In this document: positions 1 to 64,000 of the stretch, piece by piece | Layout of the letters: each line of letters begins with the position of its first letter | Numbering within the stretch: the stretch's first letter is position 1 | Source of the DNA: Prosopocoilus inquinatus | Lineage: Eukaryota > Arthropoda > Insecta > Coleoptera > Lucanidae | Direction: 5' to 3' | NCBI GenBank assembly: GCA_036172665.1 | Contig: CM069877.1 | Location: forward strand, 15,520,501-15,584,500 | Length of the DNA stretch: 64,000 nucleotides | Notes under the pieces: model-generated | The model's database searches: none | What the model was told of the DNA's origin: nothing | Seen by the model: the letters and a program-made list of their open reading frames with translations, nothing else | Position numbers and translations under genes: made by a program

Positions 1-680
1 GTGTATAACCGTGTTCAGTCTAAATTTACTATGTTCAGAAAACCACAAATTACTTTCTGGAATTTTTATTTTAAGTGAATTATTGGCTTAAAATTCTTTC
101 AGATAAGGATATCTGAAGCCTCCTGAAGCCAATAATTACTTAAAAAATAAAAATCTAGAGAAAGTTATTTGATGTTTTCTCAACACAGTAAATTTGGGTT
201 GAACACATTATGCACTCATCGATTCAATTCTATTTGAGTTTTACTTTAATTAGGCAGTTAGGTTGAGTTTAGTTTAGTTGAGTTGAGTTGAGTTGATTTT
301 GGGATTTGTTAGCCTTAATTTGAATAGTTTTTTTTTTAAGTTCTTTACTTGGGTTGGTTAGACCAGAGTTGCGTTCAAAAATTGTAATGGGAGAGCACTT
401 TGGGCGTTTAAAAGGAAAAGCAAAATAAGTATACAAAATCACTTACACGAGAGAGAAAGAATATTACCCAGAGCGTGCTCTTTTTAGTTCTTGAACGAGC
501 CTCAGGGTTTCCTTGGGTTGGGTTAACCTTGAGATGGGAACTTTAATTTTACATTGAGATGAGTTAGGCTTACATTTATTTTGAGTTTTATATTTATTTG
601 TAATTCTTAACTTGCGCTAGCTTGAGTTGAGTAAATTTTGACTGAACACGATTATGCACTCATCGATTCAATTAGAGCTC
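1..680. repeat. Inverted repeat and 20-bp direct repeat of an unclassified element
   Basis: Bases ~15-100 and ~105-215 form an imperfect palindrome (GTGTTCAGTCTAAATTTACT against AGTAAATTTGGGTTGAACAC). The 20-mer ATGCACTCATCGATTCAATT occurs at ~210 and again at 654-673, each time preceded by TGAACAC. The 400 bases between are AT-rich with drifting TTGAGT repeats near 262-300. This looks like two remnants of one foldback element. No coding capacity is seen. Confidence 0.5.
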
Positions 681-1532
681 CTCTATTCTTCTTGGGCACC
701 TTCTTCGCTGGTCTTTCAGAACCAGGCCTTCTTGTAGCGGTAATTCCTGAGTCAATCCGTCGGCAAATATCGTATGTCGTTCTTTTAGGAATACCCATTG
801 CGAAAAAATGGTTTACAGTGTAAAACTTTTTCAAGTGGTCGTGTTTCTTATAAAACTCGGTAATCATGGATCGGCATTGGTTTTCATTTAATATTTTTAT
901 AACAGGAATCTTCAAGAGAAAAATAGTCACAAAATACATTATAAATAAATACAGCTTACAAATTTATTACAATTACAAATGAAATACAAGAACAGCGCGT
1001 CCGCATAGTCACAGAAAACTTGATATATCGCAAATAAAAAAAAATATTAAAAATTATTATGTGGATTTTTTGTCGACAAACCCTTAAATTCGTAATTCAT
1101 CCTAATGTTATGGTTATAATGATGATAATGACTGCAAATCAAGGTTAAGCGCACGACATGGGAGTTACCCTTCGTTATCTAAGCTTCGTTGTTACTTGAC
1201 TTAACTTTTAATTCTGCTTTAGTTAACAACCGGAAAGATTGCGGAGACAACAGTGCTTTATAATTATTTTGAAATGTCATCTTTTCGACTTAACAAATTA
1301 AACAGTTTCAATTTTAGGCAAAACAGGTACGTCTTTCAGTCGAATGTAATACATTTAACATTTTTTTAGTGTTATTTCAACAATTTGTAAAATGTTCAGT
1401 TAAGAGTATTAATGTTGAAACAATAGTTATTTATTATACAAGACGGTAAAACTATTTTTTTCACGAGTCGATAATTAAATTTTACTGTTGTGTGTAACAT
1501 TATATTTTTTTCTATAGTGAACGTAAGAAAAA

Positions 1533-2072
1533 TAAGGCTCAGTTCTCACGCGGCAGCGCGTCTTGTCGCGTCATTTTGGTTCCTATGCTTTTACATGAAA
1601 TTTTCTGATAGAAAATGCTGCCGGTTGAAAATAAGTTCATTTAAAACCTTGGCAACTTTTAGAGGTACCAAAATAACGTGCTGCCGTGTGAGAATTGAGC
1701 CTACACAGAAAAAAAAATAAGTAGTATAAAGCAACACAATTGCAGAAAAAAATGGAGACAGACACAGATTAAAGCGAATATTAGAACAATTGTAAGTAAA
1801 TCTTACGATAAGAATAGCGTCTTGCCTTAAAATTGTACAAATGTTTCTTACAATTGTATGAATATTTCCTACAATTTGCTTCTGTCTCCATTTTTTTTCT
1901 GTGTAAGGCTCAATTCTCACACGCACTGCGACATTTTGATTCCTATGCTTCTACATGTAATTCTCTAACATAAAATGCTGCCGAGTGAGAATTGCTTCAT
2001 TTAAAACCATGACAACTTTTAGAGGTAGATAAATGACGCGACGCGATGCGCTGCTGTGTGAGAATTGAGCCT
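1533..2072. mobile_element. Two tandem ~170-bp MITEs with a third MITE between them
   Basis: Copy 1 (1533-1703) and copy 2 (1905-2072) both start AAGGCTCARTTCTCAC and end GTGAGAATTGAGCCT, so each is itself terminally inverted. Both have CG-rich interiors (GCGCG, GACGCG). Between them, 1704-1903 is an independent palindromic element starting CACAGAAAAAAA and ending TTTTTTTCTGTG, flanked on both sides by TA. That fits a Tc1/mariner-type MITE that jumped into the TA at the junction of a MITE dimer. Confidence 0.75.
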
Positions 2073-2734
2073 AAGGGGAGCACTCACGTCTCAAAATCGC
2101 TTTGTATGATCATGATCCTAGTAACTAATTTGGGCTGTTGGTATGGTAATACGAAATTGTTACTTTATCTACCCTCTCTGTTAAAATTTATTTTTATCGA
2201 CTGTCTTGAATTGGACAAAGCACACTTTAACGTTCGCTATAGGAAAAATATATGTATTTTATTTAAACCAATGCAAAAAACGTGACTTATAAAATTATTT
2301 GGCTGAACAATTTCATTTTTCTCAGTGCAGTTATTTGTTTTTCCAAAAGTACCATAAAATCGAAAAGGAAAGATTCTGAAACTTTTCTAATTTAGGCTAC
2401 TTCTTAAAAATACAAATAAGACAGTTAGTTTTTGTGGCAGCTTGCTAGGTTAGCTATTGTAGCGCCCTGTATACGCCCTGATTAATCTCAAGTAACTTCC
2501 CGAGTCGATTGAACTTTCCAAATTAAAAAAAAAAAATTAAACACAAAAGTTGCTTCGGCATTAAAAATGTTAAGTATTTTCTTAAAACTGAACTATTTTA
2601 CTGTTTTGGAATGAAATTAACGAGTTGCCTTAATTTGCTGTTTTTATTATCGACTTTGTGTTCAATCACACATTGTCAGGAAAAAAAGAAATAAATGACA
2701 CTTTTGATATGAGAAATAATTTTTACAATACAAT

Positions 2735-4008
2735 TATACCGAGTTTTATAAATGAGAACCCCCCATTTATTATTTTAATTATTAACGAATACAAGAAGAT
2801 AGAAATAAGGCCCTACACGGCTTTTTATGTAGATTTTATTCATACTAACAGTTCAGCAGTAGTCTCTATACAGGCTGAGCAAAAAAAAAATCATTTTTTA
2901 CAGGAACACCCTATATTTTTTGACATATTTGGAATATCTGAATCATTATGAATCTAAATATATATACATATTGTGTAATTGGATCATTCGTTCTTGTGTT
3001 ATTCGTCAACAAATTATTGGAGCTTTAAGGTAATGCGAAACAAAAACAAATTAGAAAATTGTTAAATATTATTAAATTACATTTCTGCTTGTTGTTTAAT
3101 AGATTTTTCCTAATAAACATCAAGCAGAAATGGTATTTTACAATATTCTAATTTGTTTTTGTTTCGCATTACCTTAAAACTCCAATAATTTGTTGACGAA
3201 TAACACAAGAACGCATGATCCAATTAAACAATATGTATATACTGGGTGTCTCACAACCTGCGGAGGAGATTGAAAGGAAAGCTGTAGGAGGTCAAAATAA
3301 AGATTTTTTCTTAATTCGCTTTTGACCAAAACCCAATATTAAGAAAGTTACAGCAATTTAACTGTCTTCATTTCTTCTTTAATTTACTCCTATTAATCAA
3401 AATTATTTCACAAAATGGACCTTTATTGTCAAATAAAGTCTAAATTTATCGAAACCGCCATTCATAAAATGCCTTGTGTTTTTGGGCATTAAAAGAAAAC
3501 ATGAAATAGCCGCAACTATTATGTGACTACATTTATTTAGATATTTGTTTCATGTAAAGTAGTGTTCAATTAACTCTTAAATATCCCAAATTTTAATTTA
3601 AAACATACAATATTACTCCTGATAGTAACAATTGTTTCTTAAGTAATTTCACTTTAAACTCTTGTAACTTTTTAGTTATTGTTTTTTTTTTCCAAAAGTT
3701 TATTGGTAAGAAAGCTTTAATTTGATCTCCTCTAACTGCCCTTTCAATTTCCTCCGTACGTTATGAGACACCCAGTATATTTGGATTCAGAATGATTCAG
3801 AGAATCCGAATATGTCAAAATATACAGGTGTTCCATTTAAAAAATGAAAATTTTTTTGCTCACCCTGTGTATAGAAGAGGTTATTGCTGAGCTGTTGGTA
3901 TGAATAAAATGTACATAAAAGACCGTGTAAGGCCATATTTCTATCTACTTGTATTCGTTAATAATTAAAATAATAAAGGGGGTTCTCATTTATAAAACTA
4001 ACCCTGTA
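2735..4008. mobile_element. Foldback element with two nested inverted-repeat elements
   Basis: The outer arms (2741-2962 and 3776-3999) are reverse complements: TTTATAAATGAGAACC near 2743 mirrors GGTTCTCATTTATAAA near 3980. Inside lies a second palindrome (about 2963-3240, arms around ATTCGTCAACAAATTATTGG). Next comes a third (3243-3775) with termini CTGGGTGTCTCACAAC and GTTATGAGACACCCAG flanked by TA. That third family is also the target of the hAT insertion at 13680. No transposase is present; all look non-autonomous. Confidence 0.75.
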
Positions 4009-5080
4009 CATATAGCATGATAGCTCTGATAATTTCAAGAATCAGTATCACATTTCAAAACAATGAAAATTTGTTTAATAAATCGACCAATCGGGAAAGT
4101 TTATGATAAAGATATTTATTAGCAATATATTTTAGGAAATGTTTACACATGATACGAAAAGTAAAGAGATTGATATCTTAGTTTTTAATACTGGAAATAA
4201 TTTCTTAAAAATCTAATTTATTCTCGACACTTTTTTTTGGTAAAACACAAGAAAATAATGAAAATTTGTAATTGTTGGAATCAAAACTGACGTTTAGATT
4301 GACAGTGGTGACCAAGATTTAATGCTCACGGCTGTACCTTAATAAATTGCTATTAAGTAGGGTTTTAAATTGAAATAAGTACGTCTTTTTAAAGCAAATG
4401 TTCAAAACAAATTTCGAGAAACAAGGGCGCGCAATCAATTTTATTTGCTAAGTATCTAGCTATGCCACTGTTGGCAGCTTACTTCATTATCATATCAAAA
4501 ATAAAAAATCGTCTTTCACATAAACAAACAAGTCAATAAGCCACTTGTCAAATAAATCGACAAACATTTCGTCATACAATTGTATTTTCCTCTCCATCCG
4601 ACTATTCGGACTAAACAAACAGAAAGAGATGTAAGTGCAAACAACATTATGGCAGCTTATTTTATTATCGTATCGTCAAACAATTCGTCGGTCACGTGAA
4701 CAAACGAATCAACAAGCAACTTGTCAAACATATTAAAAACATCTTTTCATACAAATCTAACAAACTTATCGTCATAAAAATTACAAACAATTGGTTCATC
4801 ATATAAACAAACAAATCAACAAATAACTCATGAAACTTATCAAAAAGAAAAATTATGATATGATAAAACAAAGTGATCATTGATCAAAATTGATAAGTGA
4901 AACTCTGGTTCGCATGTGCATTTGAAGTTTTATTTTTAACTTTAATCTTAAGCAGTTCTAAATCCTTCCTTAATTAATTTGTATTTGTCCTTGGATTAGC
5001 ATACGTCGTTACTTATTAATAATATTAATTAATTCACATATTTTTTTGGGGACGGTATTTATCAAATGAGTTGAAACTAT
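4009..5080. repeat. AT-rich stretch with a degenerate tandem repeat
   Basis: From ~4477 to ~4840, three diverged copies of a ~100-175 bp unit can be read. The units are recognised by CATAAACAAACAAGTCAA, then CACTTGTCAAA, then a word like TTTCGTCATACA. The remainder is AT-rich and featureless. Confidence 0.45.
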
Positions 5081-5611
5081 TTATACACAGAGAGAGGGAC
5101 GATAGAGAGAGACGATAAGGCTCCTCTGCATAATGAGTGACAGATTTACACGGCATATTAAAAGATACAGAATCATAGATAAAGTTATTTGCATTGGCTT
5201 CGAAAATAAAACTTATATTGCGCCAGCTTTTCTTTCTTCTGGTTTTGGGGGGGCAATAAATTTAATAATTAATAAATAAGAACTATGTTGTGGATGATGG
5301 CCCTAAGGGCCCTTAATCCTATAGGCGATAGTAAATCGATGATGTTACGATGCTATCAGTATAATACACACACGAAAACAATTATCTCGAGTCGTTTTAT
5401 TATTATCATAGTTGCTTGTGATAAGGAGGATTCTCCTACATAAATATATCCCCACCAATCGCCACCTAATCAAGAAGTTCTTTCTCAATGCCACTGCGTG
5501 ATTCGTCTTCGGGCCGGTCATTTCTTCCGAAATTTCGCACCTACTTACGGAAAAGGGGGTCGGTTTTGTCGTCGGGATTTTCGGTGGTTTCATGGTTTTT
5601 TGGCAGCACTG
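5081..5611 (+). promoter_or_regulatory. Candidate distal HNF4 promoter and 5' leader
   Basis: This is the sequence just upstream of the candidate AF-1 first exon. It lies outside recognisable repeats and is less AT-rich than its surroundings. GATA-type sites occur (ACGATAAGG near 5112, TAGATAAAG near 5177). A TCAGT pentamer near 5355, the arthropod initiator motif, would give a leader of about 255 bases. No TATA box is placed convincingly. The assignment rests on position and weak motifs only; CAGE or 5' RACE would decide it. Confidence 0.3.
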
Positions 5612-5759
5612 ATGTTGGGTGTTTTGATGAACGAAATGCCCGCGACTTATTGTTCCTCGAGTCCCGGAGAGATTTCCATTTCGGATAACGAGGTCGATGG
5701 AACGGACTACCTCTTGAGCAGCACCATACGGCTCGACGAGAATTTCTTTCACGTGCTCG
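5612..5759 (+). CDS. Hnf4: HNF4 alternative first coding exon (AF-1-like)
   Basis: The open frame ends in a near-consensus splice donor (CTCG|GTAAGT, GT at 5760) in phase 1. The HNF4 zinc-finger exon at 63562 begins with AT, so the split codon becomes GAT (Asp). The same Asp is shared at the exon 1/exon 2 junction of vertebrate HNF4A. The encoded peptide is acidic and Ser-rich. Its end (DYLLSST, then RLDENFFHVL) resembles the vertebrate AF-1 segment, which has a DYSAA core followed by LEFENVQVL. The first in-frame ATG is 5612; ATGs at 5627 and 5636 are alternatives, and 5636 has the better context (G at -3). The frame is open further upstream without an ATG. HNF4 is a nuclear receptor that binds DNA as a homodimer and controls lipid and carbohydrate genes. 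The joining across a ~58 kb intron is inferred from phase and similarity. Confidence 0.6.
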
Positions 5760-6754
5760 GTAAGTTTTTTGAAAAGAAATGGCTCTCGAAAGTTGAAAAA
5801 CGAAAAAAAAAGGCTCGTCTCTTTTTAACCCAAGGCACGAGCACTCCTTTGTTCATTTTTTGTTATTATTAATCATGAACGAACAGTCAAATTTAGTTCT
5901 CTCAATCTGTTCAGCTTCGCGAGTTAAGAATTCCAGAAAAAAATCAATCTTTTAAGTCACAGAAAAAAGTTTGCAGATGCCTGGTTAATTGCGTCACATT
6001 TTTTTACGTATAAATCACTTTTCGGACCATTTTTTTTAAATTAAAATCAATCAAAATACATATAAGCGGTCGATTTATTTTATTAGAAAAAAGAAAATCG
6101 TTTCTTCTTACAAAAAAAAATCTTATTGCATTTGTCCTAAGTTTACTTTAAGCTTTTAGATGAAGTTGTTGACCTGTACGCGGAAATTGTCATCGATTTC
6201 GATTTTTTTTCTTCATAATTAATTTGGTTAATTAGAGTAAAAGTCTTCCCTCTCTTTCGTACGTCCATGTTGTTCACAAAAACTCGCCGTTTTCATTTTT
6301 CAGTTTTTGAATGGGCGTGAAAACAATAGACTGTATTTTGTCTCTTGGCTTCACGATATCTATGCATTTTCGGCGTGAAGATCCCGATCTGATTTTTCCA
6401 TTAATCTCTTCTTACTTTTGAAAATTAATCGCATTTTGTTTTCTTCTAATTTATGCCGTCCTGGGGATATTCCGGAAAATTCAGAGCTGTTGATGAATCA
6501 CACCACTCGACGCCATCTCATCGCTCGCGCCTTTTTCAAACCTTCCGCAGAGGCTTAAAGAAGGTGCGACCGATGAGATGACGTCAATTAATTTTGGGTG
6601 GCCTATACTCAATATCAATTATTTGTTTATTCCATTTTGCGTGACATAATTTTATCACACAGATGCAAAGAGAAGAAGCTTTTGTTCTTGTTTTGTTTTT
6701 GTTAATTGATTGGTTTAGGAAATATCTTACTTATTTGTTTGTGACGTTTGTATA
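5760..6754 (+). other. Intron start with a short hairpin (6507-6584)
   Basis: This is AT-rich sequence following the exon donor. The only structure is a ~76-bp palindrome: GACGCCATCTCATCGCTCGC near 6509 against GCGACCGATGAGATGACGTC ending near 6584. It is typical of a tiny foldback element. No genes are seen. Confidence 0.5.
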
Positions 6755-7797
6755 TATAGGATTACAATTAATTAAAGGGCTACCATGGGGATCTCGTAAA
6801 CTATAAAAGGTACAAAGATGGTTAAATTACAAAAAAGTTGCGCTATTTTGGAGCCTATCAAAATATTCAAAGAAATCTTTTCTACCTCCATTCATTTCTG
6901 AAATATCTTAAAAAAACTGAAAATTCTAATTTATGAAAATCTTCCTTATTTATTAAAATAGAATCGTGAAATTCGATATTTTTGTGTTAAATTCAATGAG
7001 CAATCTAATAGAGTCCGAAGAAATAGGTTATGATTGACAGTTTCTCAGACACTTCTGTCAATTGTCTTTTTTCTTATGGACGCTACCTTGGGTATTCATA
7101 CCACATGATGCAAAGACAAAATCGGATTACGACCATACGACACACTTGTGCTTTTGTTTTAAAACAAAATATCAAGGTACTACAAAAGATTTTGAAAAAA
7201 AATATCTAGTAGGCGGATGCGTGTAAACATTCAGAACTAAAATTATTATTAAAATAATAAATCTTACTCAATTATGGTACTTATTTACATTTTTACATAA
7301 AAAAAGTTACTTTTTAACAAAAATTCTTTGTAATCTAATGTTTTGTTTCAAAACAAAAGCATAAATGTTCATATGCTCGAATTCAAAAATTATTTCTGCG
7401 TCACGTGCTATGAATATCTAAGGTGGCGTCCATAAGAAAAGAAACAGTTGATAGTCGTATCTACGAAACTGTCAAACCTAACCTATTTCTTCGAACTGCA
7501 TTAGGTTGTCCATCGAATTTAATGTAAAAACACCGAATTTTAAGATTTTATCTTAAGAAATAAAGAAGATATTCGAGATTTTCGAAACTGAGAATTCAAA
7601 GACGAATGAAAATAGAAAGACGAATGAAAATAGAAAAAAAATTGCATATTTTTTTAAACCTCAAGATAGCACAACTTTTCTATAATTTAACCATCTTTAT
7701 ATCTCTATAATCTCTATAATCTATAATTTAACCATCTTTATATCTCTTATAGTTTACGAGATCTCCGTAGTGGCCCTTAATTAGTTGTAGCCCTGTA
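6755..7797. mobile_element. ~1-kb palindromic non-autonomous DNA transposon
   Basis: The termini are inverted copies: GATCTCGTAAACTATAA near 6790 mirrors TTATAGTTTACGAGATC near 7747. The far ends contain AATTAATTAAAGGGCTAC and GTGGCCCTTAATTAGTTG. Internal arms also pair (TTCTTATGGACGC near 7071 with GCGTCCATAAGAA near 7427). A short direct duplication of the ATTTAACCATCTTTATATCT block lies near 7684-7745. A related element lies at 11886-12537. No ORF is present. Confidence 0.7.
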
Positions 7798-8470
7798 TAT
7801 ATTGAAAAAAAGAATGTTTGCGTTTTTTGATTTGTTTTTCCATTGACAACGACATTTTCAGAGCGTTTGCGTTAGAAGGGAAAAGTAAATATTGTTGAAA
7901 AAAAACAAAATTATCAAAAATTAAGGTGAACAGAGATATCAAATAAAAAATAATCATGGAACGGTAACGTTTATAAAAACGTATAAAAATAACAAAAAAT
8001 CAAAACAGTTGAAAAGAAGTCCATTAAGAAAAAAGAAAACAAGACAGTCAAAAACGAATGGCTTTGAAAAACAAAAAATAAATAATATTTAAACTAGAAA
8101 AATTTAATCTTGCAGTGAAAACAATTACGAAAATATTTAACAATCAATGTGAATTGTTAAAATAAATAAAATAAGAAACCGAAGTCAAATAAAAAGATAA
8201 CAAGAGATACTGAATAAAAACGAAGGCAATAAAAAAAGCGTCCTTATTTTGATGCCATCTCAACGCGCAGATCGCTTTTTATCTTCGGTTGTTTTGCGAG
8301 TATGTAATTTTATAGGTTCGCCTGAAAATAATCGATCGTTATTCGGATTCACGTTTCGTGCGTAACTCCTAAGCCCTCTTGGCAATGTAGGGCGTTAATC
8401 AATTAAAATTTCAATTAATTAATCCATTGATTCAAAAATTAGTTGATTGACGTTTAATTGGAATTAAATC
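7798..8470. repeat. A-rich segment, direct paralogue of 19985-20285
   Basis: Words such as GTGAAAACAATTACGAAAAT, AATTGTTAAAATAAATA and AAAGAAAACAAGACAGTC recur in the same order at 19985-20285. The two segments are diverged direct copies of one interspersed repeat. They read like the reverse complement of the T-rich satellite near 9-10 kb and 32-35 kb. Confidence 0.45.
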
Positions 8471-8630
8471 TAATTAAAGACAATAATTTACGTAACCGAC
8501 GGGACGTTCCAGGATTGTCCTGTCCGTTACGCAAATTATTGCCTTTGATTAAGAATGCATAATTAAAGACAATAATTTGCGTAACGGTCAGGACAATCCC
8601 GGAATGTCCCGTTCGTTGCGTAAATTATTT
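8471..8630. mobile_element. Two adjacent hairpin elements in opposite loop orientation
   Basis: Both copies have arms CAATAATTTRCGTAAC / GTTRCGYAAATTATT. The first loop contains GGGACGTTCCAGGATTGTCC and the second contains GGACAATCCCGGAATGTCCC, which is the reverse complement of the first. The pair is therefore either two inserts in opposite orientation or one hairpin duplicated and flipped. Confidence 0.7.
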
Positions 8631-9059
8631 ATTAATAATTATTTATTTTAATTATTTATTAATTACTAATTATTACTTTAATTATTATTAGAGGTGGGCG
8701 ATAGGGAAAATTGTGTATCAAGTTTCGATTTTACCGGTACGTATTGAAATATCAGATTGATAGCTTTCTAAAATTGGACACGGGCTTAAATCAAGAGTTT
8801 TGATTTATTTTATAAAGTGTACTTTACTCACAGGTAAAAGTACATAGTAGTTTTCACGTTGATGAAAATGATTGAATGTCCGTTCATGTTCGTCTAATTA
8901 ATTGTTTATTATGAGTTTCTACGATTACAATTAATTAATTGTCAATTGTTAATTTCCAAAGTAATTTAATTGTGCCCAATACTGCCTCGGGGCATCCTCG
9001 GAAAATCCGGGGTGTACCCCACTGTATGTATGTACTGAATACAGTTCATAAAATAAACA
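8631..9059. other. AT-rich stretch with no gene
   Basis: The stretch contains ATTATTAATTA-type simple sequence. It also holds a short fragment (8690-8770, with GATTTTACCGGTACGTATTG) that resembles one end of the 10897-11597 element. Nothing else is recognised. Confidence 0.4.
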
Positions 9060-9994
9060 ACGAACGTCTTTGTTTTATTTTAATTTTAAAACAGCCTGCC
9101 CCCTCTTTCTAAAATTGCGATAAACTTTTCGATTTGATCGGCTTGACCAGAAGCGAATTTATTTATGTATATTTAAAAAAATCGATCTACTTTTGTTTTA
9201 TTTTTATTTTACACCCCCCATCCCACCCCACTTTTTAAATATTGTCAACTTTGAACACGTTGAATTTCTCAGTTTGGTAGGTTTTAAAGATGCCGCTTTG
9301 CGAATGAGAAGTTTTTGCATTAAAAGAACGATCTTCTTTTGTTTTATTTTTATCTTAAAAACCTTGCCCCCTCCGTCTTAGATGTACTCAATTATCATTA
9401 TTATGAATATTAAGTTTGACCAGCTGAACCAGAGAAGCTGTTTTATATCTCAGAGAAAAAAAGTAAAAAAGAAATTTATCGACTTTTGTTTTATTTTAAT
9501 TTTAAAAGTCTTGGCCAATTCATTTTAAATTTTCTTAACTTTAAATGCAACGAATTTCTCATCTTGACCAATTTTGAAGCGGATCACTTCACGAAGGACG
9601 CAGTTTTATATTTCCAAAAGAAAAATCGTTCGTCTTTTGTTTTATTGTTACTTTCAATACCCGGTCCCCTCCATCTTAAACTTCCCAATTTCAAAAACGA
9701 AATACTGAAATAGATTTTCCCATTTTGCTAATGTTCAGGAAAAGCATTTCGGGTGTGGTATGCAAAAAATCGGTTGACTTTTGTTTTATTTTTATTTTAA
9801 AAATGCCCCCTCCTGCATATCTCTCTTATTCTCTTCCTCTCTATCTATTGGAATGGTATCATATATGAATCAAGGGAGGGACTTCTAAAAAGAAAACAAA
9901 AGACCACTAAAAAATAGTTGGTTGCTTGTTTCATTTTTAAGAGTCCCGCCCCCTTCTAGTTCTCACTTTTGAATGCGTGTTGTCTTTTATTTTA

Positions 9995-10300
9995 TTAAAA
10001 AATTTCTTGCAAATCGTTTTTGATTGCAGTGAAAACCTCGAGCAGCCTCTGTACAGCTGTTTCAGCTGTTTGGGGCTTCGTCAGCAGAAACGTTGCTCAA
10101 TGCAATCAAAAACGATTTGCAACAAAATTTTTAAAACTTTCATTATGCTTTGATAGCAAGCATGGTCGCCTTGTATGGGGACTTATTAGGTAGCAAATCC
10201 GCTTCAATTTGTCTATCCTACTGCAATGTTATGTCAAAAAGCGATCGAAGGATGTCGTCGTTTTATCTGTTCATTTTTATTTTATTATTAACAAAGTCTT
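9995..10300. mobile_element. Hammerhead-ribozyme repeat, copy 1 (inverted arm plus direct tail)
   Basis: The left part is the - strand ribozyme half of the ~300-bp unit. It is joined at ~10105 to a + strand tail (AATCAAAAACGATTTGCAAC, then GCAAGCATGGTCGCCTTG, GCTTCAATTTGTCTATCCTA and AAAGCGATCGAAGGATGTCG). The same words in the same order occur in the copies at 25.8, 34.5 and 44.7 kb. The inverted-plus-direct layout is shared by four of the five copies. It sits inside the T-rich satellite. Confidence 0.8.
10038..10099 (-). ncRNA. Type I hammerhead ribozyme (stem II shortened)
   Basis: Read on the - strand: stem I (TTTCTG with CAGAGG, GAGC with GCTC across an internal loop), core CTGACGA, stem II, GAAA, palindromic stem III ACAGCTGT, and A at the cleavage position. 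Stem II has decayed to AGC/GCT because the loop side reads CCCAAACA. Cleavage is plausible but weaker than in the 34-kb copies. Activity is inferred only. Confidence 0.7.
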
Positions 10301-10720
10301 GCCCGTCTATCTTACTTAATATTCAACAAACGATTCAATTTTGGAAACGATGAACTTCTCAATTTCGACAAGTTTAAAATAGTTTTATATTAAAAAAAAA
10401 GAAAAACGATCGGCTTTCGTCTTATTTTTAGCATAAAAGTCTCCCCCCTCCCCTGCAAGTTTCCGTTTCTCTAGGCGATGCATTTTCACATTTTTTAGCG
10501 AGTGCGCAGAAAAACGATTGTCTTCTGTTTTGTTTTTATGCCCCCTCAATCTAAAACGTTCAAATTTCAATTGACTCATTCGATATTTTGAATGCGATGG
10601 ATTTCCGAATTTGGTCAACTTTGAAGTGGTTTTACATAAAACAAATCGAACGCTTTTTGCTTTTTTTGTTCCACCCTTTACATCTCGTCAATTTTTTCAA
10701 TTTAAATCGATCGCCTTTTG

Positions 10721-10896
10721 TTTTATTTTCAGCTGCATTGGATTTACGCGTCGAATCAATTCGTTTAGATCAGTTTGTATCAATTCACAATAGTGAAATT
10801 AATGTGATCCTTGATAGCGAAACGAACAAGTTTACACAAATTAATTAAATTTCTAACCTCAAAATAATTATGCGAAGTAAATGATCTAACAGATTC
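10721..10896. other. AT-rich stretch with no gene
   Basis: This is the tail of the satellite and unique AT-rich sequence. Nothing is recognised. Confidence 0.4.
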
Positions 10897-11597
10897 TAGG
10901 GCATGGAATACCGGCGCATTTTTACAAACACATTTATATTTAAAATACCGGGATACTGGGAATTCGGTTTTTTCGGTATTAAAATAAATATGATTGTGTA
11001 GTACAAAAGGTAGGAGCAGGTACAAGAAAAGCTTTCAGAAAGAAAATAAGTCATTTATTGAAAAAAAATCATATTAAAATTAAGATTAGCATAAATAGTC
11101 AACTTTTCTGTTAAATAACAATAAATAACTAAAATGAAAACAATGCTCCTGTCTTTGTGATAATATACTACTCAATAAATAATAATAAATATACATAATA
11201 AATGTCTTTATTTTGTTGGCGAAGTTCAGCCAAGCTGTTCTGCCACCTAACCAACAATAGAACATATCTAATATAATTATAAATCATGCAATTAATATAT
11301 ATTAATTGTAAAAGTATAAGCGTGGGAGTGAGAAAACGTAATAAGAAAATGAAGTGGATCACTAAAACATTTTGAACGAGTTGCTATATTAATTCTTTTG
11401 TCATTTAATCTATTTTTTTTTTTAAGTTCATTTGTTGTCAAAGTTATAAATTGGGATGATTTTTGGTGGCGTTAAGTGAGATAATACCGATATTGACATT
11501 TCGGTATTTGAAATCTTATTACCGGTTTTATAAAGGGTATAAAAGTACCCGGTATTCCGGTTTTTCGGTATTACTGAAAACCGGTATCCATGCCCTA
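10897..11597. mobile_element. hAT-type non-autonomous element
   Basis: The termini are TAGGGCATGGAATACCGG and CCGGTATCCATGCCCTA, with subterminal copies of ATTCGGTTTTTTCGGTATT and of its near match TTCCGGTTTTTCGGTATT. The flanks ACAGATTC and ACTGATTC match at seven of eight bases (two extra bases on the right), which fits an aged 8-bp target duplication. The interior is AT-rich and non-coding. The end sequence resembles the 58666-59065 element in design but not in detail. Confidence 0.65.
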
Positions 11598-11885
11598 TAA
11601 CTGATTCACTTTAAAGTGATTTGGATTCACTTTCAATTATGGTGGGGGTTAACTGATCTGGTAGGAAACGAACCCAGAAAAGCTGTTTGAATCGATTTAT
11701 GCTCTATTTTTTATTGACAGGCGGAAATTTACAAATTGTTTTAACTCGTTACACAACTAGCAGACGACAAAAAGTTTCAAAGATGACCCCAATTATATGC
11801 TGTTTTAATAAAATAAAGAGAAGAACACAAATAACTGACTAATAGGAGAGCCACATTCATTTCATATCAAAAAAATAGACTATAC

Positions 11886-12537
11886 AGTCTGTCCATTTTT
11901 CAAGTGCCGCTATGGTAATCTCGCTAATCTTAAGAGTTACGAAGTTGGTTAAATTAACGCAAAGTTGCGCACTTTCGTGCTAAATAATAATCTGGAAAGA
12001 AATTTGAAATATCTTCAATAGTTTTGGAAATGACGCAAAAAAAACAAAATTTCTAATTTTTTCACGATAATCGTACTAAGCATTTCTAACCAAGACATTA
12101 TTCAGACATTTCTTAAACGGAGAACTCAAATATGGCATCCCCTTTTCAATAATTTTCAAGATGACGGAGAAACACCTGGAAACTTCATTTTTTCTTATGG
12201 ATGCCATTTTGGATTTTAACATTTTGAGATTACGTTTTTTTTTTCTTTACATCGATGTTTCAAACATGGTGGTCCAATATCACATTTTTGCCAAACATCC
12301 AATTTTTCATTTTTTTGGGAAGAGTGCTTTAGAAAAACAAAACATTCCTTTATTGTGAACAAAAGCTTGACAGTTTGATCCTATTTCAAGTCTTGTCATT
12401 TGCGCTAGTTTTATGACGAAAACGCCTTTTTTAAGAGAAGAACAAAGAAATATGATACGAATTGGCCTTTAACCAACTTCGCATCTCTTAAGATAAGCGA
12501 GATTCTCAAAGTGACACTCGAAAAATGGACAGCCTGT
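11886..12537. mobile_element. TA-flanked palindromic MITE
   Basis: The termini are CAGTCTGTCCATTTTTCAAG and TCGAAAAATGGACAGCCTG, each flanked by TA. Inner arms pair as well (AACCAACTTCGCATCTCTTA with TAAGAGTTACGAAGTTGGTT). The internal TTTCTTATGGATGCCATTTT block is shared with the element at 6755-7797. A 65-residue open frame in it is not a gene. Confidence 0.75.
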
Positions 12538-13671
12538 AGATCATAAATTCTCAAAGTGGGTGGTAGCGCCTACCAGTGGGCGCTGAAGCGTTAGCGAATT
12601 CACGGGGAATTGGGTGGCGAAGTTAATAATAAATTTTGAAATCAGAAAATCATGGAAAAGTTAAGTTCTGCATTATTGACGGAATGGGGGGGCGTTAAGC
12701 AACTTTTGTCTTCCAAAGTGGGCGGCGACCGCAAAAAGTTTGAGAACCTGGGGCCCTATTCTCAAATCGAGCGACAAGAGTCGCATGCGAAAATGACATC
12801 AAAATGACGTAGACTCTTACACAAAACTACACAAATCGTTCGGGAATTGCATCATTTTGACGTCATTTTCGCATACGACTCTTGTCGTTCGATTCAAGAA
12901 TACGGTCCATGTGCCGTAGATCGATCCAAATCGGTGAATCGAATGCATCTTAAAAATTCTCCCTCCCCTCCGTCTTAAATGTTCTGAATTTTGAATACGA
13001 CGGATTTCTCAACGTGACCAATATTGAAGCGGGGATGAGATTTTGAAGAAAATGTAGAAGACAGTCGGAGAACAACTCGGATCGTTCTTACTTTTCACCT
13101 CCTGCTTCTTACATCACGTTAACTACAAACAATCCATTGTGTGATTTTTTTAATAATTAGCTTGAGCACGCGCAGTGAGGTATATGAGGTTGCCTACTTA
13201 TCGGTCGATGCATATTTTATTTTATAAACAAAATAATAAATTATTTTTGATTTAACGAATAAAATAAAATCACGAATTTGCAGGATCCCTTACTTGAAAT
13301 TTAAATATGAAGGAATATAAAAAAAATAATTTATTTTGACATGTGCAATCGTGTACGATTAAAAGAGAACGCTTGAAAACTGATTTCATTTCGTCCTATT
13401 TTACCGGTCCACGATTGTACAGGATGTACCAACAGTGCGTTCTCGGGCTATATCTCGATAACTGCTGATACAAAGAAAGTTTCAAGATATTTTTGTTTTA
13501 AAATTTAGAAGTCTAGAACTAAAATTACTTTTACCTATATAAGGTGAGTCAAAACACTTGTACTGGATGCATCTTTTTATTCCAAATGTCGTACCGTATA
13601 CATATATGATATCAAACTTGAATAGTCCACAAAATTCTACATATTTTTTTGTTTATCATTACACTGGGTGT
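12538..13671. other. Intronic stretch with a small MITE and one satellite unit
   Basis: Bases 12751-12908 form a palindromic MITE (TCGAGCGACAAGAGTCGCAT against ATACGACTCTTGTCGTTCGA, both beside GACGT and TTTTCGCAT). One unit of the T-rich satellite lies at ~12960-13030. The rest is AT-rich. From about 13410, fragments of a GTGTCTC-ended MITE family lead into the hAT insertion. Confidence 0.5.
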
Positions 13672-13679
13672 CTCATAAC
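13672..13679 (+). repeat. Left 8-bp target-site duplication of the hAT element
   Basis: CTCATAAC here equals CTCATAAC at 15862-15869. Removing the element and one copy restores the MITE end GGGTGTCTCATAACCTGCGG, a sequence class also seen at 3246. Confidence 0.9.
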
Positions 13680-14148
13680 TAGAGACCGGATTTATAAGTT
13701 TTTACAAGTTTTTTACGCTAACATACCTAAACTTGGCGTTTTGTATTTATATGTTTGTCGATTAGAGAAGCCCAAAAATAGTAGTTTTATTTCGCATATA
13801 ACTTAATATTTTAGACTTTTAGCGCATATTTATTTATTTATCCATATATTGATATAAATAACATTATAATTCCATATACGGTCAATATTCAAGTCTGCAG
13901 CTTTTCCAAGAAGTAATTTATTCTTCTCAACGTCTGGCCACTTTATTTTACGATTTCCCGGAATGTGATTTTCTGGGAATCTGTAGCGACTTGCACTTGC
14001 ATTTTGCACTTATGTTTTGCATTTCAGTTTGAGATAAGAACTCCGTGAATGTGTGTGACTAGTGACTAGTGTATTTATCAACGCGAATTAGTTGTTATTT
14101 TCTTATTTAATTTAAAGACGAAATAAATTCAGTGCTTATCTTTTCAAA

Positions 14149-14259
14149 ATGCCGAAAGTAGCATCCTCTCGATCCGAGCTATTGAAAAAATGGATTAAAG
14201 CATCTAAACATCTAACTACAGATGGAAAAGTTATTTTTTGCAACGCATGCTCAAAACAG
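14149..14259 (+). CDS. hAT transposase, exon 1 (zinc-finger N-terminus)
   Basis: ATG at 14149 opens 37 codons rich in Lys and Ser, ending VIFCNACSKQ. The CxxC is the first half of a BED-like/CGGBP1-like DNA-binding finger. The exon ends in phase 0 at CAG|GTAGAT. Reading through without splicing hits a TGA after 15 more codons, so a 57-bp intron (14260-14316, ending TTTAAG) is required. Confidence 0.75.
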
Positions 14260-14316
14260 GTAGATACCTTACAAATTCTCTTAAAAATCACATTTTCATT
14301 TTGACAATATTTTAAG

Positions 14317-15690
14317 GTGTCGTCAGACCAAAAGTACCAGATTGATCAACATTTGGCTACAAACCTCCAGAAGGAGTCGGAGAAAAGATGTGTGTCTAAC
14401 TTTAAGCAGTCTTTTATTTCTTCAACAGCCAGTAACTCACAGGGCAGTGACACAGGAAATGAATTCTTTTTAGACTTGTGCAGTGCTATGGCAGAGTCAA
14501 ACATTCCTTGGCATAAACTTGAACAAGCAAGTTTTCGAACTTTTTTGGAAAAATATTGCAATCGTCATATTCCAAATGAATCGACTTTGCGGAAAAACTA
14601 TCTAAGTATATGCTACCAGCAACGGATGAAGAAAATAAGAGAGAAGCTTAGCGACAACAATATTTATATAGTAGTTGATGAAACGATAGATGCCTGCGGT
14701 CGTTATGTAGCAAATATGTTAGCAGGAGTATTAAGCAACACAGTTGCACCAATATCTTATTTGGTAAATAGTGCAGTTTTGGAAAAAACAAATCATTCAA
14801 CGATCGCACGTTTTATTAACGACAGCTTGACACTTTTATATGCACCTAATCAAGTTAAATCGGAAAATATATTACTAATGGTGTCTGATGCAGCAGCCTA
14901 CATGATAAAAGCAGGACAGGCTTTACAGGTGTTTTACCCAAATCTGATGCACTTCACTTGTATGGCTCACGCAATGAATAGGCTCGCTGAATTGGTGCGA
15001 CTAGAATACCCAACAGTAAATAAGTTGATCAATAACGGAAAAAAGGCGTTTCTTAAAGCCCCACTGCGTATACAACACTATAAAGAATTAGCTGCTGACC
15101 TGCCATTACCACCAGAACCAATAATTACGAGATGGGGTACGTGGCTTGAAGCAGCAAATTTTTACGCAGATAACTTTAAACAATTAAAGGAAATTTTCTT
15201 AGAATTGGATGATTCCAATTCAGCGGCTTTAGGAATTTGTAAGGAATGCATGTCGAACACAAACATCGGGAATCAATTAGCATTCATTAAAACTCATTTT
15301 TCGGTTTTAATATCCACCATTAAAAAGTTGGAATCATCCCAGACGGCTCTATTAGATTCTTTTGAAGTGGTCGATGATGCAATTGAAAGTGTAAAATCAA
15401 TTCCAGGGGAGATAGGAGAGAAGTTAATGGCAAAATTAGACAAGGTTCTATTACGTAATCCTGACTACAATAAAATGAGGAAAATCTGTTTAGTTTTAAA
15501 AGGTCAAAGTGAAGAGGATTTGGACATGGACCCCAAAGATGTAGCATCCATGAAATTTGCGCCCATTACTTCATGCGATGTCGAGCGTTCGTTTTCCTCT
15601 TATAAAAATATTTTGACAGACAGACGACAAAATTTTACCCCAAATAATTTAAATCAACTGTTGATTATATTTTGTAATCCTACTACTTAA
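14317..15690 (+). CDS. hAT transposase, exon 2 (catalytic and dimerisation regions)
   Basis: Begins VSSDQKYQIDQHLAT, which completes the finger after splicing (His in IDQHL). It then runs 457 residues without interruption. Numbered in exon 2, IVVDETIDACG (~118-128) holds the first catalytic Asp and MVSDAAAYM (~189) the second. CMAHAMNRLAE (~214) is the CxxH block. RWGTW (~260) is the conserved Arg-Trp motif. SCDVERSFSSYKNILTDRR near the C-terminus is the hAT dimerisation motif carrying the catalytic Glu. The layout matches the DUF659 plus hAT C-terminal class. The predicted full protein is 494 residues. All key residues are present, so it may be an active nuclear DNA transposase. Confidence 0.9.
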   Translation: MSSDQKYQIDQHLATNLQKESEKRCVSNFKQSFISSTASNSQGSDTGNEFFLDLCSAMAESNIPWHKLEQASFRTFLEKYCNRHIPNESTLRKNYLSICYQQRMKKIREKLSDNNIYIVVDETIDACGRYVANMLAGVLSNTVAPISYLVNSAVLEKTNHSTIARFINDSLTLLYAPNQVKSENILLMVSDAAAYMIKAGQALQVFYPNLMHFTCMAHAMNRLAELVRLEYPTVNKLINNGKKAFLKAPLRIQHYKELAADLPLPPEPIITRWGTWLEAANFYADNFKQLKEIFLELDDSNSAALGICKECMSNTNIGNQLAFIKTHFSVLISTIKKLESSQTALLDSFEVVDDAIESVKSIPGEIGEKLMAKLDKVLLRNPDYNKMRKICLVLKGQSEEDLDMDPKDVASMKFAPITSCDVERSFSSYKNILTDRRQNFTPNNLNQLLIIFCNPTT

Positions 15691-15861
15691 GTGTTAAGTG
15701 TTAAAATTACTTATATGAAACAATTTATGTTTTTATTATTTTAAAGTATGTATAAGTAAAATAAAATTTTTATCGCATATAATATCCATATTTTGATCCA
15801 TTTTAATCGCATAAAAAAAACTTATTTTCCACTTTTTTAGCACATATAAATCCGGACTTTA

Positions 15862-16460
15862 CTCATAACCTGCGGAGGAGATTAAAAGGGTAGCTAGGAG
15901 AGATCAAATTAAAGATTTTTACTTAATAAATTTTTGTCAGAAAAGCAATAACTAGAAAGTTACAAGAGTTTAAAGTGAAATTAGTTAACAAGCAAAAGTT
16001 ACTCCCTGTAGTAATATTTTACGTTTTAAATTCAAATTTGAGGCATTTGAGTTAACTGAACACTACGCTATAATAAACAGCTATTTAAAAAAAATGTAGT
16101 CATATTGAAGTAACGGCTATTTCATTTTTCCTTTAAAAACCCAAAAACGGGTTTTCATTCCGTTATGCACCGCCTACTAATTAAAAACAAAACTAGGAAA
16201 CAGATTAACATAGACATTTTCTAAATAGCTGTTTTAGTTAACAAACAACAATAGAAATTCAAATACTGGAGACACTACATAATGGATTAATAATAAAAAA
16301 ACAAAATTCCAAGCCGCCTTAATAATTTAAACAATAATTTATTAATATTCTGACCTTCAATATTTCACAAATGGCTATTCGAAATATTACCACATTACAT
16401 ACTTTTGAAATCAGGAAACTAGGATCTTTCAACTTAGCAAACAATATATAGGGTGTTCCA
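15862..16460. mobile_element. Right part of the MITE interrupted by the hAT element
   Basis: From CTCATAACCTGCGGAGGAGA onward the sequence parallels 3250-3600 (TAGTCATA, AGTTAACTGAACACTACGC, TTTCATTTTTCCTTT words). The family's expected right terminus (GTTATGAGACACCC) is missing, so the copy is truncated or has diverged beyond recognition by ~16200. Confidence 0.55.
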
Positions 16461-17155
16461 TTAAAAAAAATATTGTATATTTTTCTCCTATTTGCAATGC
16501 GCTTTTGTTTTTTTTACGGTAACTCTAAAAGATAATAGGCATAGAACCCTACAACTTTTGCATTTAAATTTTTCCTCTAGCTCCCAAAATAAACCCTCTA
16601 TATAGGGTACAAAATATAAAAAAGAAAACCCTGTACATATTCAATAACAATAATAATAATTTTCTTTTTATGAGATAACTAGAACCAGGACGTCAGGCCG
16701 AATTATCAAATCATGCATTTCTGAGCCTCTTTAACACGGAGCTTTTCCATTCTTTTCTTTAATGGCAAAGACGTGTTTGTTTTGTTATTTTTCGACACAC
16801 GCCCATGCGTTTGTTATTCCATTATCATCACTATCTTATCAGATATTATTACGATTATTGGATTTGTCCGAACGCCGGCAAATACATATTGAACGCTGTT
16901 AATTCGCGCGATAAACCTTTTGCGTAAATGCGAATTCATTGCGCCGATTAAGAGATAATGAAAAACAATTTGCACTGTAGGTATGTGGAAACGTTTGTCT
17001 CTTACAACTAGAAATAATTCAGCCAATAAAACAAAACAAGTTTCAGGAAAATGTCTTAAGTTGCTCCACTGATTGCAGATTAAAGTCAGATTAAACTTTC
17101 TTACTTAAATCCAGTTGCACAAATAGAGAGTTGTTATTGATTAATTCGATGTGCT
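16461..17155. other. Largely unique intronic sequence
   Basis: After a small foldback fragment (near 16450-16620), the block at ~16740-17060 has mixed composition with CpG words (CGCCGGCAAATAC, CGCGCGATAAACC) and a TTATCAGATA GATA-type site. It does not recur in the window, which would suit a conserved non-coding element. No ORF is convincing. Confidence 0.35.
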
Positions 17156-17286
17156 ATGCCCGATTTCTTCACCTCCGGATAAATTTATCTGCCAGGCATT
17201 ATCCTTGGAATCTATTGTATCGATAACAGTTTCCGAGAATACTAGCTAGCAGATAAATTTATCCGTAAGTGAAAAAATCGGGCCTT
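17156..17286. mobile_element. Small palindromic MITE
   Basis: The arms are GCCCGATTTCTTCACCTCCG, then GATAAATTTATCTG, mirrored by CAGATAAATTTATCCG and TGAAAAAATCGGGC. Flanking TA is not clear. Confidence 0.65.
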
Positions 17287-17479
17287 AGGTGTTTAAATGT
17301 TCCGCCTTAGTAAATCTTCATCAGTTGATTTTAAATTTACCAGAGGTCTTCATTGCCGTTTGTTTTGAAAACGTTCGGTACATGAGAAATCAATCAGTTG
17401 ATGTTCTCATGGATAAATTTATTGAGTATCATTTCATTATGACTTAATTATTTTTTTTTGTCACTTTCGTATTTCTTTT

Positions 17480-17625
17480 GAACAGGCTGAATCAATTTCA
17501 ATGTCTCTTACGGCCATTTCCGTAGTTACAAGAGACTTAAAGCCAAGTCTCGATCTTTCTTGTTAAAGAAAGAACTTATTGAGTGTAGAGAGAAACATCG
17601 AAATTAATCCAGACAGTGCACATTT
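17480..17625. mobile_element. Small degraded relative of the 23076-24952 foldback element
   Basis: CAATGTCTCTTACGGC, CGTAGTTACAAGAGA and GCCAAGTCTCGATCT match the left end of the larger element, and ACATCGAAATTAATCC matches its right end. The interior is deleted. Confidence 0.6.
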
Positions 17626-18420
17626 TGAATCCAATTTTTTATTTACTCACTTCATGAGCTGTTTTTATTTCTTCATTAAATTTGATTATTTTTGTTTTGT
17701 TTTGCTTTATCTTGTCATGTACTCAAAAGTGATTTGGATTTGATTTTTCCTTTATTTATTTATTACACAAATTCCTCTGTCTTTATTTGATTACCTTTTA
17801 CTTTTTTAAATTAAAAAATAGGCGCATTCTTTCTTCTTTTATTTTTTTAATGTTCTCAGACGTGATTCGTTTGTTTTTTTTCCCGTATCAAAACGGAGAG
17901 TGTTTATTTTCATTGTTGCACGTGATCCATGGCATGAACCAGAACGTTTGCTTCAAATAGTTTCAAAACTATTGCGATGCTCGCATGATCAGCGCATATT
18001 ATTTCGTGCTTTCCGTGAACACGTGATCATTTTATGTCTTGCTACTTGTTTTCTAGATTTTTTTATTGTTGTTATTTGCGTTTAAATTATGCTTTTTGAA
18101 ATGTCGATTCATTAAAACTTATAACTTCTCTTGTTTACTGCTTTGCACTACTGTTTTTTAATTTAGACTTATTTTTTCATCAAGGATTTCGTTTTCCGTA
18201 TACTTTTGACGCAGAAGAATGGCCCTTGCATCGATCATCTTTCCTTTTCTTTTTTGTCGACTATTTTTACTTATTTAATTTATTTTTGTTTTTTGCCAAC
18301 TTGTAGACACTTTCTTTATACCTGCCATTTAATAATAGTTATAATAATTCTTTTTAATAATAATATTATTTATTAATGTTAATGTACAGAGTACTTACAT
18401 ACGACAAACAAAACAAATAA
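17626..18420. other. AT-rich intronic stretch with a mixed-composition island
   Basis: Mostly T-rich. The block ~17920-18040 (CACGTGATCCATGGCATGAA, TGCTCGCATGATCAGCGCAT, GAACACGTGATCATTTTATG) is of higher complexity, holds two CACGTG E-boxes, and does not recur. It is a possible regulatory element. No gene is supported. Confidence 0.3.
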
Positions 18421-18463
18421 CCGTAAGAACAACTGCTATGTCTTGCCACAATAGTTTTATTAA

Positions 18464-18512
18464 TGTTTGCGACCGGTTTCGTTCACATAAGTGACATCTT
18501 CAGGCAGGGGAT
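18464..18512 (-). ncRNA. Hammerhead-like ribozyme, one-nucleotide core insertion
   Basis: On the - strand: TGC pairs with GCA in stem I, the core is CTGAAGA, then one extra U, then stem II GTCAC/GTG-A-AC (one bulged A, loop TTAT). GAA follows, then palindromic ACCGGT as stem III, and C as the cleavage base. Stem I is short. The extra U between A9 and stem II also occurs at 61642 and, as another base, at 51451. Confidence 0.6.
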
Positions 18513-18570
18513 TATAAGAACATGCAACACATGGCTGCGTTTCTGGTCGTTTACATGTTCTTAAAATCCT

Positions 18571-18612
18571 CTGCCTGAAGATGTCACTTATGTGAACGAA
18601 ACCGGTCCCAGA
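18571..18612 (+). ncRNA. Hammerhead-like ribozyme, second arm
   Basis: This has the same core as its inverted partner: CTGAAGA at 18575-18581, U, stem II 18583-18597, GAA, ACCGGT, C at 18607. The base after the cleavage site is C where the partner has G, so the TGC/GCA stem I is lost. It is probably less active. It lies in the sense direction of the HNF4 intron. Confidence 0.5.
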
Positions 18613-18656
18613 CATTAATAAAACTATTGTGGCAAGACGTAGCCGTTGTTCTTACT

Positions 18657-18828
18657 AAAACTCTGTCCACAAATATCATGAAGCCCTTCATTAATATAAA
18701 ACAAATAACTTTCTGTCAAATAAAATAAAAATAGTTTACTTAAGTTTATTAAAATCAAACGCTAAATATTCTTCAGAGCTATAAGGTTGTGTCATCAGCA
18801 TGGAATATGCAATCTGTCTTATACCGGG
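18657..18828. other. Possible 3' end of another Penelope-like fragment
   Basis: On the - strand GCTGATGACACAACC, then GAGCTCTGAAG-like words, precede TTTATTAAAC-type sequence, reminiscent of the ribozyme-bearing ends nearby. No GAAA core can be placed, so no ribozyme is called. Confidence 0.25.
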
Positions 18829-18835
18829 TGTCCTA

Positions 18836-19917
18836 CAGAAAACGCCCCAAGCCATAACTCCTTTACTTATAGACTAATTTTAAAGAAACAAAAAAGCAAA
18901 TGAAATGAGATTAAAAACACTCTAAAATAACTCAATTAATTACTTTTTTTTTATTTATCTTCCTGGTCAAACGACTGTCAACTTTAATTTTTTAAATAGC
19001 TCTGTATATTTTTTAATATTGTATCTGGTAGAGCTACTTTTTCTAAATTCAATGATGTGCAACAATAAGTTTTGCCCAGCAAATATGACAGAAAACATTA
19101 ATGAAAGAATTAAAGTTAAGTGTGCAAATGTAAGTTGCTACAGGGAAAAAAATTGAAAATCGAACTTTAAAAGAGTGTAAATTATTTTCTCTACAAACAC
19201 AAACTGAATTTTTAACCATGGCATTAAAAATCAAAAATTATGGCAGACGCGTATTAAAAGTGTTAAAAAATAAAGTTGATAGTCGTTTAACTATGAGGAT
19301 AATTAAAAAATAATCCAAAAAAGTACATGCTTTAGAAAGAAATTATCTTGAGCGAAGGCAGGCTTTTTGGGTAAAGATGGTTAGGACCTTATGGCCTACA
19401 CTATCCCTAGATCTTACACCACTAGATCTTTTTTATTCAGGTTTTATTTAACTCTAAAATTGAGTTAATATTGCGAGATAGAATTATTAACACTTGTTGT
19501 GCAATATCCATTTTACACGTTGTAGTTGTTTTTCAAAGCATACTTGACAATTTTACGTCAACTCCACACTTTTAAAGTTCGATTTTCAACTTTTTTCCTA
19601 TAGCAACTTACATTTGCACACTTAACTTTAATTCTTTCCCTCATGTTTTCTGCCATATTTGATGGTCAAAACTTAAAATGTTGCACGTCATTGAATTTAG
19701 AAAAAGTAGCTCTACTAGATACAATAATAAAAAATATACAGCACTATTTAAAAAATGAAAGTTGACAGTGGTTTGACTATGAAGGTAATTAAAAAATAAT
19801 AATTAATTGACCACATTTTATAGTGGTTTTAGTCTAATTTCATTTGCCTTTTTGTTTTTGGAAATTAGGCTATAAATAACGAAGTTATGGCTTGGGGCGT
19901 TTTCTGTAAGACACCCT
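18836..19917. mobile_element. ~1.1-kb foldback element
   Basis: The termini are CCGGGTGTCCTACAGAAAAC, then GCCCCAAGCCATAACTCC, mirrored by GTTATGGCTTGGGGC and GTTTTCTGTAAGACACCCTG, with TA at both edges. The arms (~430 bp each) pair throughout, for example CAACTTACATTTGCACACTT with AAGTGTGCAAATGTAAGTTG. The spacer is ~160 bp. No ORF is present. Confidence 0.8.
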
Positions 19918-20290
19918 GTATAATATAATAAAAAAAATTGGAAAAGAAAATTAAGGGTAAAGAAAAAACAAAAAAGTTCATAAAAGTATTAAAAAAAATA
20001 TATCAAAAAGCGAAAACAATTGAAAAGAAACAACGAGAAATCGAAGTCCATCAAAAAATAAAAACAAGACAATCAATAAAAAATCAGCTTAAAAAACAAA
20101 ATTAGAAAAATTAAATCATAAAGCGAAAACAATTACGAAAGTATTCAATAATCGTAGTCAGTTGTTAAAATAAATATAATAAAAAAAATTAAGTCAATTA
20201 AAAAGAAAACAAGAGACAATCATTAACGAATGCGGTTGAAAAGAAAACTAGAAGTAATCAAAAACTGAAAGCAAGAGCGTTCCTTTTTCC
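19918..20290. repeat. A-rich segment paralogous to 7980-8250
   Basis: It shares GCGAAAACAATTACGAAA, ATTCAATAATCGTAGTCAGT-like and AAAACAAGAGACAATCATTA blocks in the same order as the segment near 8 kb. No coding potential is seen. Confidence 0.45.
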
Positions 20291-21970
20291 TTTCCTCGTC
20301 TTGCCGTCTATTTTTATCTATTTAATTTGTTTTTATTTTTGTTTTTTTTTTTCAATTTGCAGACATTTTCTTGATACCTGGGGTAGAAAAATTTGAAAAA
20401 CAAAAATTGGGCGTCGAATTAATTCATACAACGAGCACATTCATTCTCATATCTTGAATTTACGCAATTTTTTTTTCTTTTGCAAAATTCTTGTCTCACG
20501 ATGATAATAATCGATTACTTCTGAGAACCGACAGCACTCTCGGGCCCGTTCAAAATCAAGGAACTTGATAACCCACAGCCTTCTAAGATCACGCTTAGAA
20601 TAATATTTTGCGTTCTCCAAATTAAATTAGAAACGATTCAAATATTTACATTAACCGGCAACAACGTCTACTACTACTAAAATCCCCAAAGTTTTATTTT
20701 TATTTATTTTCTTTTGCTTCATTGAGATAGTATTTAGAGGGGCGCTGGCTTCTGATCTCAGGTGTAGGCTTCACTTCTATCAAACTGACGCCCTGAGATT
20801 TCATGTTTTCTGAGCTTTTCAGAATAGAATATAGTTTTATTTCGTTTTTAGGAAGAAGTTAATGCAGCGCAAACAACGATGACACCATGAAATTATCGGT
20901 AACATTATTTCATAAGCGAGCTTGATTTTTAACCTCATTCTCTGAATGCGCAACTCCTTTTAATAATCACGGTTATTTGTTTGTTATATTTAGTAGGATT
21001 AAATAATAGCGCAAATCATGCAAAAATGTTTACTACGAGACTCAGAGGGCTTAAATTCTTGAATGCCAATGCTATATTGAGGATGGCCTAAACGAATTAA
21101 ACGGTCTTTTCGTCATGTAACAACCTCATTGAAAATGGCAAGACCTTTCATGCAGTTGCAGATTACAGTAAAAATTAAAAAAAAAATGAAGCTGTCAATG
21201 TCAAATAAAATTTTATGCAGATTAACAGCTCAATTTTTTTTAAATTTTTAACCTCATTGAACCTAAACTTCCCTTATGTTTGAAGACGACGGCATGTTTT
21301 TGATAAATAATGATAACACCGTGCGTAATACTGTGGTGGAAAATCGTGAATCATTTCTCATCTTCCGTTGGACTTTCGTTATCGCCTTCCAGTTGCGAAT
21401 TATTCATGCCCCATTCGATTCAGCTATTTTCGCACGTGACTGTCATAATTATGCACGCGTGGCCCAATTTTATACATAGCTTATTATTTTTACTTGCAAT
21501 GACAGATGAGTGAGTCAGGTATGTAAGATCGGCTGCAAATTATCAACGTACTTTTTTCCATTATTATACAGTATGTCTCCGGATTGAGGTCGCGATACGT
21601 CGTACAATGGACCGAAAATTTTTGAATTCAGATTTGATGTTTTACAATTCAGGTCTGCTTGGCACGAAATGAATTTGTACCAAATTTGACTTCGAAAGTC
21701 TTCAAGGTGGCGGAATTATCACAAAAGGAAATAAAATATGTGTGACAAAGTTGTATTCCTTTTGAATTTAGGAAAAGTTCACTAAAATAAAATGATTTTC
21801 GTTTGAAATTATGTACCAAATTTCAACGTCCTATTGCTTTTTTCTACTTCACAATTATATATTTTTTAATCTCATTTCTCATTTTTTTATATTACATTCA
21901 TTACACCTTTTTTAAATTTATTAAAACAGGATTGTCATATTATTCTTAACATCTTGCATAATTAATCTAA
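20291..21970. other. Mostly single-copy intronic sequence
   Basis: No repeat structure is recognised over most of this stretch. The block 21260-21520 (GAAGACGACGGCATG, TAATGATAACACCGTGCG, GTTGCGAATTATTCATGCCC, CACGTGACTGTCATAATTAT) has mixed composition and overlapping short ORFs in two frames that do not resemble a protein. It could be a conserved non-coding element. A short hairpin-like GATCTCAGG/CCTGAGAT pair lies near 20755-20800. Confidence 0.35.
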
Positions 21971-22159
21971 ATCAGAGCGTTTGTCTTTTGTTTGTGAGAT
22001 TTGTTGTTGTCTGTCTTTGCTTTTCGCGGCGCAAAGAATATTCTGCTTTCCTTTTCCGTTTTTCCTTTTTCAGCGATCGATTTTTTTTAGTTTGAGTGCT
22101 TTTTTTTGTCATAAATCGATATTTTCAGTTTCTAATTTTTTTTTCTTATTTATTGCTTG
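21971..22159. repeat. T-rich satellite-like sequence
   Basis: Repeats of words such as GCGATCGATTTTTTTTAG and TTGTCTTTTGTTTG place it in the same degenerate family as 9060-10720. Confidence 0.4.
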
Positions 22160-22280
22160 TGCAAGATGTTTTCATTTCCTTTAACAATGCTGACGAAGCC
22201 CCAAGCAGGGCTGAAACAGCTGTACAGAGGCGGCTCGGGATTTTCACTGCAATCAAAAAAGATTTGCAACAAATTTTTAT
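22160..22280 (+). mobile_element. Hammerhead-ribozyme repeat, copy 2 (single truncated unit)
   Basis: Only the ribozyme half survives: TGCTGACGAAGCCCC ... ACAGCTGTACAGAGG, then CACTGCAATCAAAAA and AGATTTGCAACAAATTTT. Both sides are T-rich satellite. This is the only copy without an inverted partner. Confidence 0.75.
22180..22240 (+). ncRNA. Hammerhead ribozyme, core intact, stem I damaged
   Basis: CTGACGA at 22190-22196, stem II AGCCC/GGGCT with loop CAAGCA, GAAA, ACAGCTGT, and A at the cleavage position are all intact. The 5' strand of stem I (ACAATG) pairs with CAGAGG at only the first two positions, so self-cleavage is doubtful. Confidence 0.55.
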
Positions 22281-23075
22281 CAATATTGTTCGGTCGTCTT
22301 TTGTTTTGTCTTGTTTAATTTACGTTTAGTTACTTTTTTTTTAATTTTAAGTAATTTTTTGGTTTAAATTTAAGCGGTCGCGTTTTGTTTTTGAAATTTG
22401 TTTTTGTTTTTTTTTTCAAAATTTTCCAAGAAGAGAATTCGATTTTTAATTTGAATTCGTTTGAGATTTCTTCTTTTTAATTAAAGCGATCGTCTTTTGT
22501 TTCTGAAATTTTTTAATTGTTTGTTGCTTGCGCAACGAATATTCTGTGTTGGTTTTTTCATTTTTTCGCAAGATCTGTCGATCGTCTTTTGTTTTTGCTA
22601 TCTTATTTTATTTAAAAAAATTTCCGATTTTTTTTCAATCTGCCTTTGTCGAATTCAGAGTTACGTTTTTTTTTTTATTTTGACTGATCGAGGATCAGGA
22701 TTACATAGTATCATAAAACTAAGTTTTATTTCTTGACTTATATTAACTCTGTTATTTTTCTCTATATTTCAGTTTTTTTCTTTTTTTGCGTCTATTATCT
22801 TTTTAGTTTATGTGTTATTTCTCTAAATGGCTAGTTTCAAACACTGTAACATTATTTTGTCATTGTCATTGTCGTTGTCTTGAAATAAATTTGATTCGAT
22901 CTTTTGTTGTTTAAGTTTAAGCGATCGCTTTTGTTTCTGGAATCTCTCGTTGTTTTTTCTTCAGATTTTCGAAAGAGAATCCTTCTACAGGTACTTCGGC
23001 TTTAAGCCGGGCGACCACTGTGGGCGGAGTTAAGCCACGCTAAGCGAAACTAAAGCCGGGCGATCTGTAGAGATG
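22281..23075. repeat. T-rich satellite-like sequence and a short GC-richer tail
   Basis: GCGATCGTCTTTTGTTTCTG and its variants recur near 22375, 22485, 22575 and 22920. The end (22990-23070) contains TTAAGCCGGGCGACC and AAAGCCGGGCGATC, which also pair with CGCCCGGCTTAAG near 25406. Confidence 0.45.
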
Positions 23076-24952
23076 TACAGGGTGGATTAATTTCGATGTC
23101 TCTTATGGGCATCTCCGTAACTATAACAGATAGAAAAAAACTAGTGGCCAAGTCTCGATCTCTTTTTTGGAGATTAAGTCAATAGCGTAAACAAAAATTG
23201 GCTATCTTCTTTTGTTTTCAAGTTATGGCCAAAAATTGACATTTTCGACTTTTCGTTTTTCGGTCATATCTCGTTTATTTTTAGAGATATTAGAAAACTG
23301 TTTGATCATTGTTAGGACACTTTTTGGAATAAAATTCAGTGGTGTAGTTGCTTTTTTAATATATGCTTAAATTTTCAAGTTATAACATAAAGTTATATTT
23401 TTTTTAAATAGAAATCATAGTAGGCAATGCCTTCATTAAATAGAGATTTTCTTTCTGTCTTCAAAAATATATACTTTGTTGGGTTTATTTCTTATAATTA
23501 ATAGGAAAAACTGTCATTTTTATTATTATCCTTGCGTAAATATCCTGGTCTCAGTAGGCTGAGTTCAATACGGAGCTGATTTTTTATTTTATTAAATTTT
23601 AACGAGCTTTCTAATATTTTCAAAGTTTTGGCTGCGTAAATAATTTCGTATTCGCGTTAATTTACAAATTTCCGTTTTATCGTTCTGATAAGAGTTCCTG
23701 TCCGACTTTCTATTGAAAATGAGTTTATCATTCAATTTATAGAAAAATTGTTTTCAATCTTTAAACAGTGAAAACTGCTCAAATACTCAACGTTTCACTA
23801 TCGGTTTATAGCTTCGTTAGAAAGAAACGTTGAACGTTCCTGTAATTTTCACATGTCTTTTTAAAATTGAAAACAATTTTTATACAATTTCCAACGGACA
23901 AGAAACGACTTCAATAAAAAATTTGTAATTGAAGTCGACTCTTGTTCGATGAAGTATGTGAGAGAAAATAGTTTTTAAACTTTAAAACGGACACTGTGAA
24001 ATCGCAAGAACACTCTACGTTTCGCTATCGCTTCATAGTTTCGTCAGGAGTGAAAAAATATAAATAAACAAATTGTCAAGAGAAGCGAAAAGATAACATG
24101 ATTTTACATTAAAAGACAAGCTGTTCGGATAAACATAAAGGTAATAATAACTAAATTAGAACTAAATTAAGATTTCTTTTTTTTGTTTCTCTTGAGTTAT
24201 ATTTTATTAAAAACACGAAAAACCAAAACAAACACACAAATAGTAAAATATAAACAAAATCGGACATGGATCAAACTAAATTTGCGTGCATTCATATTTA
24301 ATAAAAACAAAAAAGCTTTTGCCAGATCGGTCGCGATGGGTGCTATATTCCTCAAACGGAATTTTGTAAAATAAAGTGCATGTGAAATTTTTTAAGCGGC
24401 CAAAAACTGTCTAAAGGTTTGAAAGTTCGTTAATATTTAATAAAAACAAAAAAAAAATGTCGGCACTGCATTGAAGCCAGCCTACTGAGAGTAGGATACG
24501 CAAGGCTAATCATAAAAATGGCATTTTACCTATTAATTAACAGAAATAAACCCAACAAAGTATATATTTTTGAAAACAGAAAAAAAATCTCTATTTAATG
24601 AGGGCATTGCCTACTATGATTTCTATTTAAAAAATAAAACTTTTGTTATAACTTGAAAATTTAAGTAAATATTAAAAAAGCAACTACACCACTGAATTGT
24701 ACTCCAAAAAGTGTCCTAATAATGATCAAACAGTTTTTTAATATCTCTAGAAATAAACGAGATATGACCGAAAAACGAAAAGTCGGAAATGGCAATTTTT
24801 GCCTATAACTTGAAAACAAAAGAAGAAATTTTTGTTTACGCTATTGACTTAATCTCAAAAAAACAGATCGAGACTTGGCCACTAGTTTTTTTCTATCTGT
24901 TATAGTTACGAAGATGCCCATAAGAGACATCGAAATTAATCCACCCTGTACA
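23076..24952. mobile_element. 1.9-kb palindromic TA-flanked element
   Basis: The ends are CAGGGTGGATTAATTTCGAT and ATCGAAATTAATCCACCCTG, each flanked by TA. The arms pair for ~700 bp (for example AAGTGTCCTAATAATGATCA against TGATCATTGTTAGGACACTT). The central ~500 bp are not paired and contain further short inverted words (AACGTTTCACTATCGGTTTA / ACGTTTCGCTATCGCTTCAT). No transposase is present. Confidence 0.8.
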
Positions 24953-25780
24953 GATAAACTCAGAATAAACTAAGTATAACTTCTTAAAGGCGTTTTTCAA
25001 AACTTTATTCGTAGATCAAGTGTATACGTAGTAACGTAAACAGTTTATACTTTTCATGAAGTCATTTGTCAACAAAAATTTATCGTTTCATAAAATTATT
25101 TATCATTTCAGAAACCGGGCATAAGTTTTGCTCCAATATAATCTTATCGAAATGTTCCTTAGGTCCAGTTTTACAAATGGGGCTCAACGTTGAGCTGAGG
25201 TTTAAACCCTTAGCAACAATTATTTCAACAATTGTTGTGAAGGGTTTAAGCTTCGGCTCAAAGTTAAACCGTCGTTGTAAAACTGGGCCTTAGCCAAACT
25301 TTGCCTGCTTAGCTTTTAGTTGCCGTATATACATAATATTGCGCAGCAACTAATTTTCAAAGATCTTAGTTTCGTTCAGTTTAGCTGAGCTTCGTTTGCA
25401 GTGGCCGCCCGGCTTAAGAGTGTTCGCATTACAACGACTCTGAGTTTAAATAAATTCGATACATTTTAGGCGAGACTGTAATTTCTTAAATTGTAAATTC
25501 TTTAATAAATAAAAAGGGAAAATTCGTATAGTCTTTTTATTTTTCTACACAAAAAGTGTTTGTCAAATGTGTATTTGCAAAACCCGACGAGTTTCGACCA
25601 ATTGGTCGTCTTCACGGATTACTGTAATAGAAATTACGTAACTAGAATTAAATTTAAAATTAAATGACTGGTTACTCTCAATAAAATTGGAGACGTGTAA
25701 AAACAATACGACAAACACATTAAACACAGGTCAATTGTCTCACAGAGCAAAATTGACAATAAATCATTATTATTATTAAA
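24953..25780. other. Stretch with one MITE and a ribozyme-like remnant
   Basis: Bases 25163-25291 form a palindromic MITE (GGTCCAGTTTTACAAATGGG, then GCTCAACGTTGAGC, mirrored by TTGTAAAACTGGGCCTTAG). A related one lies at 47797. The - strand hammerhead-like remnant is at 25583-25620. The rest is AT-rich. Confidence 0.5.
25583..25620 (-). ncRNA. Mutated hammerhead-like motif
   Basis: On the - strand: GTGAAGA, one extra C, a perfect GACC-AATT-GGTC hairpin, GAAAC, then TCGTC. The layout equals the one-insertion hammerheads, but core C3 is G. C3 pairs with G8 in the active fold, so it should be inactive. Chance is possible. Confidence 0.3.
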
Positions 25781-25818
25781 AAAAATTGTTGCAAATCGTT
25801 TTTGATTGCAGTGAAAAA

Positions 25819-25885
25819 CTCGAGCAGCCTCTGTATAGCTGTTTCAGCCCTGCTTGGGGCTTCTTCAGCAGAGACGTAGCTCGAG
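25819..25885 (-). ncRNA. Type I hammerhead ribozyme, stem III mismatch
   Basis: On the - strand: CTCGAG/CTCGAG outer stem I, CTCTG/CAGAG inner stem I, CTGAAGA, AGCCC-CAAGCA-GGGCT, GAAA. It is intact except that stem III reads ACAGCTAT instead of ACAGCTGT, giving a C/A mismatch next to the A-U pair. Cleavage base A is present. Confidence 0.65.
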
Positions 25886-25953
25886 ATTTTCACTGCAAAC
25901 CAAAAACAACTTGACCAATTTATTGGCATTCGTTTTTGGTTTGCAGGGAAAAT

Positions 25954-26013
25954 GTTGAGCTACATCTCTGCTGAAGTAGCCCCAAGTAGGGCCGAAACAG
26001 CTGTATAGAGGTC
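25954..26013 (+). ncRNA. Hammerhead remnant (core A9 to U)
   Basis: CTGAAGT replaces CTGAAGA, stem II is GCCC-CAAGTA-GGGC, then CGAAA, ACAGCTGT and A. The A9 change should abolish activity. Confidence 0.5.
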
Positions 26014-26135
26014 GCCTTGCATGAGGTAGCTTATTATGTAGCAAACCCGCTTCAATTTGTTATTCTACTGGAATGTCAGGTCAAAAAGCGATCGTAGGAT
26101 GTCGCTGTTTTATCTATTCATTATTATTATTATTA

Positions 26136-26990
26136 TTAATATTAAAAGCAGAAATAGCAGAAATCACAGATACATTGTTGATTAAGCCAGGTTCGAAGGC
26201 GATTGAAGCGCTCGAAATAAAATGGGGAATTCATTTGAAAGTACATAATTGACCAACACTTTTTGAGTAGAAATAAAAGGACTATACGAATTTCCCCCTT
26301 TTATTCATTAAATCAATTCTACACTCTAATGAATTTCCGTCAGAGAATTATAAATTCTTTATATTTAGATTTAATAAATATATTTCTAGCAGGAAGAAGT
26401 CACCCAGATTTCGTTAATTTTTTGTTTTGTTTTAAGATTGCGTTTTTGTGACCAGAATTGAGTTGACTTTTTTAATTTTCCTTGTTTCTCTTCTCTGCGA
26501 TGATCGACAGAAGGAACAAAACGCGCCTTTAAATGAGTCAGGAAGGCATTAATCATAATCATCACTCTTAGCTCTCTCTGCTTAGAATACCAACAGCAGA
26601 AAAACTGTTATTATTGATCTTGCATTTTCTCCACGCTCAGTTCCTGACGAAAACAAAAAAAAATAACGCAGCAATTTATAAATTCTTTGTTCTCCTTGTT
26701 CATTCTCGCGCTGACTAATGTTGCTGGGAAAATATTCGAATGGAACTCGTGTTTTAATCCGAGAATTATTTATTCAATCCGAGTCTGTGTCGCGGATTTA
26801 CTGGGACTTTTGAAGGAAAAATGTGTTAGTGTTAGATTAAAAATAAAGGACGTTCTGGGGTTGGGGGTATCGGAGATGAGAAACAATGCCGAAGGATATA
26901 TTATGCACGCATACCTAAGGGCATAAGCAATTTGGTAGATGGGGGGTGCGCTTATTAATATGTGACAACCCCCAAACATACCAGTAAAAT
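26136..26990. other. AT-rich stretch with no gene
   Basis: An ATT run follows the ribozyme element (26121-26140). The overlapping short frames at 26687-26979 lie on opposite strands, share no protein-like features and are probably chance. Confidence 0.4.
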
Positions 26991-27280
26991 TCCAAGATTC
27001 GAGAAGAAACTGCTATATTTTTAGTCGGCTCTTATGACAACCAGATTTTATGCCGTGAGTATTCTGAGTAGCCTGTAGCTTATCTTCTTGAATTATTTCC
27101 GAAGATTTGATAAGAAAACCGGCAAGAATTTTAGTCGCTTCTTACGACATGTAGATTTACGACGGGAGTATTCTAAGGAGTCCCATTTCCAATGACTAAA
27201 GGAGTAGCTGAACCAATGAGACTTTTCTGCGTGTCTTATCTAAAGTCACTCATTGATTATTCGTAGATGTAATAAATATC
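26991..27280. repeat. Interspersed repeat flanking the LINE, left side
   Basis: Two diverged units carry TTTTAGTCGCTTCTTACGAC, GACGGGAGTATTCTAAGGAG and TCCATTTCCAA. The same family recurs on the right side of the LINE at 30541-30975. Confidence 0.55.
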
Positions 27281-27289
27281 CTGTCTTTT

Positions 27290-30200
27290 TTTCCAAAGAG
27301 CTCATTGCCCTAATTAAACGTAAAAATAAATTTAGGTTACGCTACAAACGGTACAACAACTGGTACGATGACAATTTGTGAAACTTCGCTCCGATATTAA
27401 AGTCTTAAGTAAACAATGTTTCAGACGCTACATACTAAATACAGAGCGTAACATTAAAAATAACCCTAAAACGTTTTGGTCTTACGTGAAATCCACGCAA
27501 GCGTCCAATAGTATTCCTGCATCTGTATATTTTGAGAATTTCCATGCCTCTTCACCTGATTCCGTATGTGAAGCTCTTAGACAATATTTTGCCTCAATTT
27601 ATGATCCCTCTGAAGCAAATCGTACAAATTTAACTAATTTAGTTCCTGATTCCAAATTTTCTAATTCCTCTGCTCTCTCAAATGTACTTGTGACTTAAGA
27701 TGAAATATTGTTTTTACTGGGTAAAATCGATACTACTAAATCATATGGCCCCGATGGAATAAGTCCTTTGTTTATAAAATGCAGACAAGTCTTAGCTTAT
27801 CCGTTGTCTTTGATATACAGGGAAGGGCAAAAGTATAGAACCGGCTGAATATTCCGAAAACTGTTTGACGTATCTATTTGAAATTTGGTGTGTGATTCAG
27901 AGTCAATGGGACCTACATTACCAATTTGTAGTTTATCTGCTCTTGATTCTGAGATCCAATGCCTACTTGATTTTTCTTAAACGACAACCTACTGATTTTT
28001 CTCCTCTATTTAATAGTTCGTTTAATTCTTCAAACGACCACATAAAAATATTTATCTATTGCATAAGAAAATTTTCGAGGAAATAATATTTGAATGAAAA
28101 AGTTAGAAAAAATGGTTTACGCTGATATTTGGTATTTATTTTCATGTTTTTAAGGCAATTTTCATTAAAATTTTCTTTAGTGCTATCTTAAAAACAGTCC
28201 ATAATCTCGTGGTCTTCCAGTTTTTTTTTGTTAAAACTAGAATTTTTGTCGAATATCAGACAATAAACCATTTTTCTTAACTTTTTCATTCAAACGCTTT
28301 TTTCTCGAAAATTTTCTTACGTAATAGATAAATACTCTTATGTGGTCGTTTAGAGAATTAAACGAGCTATTAAACAAAGGAAAAAAATCAGTAGGTTGTC
28401 ATTTAAAAAAAATCAAGTAGGCGTTGGATCTCAGAAACAAGAGCAGATAAACAATTGAAATAAATTGATAATGTAGGTCCTATTAACTCTGAATCACACA
28501 CCAAATTTCAAATAGATACGTCAAACAGTTTTCGAAATATTAAGCCGGTTCCATACTTTTGTCCTTCCTCGTATTTGTTTTCATATTTTTAAAACAACTT
28601 TTATTGAAGTTTGCATTAGTTCTAACTTAAAAACAACCCACAATCTTGTAGCCTTCTAGTTTTTTTGTTAAAACTAAAATTTTTGTCGAATATCAAACAA
28701 TAGACCATTTTTCTTAAGTTTTTCATCAAACGTTATTTTCTCGAAAATTTTCTTATGTAATAGATAAATATTTTTATGTAATCGTTTAGAGAATTAAACG
28801 AGCTATTAAATATAGGAAAGAAATCAGCAGGTTGTCATTTAAGAAAAATCAAGTAGGCATTGGATCTCAGAAACAAGAGCAGATAAACAATTGAAATAAA
28901 TAGGTAAACTAGGTCTTATTGACTCTAAATCATATACCAAATTTCAAACAAATACGTCAAACAGTTTTCGAAATATTAAGTCGGTTTCATACTTTTGCCC
29001 TTCCCTGTATAATAAATCTCTTTCTACGGGTGTTTTCCCCAGTCAAAGAAAATTAGCTTATATAACCCCAATTCACAAATCTGGCGACAAACAATTCGTT
29101 AAAAACTATCTCAAAATTAAGTATCTTTGGCAAAGTATTTGAATCACTTATTAATTCAAAGCTTCTAAACCATTTAAATTCTTATCTTTCCCAGAATCAA
29201 AACGGTTTTGTACCTACTACCACAACTAATTATGCTTTGTCAGTAGAGTCATTGACACCTTTAACAAGCGTAAGCAGCTAGACGTAGTTTATACAGATTT
29301 TTCGAAAGCTTTCGACAAAGTTAATCACAATATAGTGATCGATAAGTTATACCATTACGGCGTTCCTGGCTTCTTTTTGTCTTGGATTATATCTTATCTC
29401 AACAATAGAATCCAAAAAGTAGTAATTGCAGGCTGTTACTCCGATGAAATATTGGTCACATCAGGCGTTCCCCAAGGCTCACATCTTTGACCCACTTTGT
29501 TTTTGGTTCTTATAAACGACCTATCTTCTTCTTTGAATTGCGAACATCTGTTATACGCGGACGACTTAAAACTATTTAACTGCATTTCTTCTTCATTGGA
29601 CTGTAACCTTCTTCAACATAATTTAAATATTTTGAATGATTGGTGCTTACAAAATAAGCATTTGTTGAAAGTTGACAAATGTTCGTATATGCACTACACT
29701 CTTAATAGATCTGTTATTACTACACTATACACTGTAAATAATAACCCTCTGAATATATAACAGCTATTAAGGACCCAGGGATCACCTTTGACAACAACCT
29801 ATCTTTTACCTGTCATGTAAATAATTTGTTAAAAAAGAAAACACTATGCTAGGATTCATTCTTCGGATAACCAAGCATTTCTTAGGTATTGATGCAAAAA
29901 AAAGTTTATTTAGTGCATATGTCAAATAACATCTTGAATATGCAAGTATGGTTTGGTCTCCCTATTATGCAGTGCATATTGCAAGGATAGAATCTATCCA
30001 CCGAAAATTCACTAGAGTCATTTGTTGGGGCATGAAGGTAAATTATGATGACTCACTCAACGTTTAAATATCCTTATTTAACATTATAAATAAATTTGAC
30101 TCCCCTTACTTGCTTCAAGAACTTTGCTTTAATGCTCCTTCAATTGCGTTTTTAGGGTACCGATTTATTGTTCCCATGTCACAAAGTTTTCTCCAATCCC

Positions 30201-30535
30201 CAAAATGTTGAGAGATTATAATGATCGTATTAACGATATTCATTTACTTTTCGGACCGTTTTCTGCATTTAAACAAATTACATCAAATTTATCCCGTTAA
30301 TTCTTATTTTATATTTACCTGTTCTAGTTTCTTCATTTTCATACTTTAAATTTTATTTTTCATATTTGCCATCGCCCGCTAACTATTTTTAGTTTTTAGT
30401 TTTATTTTACATTAATATTAGCATTCGTCGCATTTTCCTATTTTAAAGTACTTTGTGTCGGTCTGTAATTGGGTTTTGCAACCTGTTGACCTGACCATGT
30501 AGTTTTGATTGATAAATAAATAAATAAATAAATTT
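27290..30535 (+). pseudogene. 5'-truncated jockey/CR1-like LINE (reverse transcriptase), degraded
   Basis: Reading order on +: the pre-RT linker (KELIALIKRKNKFRLRYKRY, then NPKTFWSYVKS near 27470) and SYGPDGISPLFIK near 27743. After a 1.2-kb insertion come LSTGVFPSQRKLAYITPIHK (from ~29020), VYTDFSKAFDKVNHN (29288), SGVPQGS (29462), and the catalytic YADDLKLF (29554). The C-terminal CHVNNLLKKK and RLYNDRINDIH regions follow. The tail is an ATAA tandem (30508-30533) as in many LINE 3' ends. Decay includes a frameshift near 27377, a stop at 27696, a deletion after KNY near 29110, a stop after QGSHL, and a stop at 29758. The endonuclease and ORF1 are absent. It encoded target-primed retrotransposition and cannot do so now. 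The clade is not certain. Confidence 0.85.
27818..29007. mobile_element. TA-flanked foldback element inside the LINE (three-arm structure)
   Basis: It begins CAGGGAAGGGCAAAAGTATA and ends ATACTTTTGCCCTTCCCTG, with TA on each side. Removing it plus one TA restores the LINE frame exactly (Leu-Ile-Tyr-Asn-Lys). It has three arms: one left arm (~27818-28210), an inverted copy (~28215-28575), and a second copy in the same orientation as the inverted one (~28580-29007). Each arm contains GTTTGACGTATCTATTTGAA or its complement. The extra arm suggests an internal duplication. Confidence 0.88.
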
Positions 30536-30540
30536 CCCTA

Positions 30541-30975
30541 CTCTTCAAATCTTTGGAAATAATTATAAAATAAGACGGCCTAGCGCTTCCTAGAACACTC
30601 TCGACGTAAATTCTGCGTGTCGTAATAGGCGACTAATTTACGCTGGGAGTATCCTAGGGAGCCTTAAGCCATTTATTGAATTATTTTCAAAAGTTTGAGT
30701 CGAAAATAAATGGGACTTTCAGTCGCTTCTTACGATAAGCAGAATTTATGCCGCGAGTATTCTAAAGAGATCCATTTCCAAAGATTTAAGGAGTAGCGAA
30801 ACTAATGACACTTTCCTGCGTGTCATAAAAGGCGACTAAAGTCTCCTTGCATTCGCTACTCTTCATATCTGGAAATAGTTTAGTAAGATGGCTTAACGCT
30901 CCTTAGAATACGCCCGGCGTAAATTCGGCGTGTCGTAAGAGGCGAATAATTTACGTCGGGAGTATCCTAAGGAGC
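30541..30975. repeat. Interspersed repeat flanking the LINE, right side
   Basis: Three units carry the words GCGTGTCGTAA, GGCGACTAA, TTTACGYYGGGAGTATCCTA and GGAAATA. They match the left-flank units at 26991-27280, so the LINE may have inserted within this array. A short palindrome around AATTTACG/CGTAAATT lies in each unit. Confidence 0.6.
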
Positions 30976-31439
30976 TGTACCTTGCAGGCTGCCTTTATGA
31001 ATTCAGAATCCTCAAGAATTTTCGACTATTTCGGAAATTCGAACGATAAGAGAAACAAAAGCAGATTAAAAATACCCAATTGAATTTAATCACAAGGAAT
31101 GAAACGCCATTTTAATCTCGGTAAATATTGGGAAAGTGATTAGTCGAGCACCATCGCATCGGTTTCATGTGGCAGGCAGCAGAGATAAACGTTCCATGTT
31201 TTTAATTTTTTTTTTGTTCTGGTTCGGAAACAAAGTGGCGGTTCCTCGTGAGGGTGAGTAACATCCGTTTCGCTCTTTAACAACTGAACTATCCCCCCCT
31301 TCTCTAGATGTTCGCCATCATCCCACGACAGATAAAGAGTGGAGGAGATAAAATTTAGGAGTCAACAACCACGCGTTGTTTCTTGCGGACTGAAGAAGAA
31401 AAAAACGCGCGTTATCTGCGAAGCAGTCCTTCGCCGAAC
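30976..31439. other. Mixed-composition intronic stretch with no gene
   Basis: The block 31090-31440 (TTTAATCTCGGTAAATATTG, GTCGAGCACCATCGCATCGG, TTCGCCATCATCCCACGACA, CGCGCGTTATCTGCG) is non-repetitive and GC-richer. It lies ~5 kb upstream of the proximal candidate promoter and is a possible regulatory element. Confidence 0.3.
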
Positions 31440-31996
31440 GATAAAGGCGGTGTTCGCACGAGAGTGTTTTAAAATGGTTAAATGCTCACATTTTCTAACA
31501 TCGCAGTCGTGAATAGAACTTATCAGTTTAAATATACGCGTTCACACCATAACGCTTTTTCAACGACGGCTGCTATATGAACACAAATATTAAGGCGGAG
31601 TTCGCACGAGCACTTGTGCGCTTTTTTCATTGTGAACATAACTATTAAATCTGATATTCAAGGTTTAGAAAAAGCGAGCGCTTGAACGTTTTAGAAAACG
31701 CTCGTGTGATCGAGGCCTAAATCTGATATGTTCTGTTCTCGACGTTAGAAAAAGAGACCCCTTGAACAACAACAGAGAACGCTCGTGCGAACGAAGCCTA
31801 AGAGCTAAACTACACGAGCGGGTTTTTCGCCGCGTTAAACACGCTGGTCTTAATGGAAACCATGCTTACGAACGAGTGAAACTAAAAGATTCCGTTCGTC
31901 TAGTTTCACTAGTTTGTAAGCATAGTTTCCATTTAGATCTGCAATCCGCGGCGTGTCTAAAGCGGCGGAAAACCCGCTCGTGTAGTTTGGCTCTAA
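31440..31996. mobile_element. Cluster of two or three MITEs with CG-rich inverted ends
   Basis: 31443-31800 has ends TAAGGCGGTGTTCGCACGAG-like and CTCGTGCGAACGAAGCCTAA, with an internal repeat of AAGGCGGAGTTCGCACGAG. Next to it, 31801-31995 runs AGAGCTAAACTACACGAGCG ... CGCTCGTGTAGTTTGGCTCT. The interior of the second is itself palindromic (GGAAACCATGCTTACGAACG / TTTGTAAGCATAGTTTCC). The two opposing short ORFs here are a consequence of the palindrome. Confidence 0.75.
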
Positions 31997-32600
31997 GACA
32001 AAGAACGAGAAAGAGAACGATTTGGCTTCGCCGTTTAAAAAAAAATAAGTGCAATTTAAAGCGAATATTATTTACTTACTATTGGAATGCCGTTAGAACG
32101 AGTTTTATTTAATGGGGAAACGGTGTTGCATTTGCGACGGAACGCACGTGGCGACATTGACTTGATGAATGTCTTTTTTTTAATTAAAGTTTTTATTTCT
32201 CCTGAAACCTATTAAATTTTTTCTTCGGTTTGAGTTCCATCTCGTAATTTGCTAATTCGGTTCAGAAACCCAAATTAATAAATTTTCACACCAGAACAAA
32301 TAATATCTAAATTTAAGGGTCCGAATGCACGGGCCACTTTTACGCACGCGATCGCGTGTAAAACAGGAGTCTCTCTTTTCTACATAGATTACTTTTTTAC
32401 AAAATATAATATAAAATAATATTCGCCAAAATATCATGTTCGAATTTATTTCATAATTTCCAATTTTGAAACTGATCAGTTTTCAACTTTAATAATACAA
32501 GCAACAAATACTTTATTTTTATAAAAAAAAAACTAATTTAATGCTTCGAATATATGAGCCAGTTTAGTTAAGACAATCAACGTCAAAAATATTCGCCTTG
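31997..32600. other. AT-rich stretch with no gene
   Basis: Nothing is recognised except a short CGCGATCGCGTG palindrome near 32346. Confidence 0.35.
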
Positions 32601-33974
32601 TAGAGGTTTTGAAGTAATTAATTTTTTGTTTACTTGTTTTCTCAAATTATTTCTTTTTTTCTTTTGCAAAAAGAATATTACGATCGACTTCAGTTTTTCC
32701 TTTTTTTCTCCGTCATAAAATTACGATCGTCATTTGTCCCCCCCCCCTCTCTTTACCTCTCTCTCTCTCTCTCCTCTCTCTATCTCTCTTCCTTTCAAAG
32801 CTATCGTTTTGCTTTTGTTGTTTCCATTCAGATTACGTTTTCCCAATAAAGAAGCCAAAAAGTTCTCTTTTTTGTTTTTGTAATTAATGGTCTTTCTTCG
32901 TTATTTTTTTTAAATTTAAAACTGCTGTTTTTTTTTCACTCTCTTAATTCCCTTGATTTCAATCATTAAAATCTCAAAAACCAGGAATTTTATTATTATT
33001 TTCTAAGATAATCATCGGTTTTGCAAATTTTTATGAAAACGGTTAATTAATTACACGCAAGTTAAGGGAGTGTATACACGAGTTACTTTTAGCAATCAAC
33101 GTCAAATTGTTTTATTTTGTAGTGGTTTTGAATATTTTCTCAAATTATTTCATTTTTTTTAAGTTAAAATGTGATTGTTCTCTGTTTTTCCTTTATTTTA
33201 TCTTTCAGTTGTCGTTTCCTTCCTGGCTAAATTTCCATTCTGATTACGTTTTTCTTTTTTTTTGTTTCTTCTCCAAGCCAAATAATCAAAAATTTCCTTT
33301 TTTTTTTCTCTTCTGTATTTGTCACTTTTTTCATTTCTTTTTTCCTACTTTCTGTTGAAGTGATCTATTTTTTTTTCAAAGTTAAATAATCGAAATTTTC
33401 TGTGCTTCTCTTTCGCGAAAAATTACAGTCACCATTTGTTTTTTTGACGTTCTTTAGAATTTTTTTTTCGTAAATGTAATGATTGGTCTCTCTTGTTTTT
33501 TAAATGTTTTGTGAATTCGTAATATTTATCTTTTAAAGATATTTTAGCATGACAATATTGTCATTTGTTTTTCTTAGTTTGGTGGGTAATTTTTGTTTTT
33601 TTTCATTCGAATTTGTTCTTCTTTTTTGATGGTCAAAAAACGTACTTGTTTTCCTTTTTCTTTTTTAGTTTTTTTCATTTGCATTTTGGTTACTTGTTTT
33701 CTTTTTTTTTCTGTTAAGCGATCTATTTTTTTTCGAAGTTAAATAATCAAATTATCTGTGCTTCTCTCTATATCTCTCTCTCTCGTGATTAATAATAGTC
33801 GTTATTTGTTTTTTCTTTTACTTTCTTTAGAGTATTTTTTGATTCGTAAATATCAAGATCGTCTTTCTCTGTTTTTTTTTTTTATATTTTGTAAATTTCG
33901 TATTTATTTTTTGGAGATATTTTAAAACTAATTTCTTGTTTTTTTTTTACAATGTTATTTATTATATTTTAGAA
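32601..33974. repeat. Pyrimidine-rich degenerate satellite (left block)
   Basis: The + strand is strongly T/C-rich. Recurrent words include TTACGATCGTCATTTGT, AATAAAGAAGCCAAAAAGTT, TTTTGTTTTTTC, and a CT run at ~32744-32790. The order of words is repeated after the ribozyme element (34700-35130), so the block was probably once continuous. Short Phe-rich ORFs are artefacts. Confidence 0.55.
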
Positions 33975-34014
33975 AAAAAATTGTGCAAATCGTTTTTGAT
34001 TGCAGTGAGAACCT

Positions 34015-34079
34015 CGAGCAGCCTCTGGACAGCTGTTTCAGCCCTGCTTGGGGCTTCTTCAGCAGAAACGTAGCTCGAC
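34015..34079 (-). ncRNA. Intact type I hammerhead ribozyme
   Basis: Mirror copy of 34359-34423, with every core base and helix the same. On the - strand the core CTGAAGA, stem II AGCCC/GGGCT, GAAA, ACAGCTGT and cleavage C are present. It would cut transcripts antisense to HNF4. Confidence 0.88.
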
Positions 34080-34358
34080 ATTCCCACTGCAGACCAAAAA
34101 CGACTTGCCCAATTTATTCGCAAATGCGATGTAAGAATGATGAACATATAAAATAGCGACATCTTACTATCGCTTTTTGACCTAACATTGCAGTAGGATA
34201 GACAAATTGAAGCGGGATTTGCTCCTAATGAGTCCCCCATGCAAGGTCATGTTAGGTCAAAAAGCGATAGTAAGATGTCGCTATTTTATATGTTCATCAT
34301 TCTTACATCGCATTTGCGAATAAATTGGGCAAGTCGTTTTTGGTCTGCAGTGGGAATG

Positions 34359-34423
34359 TCGAGCTACGTTTCTGCTGAAGAAGCCCCAAGCAGGGCTGAA
34401 ACAGCTGTCCAGAGGCTGCTCGA
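34359..34423 (+). ncRNA. Intact type I hammerhead ribozyme
   Basis: Helix map: stem Ib TCGAGC (34359-34364) with GCTCGA (34418-34423); internal loop TACG/CT; stem Ia TTTCTG (34369-34374) with CAGAGG (34410-34415, two G-U pairs). The core is CTGAAGA (34375-34381). Stem II is AGCCC (34382-34386) with GGGCT (34393-34397), loop CAAGCA. GAA is at 34398-34400. Stem III is the palindrome ACAGCTGT (34401-34408), and C17 is at 34409. Predicted cleavage is between 34409 and 34410. The stem I internal loop facing the stem II loop is the arrangement used for tertiary contacts in natural type I hammerheads. Stem III can close only weakly within one molecule but perfectly between two, as reported for small Penelope-associated hammerheads. 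Activity is predicted, not shown. Confidence 0.9.
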
Positions 34424-34612
34424 GGTTCTCACTGCAATCAAAAACGATTTGCACAATTTTTTTCTAAAATCTTTCATTATGCTTTGACAGCAAGCATGGC
34501 CGCCTTGCATGGGGGACTCATTAGGAGCAAATCCCGCTTCAATTTGTCTATCCTACTGCAATGTTAGGTCAAAAAGCGATAGTAAGATGTCGCTATTTTA
34601 TATGTTCGTTAT

Positions 34613-35130
34613 TTATTATATTATTTTCTTTTCTTTCGCAGGGAATTTTTGCTTGTTTTTCCATTTGAGTTTGGGTTTCTTTCCTGATTTATTTTTTTGC
34701 TTGTTTTAAGTTTCTTTCACAAAAACACTATTACGATCGTCTTTTGTTTTTCCTTTTTTTTGTCATAAAATTACGATCGTCATTTGTTTCTACCCCCCTC
34801 TCTCTTTTTTCCTCTCTCTCGCTCTCTTCCTTTCAAAGCTATCGTTTTTCTTTTGTTGTTTCCAATCAGATTACGTTTTCCCAATAAAGAAGCCAAAAAG
34901 TTATTTTTTTTTTGTTTACGTAATTAGTGGTCTTTCTTTGTTCGTTCTTCCTGTTTTTTATTTTGTTTCTGTTTACAATATTCGTCATTTGTTTTATTTC
35001 TTTTACTTTCGCAGGGAATTTGTGTTTTTTTTTCTTCCGTTTGGGTTTGGCTTTCTTTTGTGATCTATTTTCTGCTTATTTTAAGTTCAAAATATTTCCA
35101 AAATTTAAAGCATTATTGTGATATCCGTGT
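34613..35130. repeat. Pyrimidine-rich degenerate satellite (right block)
   Basis: It repeats the word order of 32640-32960 (TTACGATCGTCATTTGT, CT-rich run near 34797, TTTCAAAGCTATCGTTTT, AATAAAGAAGCCAAAAAGTT). That supports a duplicated ~600-bp block. No gene is present. Confidence 0.55.
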
Positions 35131-35424
35131 GTATTTCGGTTGTATCTCTCGATCATCATTGCTTTTCATGTTTTCCATGAAGCTTCCATGATTTTGTTTT
35201 TCATTTGGTTTTTACCCGATTCCTAGGATGAATCGTTTTTACCAGACATCCCAGGAATTGAGTTACTAGATGTCGCAGGAATCGTTTTTTTACCAGATCC
35301 CAAAAAGCGGCAGCCCTTGCTGGTAAGAAGAGTCATCTTGAGAGCAATCGGGGGAAAAAAATTAGGTCGAGGCCAATAAAGACGAAGTGGAATGAATTGA
35401 GACTTCTAAATGGGGGAAAGGGGC
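35131..35424. other. Short degenerate direct repeats
   Basis: Words like GATGAATCGTTTTTACCAGA and AGGAATCGTTTTTTTACCAG recur at ~35227 and ~35278. Nothing else is recognised. Confidence 0.35.
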
Positions 35425-36075
35425 AAAGCTGTAGCTCCTAGCTTAGCGCTAGGGTCCCTAGATTTGATTGACATTTAACATGTTGGAGAGGGTTCGGAAG
35501 CACAACGTCAAATCCTCCATTTTGCCAAGCTCCGTATCGTTTACGAAATAGCAATACTATGATTTATTCTTTCTAACCCACGGGAAAATCATCATCGTCA
35601 AGAGGTCAGCCAATTGTAAAATCTGAATAACGAAATGGCGTTGTACTTTCGAACCTTATCCGACATGTTAAAGGTGCTTTCATTCGCTCACAAAATCGTG
35701 TTTAAAACGTGTTTTGATTCAAAAGCAGACAATGGGCGCGTTCAGCGGATGCGTTGCTTACTCAGCAGTCGTTTGTGATTGGCTATTACCTTCATGTGAG
35801 CCAATCACAATCGATTGCTGAGTAAGCAACTTAGCCGCTGAACGCGCCCATTCTTTTCTTTGAATTTCTCTATTTTTAAAACTTGTTTGGATTGAATTTT
35901 GGTTATTTACAAATGAAGTGTCAATCAAAAATTCAAGTCCGGTGTTTTGTTGCAACAACTACGAAATTCAGATCAAAACTTTTCGAAACACGATTCAAAC
36001 TTTTGAGCGAAAGAAAACACCTTAAATGTCAATTACATCTAGGGACCTTACTTAGCGCTAGTTGCTAGGTTTCTT
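35425..36075. mobile_element. Inverted-repeat element with a nested MITE
   Basis: The outer ends are CTTAGCGCTAGGGTCCCTAG and CTAGGGACCTTACTTAGCGC. Nested inside, 35729-35852 is a near-perfect palindrome with termini AATGGGCGCGTTCAGCGG and CCGCTGAACGCGCCCATT, and inner arms TTGCTTACTCAGCAGTCG and CGATTGCTGAGTAAGCAA. No ORF is present. Confidence 0.75.
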
Positions 36076-36289
36076 AACCTAAAATTTTGACAAACCTTGT
36101 CATTTCTGTCTTGCGTTATGAGGAGCGAGTCACGTTACGTCACGAACAAGTATTTTATCGTTCTTATTAAAATTTTGCTTAAAGAAAAACTTCAGCTCGC
36201 TTTTATTTGACAACTGTTGCCTGAGTTTATATTTCGTTTACGTAACAAGTTAGAAAATAACTCCCACGTGCTTCTTCTTAATTAAATTT
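36076..36289. other. Sequence between the MITE and the candidate promoter
   Basis: No repeats or genes are recognised. It may belong to the proximal promoter region. Confidence 0.3.
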
Positions 36290-37034
36290 CACAACCAAAC
36301 CGTCCGTCGAACCGTCCGGAGGTGTTAATTTCCTCGTTCTCGGTCGCGTCTAAAAAAAAAAAAACAACTGAAAATCTTCCACGTCGTCAAATCAGCCCGC
36401 GCATGCAAACTCACGGCGAGAATTTGAATAATCAAAGTAGGCAGCGTACGTGTACGCGCACGCCATTGGCTAAGTGGGTTGTGACGTTCGTTTAAGTAGG
36501 AGTAAGTTTCGATTGCGAAAAGGCTGGCGACATCACTGGAGGTTTCGCATGGCGACATCAAAACTTATTTCCACTAGGTGTTTAATTCATTCGTTTTTAT
36601 CCGAGTCGCTCGTTGCCGAGCAGGTTATTAACATGACTCGACAGAATAGTTTTATAAATAGTGAGATGTGTACGGCCATCGGCGGTCTCCGCAATTTTGT
36701 CACCGTCGCGTGCCGCCTGTGAACCGATCCGTACAGTATAGTTATAGTACAATTCCATGGACATTCGAGTGTGTCGCCTCGAACAACGCGGAACACACTC
36801 CAAATTTAACTGTCGCGAAAACATAATATAACATATGTCGTGCGGTTTTTCAGTGCACTTCCGAATTAATTAATTAATTAAGTCAATAAGGAATAAATTG
36901 CAAGGGTATTTATTAATTGAGGAGGAGGAGGAGGAGGAGTAGTCACGTGACGCTTTCAAAAAACCGCCGAATTTTTTTGAGGGAACTGTAGTGGGTGTTT
37001 TTGGTTTCGGACGAGGATTTTGGATATCGATGAT
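36290..37034 (+). promoter_or_regulatory. Candidate proximal HNF4 promoter / 5' leader
   Basis: This repeat-free stretch is less AT-rich than most of the window and contains several CpG-bearing words (for example CCGTCCGTCGAACCG near 36301, ACGTGTACGCGCACG near 36447). A TTCAGTG at 36849-36855 fits the insect initiator consensus. A GAGGAG-type triplet run (36920-36939) lies in the putative leader. The stretch leads directly into the short candidate first exon at 37035. It has the look of a housekeeping-type CpG-containing promoter in an AT-rich genome. The role is inferred. Confidence 0.4.
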
Positions 37035-37050
37035 ATGGGCTTGTATGAAG
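37035..37050 (+). CDS. Hnf4: HNF4 second alternative first exon (very short N-terminus)
   Basis: An ATG with G at -3 opens five codons (Met-Gly-Leu-Tyr-Glu), then one base, then a GTAATA donor at 37051, so the exon ends in phase 1. Spliced to 63562 it would read [16 protein letters not shown] and run into the zinc finger. This N-terminus lacks the AF-1 region, as do the vertebrate P2-type HNF4A isoforms. The frame is open back to 36981, where a TGA precedes it. The preceding ~600 bases are repeat-poor and GC-richer, and a forkhead-type TGTTTAC lies just inside the intron (37078-37084). The exon is tiny, so this call depends on context and phase, not on similarity. Confidence 0.45.
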
Positions 37051-37344
37051 GTAATAAATAAATAAATTTGCGCTGCCTGTTTACATGCAACAGTTTATTA
37101 TTCGTCTGCCTGTACGTCACATGCATACGTTGTCGTCATACATATCAGCAATCTACTATGTATTTAGTTATTTAAATCGAGAGTAACAAAACACTTGCGC
37201 GCTACGAGGCGAATGTGCTTCGCATTTTTGCTGTTTCTTGCACGTTCGTTCGTCTATCTCTGTTTATTATTATAATAATATTACATTCGGCGGCGGCTGA
37301 GCGGAAGAAAAAAGTTAGCAAAAGTTTTACCGGGGGCTTTTATT
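37051..37344 (+). other. Intron sequence next to the short candidate first exon
   Basis: Non-repetitive, with a forkhead-type TGTTTAC (37078) and CG-containing words (TTGCGCGCTACGAGGCG, ATTCGGCGGCGGCTGAGCGG). It may be part of the proximal promoter's regulatory region. A new repeat cluster starts with CAGGGTGCAATTTTAAAACC at ~37350. Confidence 0.35.
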
Positions 37345-39850
37345 ATAATACAGGGTGCAATTTTAAAACCGCCAAAAAGTGGTGGGGATGATTCCTTAGC
37401 TCATTTTAAAGAAAAAAGTTCCTATGAATATGTATGCTAAATTTTTCCCTGAAGCTGTGCTTGGATCAAATTTATTTCAACTATTCCAGTTATATGAATT
37501 AAAAAAATAAATAAATAACCCTGTATAACGAAAACGAAGTACATTACGCCACGTGTATAGCCACCCCGTTGTTATTTTACAATAGATCAGTTTCATCCTG
37601 TATATTAAGAAAAGAAATATACCATATAGTGTCTAGACCAAGTTTTAATATTTATGGGAGGTGTTAGTGTTGGTCATTTTGAATAGAAAAGTTCATTAAA
37701 ACATGTTTCTGAGTTATGGCTGTGTGAACTATATTACCTTGTATGTACAACGACGTTCACCATAAATGATACCATTTGACAGTTTCGTAGCCCTTACGCT
37801 GAATGTTCTTAAGGATGTAGTTCGCATGCAGTAGTATCATTTAAGTTGAGCGTTGTAGTACCTACACTCTAAAAACAGATTATTGCCACGTAACCAAATA
37901 TTATAACAGGCAACTAATAATTTGTCCCATTGTAATAATATTTAGTTACGTGGTAATAATCTGTTCTTAGAGTGTATAAATATTTTTACGCTGGACACAT
38001 ACTGCGGGAAATTTGTTTGTTTAGAATCGGCCTGGAATCATTTAACGTCATTTTTGTAGTCAATAAGTTTCTTCCTGTGTATTAAGAGAAAATAATTATA
38101 CAGGGTGAGTTACAATGCGCGGAACAAATTTCACCAGCATGTAGAAAAGACTTTTTTAAGTAAAAAAGTTCATTTAAACCTATGTCCTAAACTGCATAGT
38201 AGTGAAGCTACAAGAAGAAAAAGTTTTGTAATAAAAAAATGTTTAACAATAAACGATTACTGTGAAAACGGTCAAAACTGTTGATAAATTGTTCATTTTA
38301 AAACTGTTCAAGTTGAGCTCCTTGAGCTCTTACAAGTACGAACTTTACGAAAAAGGGAATCGTACACTCTAGCCACTTAACCATTTTTGCGAATTTCATT
38401 GGCCGTGTTAAAAATACTTTGGCGTAGTTGTTTGCGTTTGTCAATTTCGGTATTTTTTTGAACAGAGCGGCCTTTTAAATGATTCGCGCTGTACTACCCT
38501 TTTTAATTTAGTTGTAATTAAGAAAAGGTCTCACATCTTGTAGCTTCATAACTACGCAGTTTGGGACATAAATAGGTTTACAGGAACTTTTTTTTACTTA
38601 AAAAGTCTTTTCTACATACTGGTGAAATTTGTTCCGCCCAATGATGACTCACCCTATACAGGGTGCGTCAAGCGCAAGTTTTGATATTTAACGGAGGTGA
38701 TAGTATTGATCATTTTGAGTAGAAAAGTTCATTAAAACATGTGTCCAATTCTCAACGGTTTTCGAGTTATAGGTATTTGAACTTTATTACCTTGTGTTTA
38801 CCTTTATCGAAAACAAAGTATTTTTACGCTAAATACATGTTACAGGAAATTTCTTTAATTAATTCTTTTTACAATCAATAATTTGTTTTGTATATTAAGA
38901 GAAAATATTTATACAGGGTGAGTTACAATGGGCGGAACAAATTTCACCAAAATGCTGAAAAGACTTTTTAGTAAGTAAAAAAGTTCCTATAAACCTATGT
39001 CCTAAACTGCTTAGTAGTGAAGCTACAGGAAGTCAATGTTTTGTAATAAGTAAATATTTAATAATAACGACTATTGTGAAAATGGTTGAAAAATGTATAA
39101 ACTGTACAAAAAATATTCAATTAAAATTGTTGAAATTGTGCTTCTTGAGCTCTTATAATCACGAGCTTTACAAAAAAAAGGGTACACTCTAGCCACTTGA
39201 ACATTGTTGCGAATTTCATCGGCCGTGTTAAAATTCCTTTGATGCAGTCAATTTCAGTATTTTTTGAATAGAGCGCTGTATCCGCCCTGTATTACCTTAT
39301 GCATTTAATTTTAATTAAATTAATAAAAATGTTGACTTCTTGTAGTTTCACAACTACGGTGTTTAGGACATAGGTTTATAGGAACTTTTTTACTTAAAGT
39401 AGTCTTTTGTACATACTAGTGAAATGTGTCACGCTCATTACGACTCATCTTATATAGGGTATGTCAGGAGTAAGTTTTGATATTTATCGGAGGTGACAGT
39501 ATTGGTCATTTTGAAAAGAAAGGTTCATTTAAACATGTGTCGAATTCCTAATGGTTTCGAAGATATATCTAATTACCCTTTGTCCTTTGTTACCTTGCAA
39601 TGAAGCATTTTATGCCAGTCACTTGCTTATAGGATTTTTTTATTGCTTAGAATCGGTTCTGGATGTCTATGCTCATCGGTTCTGGAATTACTTCAAATTT
39701 CATCCTGTGCACTCATAAAAAAGAATGTACAGGGTGTGTCAAGACCAACTTTAAAAATTTTCGGGAGGTGGTCGTATCGGTTATTTTAAATGAAAAAGTT
39801 TATTTAAACGTGTGTCCAATTCTCAACGGTTACGGAGATATTGCCGCTTG
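37345..39850. mobile_element. Compound cluster of CAGGGTG-ended foldback elements
   Basis: Two copies of one foldback element (about 38099-38657 and 38911-39460) have ends CAGGGTGAGTTACAATG and TCATTGYGACTCACC-like. Their arms share AAATTTCACCAGCATG and CATACTGGTGAAATTTG. Between and beside them, segments of a second family (CAGGGTGCGTCAAGCGCAAG, TTTTGATATTTA, GGAGGTGATAGTATTG) occur at ~37590, 38657, 39456 and 39730. A separate MITE, 37867-37976, pairs ACTCTAAAAACAGATTATTG with TAATCTGTTCTTAGAGT. The cluster arose by repeated insertion into related sequence. Confidence 0.7.
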
Positions 39851-40790
39851 AAGTGTAGTTTAGTCGCAACTTCAAACTCAAGTGAACTAGTGGCATTTTA
39901 TTTCTTAACCTTTAGTAATTCGAAAACAGCTTGCGCTAGACCCTTGATACGACACATAGATTGAGGGTAAAATTTGCTTGCGAACCTAAAAATGGAATCA
40001 CATACAGGGCGTTGTATTGAAAAAAATCCATTTTCAGTAGCGTTTCGGAAGCGCGATGTACAAATAATTTTTCGTGTACGACATTTGGAACCTTGCAGTA
40101 AGATTTATGATTTTAAGTGAGCTAGCATTTGTTTTTAATTTTATTACTTGAGCGTTACTAACTGTGAAACCGCTCATGGTAGAGACTCTTGATGCAAACA
40201 TCATTTCGCGAATTCAACAATGCAATAATATGAAGGGGTTTCTGTTGAAAAAACTGCTATTTTCAGTAGCGTTTCGGAAACACGATGTTCATTTTTTTCG
40301 TGCACGGCATCAGAAACATCCAAATCAAGTACGCTAGCATTTTTTCTTTTGTTTTATTACTGAAGCGCTAGTAACTTGTAAACTGCTCGCGCTAGACCCT
40401 CGATGCGACACATCAGTTCGCGGTAGAATTTGCTTGCCGATTCAAAAATGCAATAATATACAGGATGTTACATAAATATGTGCCATTTTAGGTGTAGCGC
40501 GATGTTCAATTTTATTTTTGTGAACCCCACCAGAAACCTTAAAGAAAACCGTACGATTTTTTTCCCTTGACATTTCGTTGCAACTTCAAAATCAAGTAAG
40601 CTGTCATTTGTTTTTAATTTTATTACTTGAGCGTTAGTAACTCAAAAATCGCTTGCGGTAGACCTTTGTTGCGACAGATCACTTCGCGATAGAATTTGCA
40701 CACGAATTCAAAAACACAATGTTATAGAGGGTGTTTCAGAAAAAAGTTCGAGATACTGATTTATGTATGTCGATATCGCTGCATTCAATT
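39851..40790 (+). repeat. Diverged tandem repeat, ~220-260 bp unit, four copies
   Basis: The unit order is: TTATTACTTGAGCGTTAGTA, then GCTTGCGCTAGACCCTTGAT, GCGACACATCACTTCGCG, AATTTGCTTGCGAATTCAAA, ATACAGGGTGTT, and TTTCAGTAGCGTTTCGGAA. Copies begin near 39900, 40142, 40360 and 40620 (spacings ~242, 218 and 259). No coding frame is conserved across the copies. Confidence 0.65.
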
Positions 40791-43700
40791 GATTTTTTTA
40801 TCGAAAGCTTTGGACCACAGTGAAAGATATATTAGGTGACGCCAAAAGAGCACTCGGTCGTGTGTCGATGTGTGCATGAAAACGAGAGTGACAGCTGCAA
40901 GAGGGGTTCAAATATCAATTCGTGGGAGAGAACGGTGTTTTATCCTTGAGGCAACATTAGCTGAGTTTGACAATGTGCTCAATTTATTCTCTGATCAAAA
41001 GTGTGAAGGAGAGCGACTGCAATTTCACTGTATGTAAGAGTAACTAAAACAAACGCTTCGAGCGACCTAAGCGAACTCACTTATTAAAATATTTTTCGCA
41101 GTTGGGTGCACGTTTCGAACGTCCGCGCTACTACCCATTAATTCTTCACTGTGCTTTGAACACAGCAGAAAAAATCTATAAGTTTCACGTCAACTTTAAA
41201 ATTAAATGATCTTACAAAGTGCCTGTCTGTTACAAGTAATGAAACATAATTTTGCGATAATTTACAACATACAAGATAATGTCAACATGTTCTCGTTGGT
41301 TGAGAAAAAAAGTTTTAATAAAAAAAGCAGTTTCTCCGTGTCTTGACGCAATCATCCCAAAAAAAACAAAACAATTTATTTTTCATAGTTGTCGTCATTG
41401 AATCATTTACGTGAATTATTAAATAATGAAATTAAAAAAAAAACTATTAGAAATCGAAGGACAAAGTCCATTAATCGCGAACGAAAACGGAAAAGATCAT
41501 GCGAATTGTTAGGCGAATATAAAAAACTGATTGAATCATCATCTTTGCAATCGTATTTTTTCTTTTTTAATAAAAAGAAAAACTTATTTTATTATATTAT
41601 CAAAGAGACTCCTGCCAGTAATTGCGAAACGAGTCCGAGAAACGATTTTATCGGACGCTGATTCACTATAGACCGAGGAAAACTGCAACTGGAAATTATC
41701 GGAAAATAAGTTTAGCTGGAAAACGCAACAGCGACATGCGTAAGTCATTTAATTATAATTTATTATTAATTAAATGACGACGGTGAGGTCACTGTAATTA
41801 AGTCCATTATACTGTCAATATCGTCGAGCTAAAAACATTTCATTTCTTTTAATGGACGAGGTTAATGCAGAAAATCTGCATAAAATTTAATGGCCGGTAA
41901 ATAAATTGGGATTTTCTTTTAAGTTATTTAAAAAAACAACAACTTAATTATCGTCATATTTTTATTGGTATTATAGTACATTAAAGAACAAATTTCATAA
42001 GACGTGATTTTAGTGCACGCGTCCAGTTTTAGAAAACGAGTCGAAGACAAGTCTTCTAAATGGACAAGTACGCCAAAATGTCCTATGAAACGTATACTTT
42101 ATAGTATTTTTTTCTATTTTGGTGCTTAAGCATGAAAGAAATCTTAAAAATCGGCGTTATTTTGTAATGTCATGAGGGGAATTTTTGTTTTCTTGATGGC
42201 GGTTGGTGAAATTGGTTGACGCTTAAAATAATTTCAAACAAATGTCAGTTTAGAGGTTATGCCTATAATTATATATTTTGTGAGCTTATGAAGTGTTTTA
42301 GTTATGTTTTTGTAATTTAGGATGCTAAGAAATAGAGGTCATTTCAAACATGTATAACTTAAGGTTCTAAACTGATATACTTCGTGTTCAGGTAGCGACA
42401 TTGGTGACTTTTTCTATCTATCCTTGTCGCACAATAAACTTATCTAGAGATAAAAAATGTACAGTCGAGATTTTGCTATTCAAAGTGACGTTACACAAAT
42501 GGCAGTTTACTCTAGTTGGTTGACATAACCGAATACATTTTTGACTGGACAGCCGGCCGTAAACTACTACAATGGAATTCCGGAAGTCCCTAAAGCTGTC
42601 ATTTTCCTTGTTGCTCTTGTGACATTTGTATTTGTTATCTTTATTACACAATAAACTCAAAATGGGAATGGGATGGCGTTACCTGAACACAAAATTCTGT
42701 TGATTTAACGACCTTAGTATAACTTGTAAGTAGGTTATTATTTATAATTTGATATTTGGAAAAATCTATCAGCGTATTCGCCACCAACCTGACAAAATAA
42801 AATTTTGGGTGTTTAATGTTCTACTTTACGAAATCCAAATGATTCATTTGAGTTTCATAATGTAGCTCATTAAAACACCGAAATAGAAAAAATAATTTTC
42901 AAATGCAGAGGTTAATTGAAAACGAAAATGTAGAAAGGATATTAAGGCTCTTATTCTTTGTAAAAGATTTGGCTCAATTTTTGCCCAAAATTTCTCGTTC
43001 CAAATATTTATTGTAGAAATTGAATAAAATCTTGCACATTATACAAGAACTATGATGGCTTTAGGCCCTGTTTTTCAATTGATTGGTCGAAGTGACTGTT
43101 AGTGTTATCCGATTGTTAGCACAGAAAATAGGTTTATCAAACTATTGTTAGTCTTAACAATGACATAAATTCCTTTTAACAATGAGATAAACTAACAGCC
43201 AGTAAATTTGCTTGGTACCGGTAAACACGTAGGGGATACATAAATGAGCACGAGCAACGATTCTACTTCTTTGGTTTTTGATGTAAAATTGAAAATGGAG
43301 ATTTTATTTAACAAGCACGTTACCAAAACGCAACAAGTCCAAAATTTGAAATTTTGAGATACAGGTGTCATTATGTAGTCTAAAACTTCCCCTATAAGTT
43401 GATTATTGTACCTTCATGGCAAACCACAATCAGTCTGCTTATACAGGGTTACTAATAATTCTTAAATTTTCAAACTGCAACAAGTCCTGTTTATTATTAT
43501 TTTCTAACAGCAGCATGTCCATTCAGCCAATCAGCAATGCCGATATTCCTACATAGTTCGCGTGTTGGAGACCAAAGAAAAAACATTCATATTTGGGTGT
43601 TTTATAAGGTTTGTTTTAGTTACTTTTTTTTCAAATCACGACTTTTTTTTCAAATCACGACTTTTTTTTCAAAACGCAAGTTTTCTCGCATTTTTGTATA

Positions 43701-44621
43701 AAGTATCCGTTAGATGTTTCCAAAACTATGTACACAACGCCCACAAATCAATGCCTATTGAATGAAACAAAATATCTTGAAAATCTAAACCCATTATTGA
43801 AAAACATGTTTTAACCATTTATTTCGAAAAGCAATTTAACTTTGAAAGTACGCTCCTTAAATGTACCCCTAAACGAAAGTACTATGACGCTCAACTGAAA
43901 TGATACTCCTACATGCGTACATTCAGCGTAAGGGCTACGAAACAGTCTAATGGTAAGATTTAAGTTGAGCGACGTAGTACATAAAGGTATTGAACAGCTG
44001 ATTGACAAGGGCCCCAAATATAGCCGCCCCCCTCCGCTTGACGTGCAAGTGCACAGTCGTGCGTCCGCCTCAAATTTAGATCAGTATTATTATTCGAATT
44101 TGTGTATTTATAACGCGTAACACACTATAAATACCTTTCGCTTCAAAATATTTGGACAATCTGTTACGCACAGGCAAAAGAATTAAGCCCCCTCCCAAAA
44201 AAAAAAAAAACGTCGTCAGCTTTTGGGCCGCATATTCTGAATCTGATTTTTTTTTTTTGGAGCCACACCTTCGCTTCTTTTCTTGCCAAAATGTTTACGG
44301 TTTATGCAAACACGTTACAGGAACGAATTTATTGCTTCACTTCTTCTTCATACATATACATACATCGTTGGGCCCGTAATTAACGGAAGGTGTTATCTTA
44401 TTTGCTTAAATTTAGAATGGATGGCGTCGCTTTGCGAAAATAAAGTCTCGTGCTTTTTACGCAGCGAGTTTTTTTTAAGCGTAAACTTTTTCGTTTTATA
44501 ATTTTTATTTTTCTATGGAAAGAAAATAATTGCGACAAGATTTAGAAAACGACAGACAAACATTCACTGAGAACTATAAACTATTTGGTATAAAAAATAA
44601 TAAAATTAATGAAAAGTTTAA
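40791..44621. other. Long gene-free intronic stretch
   Basis: I see no RNA or protein gene here. Minor items: a threefold TTTTTTTTCAAATCACGAC run at ~43626-43672; a stretch near 43885-43990 inverted relative to ~37785-37860 (both with CTTACGCTGAATG or its complement); short ATTTAATTATAATTTATTAT palindromes at 41748; and A-runs near 44195. The rest is AT-rich. The small Lys-rich frame at 41389-41661 lacks protein-like features. Confidence 0.4.
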
Positions 44622-44779
44622 GTAGCAACATCCTGCGATCACTTTTTGTCCCGACATTGCATTAGGGTTGACAAATTGAAGCCAGTTTGCTACATAATAA
44701 GTCGTCTCATACAAGCCGGCCACGCGTACTGTCAAGACATAATGAAAGTTTTAAAAAATTTGTTGCAAATAGTGCAGTG

Positions 44780-44846
44780 GATCCCTACGCTTTTGCTGAC
44801 AAGGGTCCAAATAGTGCTGAAACAGCTGTACAGAGGAAGCTTGAGG
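44780..44846 (+). ncRNA. Hammerhead remnant (core G8 to A)
   Basis: CTGACAA replaces CTGANGA, and stem II (GGGTCC ... TAGTGC) no longer pairs. GAAA, ACAGCTGT, A and CAGAGG remain. Inactive by inspection. Confidence 0.5.
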
Positions 44847-45079
44847 GACCCAGTTCAATCAAAAACGACTTGCAACAATTTTTTTTAAATTTTCATTATG
44901 CTTTAACAGCACGCATGACCGGCCACGTTGTAAGGGATGACTTGTTATGTAGCAAACTGGCTTCAATATTTCAATCCTAACGTAATGTTAGATTAACAAG
45001 CGATCGCAGGATGTCGCTACTTAAGCTTTTCATTATTTTTACATCGCATGTGCGAATTTCCTCTTGAAACGGAAATCTG

Positions 45080-45143
45080 GAGCTACACTTCTACAAACGA
45101 GGTCCCAAATAGAGCTGAAACAGCTGTACAGAGGATGCTCGAA
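45080..45143 (+). ncRNA. Hammerhead remnant (5' core lost)
   Basis: GAGCTACACTTCTACAAACG replaces the stem I and CTGANGA segment. AGCTGAAACAGCTGTACAGA, GGATGCTCGA and the downstream CACTGCAATCAAAAACGATT are conserved. Inactive by inspection. Confidence 0.45.
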
Positions 45144-45185
45144 AGATTCACTGCAATCAAAAACGATTTGCAACAAAATTTAATA

Positions 45186-45344
45186 CTATTAATAGTAATA
45201 ATAAAATATAATACTAAAAAAATAAAAAAATATTCTTCTTACATCTTCAATAAAAATAAAAAAGAACTCAACTTGAAGTAGATTTAGAAGATGAGGTCTT
45301 GGAGTTGACTTGTGTTTTTGGATTTGAAAAACACTCTCTAATTG
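45186..45344. other. AT-rich junction sequence
   Basis: A-rich sequence lies between the ribozyme repeat and the giant inverted repeat. No gene is present. Confidence 0.4.
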
Positions 45345-47635
45345 AGAGCTGAGAGGTGGACACTAGTTATGTAACGTGCGTCCATCGTCACTAATAGAAA
45401 ACTTTAGACAACTAAAATAACCTCAAGGCAAACTATGCGTGTATTTAGAATGTCCGGCGGTTCTAAATTACGTTGTAGCCACTTATTATACTAATACGTG
45501 ACATAAAGGACATCCTAGAATTGCTTCGTTTCATGGGTTCAGGACGTTCAACAGGTTTTAGGTCTCTAGCCGTCTCTGTTATTTTCTATTTAACACTTGC
45601 TTTCTATTCAGATTTAACACTATCATCTCTATAAAAAATTAGCGGAAGAATTGATTCTGAATTTTATTTTACGTCAGTGAAGCAAGTTCGAATTGCTTTG
45701 CTATTTGGTTTTTCTTTATTTAAGCTTATTTTCATTGCTCTTTTCGTTTTTTCCTTTCTAATCCATACGCCTCCCTGTATTCTTTTTTTTAAATCTTGCC
45801 TGCTCTTGATTATCGTTAAGTCAGCTTCAAGCTTTATTTAAGCTTAATTTCGTTGGTTTTTTCGTCGTTTCATTTCTAATTTATTCGCCTTCCTGCATTC
45901 TTTTTTTAACCTTGTCTCCTCTTGATTAACGTTAAGGCAGCTTCAAGCAGCTTTTGGGAATGTAAGAAACTAAATATCTTTACAAAAATGTATAGAATTT
46001 TTATAAATGAGGTGGAGGTGGAATTGTCCTGCCTCTTGTTACTGAATTGTTAGTTTTCGATAACCTACTGGACGTAGCAATTATTTGAGCGCCTTGTTTT
46101 TGTTTATTTTCTTGCAGTGTTTTAAAATTAATCCTAAATAATAATTTTAGAAATTTGGAGATTTTAGCGAAGACTAACGTGAATAATTAAATAGTTTTTA
46201 GGTGACGAGCAAATGTGAAAAACACATTAAAATCCAAATCGCAACTGAACCAAGGTAAAAAAGATGGAGATAAAGCAAATAAGAGGAGTGCTGCATGTAG
46301 TAATAGGCTAGGTGTGGATAGAAAATTGAGATGCTAAAATAATTAAAAAAAAATAAAGAAGATATCAAGAATATAAATTAAAAAGAAAGGTACTGAAAAA
46401 ATGGGGCAAAGAAAAGTCAATGCCAAAGGAAGCGGACTCAACTCAGATCAATCTATTTCGACCTAAACTATAAGAAAAAAACAAGAAACTTAATTAAAAC
46501 AAAACTTAGAAAAATTAAAACTTAATAAATCAAAACTCAAATGAATTAAGACCAACCCAACTCAGCTCATCCTAATTCTATCTAATCCGTCAATGAAAAA
46601 CTTAGAAACAAAAGAATAACACTAAAAAAGATTAATTCTAGTTGAAAGAAGAAAATACCAAACACAAAATAAAAAGAAAAGCTGAAGGAGATGTTAAAAA
46701 TGGGAAAAGTTGAAGAGAAAAAGAAAAAAAGAGAAATGAAAAATGAAAAAAAAAAAGAAATCAGAACATTCTCTGTTGGGGGGAGAGAGGGGGAACGGCA
46801 GGATCTATTTGGAAAAAAAATGATACTAAATGAAAAATAAAAACAAAAGATGGAGGATGGGTTAGAAAAGGAAAAATCAACAGGCCTCTAAACAATTTAG
46901 AGAAAACAGTGGTAGAAGTACATAGAAAGAAAAAGAATCAGAAATTTCTCTGTTGGGGGTGTGAGCGGGAAAGAAGTTGAAAAGGAAGGTACCACATACA
47001 AAATGAAAAGAAAGGAAATGGTGAAGATGTAAGAAAAGGAAAAAAAGAAAGAAACGGATTGAAGAAAAAATGACGAGAGAGAAACAGAAAATCAGAAGTT
47101 TCTCTGCTTGGGTCCCGGCGGGCAGAGGAAGCTCTGATTGACAGAAGACGTCAAATACAAAATAAAAAGAAATGAAAAAGTGAAGACGTGTAAACAGTTT
47201 GGAGAGAAAAGAATGGCAAAGGCACATAGAAATAAAAATTAAAAATGAATGAAGTCGGAATTCTTTTGAGAGTCTTTGGAAGAAGAAATACAAATATAAA
47301 ATTATGTCGTGGATAGAATCGAAAGGAAAAAAAATGGAAAAAAGAGAAAATAACTTCGCCAAAAATTAATAAATACATGCTGAGAGAAACAAAATTGAAA
47401 TGTATGAAGCAATGATGTTTAAAAACATAAAAATTAAAAAGTGGGAAGAGTTTATATATATATTGAGGAAGAAATGGAACAAAAAAATCAGAACCAATTC
47501 GAAAAATTATAGAGAAATACTTTGGGAAGGACGAAATAACAAGTAAACGAAGAGAAGAGACAAATTGCACTTTGATCACATTAAATGCAGAAATTTTTCT
47601 TTTTACTGTCCGTAGTGGTGTAAAGTGACGGTTAT
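45345..47635. repeat. Left arm of a giant inverted repeat
   Basis: It begins GAGAGCTGAGAGGTGGACAC and includes AGTTATGTAACGTGCGTCCA, TTAGAATGTCCGGCGGTTCT and AGGACATCCTAGAATTGCTT, all found reverse-complemented in 54930-56728. This arm is purine-rich on + from ~46200. It contains a tandem ~115-bp duplication (45719-45955) and an extra ~480 bp (45970-46445) absent from the other arm. Three copies of a CAGAAATTTCTCTGTTGGGG-type motif lie near 46765, 46940 and 47093. Phe-rich ORFs on the - strand are compositional. Confidence 0.75.
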
Positions 47636-48146
47636 TTAAAATAGTGACGTCATTTTGGTCATTTAAGTATAAATGGCGGTCATTCTGTAGTTATCATCAA
47701 CCGTTTAATTCTACAAGACAGACGCACATTAAGTGAAATACAAATACAAATTTTTATAAAACTACATTTAAAACAAAACAACAAAAGTAATACTCTTAGG
47801 TCCAGTTGCACCAAACTCTTAAGCTAAGCTTAAATTTAAGTACTGCTTATAATGTGATATGTGAGGTTACGTAACTCACATTCTAAACGGCGCTTTAAGT
47901 TAAGCTTGGTTTAAGTGTTTGGTGTAATTGGCCCTTAAGCCCGGTTTAGCTTTCAGTTTCGCTTTATTCCCCTGGTCACAATTATTGTAAGGACAAGGAA
48001 TAAAACGGACCTTAAATTGAAAAATTGCCCCGTAAATAGTTCCATAAATTGTTGCAGTTTACAGATAAGGCAAATAACATACAAGTATACCGACAACTGA
48101 AATTAAAAGCTTTTAGCAAAATAAAGTTAATTTTACATGTTTACAC
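47636..48146. mobile_element. Spacer with a palindromic MITE (47797-47937)
   Basis: TAGGTCCAGTTGCACCAAAC, then TCTTAAGCTAAGCTTAA, is mirrored by TTAAGTTAAGCTTGGTTTAA and TTTGGTGTAATTGGCCCTTA. It belongs to the class seen at 25163. The sequence before it (47640-47700: TAGTGACGTCATTTTGGTCA) recurs inverted near 54930-54990 and is part of the giant repeat. Confidence 0.6.
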
Positions 48147-48147
48147 A

Positions 48148-48221
48148 TGATCGGTCTAATTGATAAGAAGACCGGCCTTGTAATCGCAAGGTCGCGGGTC
48201 CGAACCGCGCCCGAGTTGATT
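48148..48221 (+). tRNA. tRNA-Thr-like pseudogene or head of a tRNA-derived SINE
   Basis: GATCGGTCTAATTGATAAGA resembles an A box. CCTTGTAATCGCAAGG forms an anticodon arm with TGT. GTCGCGGGTCCGAACCGCGC is a B-box T-arm. The acceptor stem does not pair well, and the sequence runs on into TCTCGGTGATGGTCGGTAAT with no clear 3' end. A decayed tRNA or a SINE fits better than a working gene. Confidence 0.4.
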
Positions 48222-48644
48222 CTCGGTGATGGTCGGTAATCACTTCAGGTACAGCTTGTGTGTTGCGAATACAATAAAAAGACATTACACACTCAAAATA
48301 CATTCCCACAGATTTAAAAAAATCTATACAAAAGTAGCTGTAAATATAAAGCGCCATAAAATGTGAAGAATTAACATTTATTAAAAAAAAAATGCAGAAA
48401 CTTCAAAATAAAAATAGCTATTTAGAAAATCGTATTATTTGAATTTTCCCTTCGACATTAGTATTTATATCTACATCTTTATCACTTATTTCAATATCAG
48501 TTTCCATTTGCTACATTTCGTCAATTCTTCACATTTCACAAGTAATTTCTTTTTTTGGTGAGGATAAGCATTAAAGGACCTTATATTTTTATTTTACGTG
48601 AAGGATTTTTTTTAACAGCAGTACAAGCGCACATGCCTCGTTTA
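48222..48644. other. AT-rich stretch, possible SINE body
   Basis: It follows the tRNA-like head. GTGTTGCGAATACAATAAAA may be the SINE tail. Nothing else is recognised. Confidence 0.3.
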
Positions 48645-49535
48645 TACAGTGTGCGTAAAAAATATTGCACCAAAAGGGATTATGTAGAAATGACATTTAG
48701 GTTTTACGTTTGGTGGGGTTAAATTATACATAAATGCACATATTTAGATATGAATTTCATTTGTTTTGTGCGACTCCCTCAGAGGGAGCCATCTTGATTT
48801 TTTTTAATGGCAACCTGGGTTTGGTTTGGTGTCATTTGCCAGGTAATTAATTTAGAAATACAGTACGGTATATCATAAGCTTGTTTGTTCTAAAATAACG
48901 CAGTTTATTAAAGAAATAAATTAACTTTGTAGAGAAAACATTTTTGGACCAAGAGCCAAGGAATAAATACAACTTAATTTAATTCAAAAGTAACACGTTT
49001 GACAGGTAACTGACAGACAGTATAAACACACTTGTTTCCACAGAAACCAAACCGTACTTTACATGTGACTTTACATGAGGAAAACAAACTTATGATAATA
49101 ATTTATTGTAGTATTTGCTATCAGTTTGAATTGGAAGGGATAAAGAGTATTAGAAATTGCTAAAATTGATAATAAATAACAGGTAACATTGAAATGTTAC
49201 TTTCGAATTAAATCTTGAGTAAGTTGTATTTATTTACAGCCCTTGGTCCAAAAATGTTCCCTCTACAAAGTTAATTTATTTCTTTAAATAATCTTCGTTA
49301 TTTCAGAATAAACAAGCTTGTGATATACCATACAGTATTTCTAAAACAATTACCTGCCGAATGCCACCAAACTAAACCCAGGTTACCATTTCAAAAAATT
49401 CAAAGTGGCTGCCTCTGACAAACATCAGTCGCACAAAACAAATGAAACTCATCTCAAAATATGGACATTTATTTATTTAACCCCACCAATAACCAATAAT
49501 CCCGATTGGTGCTATACTTTTAACGCACCCTGTAT
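48645..49535. mobile_element. ~0.9-kb foldback element
   Basis: The arms are GTGTGCGTAAAAAATATTGC..., AAATGAAACTCATCTC-like sequence and GGTGTCATTTGCCAGGTAAT, mirrored by ATTACCTGCCGAATGCCACC and GCACCCTGTAT. The arm words AAATACAGTACGGTATATCA and GATATACCATACAGTATTTC pair. One more arm copy is found at 54690-54890, so that piece also belongs to this family. Confidence 0.7.
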
Positions 49536-51444
49536 GTGTCTGTGTCATTTATTTAAATGACGATCATTTATTAAAATGATAGTCATGTATAGTTCACAGG
49601 ATCATTTTTAAAATGACCAATCATTGTGACGTGACCGTCACTTTTATTGTGACCACTGTCATGACTGGCGTCATTTAAGCCTCCACCGGAGTAAAATCAA
49701 ATTTCTGGTTGGATGTATATTTGGTTGCCTGTATATCTCTGCACACACAGGTCTTCGAAAGTAATGACCAGTGAGCGGCGGAATTGAGGTTTTTGATGAC
49801 GAATGCAGACGATTTGCATTGCCCGAGACCTTATAAGTTGTTAAATGAATGTGTATGTAATATAAAATAAATTTACTTACAAGATTCCACAAAAATAATT
49901 TTAATATAATGATTACGGTTTGAATAACCTTAAGTAAAACCTCAGGTCATCCGCTCCTTGGAATGACCGCTGTCAATCAAATCCGATTAGGGACAAAACA
50001 AAATTTACGTTGCAATTGTCATTTTATTCTCTCTCGTAGAAATGTAGAGATCTATTTATTATACTCCCATTGCATCAACCGGGTAAGCGAAGTTGTTTTA
50101 CGAAAGTTGAAAGGATATTGTTATATGTAGATATAAAAGTTGTAAATATTATTAATAGATCGCATAAGAGAACGTAATCTGCAGATGCTTGATTCATTGA
50201 AATTAAAAAATAAAAATAAAACGAACAAAATGCTATAATTTGAATTTATCGAATATTTTTCTGACCTTTTTTTACTTTTTACCTGGCTGCAACCAATTCG
50301 TTTAATAACTTTTATTTTATTTTTCTCAAGCGAAAAATTATAGTGGCAACAAAAATTACTTAATATTATAATTAATAATATCAAAAAATAAGGAACAGAT
50401 CAGTTATTTATTGCATTATCATTAAGCATTTTGTTTTTTTTAAGTAATGACGCAAATTTCGATGAATTTCAGCATAAATATTCGATTTATTTTAAAAGAT
50501 TCTTTATTGATTTATTCGCACATTGTTTTACACATTTCTCTATTTATTGTTGATTTATTGGTAATTTTACTATTTTATATCAATTTTCTGAAATTGCGAC
50601 TGCTACTGTAGTATGCAGTTTTCCTGCAAATTTCCTAGTAGTATGCGTTTTATCTACACATACCATGAGTTTTTTTTTAATCTGTAAACATACAATACAA
50701 ATATTCGTATATTATTGTATTATATCTTCTACTTAAATTTCAGTTCGGTCATTCTTTTCTTTGTAGCATTCCAAGGTAACAATAAATCACAATAATCTTT
50801 GCTTAATTTACATCTTGTGGTAAAACAAAGTAAAAATTACGCAAAAATTTTTACTTTGTTTATTACACAACAAATTTTACTTTGTTTCACTACAAGTAGT
50901 AAACAAAGAATAGATTTCTTGTGAACAAAAGTTAAAACTATTGCTTCTGGTATAGTATGTAGTCTACTTGCATGTTTTGTTTTCGTATTTCAGGAAACTT
51001 ATACACAAGAACAAATTAATGTTTTAATTACACCTCGTTGTAACAATATTCTTATTGCTTATTTTCCACAGAAAGATTCCAAAAGAAAACCCAGAAAACA
51101 ACAAACAAGTAGGTTCGGATTAGCAAGAAAATAATTGGTAATTCTCATAATTGACAAAACAAGCCTTTCTAATTCCTATCTTAAATATTTATTTATTCTT
51201 GATTTGTTTATTCCAATTCTTGTCTAAATTATAATTGGTCCAATAGTTTCAGAAAGGAGGGAGGACACAAAAAATCATATAAATATAGTGAGCAATAAAC
51301 CCGGCAACAGGATTAAATTCAACCAATCAAATACTCAGATTTACAGGTGTTGGGGAGGCGCTTATAATTTCAGAAATAACAGTATAAATTTTGAAACTTT
51401 TGAAAGTAGAGTTGATCGGATTTAGGACGAAGAAGCAATTTTAA

Positions 51445-51495
51445 TTATTCAGCTGACAGTTTCGGTTCTATTTAAAGCCTTCCTCAGAGCCTGCA
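51445..51495 (-). ncRNA. Hammerhead-like ribozyme, one-nucleotide core insertion
   Basis: On the - strand: GGCT pairs with AGCT (stem I, one G-U), core CTGAGGA (complement at 51481-51487), one extra A, stem II GGCTTT-AAAT-AGAACC (one mismatch), GAAAC, T, GTC. Stem III is only A-U and C-G closed by one base, so folding within one molecule is strained. The - strand orientation would act on antisense transcripts. Confidence 0.5.
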
Positions 51496-52639
51496 AGATG
51501 TTACAAATAAGTTCTAATTAAACATCACAAACATTTTTTAGAAAAAGTTTTACCTCAGATTAAAGTATGTAAAGCTACAACTCATAGTGGTTGGAGTTAA
51601 AATATTGAAACCGCAACTGGAAAAGAGAAAAAACAAAAGCTCATTCTAAGACTGGTAGCCAAAATGCTAATCTTTAAGGTTCTTTTAAAAAGGTTCAAAA
51701 CATAGCTGGACAATGTGAACCAACACCCGGATGACTAATAACAATTAACAATAAAATTTGTAATTTTTCATAATTTAAAACAAAGTTAAAATTTATTTTA
51801 ACTTTGTTATAAATTGTGAAAAAGTTAAAATTTAAATTTAAAGTTAGGATTCACGATTCACTATTTCAGGATTATCGCCGACCGAAATTACATTTTAAAT
51901 CATGCGGTTCGAGTTTACACCTGTCCGGCGAAACCCCTGCTGTTGGGACAATAAATCATCTACAAGAAGCAGTTTTAACAGTTCAATTTGTATTTTGTGT
52001 TGCCTACTTTATTTTTTTTCAAAGTCAGTTTTAACAAAATCTAAAACAATTTGGGAAAACTGAAACACTTTCCCAGCTTTATTCCAACACTGCCGATAAA
52101 ATGATATAAAGTTCAGAATGCTAGAGTTATTGGTTTGTTCTAAAATTCGATTTTTGTTGAGAAAGTTTTTAATTAATCATTTTTTCGTAATGAGATCAAC
52201 TTTCCCAATTACATTTAGCTACTCCTCATGCGTACAAGCTGAGATCTTTGCTTCAGAGTCAATAGGAAGACCGCTATTTGACATGGCTTTTACCATTGAT
52301 TTTCATTGATTTGGCCATCGCTCCGCTATACCCTTAAGAAACTTACATCACTAACTGTCCATGACTGTACGTACAGGGGGCAAGATACTTGATTCATTTT
52401 TCTGTTGTTGTAACCACGCCATACTCGCAGACGTTTCCTATTAAAGACAATTAAGATCCAGACTTACATTACATAATCGGAAATGGAATATAGTGCGCCC
52501 CTATGTCTTCTTTCGTAAATCCGGGTATGACAATAACCAGCGCGGAGTATTTTTTCATTATTTATATCGGCTGTAAGCACGCCGCGTGTTATTCCAATTC
52601 AAAAAGAAAGAAATAAAAAAAAGCTAAAACATCAACATT

Positions 52640-52870
52640 CTCTGAATCAGCCGCCTTTTGCACGAGTTGATCCCGTGTACCAGATTACTGAAAATACGGT
52701 TTTCAAAATCGCGGCAACCTTTGCACGTCCTGACCCGGACCTGCCTCAACTCGCCCGCGATTGTCCTGTGGACGACGTTTCTCAAGTCGTCCGTCTGGTC
52801 CTTTTCTCTCTGTCGTTTTTAATTAGAACAGGGGCGGCGGCGTTCCGTGAAATATGGTGGGCGGTTGTCT
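52640..52870. other. GC-rich unique island
   Basis: This block stands out from AT-rich surroundings: GACCCGGACCTGCCTCAACT, CGCCCGCGATTGTCCTGTGG, AGGGGCGGCGGCGTTCCGTG. One + frame is open for 65 codons (52675-52872) with no recognised similarity. It could be an enhancer, an unannotated exon or a domesticated repeat fragment. Confidence 0.3.
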
Positions 52871-54929
52871 GATTAAAAAAAATGAATGTTGCCAAACGAG
52901 GCGGGCATGAGCGAATGCATTACTCTGTTATCAAAATTGTGTCTAGTGTTTTTCCCCTATTTAAATGCGTTGTTTATGATTAAATTATATTGTCATTCTA
53001 TGTATGACAATGAATACTTTTTTTTATATATGTAGATGGTTCTATTTTGGAAACTTTAATTGTTTCATTCCTCTATATCGATTGAGTAAAAAATTAATGG
53101 GAATTATTTGCTTCTTGGTGCTTCGCGGGTTTGATTAGACCTTTCGTCAAAAGGTATTTCGTATTTCACAGGGTTCTACCTGTCCTATGTTTGTACCTTC
53201 CTTATCAACGATCTGCTTACTTTGCCGTTGAGACTGGCCTAAGCTTTAATAATTTTATCTCGCGAATTCAGTAAACGTGCAACTGTGCTGTAGTTTTTTT
53301 TTTACTCTTTAAGATAAGTGGTTAGTTAACAGCCAAAAAATTGTTGCCCGCTGCCATAAAACAACTATTATTAGGAATTATTAAAAAAAATGTCGAGTGT
53401 TAGCTCTGATAAGATATGGGAGCCTGGTATCGCCCTCGAAATCAAACAAACACCTTTTAGATACCAGATCACTTCCAGCGACAACTTTCCATTACATCAA
53501 CGGTCGTTCGCATTACATTACAATACATATTTTTTTTGCTCGGTATCATCATCTTATCGGTCTTGTGTATAGTTGAAATGAAACTGAAGGACGTACCAGT
53601 GCACCAGAGAGCACCGTGCACAGGCGTTTACACCAACAATCATTTAACGAACCCGCCAAAATGATGGGAAGATGAAGCAGCATATTTTATTAAATGATAC
53701 AACTTGTAAACCAATTTATAAATTTGCTTTACACTTTACATAGTAGCTCAAGATAGAGGAAGAAATACATATACAGGTATCCACCGAGTGCCGCGGTCTT
53801 CTCTACCGTCTAGAGTTAAGACAAGATAGAAAATAAATTCAAATGAGCTGAGGTGTAACTCAGTCAGCTCTATTTTCTAAAATTATTTTTGGCTCTACAC
53901 GGGATGTTCAGTAACTGAGAGCTGTACCAAAGTTATATTTTTTTAAATGGAACACCCAGTATATTTTTACATATTTCGAAAGTACGCATGGCGAATAGGT
54001 AATAACCAAAAATTTCGGAAGTTTTATTTAAGAGTTTTTAAGATATTAATGATAGTGTTTAAAAAATTGCTCTACTTTGAGTTCTTGTAGTTTGATTATT
54101 TATTTACATTTCATGGTGAATTTTTTGTAGGTAGACAATACAGTATCTCATCTACATAAATTTTACAACAGCTTCAATCTATTACTTATTATGTCTACAG
54201 TGTGTTGAGTTTTGAAAAAGTTAATTTTTCTGAAAATTTTCAAATGTATATATCTAAACACTGCCTTAACGAGCTTTCATAAACTGCCAAATGTTTTTGT
54301 CCAAACTGAACAAATCGCGAAACAGCAATTACTCATTTTTTTAATAACAATATTGACTTTTTTTTAGCTTTTTCGACCGGTCCTTCTGTTTTATTTTGTT
54401 GATAAATTAACAAATATTAGTTAATTTAATAAATATATTAGAAAATAACAAAATAATGTACAAATTAAGAATAATAAGTATTAAATTAGAGAATGACAGA
54501 AAACAATGAACAAATTAACCGTTGCCTCCCCCTACAATATGTTTACGTCAAAGGAACGTAAACAAATTAAAGAAACATAAAATCACTCAACTAGCCCTAC
54601 AACAATAAAAACAAAATTAATTTTTATTGCCACTGAATTTACAATCTGCATAAGACGTATTATTCCGTAACCCCCAAGCTTTAATATAACTCCCGCCAAA
54701 TTATTTATTTCTTTAATAATCTTCGTTATTTTAGAACAAACCAGGTTGTGATATACCGTACTGTATTTCTAAATCAATTACCTGCCAAATGACACCAAAC
54801 TAAACCCAGGTTGCCATTAAAAAAGAATTCAAGATGGCTGCCTCTGTCAAACACTAGTCGCACAAAACAAAGAAAACTCTTATCAAAATATGGACATGAA
54901 GAATCAAACGGTTGATGATGACTACAGAA

Positions 54930-56728
54930 TGAGCGTCATAAACTTAAATGACAAAAATGACGTTACGATTTTAAATATCCGTCATTTTACATCACTACGG
55001 ACAGTTAAAAGAGAAATTTCTTCATTTAATATGATAAAAGTGCAATTTGTCTCTTCTCTTCCTTTACTTGTTATTTCGACCTTCTCAAATTATTTCTCTA
55101 TAATTTTTTGATTTGGTCCTGATTTTTTTGTTTCATTTCTTCCTCAATATTTTCGAGGTCTTCCCGTTCCTTTTTTTCAAAGACCCTCTCCACTTTTTAA
55201 TTTTTATGTTTTTAAATGTCATTGCTTCATACATTACAAATTTTGTTTCTCGCAGCATGTCTTTACAATTTTTTTGCGAAATTATTTTCACTTTCTTCCA
55301 TTTTTTCCTCCTTTCGAATCCTATACACACGACATAATTTTCTGTTTGTATTTCTTCTTCCAAAGACTCTCAAAAGAATTTCGACTTCATTCATTTTTAA
55401 TTTATATTTCTATGTGCCTTTGCCATTCTTTTCTTTCCAAATTGTTTACACGTTTTCACTTTTTCATTTTTTTATTTTGTATTTGACGTCTTCTGTGAAT
55501 CAGAGCTTCCTCTGCCCGCCGGGCCCCAAGCAGTGAAACTTCTGATTTTCTGTTTCTCTCTCGTCATTTTTTCTCCAATTTGTTTCGTTTTTTTTTTCCT
55601 TTTCTTACATCTTGACCAATTCCTTTCTTTTCATTTTGTGTGTGGTATCTTCCTTTTCAACTTCTTCCCTGTCCCGTCCCCAACAGAGAAATTTTACTTT
55701 TACCACTGTTTTCTCCAAATTGTTTAGACGCAGTTGATTTTTCCTTTTCTAACCTGTCCTCCACCTTCTTTTCTTTTTATTTTTCATTTAGTATCATATT
55801 TTTCCAAATAGATCCGGTCCTTCCTCCTTCTTCCCCCCAACAGAGAATGTTCTGATTTCTTGTTTTTCCCTGTGTAACTACCATTTTTTCTTTTTCTGTT
55901 CAACTCTTCCCATTTTTAACATCTTCTTCATCTTCTCTTTGTATTTTGTGTTTGGTATCTTCTTCTTTCAACTAGAATTAATTTTTTTAGTGTTATTCTT
56001 TTGTTTCTAAGTTTTTCATTGACGGATTAGATAGAGTTAGGACGAGCTGAGTTGAATTGGTCTTAATTCCATTTGAGTTTCGATTTTTTAAGTTTTAATT
56101 TTTGTTTTAATTAAGTTTTTTCGTTTTTTTTCTTATAGTTTAGGTCAAAATAGATTGAGTAGTGTAGTTTCTTACATACCTAAAAGCAGCTTGAAGCTGC
56201 CTTAACGATAATCAAGAGGAGCCAAGGTTAAAAAAAGAATGCAGGAAGGCGAATAAATGAATGAAAGGACGAAAAAAGCAATGAAAATAAGCTTAAATAA
56301 AGAAAAACCAAATAAGAAAGGCAAGGAGAGCTCCACATAGAAAATATTTTACAATTTTTTTGGCAATTGGCTGACGTAAAATAAAATTCAAAATCAATTC
56401 TTCCGCTAATTTTTTATAGAGATGATAGTGTTAAATCCAAATAGAAAGCAAGCGACAGTCAGAAAATAATAAAATAGAAAATAACAGAGACGACTAGAGG
56501 CCTAAAACCTGCTGAACGTCCTAAACCCATGAAACGAAGCGAAGCAATTCTAGGATGTCCTTTATGTCACGTATTAGTATAATAAGTGGCTACAACGTAA
56601 TTTAGAACCGCCGGACATTCTAAATACACGCATAGTTTGCCTTGAGGTTATTTTAGTTGTCTAAAGTTTTCTATTAGTGACTATGGACGCACGTTACATA
56701 ACTAGTTTCTAGCTCTCAGCTCTCAAAC
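54930..56728. repeat. Right arm of the giant inverted repeat
   Basis: It mirrors 45345-47635 with ends TGGACGCACGTTACATAACT and TAGCTCTCAGCTCTC. Pyrimidine-rich on +. It lacks the ~480-bp insert and one of the two tandem 115-bp units of the left arm. The three CCCCAACAGAGAAATTTT-type motifs are present (55515, 55677, 55836). Phe-rich ORFs are compositional. Confidence 0.75.
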
Positions 56729-57840
56729 TTAATGTTAAACGCTTTTTACGCCGATTGTACTATTTTCTCCCGCCATCTTTCCTTGCTCCTAGGCATCGAA
56801 TTTTTATTAATTAGGAGGGGAAGCAGTGCAATGCGAGCGTTCTCGTTTCACAGAAATTATTGCGTGCTAGGCTAATATAATCGGTGCACTAAATTTTCGC
56901 ATTGTTCGCGGAGCCCGAATTCTTTTCCCTGGTAATTACTTTTATTATTTTTAGTTTTTATTCTAATGTAGTTGTAGTAAACAAGTTTAAAATAAGGAAA
57001 GTACAGAGGTTGATAGAAACTTTCTTTTCTTTTTAAAGGGTCTTTGCTTAAAAAAGATTGGGAATCCCTGATTTAAAAGCAAAGTTATTTTATTGGTTAG
57101 GTTGTACTGGGTTGTCCCGCTCTGCCCAAATTAAAATCTGGTAACTTTAGATTTGTTTGCTGCCTTCTCGTATAGTATTATTTCCGGATGAAAGAAGAAG
57201 CGAAATTCGCTGCGTCGCCTCCAAACGAGCGAAACCGAAAAACCCAAGTGTGAAGACGTCAGTCAGCAACAAGGTTAAGTTCACCTGCAAAGTCATCCTT
57301 ACGCAACAGTAACGGGTTTGATGGCCCGTAATTACACAAGAGAGTTGAACACGGAAAAATTGACGCGAATGGCGAATGCAAATAGCATTGTTATGTCACC
57401 TCCGCGGATGATGACACAATGGCTCGGAAATTTTTTTACAGCATGTTATTACAGTCGTCGTGGTCTTGGCAAGTGATGGGCGATGAGTGTTGACGCTCTT
57501 CGAATTGCAAAGAATTTGAGGAGGCAACCTTCTGGATAATTGGCGATAAAAACTAGTCTGACACTAGCACGTGTTATTGATGCTCGCCCAAAAAGGAGAA
57601 AAAAAATGTCGTTCCTAAAATAAGAAAGAAAATTGTTTAGTTGTTAAGTCACGTTGATGATCCTGTTTGACAATCGCTTGCTATTTTTCTTTGTAAATCA
57701 TTTCTTAATTGTAAGTAGAACTTGCAGTTCAAACTAAAATCCGATTTAGTCTTTTGATCTTGAATCTAATTTTCATCTTCATCAAGCTTTCTTTGAAATC
57801 CCATTTTGATAGATCTTGAATCATACCAAACATGCAGAGA
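56729..57840. other. Mixed-composition, non-repetitive stretch
   Basis: The block 57180-57600 (GAAGCGAAATTCGCTGCGTC, GCGAAACCGAAAAACCCAAG, TTTGATGGCCCGTAATTACA, CATGTTATTACAGTCGTCGT, GAGTGTTGACGCTCTTCG) is of higher complexity than the surroundings, with no long ORF. It is a candidate regulatory element ~6 kb upstream of the zinc-finger exon. Confidence 0.3.
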
Positions 57841-58665
57841 GATCTTCTTTTGTTAGGCGTTAACTAAAGATGGAGTTTTCTCTCTTCAGTTTCATCTTCA
57901 AGTCTTCCTCTGCCTTTTCAATTTTTCAATTTTTACTGCCTGGGCTTTCTGCCAGAATTCGGAGTAGGGGGAGAGAATCGTTTATTCGACGACCAATTTC
58001 GAAATCCCCCAATTATATTGGGCATCACTATGAAGAATTGGTCCTATTTTCATTCTTACCACCTCTTCTACAAAGGGGTCTTTTTCCTTCATTTAGTTCG
58101 TAGCTCCAAGACTTTCGCTCCAAGTCTTCCTTTTCGCTTGTTGTTCAGAACTATGAATGTAGATGTCGAAATATGTGTCACTTCTCCGCTTCATGGGGGT
58201 CTTCAAATGAAATCTTTTTCCTTTCTCTTTAGCCGTTTCAAGTTTTTTTCTTTGGCTCGTAGCTCCAAGTCTTTCTTTTCGCTTGCAGCTCAGAAGCGTG
58301 GACGTAGATGTCGAAGCATTGATCGGTTTTCAGTTTCGTGGAGGTTTCATCTCCTCCTTCTTCCTTTCTCTTTAGCCTCTTCAAGTTTTCCTTTTCTGCT
58401 CAGAAGATGTTGTCCAGCTTCACTGGGAGATTAAAAAAATTAAAGTGAGGAATGTCGAATCGATCTATTCCTAAGTAGTTGCTTTTGGTGGTCTTCCTTA
58501 TTAGATGCGTCCAATTGGAGGTCTTCCTTGTTGGGTCTGATCTATACATGGAGCGTTCCCGTATCAGTTTCGGCTTCAAGTCGTCCTCTTCAGCCTCTGC
58601 TTCGCGTTTCATTTTCCAGCTTCCACTTAGCGTTATTGCCTTTGGCCTCTTGGCTTGGTTTGGAT
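57841..58665 (+). repeat. Diverged duplicated CTTC-rich segments
   Basis: A ~145-bp unit (TCGTAGCTCCAAG, CTTCCTTTTCGCTTG, TTCAGAA, GTAGATGTCGAA, GTTTCRTGGRGGT, TTCAA) is present near 58098 and again near 58256. The long open frames here (up to 138 codons) are Ser/Phe-rich and differ between the copies, so I do not call them genes. Confidence 0.5.
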
Positions 58666-59065
58666 TAGGGATGACGATGGGTACCCGCGTACCCGTTTAT
58701 TTAGATGGAACCGGTTCCTCTTTTTGAATACCCGTTACCCGATAACTACCCGATATCCAATAATTACCCGTTACCTGATATTCCGAAACGGCCGAACAAT
58801 CAAGTAGTCTTCATTTCATTTTGCCTGATGTGATCTACATTAACATTTTGCTCGAATGAGCATCAATTACTTCAGATAATTCTATACTGGTTTTTTAAAT
58901 TGTTAATCGATACTTATCGGATAGCCAAGTAGTTGTCGGATATCGGGTACTTATCGGATACTCGGGTACTTATCGGGTAACGGATACTTATCGGGTAACG
59001 GGTAACTATCCGGGTATCAATAACGGGTACCCGGGTAGTAAACTTATCGGGTATCGGTATCCCTA
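58666..59065. mobile_element. 400-bp hAT-type MITE with exact 8-bp target duplication
   Basis: The left end is TAGGGATGACGATGGGTACC. The right end reverse-complemented is TAGGGATACCGATACCCGAT. GTTTGGAT at 58658-58665 and 59066-59073 is an exact duplication. Both sides carry many short subterminal repeats of the type ACCCGATAASTACCCG / CGGGTAACTATCGGG (about four left, seven right). hAT transposases bind subterminal repeats of this kind. The internal core is AT-rich. Its ends do not match the 13680 transposon, so a different hAT must mobilise it. Confidence 0.85.
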
Positions 59066-59084
59066 GTTTGGATTGAACTGCTTG

Positions 59085-59775
59085 AATTATTGAGTTTGAC
59101 TTCAAATCACATCTTTTTAGACCCACTCCCCAATATCGATTTGGTTAGGCTGTGGATATCACTGAGTTTAACTTCATATCACCTTGGAGACCCCAGACCC
59201 AATTTTTAATTTCCCTGAGTTGAATTGAATCCAATGTATATCCTTGAATTGGATTAAGTTATAGAAATGATTGAGTTTCACTTCAGATCATTTCTTCAGA
59301 AACTCCCCTATGTTGAACCGGGTTGTTGAAATCAGTGCGTTTGGCTTCCGAGCACTTCCTTGGTGACGCTAAATCCAATATCCAGTATCCTTGAGTTGCA
59401 GCAGGTTATGGAGATCAATGATTTGGACTTCAGATCACCTCATTAAAGACTCCAAACGCAAGTTTGAATATCCTTCAGTTAAATAGAGTTGTAAAAATCA
59501 ACTCCTATGAGTTTTACTTCAGTTCACCTCCTTGGAGGCTTCAAACCCAATATTGAACGTTGAATTGGATCGTGAAAAGCATTCAGTTCAGTTTCAGATC
59601 TCCTCCTTGGAGACTCTAAGCCCAATTTAATGTCCTTGTGTTGTTGGAAGCGTTTGTGGAAAACTTTGAGTTTGATTTCCGATCACTTATTTGGAGATCC
59701 CCAATCTCGATTGGGTTGGATTAAATTAAAATTTGGTTGACTTCAGATTACTTCTTCTGAAACTCCTGTCTCCTA
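59085..59775 (+). repeat. Diverged minisatellite, 63-111 bp unit, nine copies
   Basis: The consensus order is TGAGTTTGACTTCAGATCAC, CTCCTTGGAGACTCCAAACC, CAATATTGAATATCCTTGAG, TTGAATTGGATTGTGGAAAT. Copies start near 59092, 59162, 59273, 59337, 59421, 59511, 59584, 59669 and 59732. Confidence 0.7.
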
Positions 59776-61060
59776 TCAATCTAAAATCTAATTCTTTTCG
59801 TTGATTTACGACCAGTCCGATGCTACCCGTGACTACGTTTGCCTTTCTCCCGAACGAAACTGTCTGTTTTTCGTAACACTAAGCGACTCCAAACCTAACT
59901 GGTAGAATTTGACCCATGTTTTGTCCATTTTTATGAGCGATGGCGAAGAACAAGATTTGCACCGGAAGATCACGTCTCACTGCAAACTATTTGGATTAGC
60001 CTTGTTAGATATTATAAGATGGGATAAACGGTTTTTTTCCATAATAGAACCCCTCACGTTTCTTTTTTGAATTACATCCGAGCTATTTTTGAAAGATCCT
60101 GGGCATTGCAAACTCCGATCAAAGTGTTTTCTTCAAAATAACATCTTCACATTTTTGGACTGAGTTTATCAGATCGTTTGGTTCCTTTTCCGACAAAATT
60201 TCTCGTTTTCTTTGAATCACTTTAGAATTATTTTTGATAGATCTTGGATATTGTAAACCAAGATACACGTCTTGGCATCTTTGGACCGCAACAAACCCGA
60301 TTTTGATAGATCTTGGATGTCAAAGCGATCCAAAACCCTTATTTTTACCTTCTTTCTTCATAACTGCTTCGTCCGTGTAGTACCCACAGGAAATTCCTTT
60401 TGGATTCTTCAACGTCGATTTTGGATTGTTCCAAACCCAACTGACGTAGAAATCATTATATCTTTTGGTTTTGGTTATCCAATTCAAAATATCCCTCTTT
60501 TGGCTTTTAATCTAAGTTTTTGTTGAGTTGTTCACCAAGTCTTCTCTCAAATCCACTTTTGGTAAACCTTGGATGTTATATCAAGCTTACACACGTCTTC
60601 CTTGTCAGGTCTTATCTACAACCTTTCAGCTTGAACCCTTACTCTTCAATTCCTGTTTCCCGTTTTCCTTTTGACGTCTTCTTTGTCAGGTCTTATCTTC
60701 AAACTTTCAGCTTGAACTCTTACTTTTCAATTCCTGTTTCCCGTTTTCCTTTTGAGCTAAAATTTCGTGCTTTTGTTTTTTGATTTCTTACTTGATAAGC
60801 GTTTCCTAAGGTGGGTGCTGTTCAGTTACAGTTGGGATGGCTTGCTCTCTACCTGTTTTGCGGGTGGCGAATCTCCCCTTTTCCAGATCTTCCCAAAACC
60901 CCGGAAGTGTGTAGATTTTCTGTAAAATGCAAAAAGGGAAAGAAGGCTTGCTTGATTGGTTGGTTGAAACTAATTTATGTATAATTTAGGTAATCAAACT
61001 AAAATAGTAAAGGAGACTATGGTTTAAGAGATAATTGAAATTAATCTTTAGATCTTTATA
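59776..61060 (+). repeat. Loose CTTGGAT/TTTTGATAG repeats and an 81-bp tandem duplication
   Basis: TTTTTGATAGATCTTGGATR recurs near 60069, 60231 and 60300 in a degenerate ~100-bp periodicity. At 60594-60674 and 60675-60756 an 81-bp unit is duplicated nearly exactly (CTTCNTTGTCAGGTCTTATC ... TTCCCGTTTTCCTTTTGA). From ~60790 the sequence is unique and AT-rich. Confidence 0.6.
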
Positions 61061-61507
61061 CACTGAGAATCTTATAAGACTGCACATAGTAATTATTATC
61101 AACGGAAACATTATTACATTATTTCCAAATTTATTTCATTCGCCATGGTGCGTTGTTAGTAATGACATTACTGATTTTGAATTGTCAGATTGAATTAAAT
61201 TGTTCTTTCGATTTATCGTAAAATGTATACAACCGCCAAAAAAGTGGAAATGTAGGTACACATTATTTTCAAATGGAGATTCATTGACAGAGGCCTTTGC
61301 GTTATTTGCCGCCAAATTTCCAATTAATTATTATTCCCTTCCTTAATACTTCCTATGTGCAATTTGTAAATGATTCAGCATTAAGAATTAAGTAGTAACT
61401 ATAGCAACGTAATGTTAAAACCCCTATGTGCAATTTTATATGATTCAGAAATGTATTATCTGATCACGTAATTTTCGTCTATGTGCAGCATTACAAGATT
61501 CTCACTG
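61061..61507. mobile_element. TA-flanked MITE
   Basis: The ends are CACTGAGAATCTTATAAGAC, then TGCACATAG, and CTATGTGCAGCATTACAAGA, then TTCTCACTG, with TA at 61059 and 61508. The internal CCCTATGTGCAATTT block is a further partial copy of the end (61424) and hints at an internal duplication. Confidence 0.7.
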
Positions 61508-61766
61508 TATATTAATTTATATTTACTTACGTTTAGACATATATATCTTTTAGGATGATTAGATTGTTGTTAGTTTTAACATTTTTATGATTTTATTAGG
61601 ATGATTAGGTGTTTTAGTTTTTAGTGCTTTTAAGTTGGTAGCGTACTGAAGATGGTAGCTTAGCTGCCGAAATACGTATCTACGGATATAAAAATTATTG
61701 TGGGCGGAGGTTAATTTCGATTAGGTAATCAAAGTCAACTGTATACAATCAGCTGTTTTAGATTAG
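61508..61766 (+). mobile_element. Ribozyme-bearing repeat end (Penelope-like)
   Basis: AT-rich sequence with a duplicated TTTTAGGATGATTAGATT/GTTAGTTTTAACATTTTTAT block (61550-61625) precedes a hammerhead-like ribozyme and ATATAAAAATTATTGTGGGC. No reverse transcriptase is nearby. By analogy with the 18.5-kb repeat it is probably a terminal-repeat fragment. Confidence 0.45.
61642..61684 (+). ncRNA. Hammerhead-like ribozyme, one-nucleotide core insertion, palindromic stem III
   Basis: Stem I is CGTA (61642-61645) with TACG (61681-61684). The core is CTGAAGA (61646-61652), with extra U at 61653. Stem II is GGTAGC/GCTGCC with loop TTA (61654-61668). GAA follows at 61669-61671, then the palindrome ATACGTAT (61672-61679), and C at 61680 as the cleavage base. 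The 8-nt palindrome cannot close within one molecule without a loop but pairs perfectly between two, which points to dimer-dependent cleavage. It lies in the sense direction of HNF4 intron 1. Confidence 0.65.
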
Positions 61767-61966
61767 TTGGAATTGTGTGGCCTAGCTAGGATGTTGATGT
61801 CCCTGTGTACTTGGCATGGTACCAAGATATCTAAAAGACAGTTGTCTCTGAGACAAAAGAAACTATTTTTGGTAACAACGTTTTTTACAACTAGAATGAT
61901 CGGTTGCCTCCCCTTTAGACTTTTGGACACTTTAGGACATACTGGCTAGGCCACACGATTCTAGTG
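61767..61966. mobile_element. ~200-bp MITE
   Basis: TTGGAATTGTGTGGCCTAGC, then TAGGATGT, is mirrored by ACATACTGGCTAGGCCACAC. The interior contains TGTCTCTGAGACA, a further palindrome. The 60-codon frame inside is not a gene. Confidence 0.65.
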
Positions 61967-62138
61967 TAGTGAGGTCCCCGCTACTCGAGAGTCTATTTGG
62001 GACTTACAGTGTGTTCTTATTGGATTCGTTAATGCTTCCTGAAGTTGAGAGACGTCTACGCAATTGTGTTAGTATTACCGGCACTTTGAATTTGACATCT
62101 ACTTACCTAATTGTGTTTATACTACCGGCATTCTAACT

Positions 62139-62610
62139 TTTTGTACCCACTTGCTTTAAAATGGTTTCCCAATTAAACTTAGAATATTTTGGTTTTGGTT
62201 TGAGCTCGTAGTAATCAATAATCTTTGTATATCTTCATGTCAAGCAAACCGAGAACGATGACTCCTCCGAATTCTAATTCCATTCTAACTTTTGTAAATT
62301 TTGTATCCACTTGCTTCAAAATGGTTTCCCAATTAAACCTAGAATATTTTGGTTTTGTTTTGAGCTCGTAATAATCAATAATCTCTGTCTCTCTTCATGT
62401 CAAGCAAACCGAGAACGATGACTCTTCCGAATTCTAATTCCATTCTAACTTTTGTAGATTTTGTATCCACTTGCTTCAAAACGGTTTCCCAATTAAACCT
62501 AGAATATTTTGGTTTTGTTTTGAGCTCGTAGTAATAAATAATCTTTGTCTCTTCACGTCAAGCAAAGAGAGAACGATGACTCCTCCGAATTCTAATTCCG
62601 CCGACAATCA
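62139..62610 (+). repeat. 161-bp tandem repeat, three copies
   Basis: The unit is TGTATCCACTTGCTTCAAAA, GGTTTCCCAATTAAACCTAG, ATATTTTGGTTTTGTTTTGA, GCTCGTARTAATCAATAATC, CATGTCAAGCAAACCGAGAA, CGATGACTCCTCCGAATTCT. Copies start at ~62139, 62300 and 62461. The second and third are nearly identical; the third passes into the possible exon at 62576. Confidence 0.8.
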
Positions 62611-62672
62611 AAGCTCGTCGATTACGGACACAATGACCGCGCTCATTGCTCAAACAACATTATCGCGAGCGT
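62576..62672 (+). CDS. Weak candidate third first exon or stand-alone 34-codon ORF
   Basis: ATG at 62576 (A at -3) starts a Ser/Thr-rich reading frame (MTPPNSNSADNQSSS, then ITDTMTALIAQTTLSRA). It can be spliced at GCGT|GTAAAT (GT at 62673) in phase 1 to the HNF4 zinc-finger exon, or it ends at TAA 62678-62680. Its first codons lie in the last copy of a 161-bp tandem repeat, but the following ~70 bases do not and are GC-richer than the surroundings. There is no similarity to a known HNF4 N-terminus, and chance is a real alternative. Confidence 0.15.
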
Positions 62673-62680
62673 GTAAATAA

Positions 62681-63264
62681 AATTTCGAACGAATTCTCGA
62701 AGCGCTCTGCGCATTATGTATGTATTTAGGTTTCACACACTCACACATACCTACACACGAGATCAGGTTTTTACTTGCGTGCGTTTATTATATTAATAAT
62801 AAATAATTCGTTTTTTATGAGCACATGTGTCGTAAAAAAACTGCTGTACAAACAGGTATGCGCGCATTCGTTCGCCGATAATTAGCTAATAACAAGTTAT
62901 CAAGGTCTGAGCTGCTCTAGAACTGGATATACGTAGATATACATAACAGTCGAAACGAAAAAATAAATTACGAAAAATTAAATTAAATACAATTTTGATG
63001 ATTCAAAAAAGCAATGTGCATCATCCCTCAATGCCCCCTCTATGCCCACTCGACACAGTCGAGGAAGTCCCCCGATTTTGCTGCACACTCACACGATCCA
63101 GTAAAATATTTCTCAAGGTCACCGCTAATGCATTTGCTTATGCAAATCTAAGATATTGTACAAATATCGCCGATTTTTTTCGCCCGTCTTACGCAACAGC
63201 GCATTTCGAGTAATAAAACGAGCAAACAGGAATACATTATCAACTTAAATAATCATGAGCAACC
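62681..63264. other. AT-rich to mixed intronic sequence with no gene
   Basis: Near 62990-63110 there is a C-rich block (CATCATCCCTCAATGCCCCC, GACACAGTCGAGGAAGTCCC) followed by TGCATTTGCTTATGCAAAT, an octamer-like palindrome (ATTTGC/GCAAAT). It could be regulatory. No gene is supported. Confidence 0.3.
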
Positions 63265-63480
63265 TGTTTTGCATTAGGTGTTTTCTGAAGGTGACAGCTA
63301 CTTATGTTTGACCTTATTTAAAACCGTCTGCCTCATCAGTAGCAGGTTTGAGTAGCAAACGTCTTTTTTAAGTTGTAATTTATTGGGTCTTACCATTTTC
63401 CTGTTAAACATTTTTGAAAAATGTTCTTCTTAGGTACTGCTGATGAGGACTCAATTAGGTCCGAAACAGGTGCAGGGATC
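63265..63480. mobile_element. Ribozyme-bearing repeat fragment just upstream of the HNF4 exon
   Basis: On the - strand, GCTACTGATGAGGCAGACGG, then TTTTAAATAAGGTC, begins like a hammerhead but lacks GAAA. On the + strand a complete hammerhead layout follows at 63434-63479. Two opposed ribozyme-like ends ~100 bp apart again suggest a Penelope-like or retrozyme insertion, here within 300 bp of an exon. Confidence 0.5.
63433..63479 (+). ncRNA. Canonical-core hammerhead with inactivating G17
   Basis: CTGATGA (63440-63446), stem II GGAC/GTCC (63447-63450, 63459-63462) with loop TCAATTAG, GAA (63463-63465), stem III region ACAGGT (63466-63471). CTG (63437-63439) pairs with CAG (63473-63475) as stem I, with GGT/ATC further out. 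The base at the cleavage position is G (63472), and natural hammerheads require A, C or U there. The fold is good but self-cleavage is predicted to be lost. Confidence 0.6.
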
Positions 63481-63561
63481 CCCGACTTTAAAATTCTTCT
63501 CTGGTTTTTGATCTCCTTTTAAAAATAATTTCTTGTGACTTACATTTTTCTTTTGTTGCAG

Positions 63562-63769
63562 ATTCTGAGATGACCATGGCCGGCAATAGTTCGCTGGCCG
63601 CGTCCCTCAGCAATACGGGGACGGGGGCGGCGGGTGCCGCGGCGCTAAGCCAACACTGCGCCATCTGCGGGGATCGTGCCACCGGAAAACATTACGGCGC
63701 AGCGTCATGTGATGGCTGCAAGGGTTTTTTTAGGAGATCCGTCCGGAAGAATCATCTATACACGTGCAG
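63562..63769 (+). CDS. Hnf4: HNF4 nuclear receptor exon: first zinc finger of the DNA-binding domain
   Basis: The acceptor is TTTTGTTGCAG (AG at 63560-63561) and the donor is AG|GTAAGA (GT at 63770), so the exon starts in phase 1 and ends inside an Arg codon. It encodes a Gly/Ala/Ser-rich linker, then [20 protein letters not shown] and the rest of zinc finger I. The four zinc cysteines (CxxC ... CxxC) and the P-box CDGCKGFF are present, and the exon ends [13 protein letters not shown]. This is the HNF4 (NR2A) signature. The exon/intron phase at both ends matches vertebrate HNF4A exon 2. The rest of the DNA-binding domain and the ligand-binding domain must lie downstream. An internal ATG at 63570 could start translation if an upstream exon is non-coding. 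Confidence 0.97.
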
Positions 63770-64000
63770 GTAAGATGATGGGTGAGAACGAGAAGCAAGT
63801 ACCTACGCGTGCCTTCTTTGGATGGAGGGCGAAAACTTATCTGTAATGACTAAGGACAGAATTGGAATAAGTACACGCCATAATTTCAGTAGCGCCGTAT
63901 ACATGCTTCGAACAGGCACATTGTGTAATGGGACGGTGAAAATAATTTACTGTGTTCTTACTGTTCGATGCAATGTGGCGATATATTCCGGAGATCGAGG
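63770..64000 (+). other. Start of the next HNF4 intron
   Basis: The sequence follows the zinc-finger exon donor. No further exon, repeat or RNA gene is seen before the window ends. Confidence 0.7.

Follow-up and report, generated by a model that had tools for sequence, protein, structure and literature searches.

The window, i.e. the whole 64-kb stretch of DNA analysed here, contains at 34 kb a single retroelement insertion that spans 33954–34622 inclusive of the two 15-bp copies of its target-site duplication (TSD). Its limits had been predicted as 33975..34612; the feature is real, but the insertion itself runs from 33969 to 34607, between the TSD copies. It is made up of two arms facing away from each other (head-to-head), which are named A or B after their outer ends (Table 1). 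The unit of the family is 312 nt with a GC content of 0.433, and is numbered from 34249 (unit position 1) with a period of 312. One inverted pair (33974–34188 and 34249–34463) comprises 215 nt with 100 % complementarity. A second pair (34136–34246 and 34503–34613) reaches 98 %, both differences being located at its right-hand end, within the TSD copy. Across the 277 unit positions that they share, the arms do not differ at all, and all 13 differences from the family consensus are common to both (13/13). The near-perfect inverted arms of the original prediction are thus confirmed, as is their recent formation, to which the identity of the arms and the intact TSD both point.

A head-to-tail repeat with a 312-bp period had also been described. 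The period is genuine, however only 53 nt recur (96 % alike), of which 47 are element sequence; thus, there is no second ribozyme head-to-tail at 34 kb. The longest stop-to-stop frame overlapping the insertion is 96 codons and no long ORF is present, in agreement with the non-coding nature proposed for the element.

Table 1. Coordinates of the 34-kb insertion, its parts and the other family loci in the window
Feature	Position	Strand	Remarks
Left TSD, GTTATTTATTATATT	33954..33968	.	Exact 15-bp match to 34608–34622
Right TSD, copy of GTTATTTATTATATT	34608..34622	.	Exact 15-bp match to 33954–33968
A-ended arm, 34-kb insertion	33969..34246	-	Unit 255 round to 219; outer end is site A
Filler at arm junction, 34-kb insertion	34247..34248	.	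2 nt
B-ended arm, 34-kb insertion	34249..34607	+	359 nt, i.e. one unit plus 47 nt; outer end is site B
Type I hammerhead core, left arm	34025..34065	-	Strict descriptor; modelled cut 34028/34027, mirror of the + site
Type I hammerhead core, right arm	34372..34412	+	Strict descriptor; modelled cut 34409/34410
Unit 310–5 cluster in the 34-kb copy	34558–34560 and 34249–34253		
10-kb locus	9985..10287	A arm -, B arm +	A arm from 10098, B arm from 10097; TSD TTTTATTTTATTA; ribozyme helix II damaged
22-kb locus	22186..22281	+	One arm only, A-ended, with 5′ truncation at unit 125; TSD not found
26-kb locus	25764..26132	A arm -, B arm +	Two-armed; internal deletion in B arm; TSD TCATTATTATTATTA
44-kb locus	44596..45207	B arm -, A arm +	Two-armed, older; TSD AATAATAAAAT

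Several other features are apparent in the window. A 461-aa ORF at 14305–15690 contains DUF659, presumably a relative of hAT-type transposases. Among the best 120 matches listed, its product shows 81 % identity with an unnamed protein and 49 % with beetle and aphid proteins; the latter are its best relatives that carry a name, and they make an arthropod host likely. An inverted repeat at 35722–35861, with two 63-nt arms (87 % complementary) and a 14-nt spacer, is unmatched in the hammerhead-family searches of the window. A tandem repeat of 160 bp (2.9 copies, 93 % matches) is located at 62139–62599, and other tandem arrays at 60593–60755 and 45714–45948. Strand-asymmetric T-rich or A-rich tracts occupy 22001–24000, 32001–36000, 46001–48000 and 54001–56000, with an AT skew of about -0.28 to +0.29.

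The hammerhead ribozyme

Judged from its sequence and pairing, the 34-kb element carries a canonical type I hammerhead core with three helices, which reads CTG-CTGAAGA-(A)GCCC-CAAGCA-GGGC(U)-GAAA-CAGCTGT-C-CAG in each arm. Core position 7 is A and the first helix II pair is A-U; position 7 is a variable position of the hammerhead core. Helix III consists of two pairs and an AGCU loop, and the whole of ACAGCUGU is palindromic. A strict descriptor that includes all three helices returned four cores in 304 kb, namely those of both 34-kb arms, L010 and L011, and no core in three shuffled copies. The two intact cores of the original prediction, one per arm, are both among these matches, and the cut site that it placed at 34409/34410 coincides with the modelled one. 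Other genomic copies preserving the core, whose absence was one of the two conditions set for refuting the original prediction, are present, at L010 and L011 by the strict descriptor and at one L026 locus as read by eye. The first 304 kb contain 21 loci, and the strict descriptor recovers an intact core at three of these.

A search of 111 nt with Rfam Hammerhead_1 reached 23.8 bits, short of the gathering score of 34, and a search of the whole 64-kb window at Rfam gathering scores gave no match. The miRNA and snoRNA matches of a permissive Rfam search all fall under their gathering scores and are consistent with the palindrome. Helix II and III pairs each hold in 13/16 to 19/19 of the copies covering them (pair counts on copies omit W34B, which is identical to W34A), and helix I continues past the core as a long stem that is mostly conserved across copies. 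The circular 312-nt fold is strongly self-paired (-114.7 versus a mean of -75.5 for 200 shuffles, z = -7.9). When folded in silico, an alternative pairing of helix III is the more stable one by 6 kcal/mol (-51.9 versus -45.9), and this preference of the free fold counts against easy cleavage.

At 63437–63472 lies a degenerate stretch (CTGATGAGGACTC...GGTCCGAAACAGGTGCAG) that resembles a hammerhead but belongs to another family; it is a weak nhmmer match (E 0.039) with no Rfam hammerhead match. Within 304 kb, the 500-nt surroundings of this stretch match only themselves, 36 nt in the L025 hammerhead and 20 nt of L023.

Family members and their outer ends

The family was sampled in the window and in 28 evenly spaced 10-kb stretches of the same genome, unselected for the element, of which 20 are from a 75.7-Mb contig and 8 from a 72.4-Mb contig (344 kb in total). 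It is abundant and dispersed, with 23 loci in 344 kb (~67 per Mb) and at least one locus in 13 of the 28 samples. Four further loci lie in the 64-kb window, all of which had been missed by the original prediction. Tabulated arms are 80–97 % identical to the consensus. Exact-pattern scans of bacterial/archaeal and viral contigs, neither set being expected to contain animal DNA, gave no matches.

Seventeen of the 23 loci are two-armed, four are A-only (22 kb, L002, L014 and L010c) and one is B-only (L025a, with a 16-bp TSD); L007, a B arm with a 13-nt remnant of a second arm as read by eye, is counted separately. L014 and L010c are too degenerate for the arm table and the TSD test, and were assigned as A-only by eye. 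L021 and L023b were assigned as two-armed, not single-arm, on reading their sequence, and at the first L026 locus the short B arm was likewise read by eye, the profile search having not reported it. The inverted layout prevails in the family (17/23 loci) and is not peculiar to the 34-kb copy. The retrozyme-like tandem unit that had been proposed is not upheld: the sole locus among 23 with two hammerhead copies head-to-tail is that at 44 kb, in its A arm, and both copies are degenerate. A tandem satellite is rejected on the same count. A SINE is also rejected, as the consensus has no match to Pol III A- and B-box patterns and contains several internal T runs.

Outer ends are of two types. A-type ends (17 arms; L003 is cut by the sample edge) are located at unit 201–227, the U-rich foot of the long helix I, and B-type ends (17 arms) at unit 41–53, directly after a small hairpin, such that sites A and B are ~143 nt apart on the unit. 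An A-type and a B-type arm are joined head-to-head in 17/17 two-armed loci, with no A/A and no B/B locus. The Penelope-like layout recognized at 34 kb in the original prediction is supported. The count is 15/15 without L003 and L021, the latter having the weakest B arm (28 nt, 82 % to consensus). If ends were independent with equal odds, 17 mixed pairs out of 17 would arise by chance at 2^-17, or ~8 in a million. Given that lone A arms were detected, A/A loci should have been detectable. The A/B rule was predicted in advance for the last four samples; two loci were found, both in one sample (L026), one by profile search and one partly by eye, and both conform. Arm limits in the table of arms derive from profile search and reading by eye, with an uncertainty of several bases where degenerate arms end. 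In an unbounded profile search two hits continue past the end sites, the B arm of L012 as far as unit 388 (position 76 of the following unit) and the A arm of L025 as far as 301; both are read as alignment spill.

Target sites, junctions and template RNA

Of 18 loci, 9 carry an exact TSD of at least 11 bp, a match length that none of 306 mismatched left/right flank pairs reaches; with the threshold lowered to 10 bp, the counts are 10 of 18 loci and 3 of 306 pairs. The test comprises the 18 loci with both flanks and excludes L014, L010c, L003 (sample edge) and both L026 loci; by eye, one L026 locus has an exact 14-bp TSD and the other a TSD of 12 bp with one mismatch. Flank matches at the other eight tested loci, which include L007 and both tested A-only loci (22 kb and L002), are at most 8 bp and inside the control range. 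TSDs are AT-rich and of variable length, 10–16 bp in clear cases. An alternative control with AT-matched random positions, less clean than mismatched flanks, gave at least 13 bp in 19 of 1500.

Internal junctions were compared at 15 loci and all are different. An overlap of at least 2 nt is seen at 6/15 loci (17 % expected by chance), a mild enrichment of microhomology, and a filler of 1–9 nt at 6/15. Inner (5′) arm starts are scattered, as in 5′ truncation, with the exception of 7 of the 38 starts, which fall in an 8-nt window, unit 310–5, at GCAATGTC (P ~0.008 for any window, given uniform starts). This cluster possibly marks an RNA 5′ end/transcription start, or a strong reverse-transcription stop.

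Among the 19 tabulated A arms, there is no start in the interval from the cut site (unit 161/162) to site A. All 19 cross the cut site, suggesting that their templates were uncleaved or re-ligated. A self-cleaved linear monomer as template is rejected, since A arms would then start at unit 162 and 0/19 start in 162–222, a count that is limited in that an isolated A arm of less than ~60 nt might escape detection. Arms exceed one unit at 34 kb, 44 kb and L026, for which a multimeric or circular template is needed. Of the two-armed loci tabulated (15), eight have overlapping arms, with 33–277 unit positions in common, and the other seven share no position; overlapping arms require either two RNA molecules or strand displacement. 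At 44 kb, 13 differences from the consensus are shared, out of 30 in the A arm and 27 in the B arm. At L010b, L011, L012, L023a, 10 kb and 26 kb, other arms of the family are equally close or closer than the partner arm. From these comparisons, it is only at 34 kb and 44 kb that a common template for both arms is supported.

Proposed two-strand priming and its alternatives

The element resembles metazoan retrozymes by its unit and ribozyme, and Penelope-like elements by its insertion anatomy; on sequence features it is assigned to neither family. Metazoan non-LTR retrozymes, as described by Cervera and de la Pena 2020 (PMC7229834), likewise have a low-GC non-coding unit of ~170–400 nt with strong self-pairing, a type I hammerhead with a short helix III and tetraloop, and TSDs of more than 4 bp. 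They are described as head-to-tail dimers to large multimers, in contrast to the head-to-head layout with two fixed ends found here at 17/23 loci, and the word ‘inverted’ is absent from the main text of that paper. Penelope-like elements with pseudo-LTRs, as described in PMC3846280 and PMC11167929, share adjacent head-to-head inverted repeats, an optional one-sided tail, short TSDs, AT-rich cleavage and a hammerhead near the reverse-transcription start sites. Penelope-like elements have an ORF for a reverse transcriptase and GIY-YIG endonuclease, whereas no long ORF is present here, and the extra length between ends is described as a tail of 30–40 bp, compared with ~143 nt on the unit here. 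Set beside the Penelope traits of two RNA start sites and an AT-rich target, what is observed here in the sequence is fixed arm ends and AT-rich TSDs. Compared with the minimal Penelope hammerheads reviewed in PMC7761336, the element also has a fuller helix III. Plant LTR retrozymes (PMC4918200) are similar as non-autonomous retroelements with hammerheads, but, according to PMC7229834, their hammerheads are of type III and they have LTRs and TSDs of 4 bp.

For the mobilisation of animal retrozymes, Penelope-like elements were put forward as a strong candidate (PMC7229834). A purified Penelope-like enzyme is described as cleaving and extending both target strands with a preference for AT-rich DNA, as starting inside the RNA at two sites, and as a predicted dimer (PMC11167929). 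According to the same source, it inserts RNA in vitro whether or not the hammerhead works, which the A arms crossing the cut site match. Rotifer Penelope copies are described with adjacent inverted terminal repeats, mostly head-to-head, one of which may carry a 31-bp tail, and with TSDs of 8–10 bp; their head-to-head repeats were attributed by the authors to self-priming on an antisense template (PMC3846280). As understood here, self-priming would give like ends, and the A/B rule thus favours two separate primings, one per strand. Snap-back of a single cDNA is rejected in the same way, as it predicts the same outer end on both arms, which is never seen.

That the majority of sampled copies consist of outward-facing arm pairs with two different fixed ends suggests that the copying enzyme writes into both target strands. 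The A/B rule in combination with the published properties of Penelope enzymes would point to a Penelope-type helper. It is judged rather probable, with appreciable room for doubt, that the family is a non-autonomous retrozyme-like element mobilised by a reverse transcriptase of Penelope type acting in trans, with priming on both target strands and a separate internal RNA site for each. The putative helper, a Penelope-type reverse transcriptase/endonuclease, would nick AT-rich DNA in a staggered manner. One target strand would prime, through its 3′ end, at the internal site A of the RNA and the opposite strand at site B, with both RNA sites perhaps held by an enzyme dimer. Both cDNA copies would extend 5′-ward and stop at variable points, and the free cDNA ends would be joined via an overlap of a few bases or filler, producing head-to-head arms. 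The role of the hammerhead would be to trim or recycle transcripts of several units, the inserted RNA being uncleaved there or re-ligated.

Counting against the two-strand model are the 9 of 18 tested loci without a TSD of at least 11 bp, among them both tested A-only loci, as well as the overlapping arms (8/15), at six of which the partner arm is not the closest relative, the merely mild enrichment of junction microhomology and the two profile hits past sites A and B. In the published in vitro Penelope-like system, start sites are described as alike on both strands and 30–40 bp apart (PMC11167929), in comparison with ~143 nt here. A further proposition, that the inversion is the normal product of obligate two-strand target-primed joining from sites A and B, unlike one-strand priming or accidental twin priming, and that a reverse-transcriptase dimer copies a single ribozyme-bearing RNA with both start sites on it, is put forward tentatively, with the balance leaning somewhat against it.

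Having the same outer-end pair at every two-armed locus would also be expected if the A-to-B composite were itself a master element copied whole, with the internal differences due to deletions that occurred afterwards in an unstable palindrome. Palindromes readily lose central sequence, and at six of the eight loci with overlapping arms the partner arms are not closest relatives. However, no internal junction recurs among 15 loci, and there are single-arm loci of both kinds, A-only (22 kb, L002, L014 and L010c) and B-only (L025a, with its 16-bp TSD), although the two tested A-only loci are without a TSD and may be remnants. The shared private differences (13/13 at 34 kb and 13 at 44 kb) would additionally need gene conversion, and a master composite is considered unlikely. 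It is also improbable that the family is a classical metazoan retrozyme, whose tandem transcript self-cleaves and circularises, with the circle copied by a LINE or Penelope enzyme and the inversions incidental. The 312-nt unit (GC 0.433) with its strong self-pairing (z = -7.9), type I core, lack of a long ORF and TSDs of more than 4 bp all suit such an element, as do the over-unit arms at 34 kb, 44 kb and L026, which require a circular or multimeric template; but a head-to-tail hammerhead pair occurs at just 1/23 loci, and an inverted A/B layout in 17/23 is not incidental.

Twin priming during target-primed reverse transcription by an ordinary LINE would account for five loci at which the arms share no unit position (L003, L016, L021, L022 and L023b), the B arms of those five starting at unit 310–22, as if one RNA began there. 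TSD lengths such as these also suit LINEs. Twin priming is, however, an occasional accident in which the inverted start is not fixed, whereas both arms have fixed end sites in 17/17 two-armed loci (the L003 A end being outside the sample) and arms overlap by 33–277 positions at 8/15; it is therefore judged an unlikely source of the family. Long inverted repeats between direct repeats are a hallmark that would be shared with a palindromic DNA transposon or foldback MITE carrying a chance hammerhead-like stem. Such an origin is exceedingly improbable given that TSD length varies (10–16 bp in clear cases), that outer ends A and B are different sequences, that 5′ truncation points are scattered, and that the full three-helix core is absent from shuffles.

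The best reading is that the element works like a Penelope-mobilised retrozyme. As a high-copy family in which two-armed copies always pair different fixed ends, it provides genomic evidence linking a retrozyme-like RNA to two-strand priming. The question at stake is which enzyme moves animal retrozymes, and this may be approached through genome-wide counts of end types and junctions.
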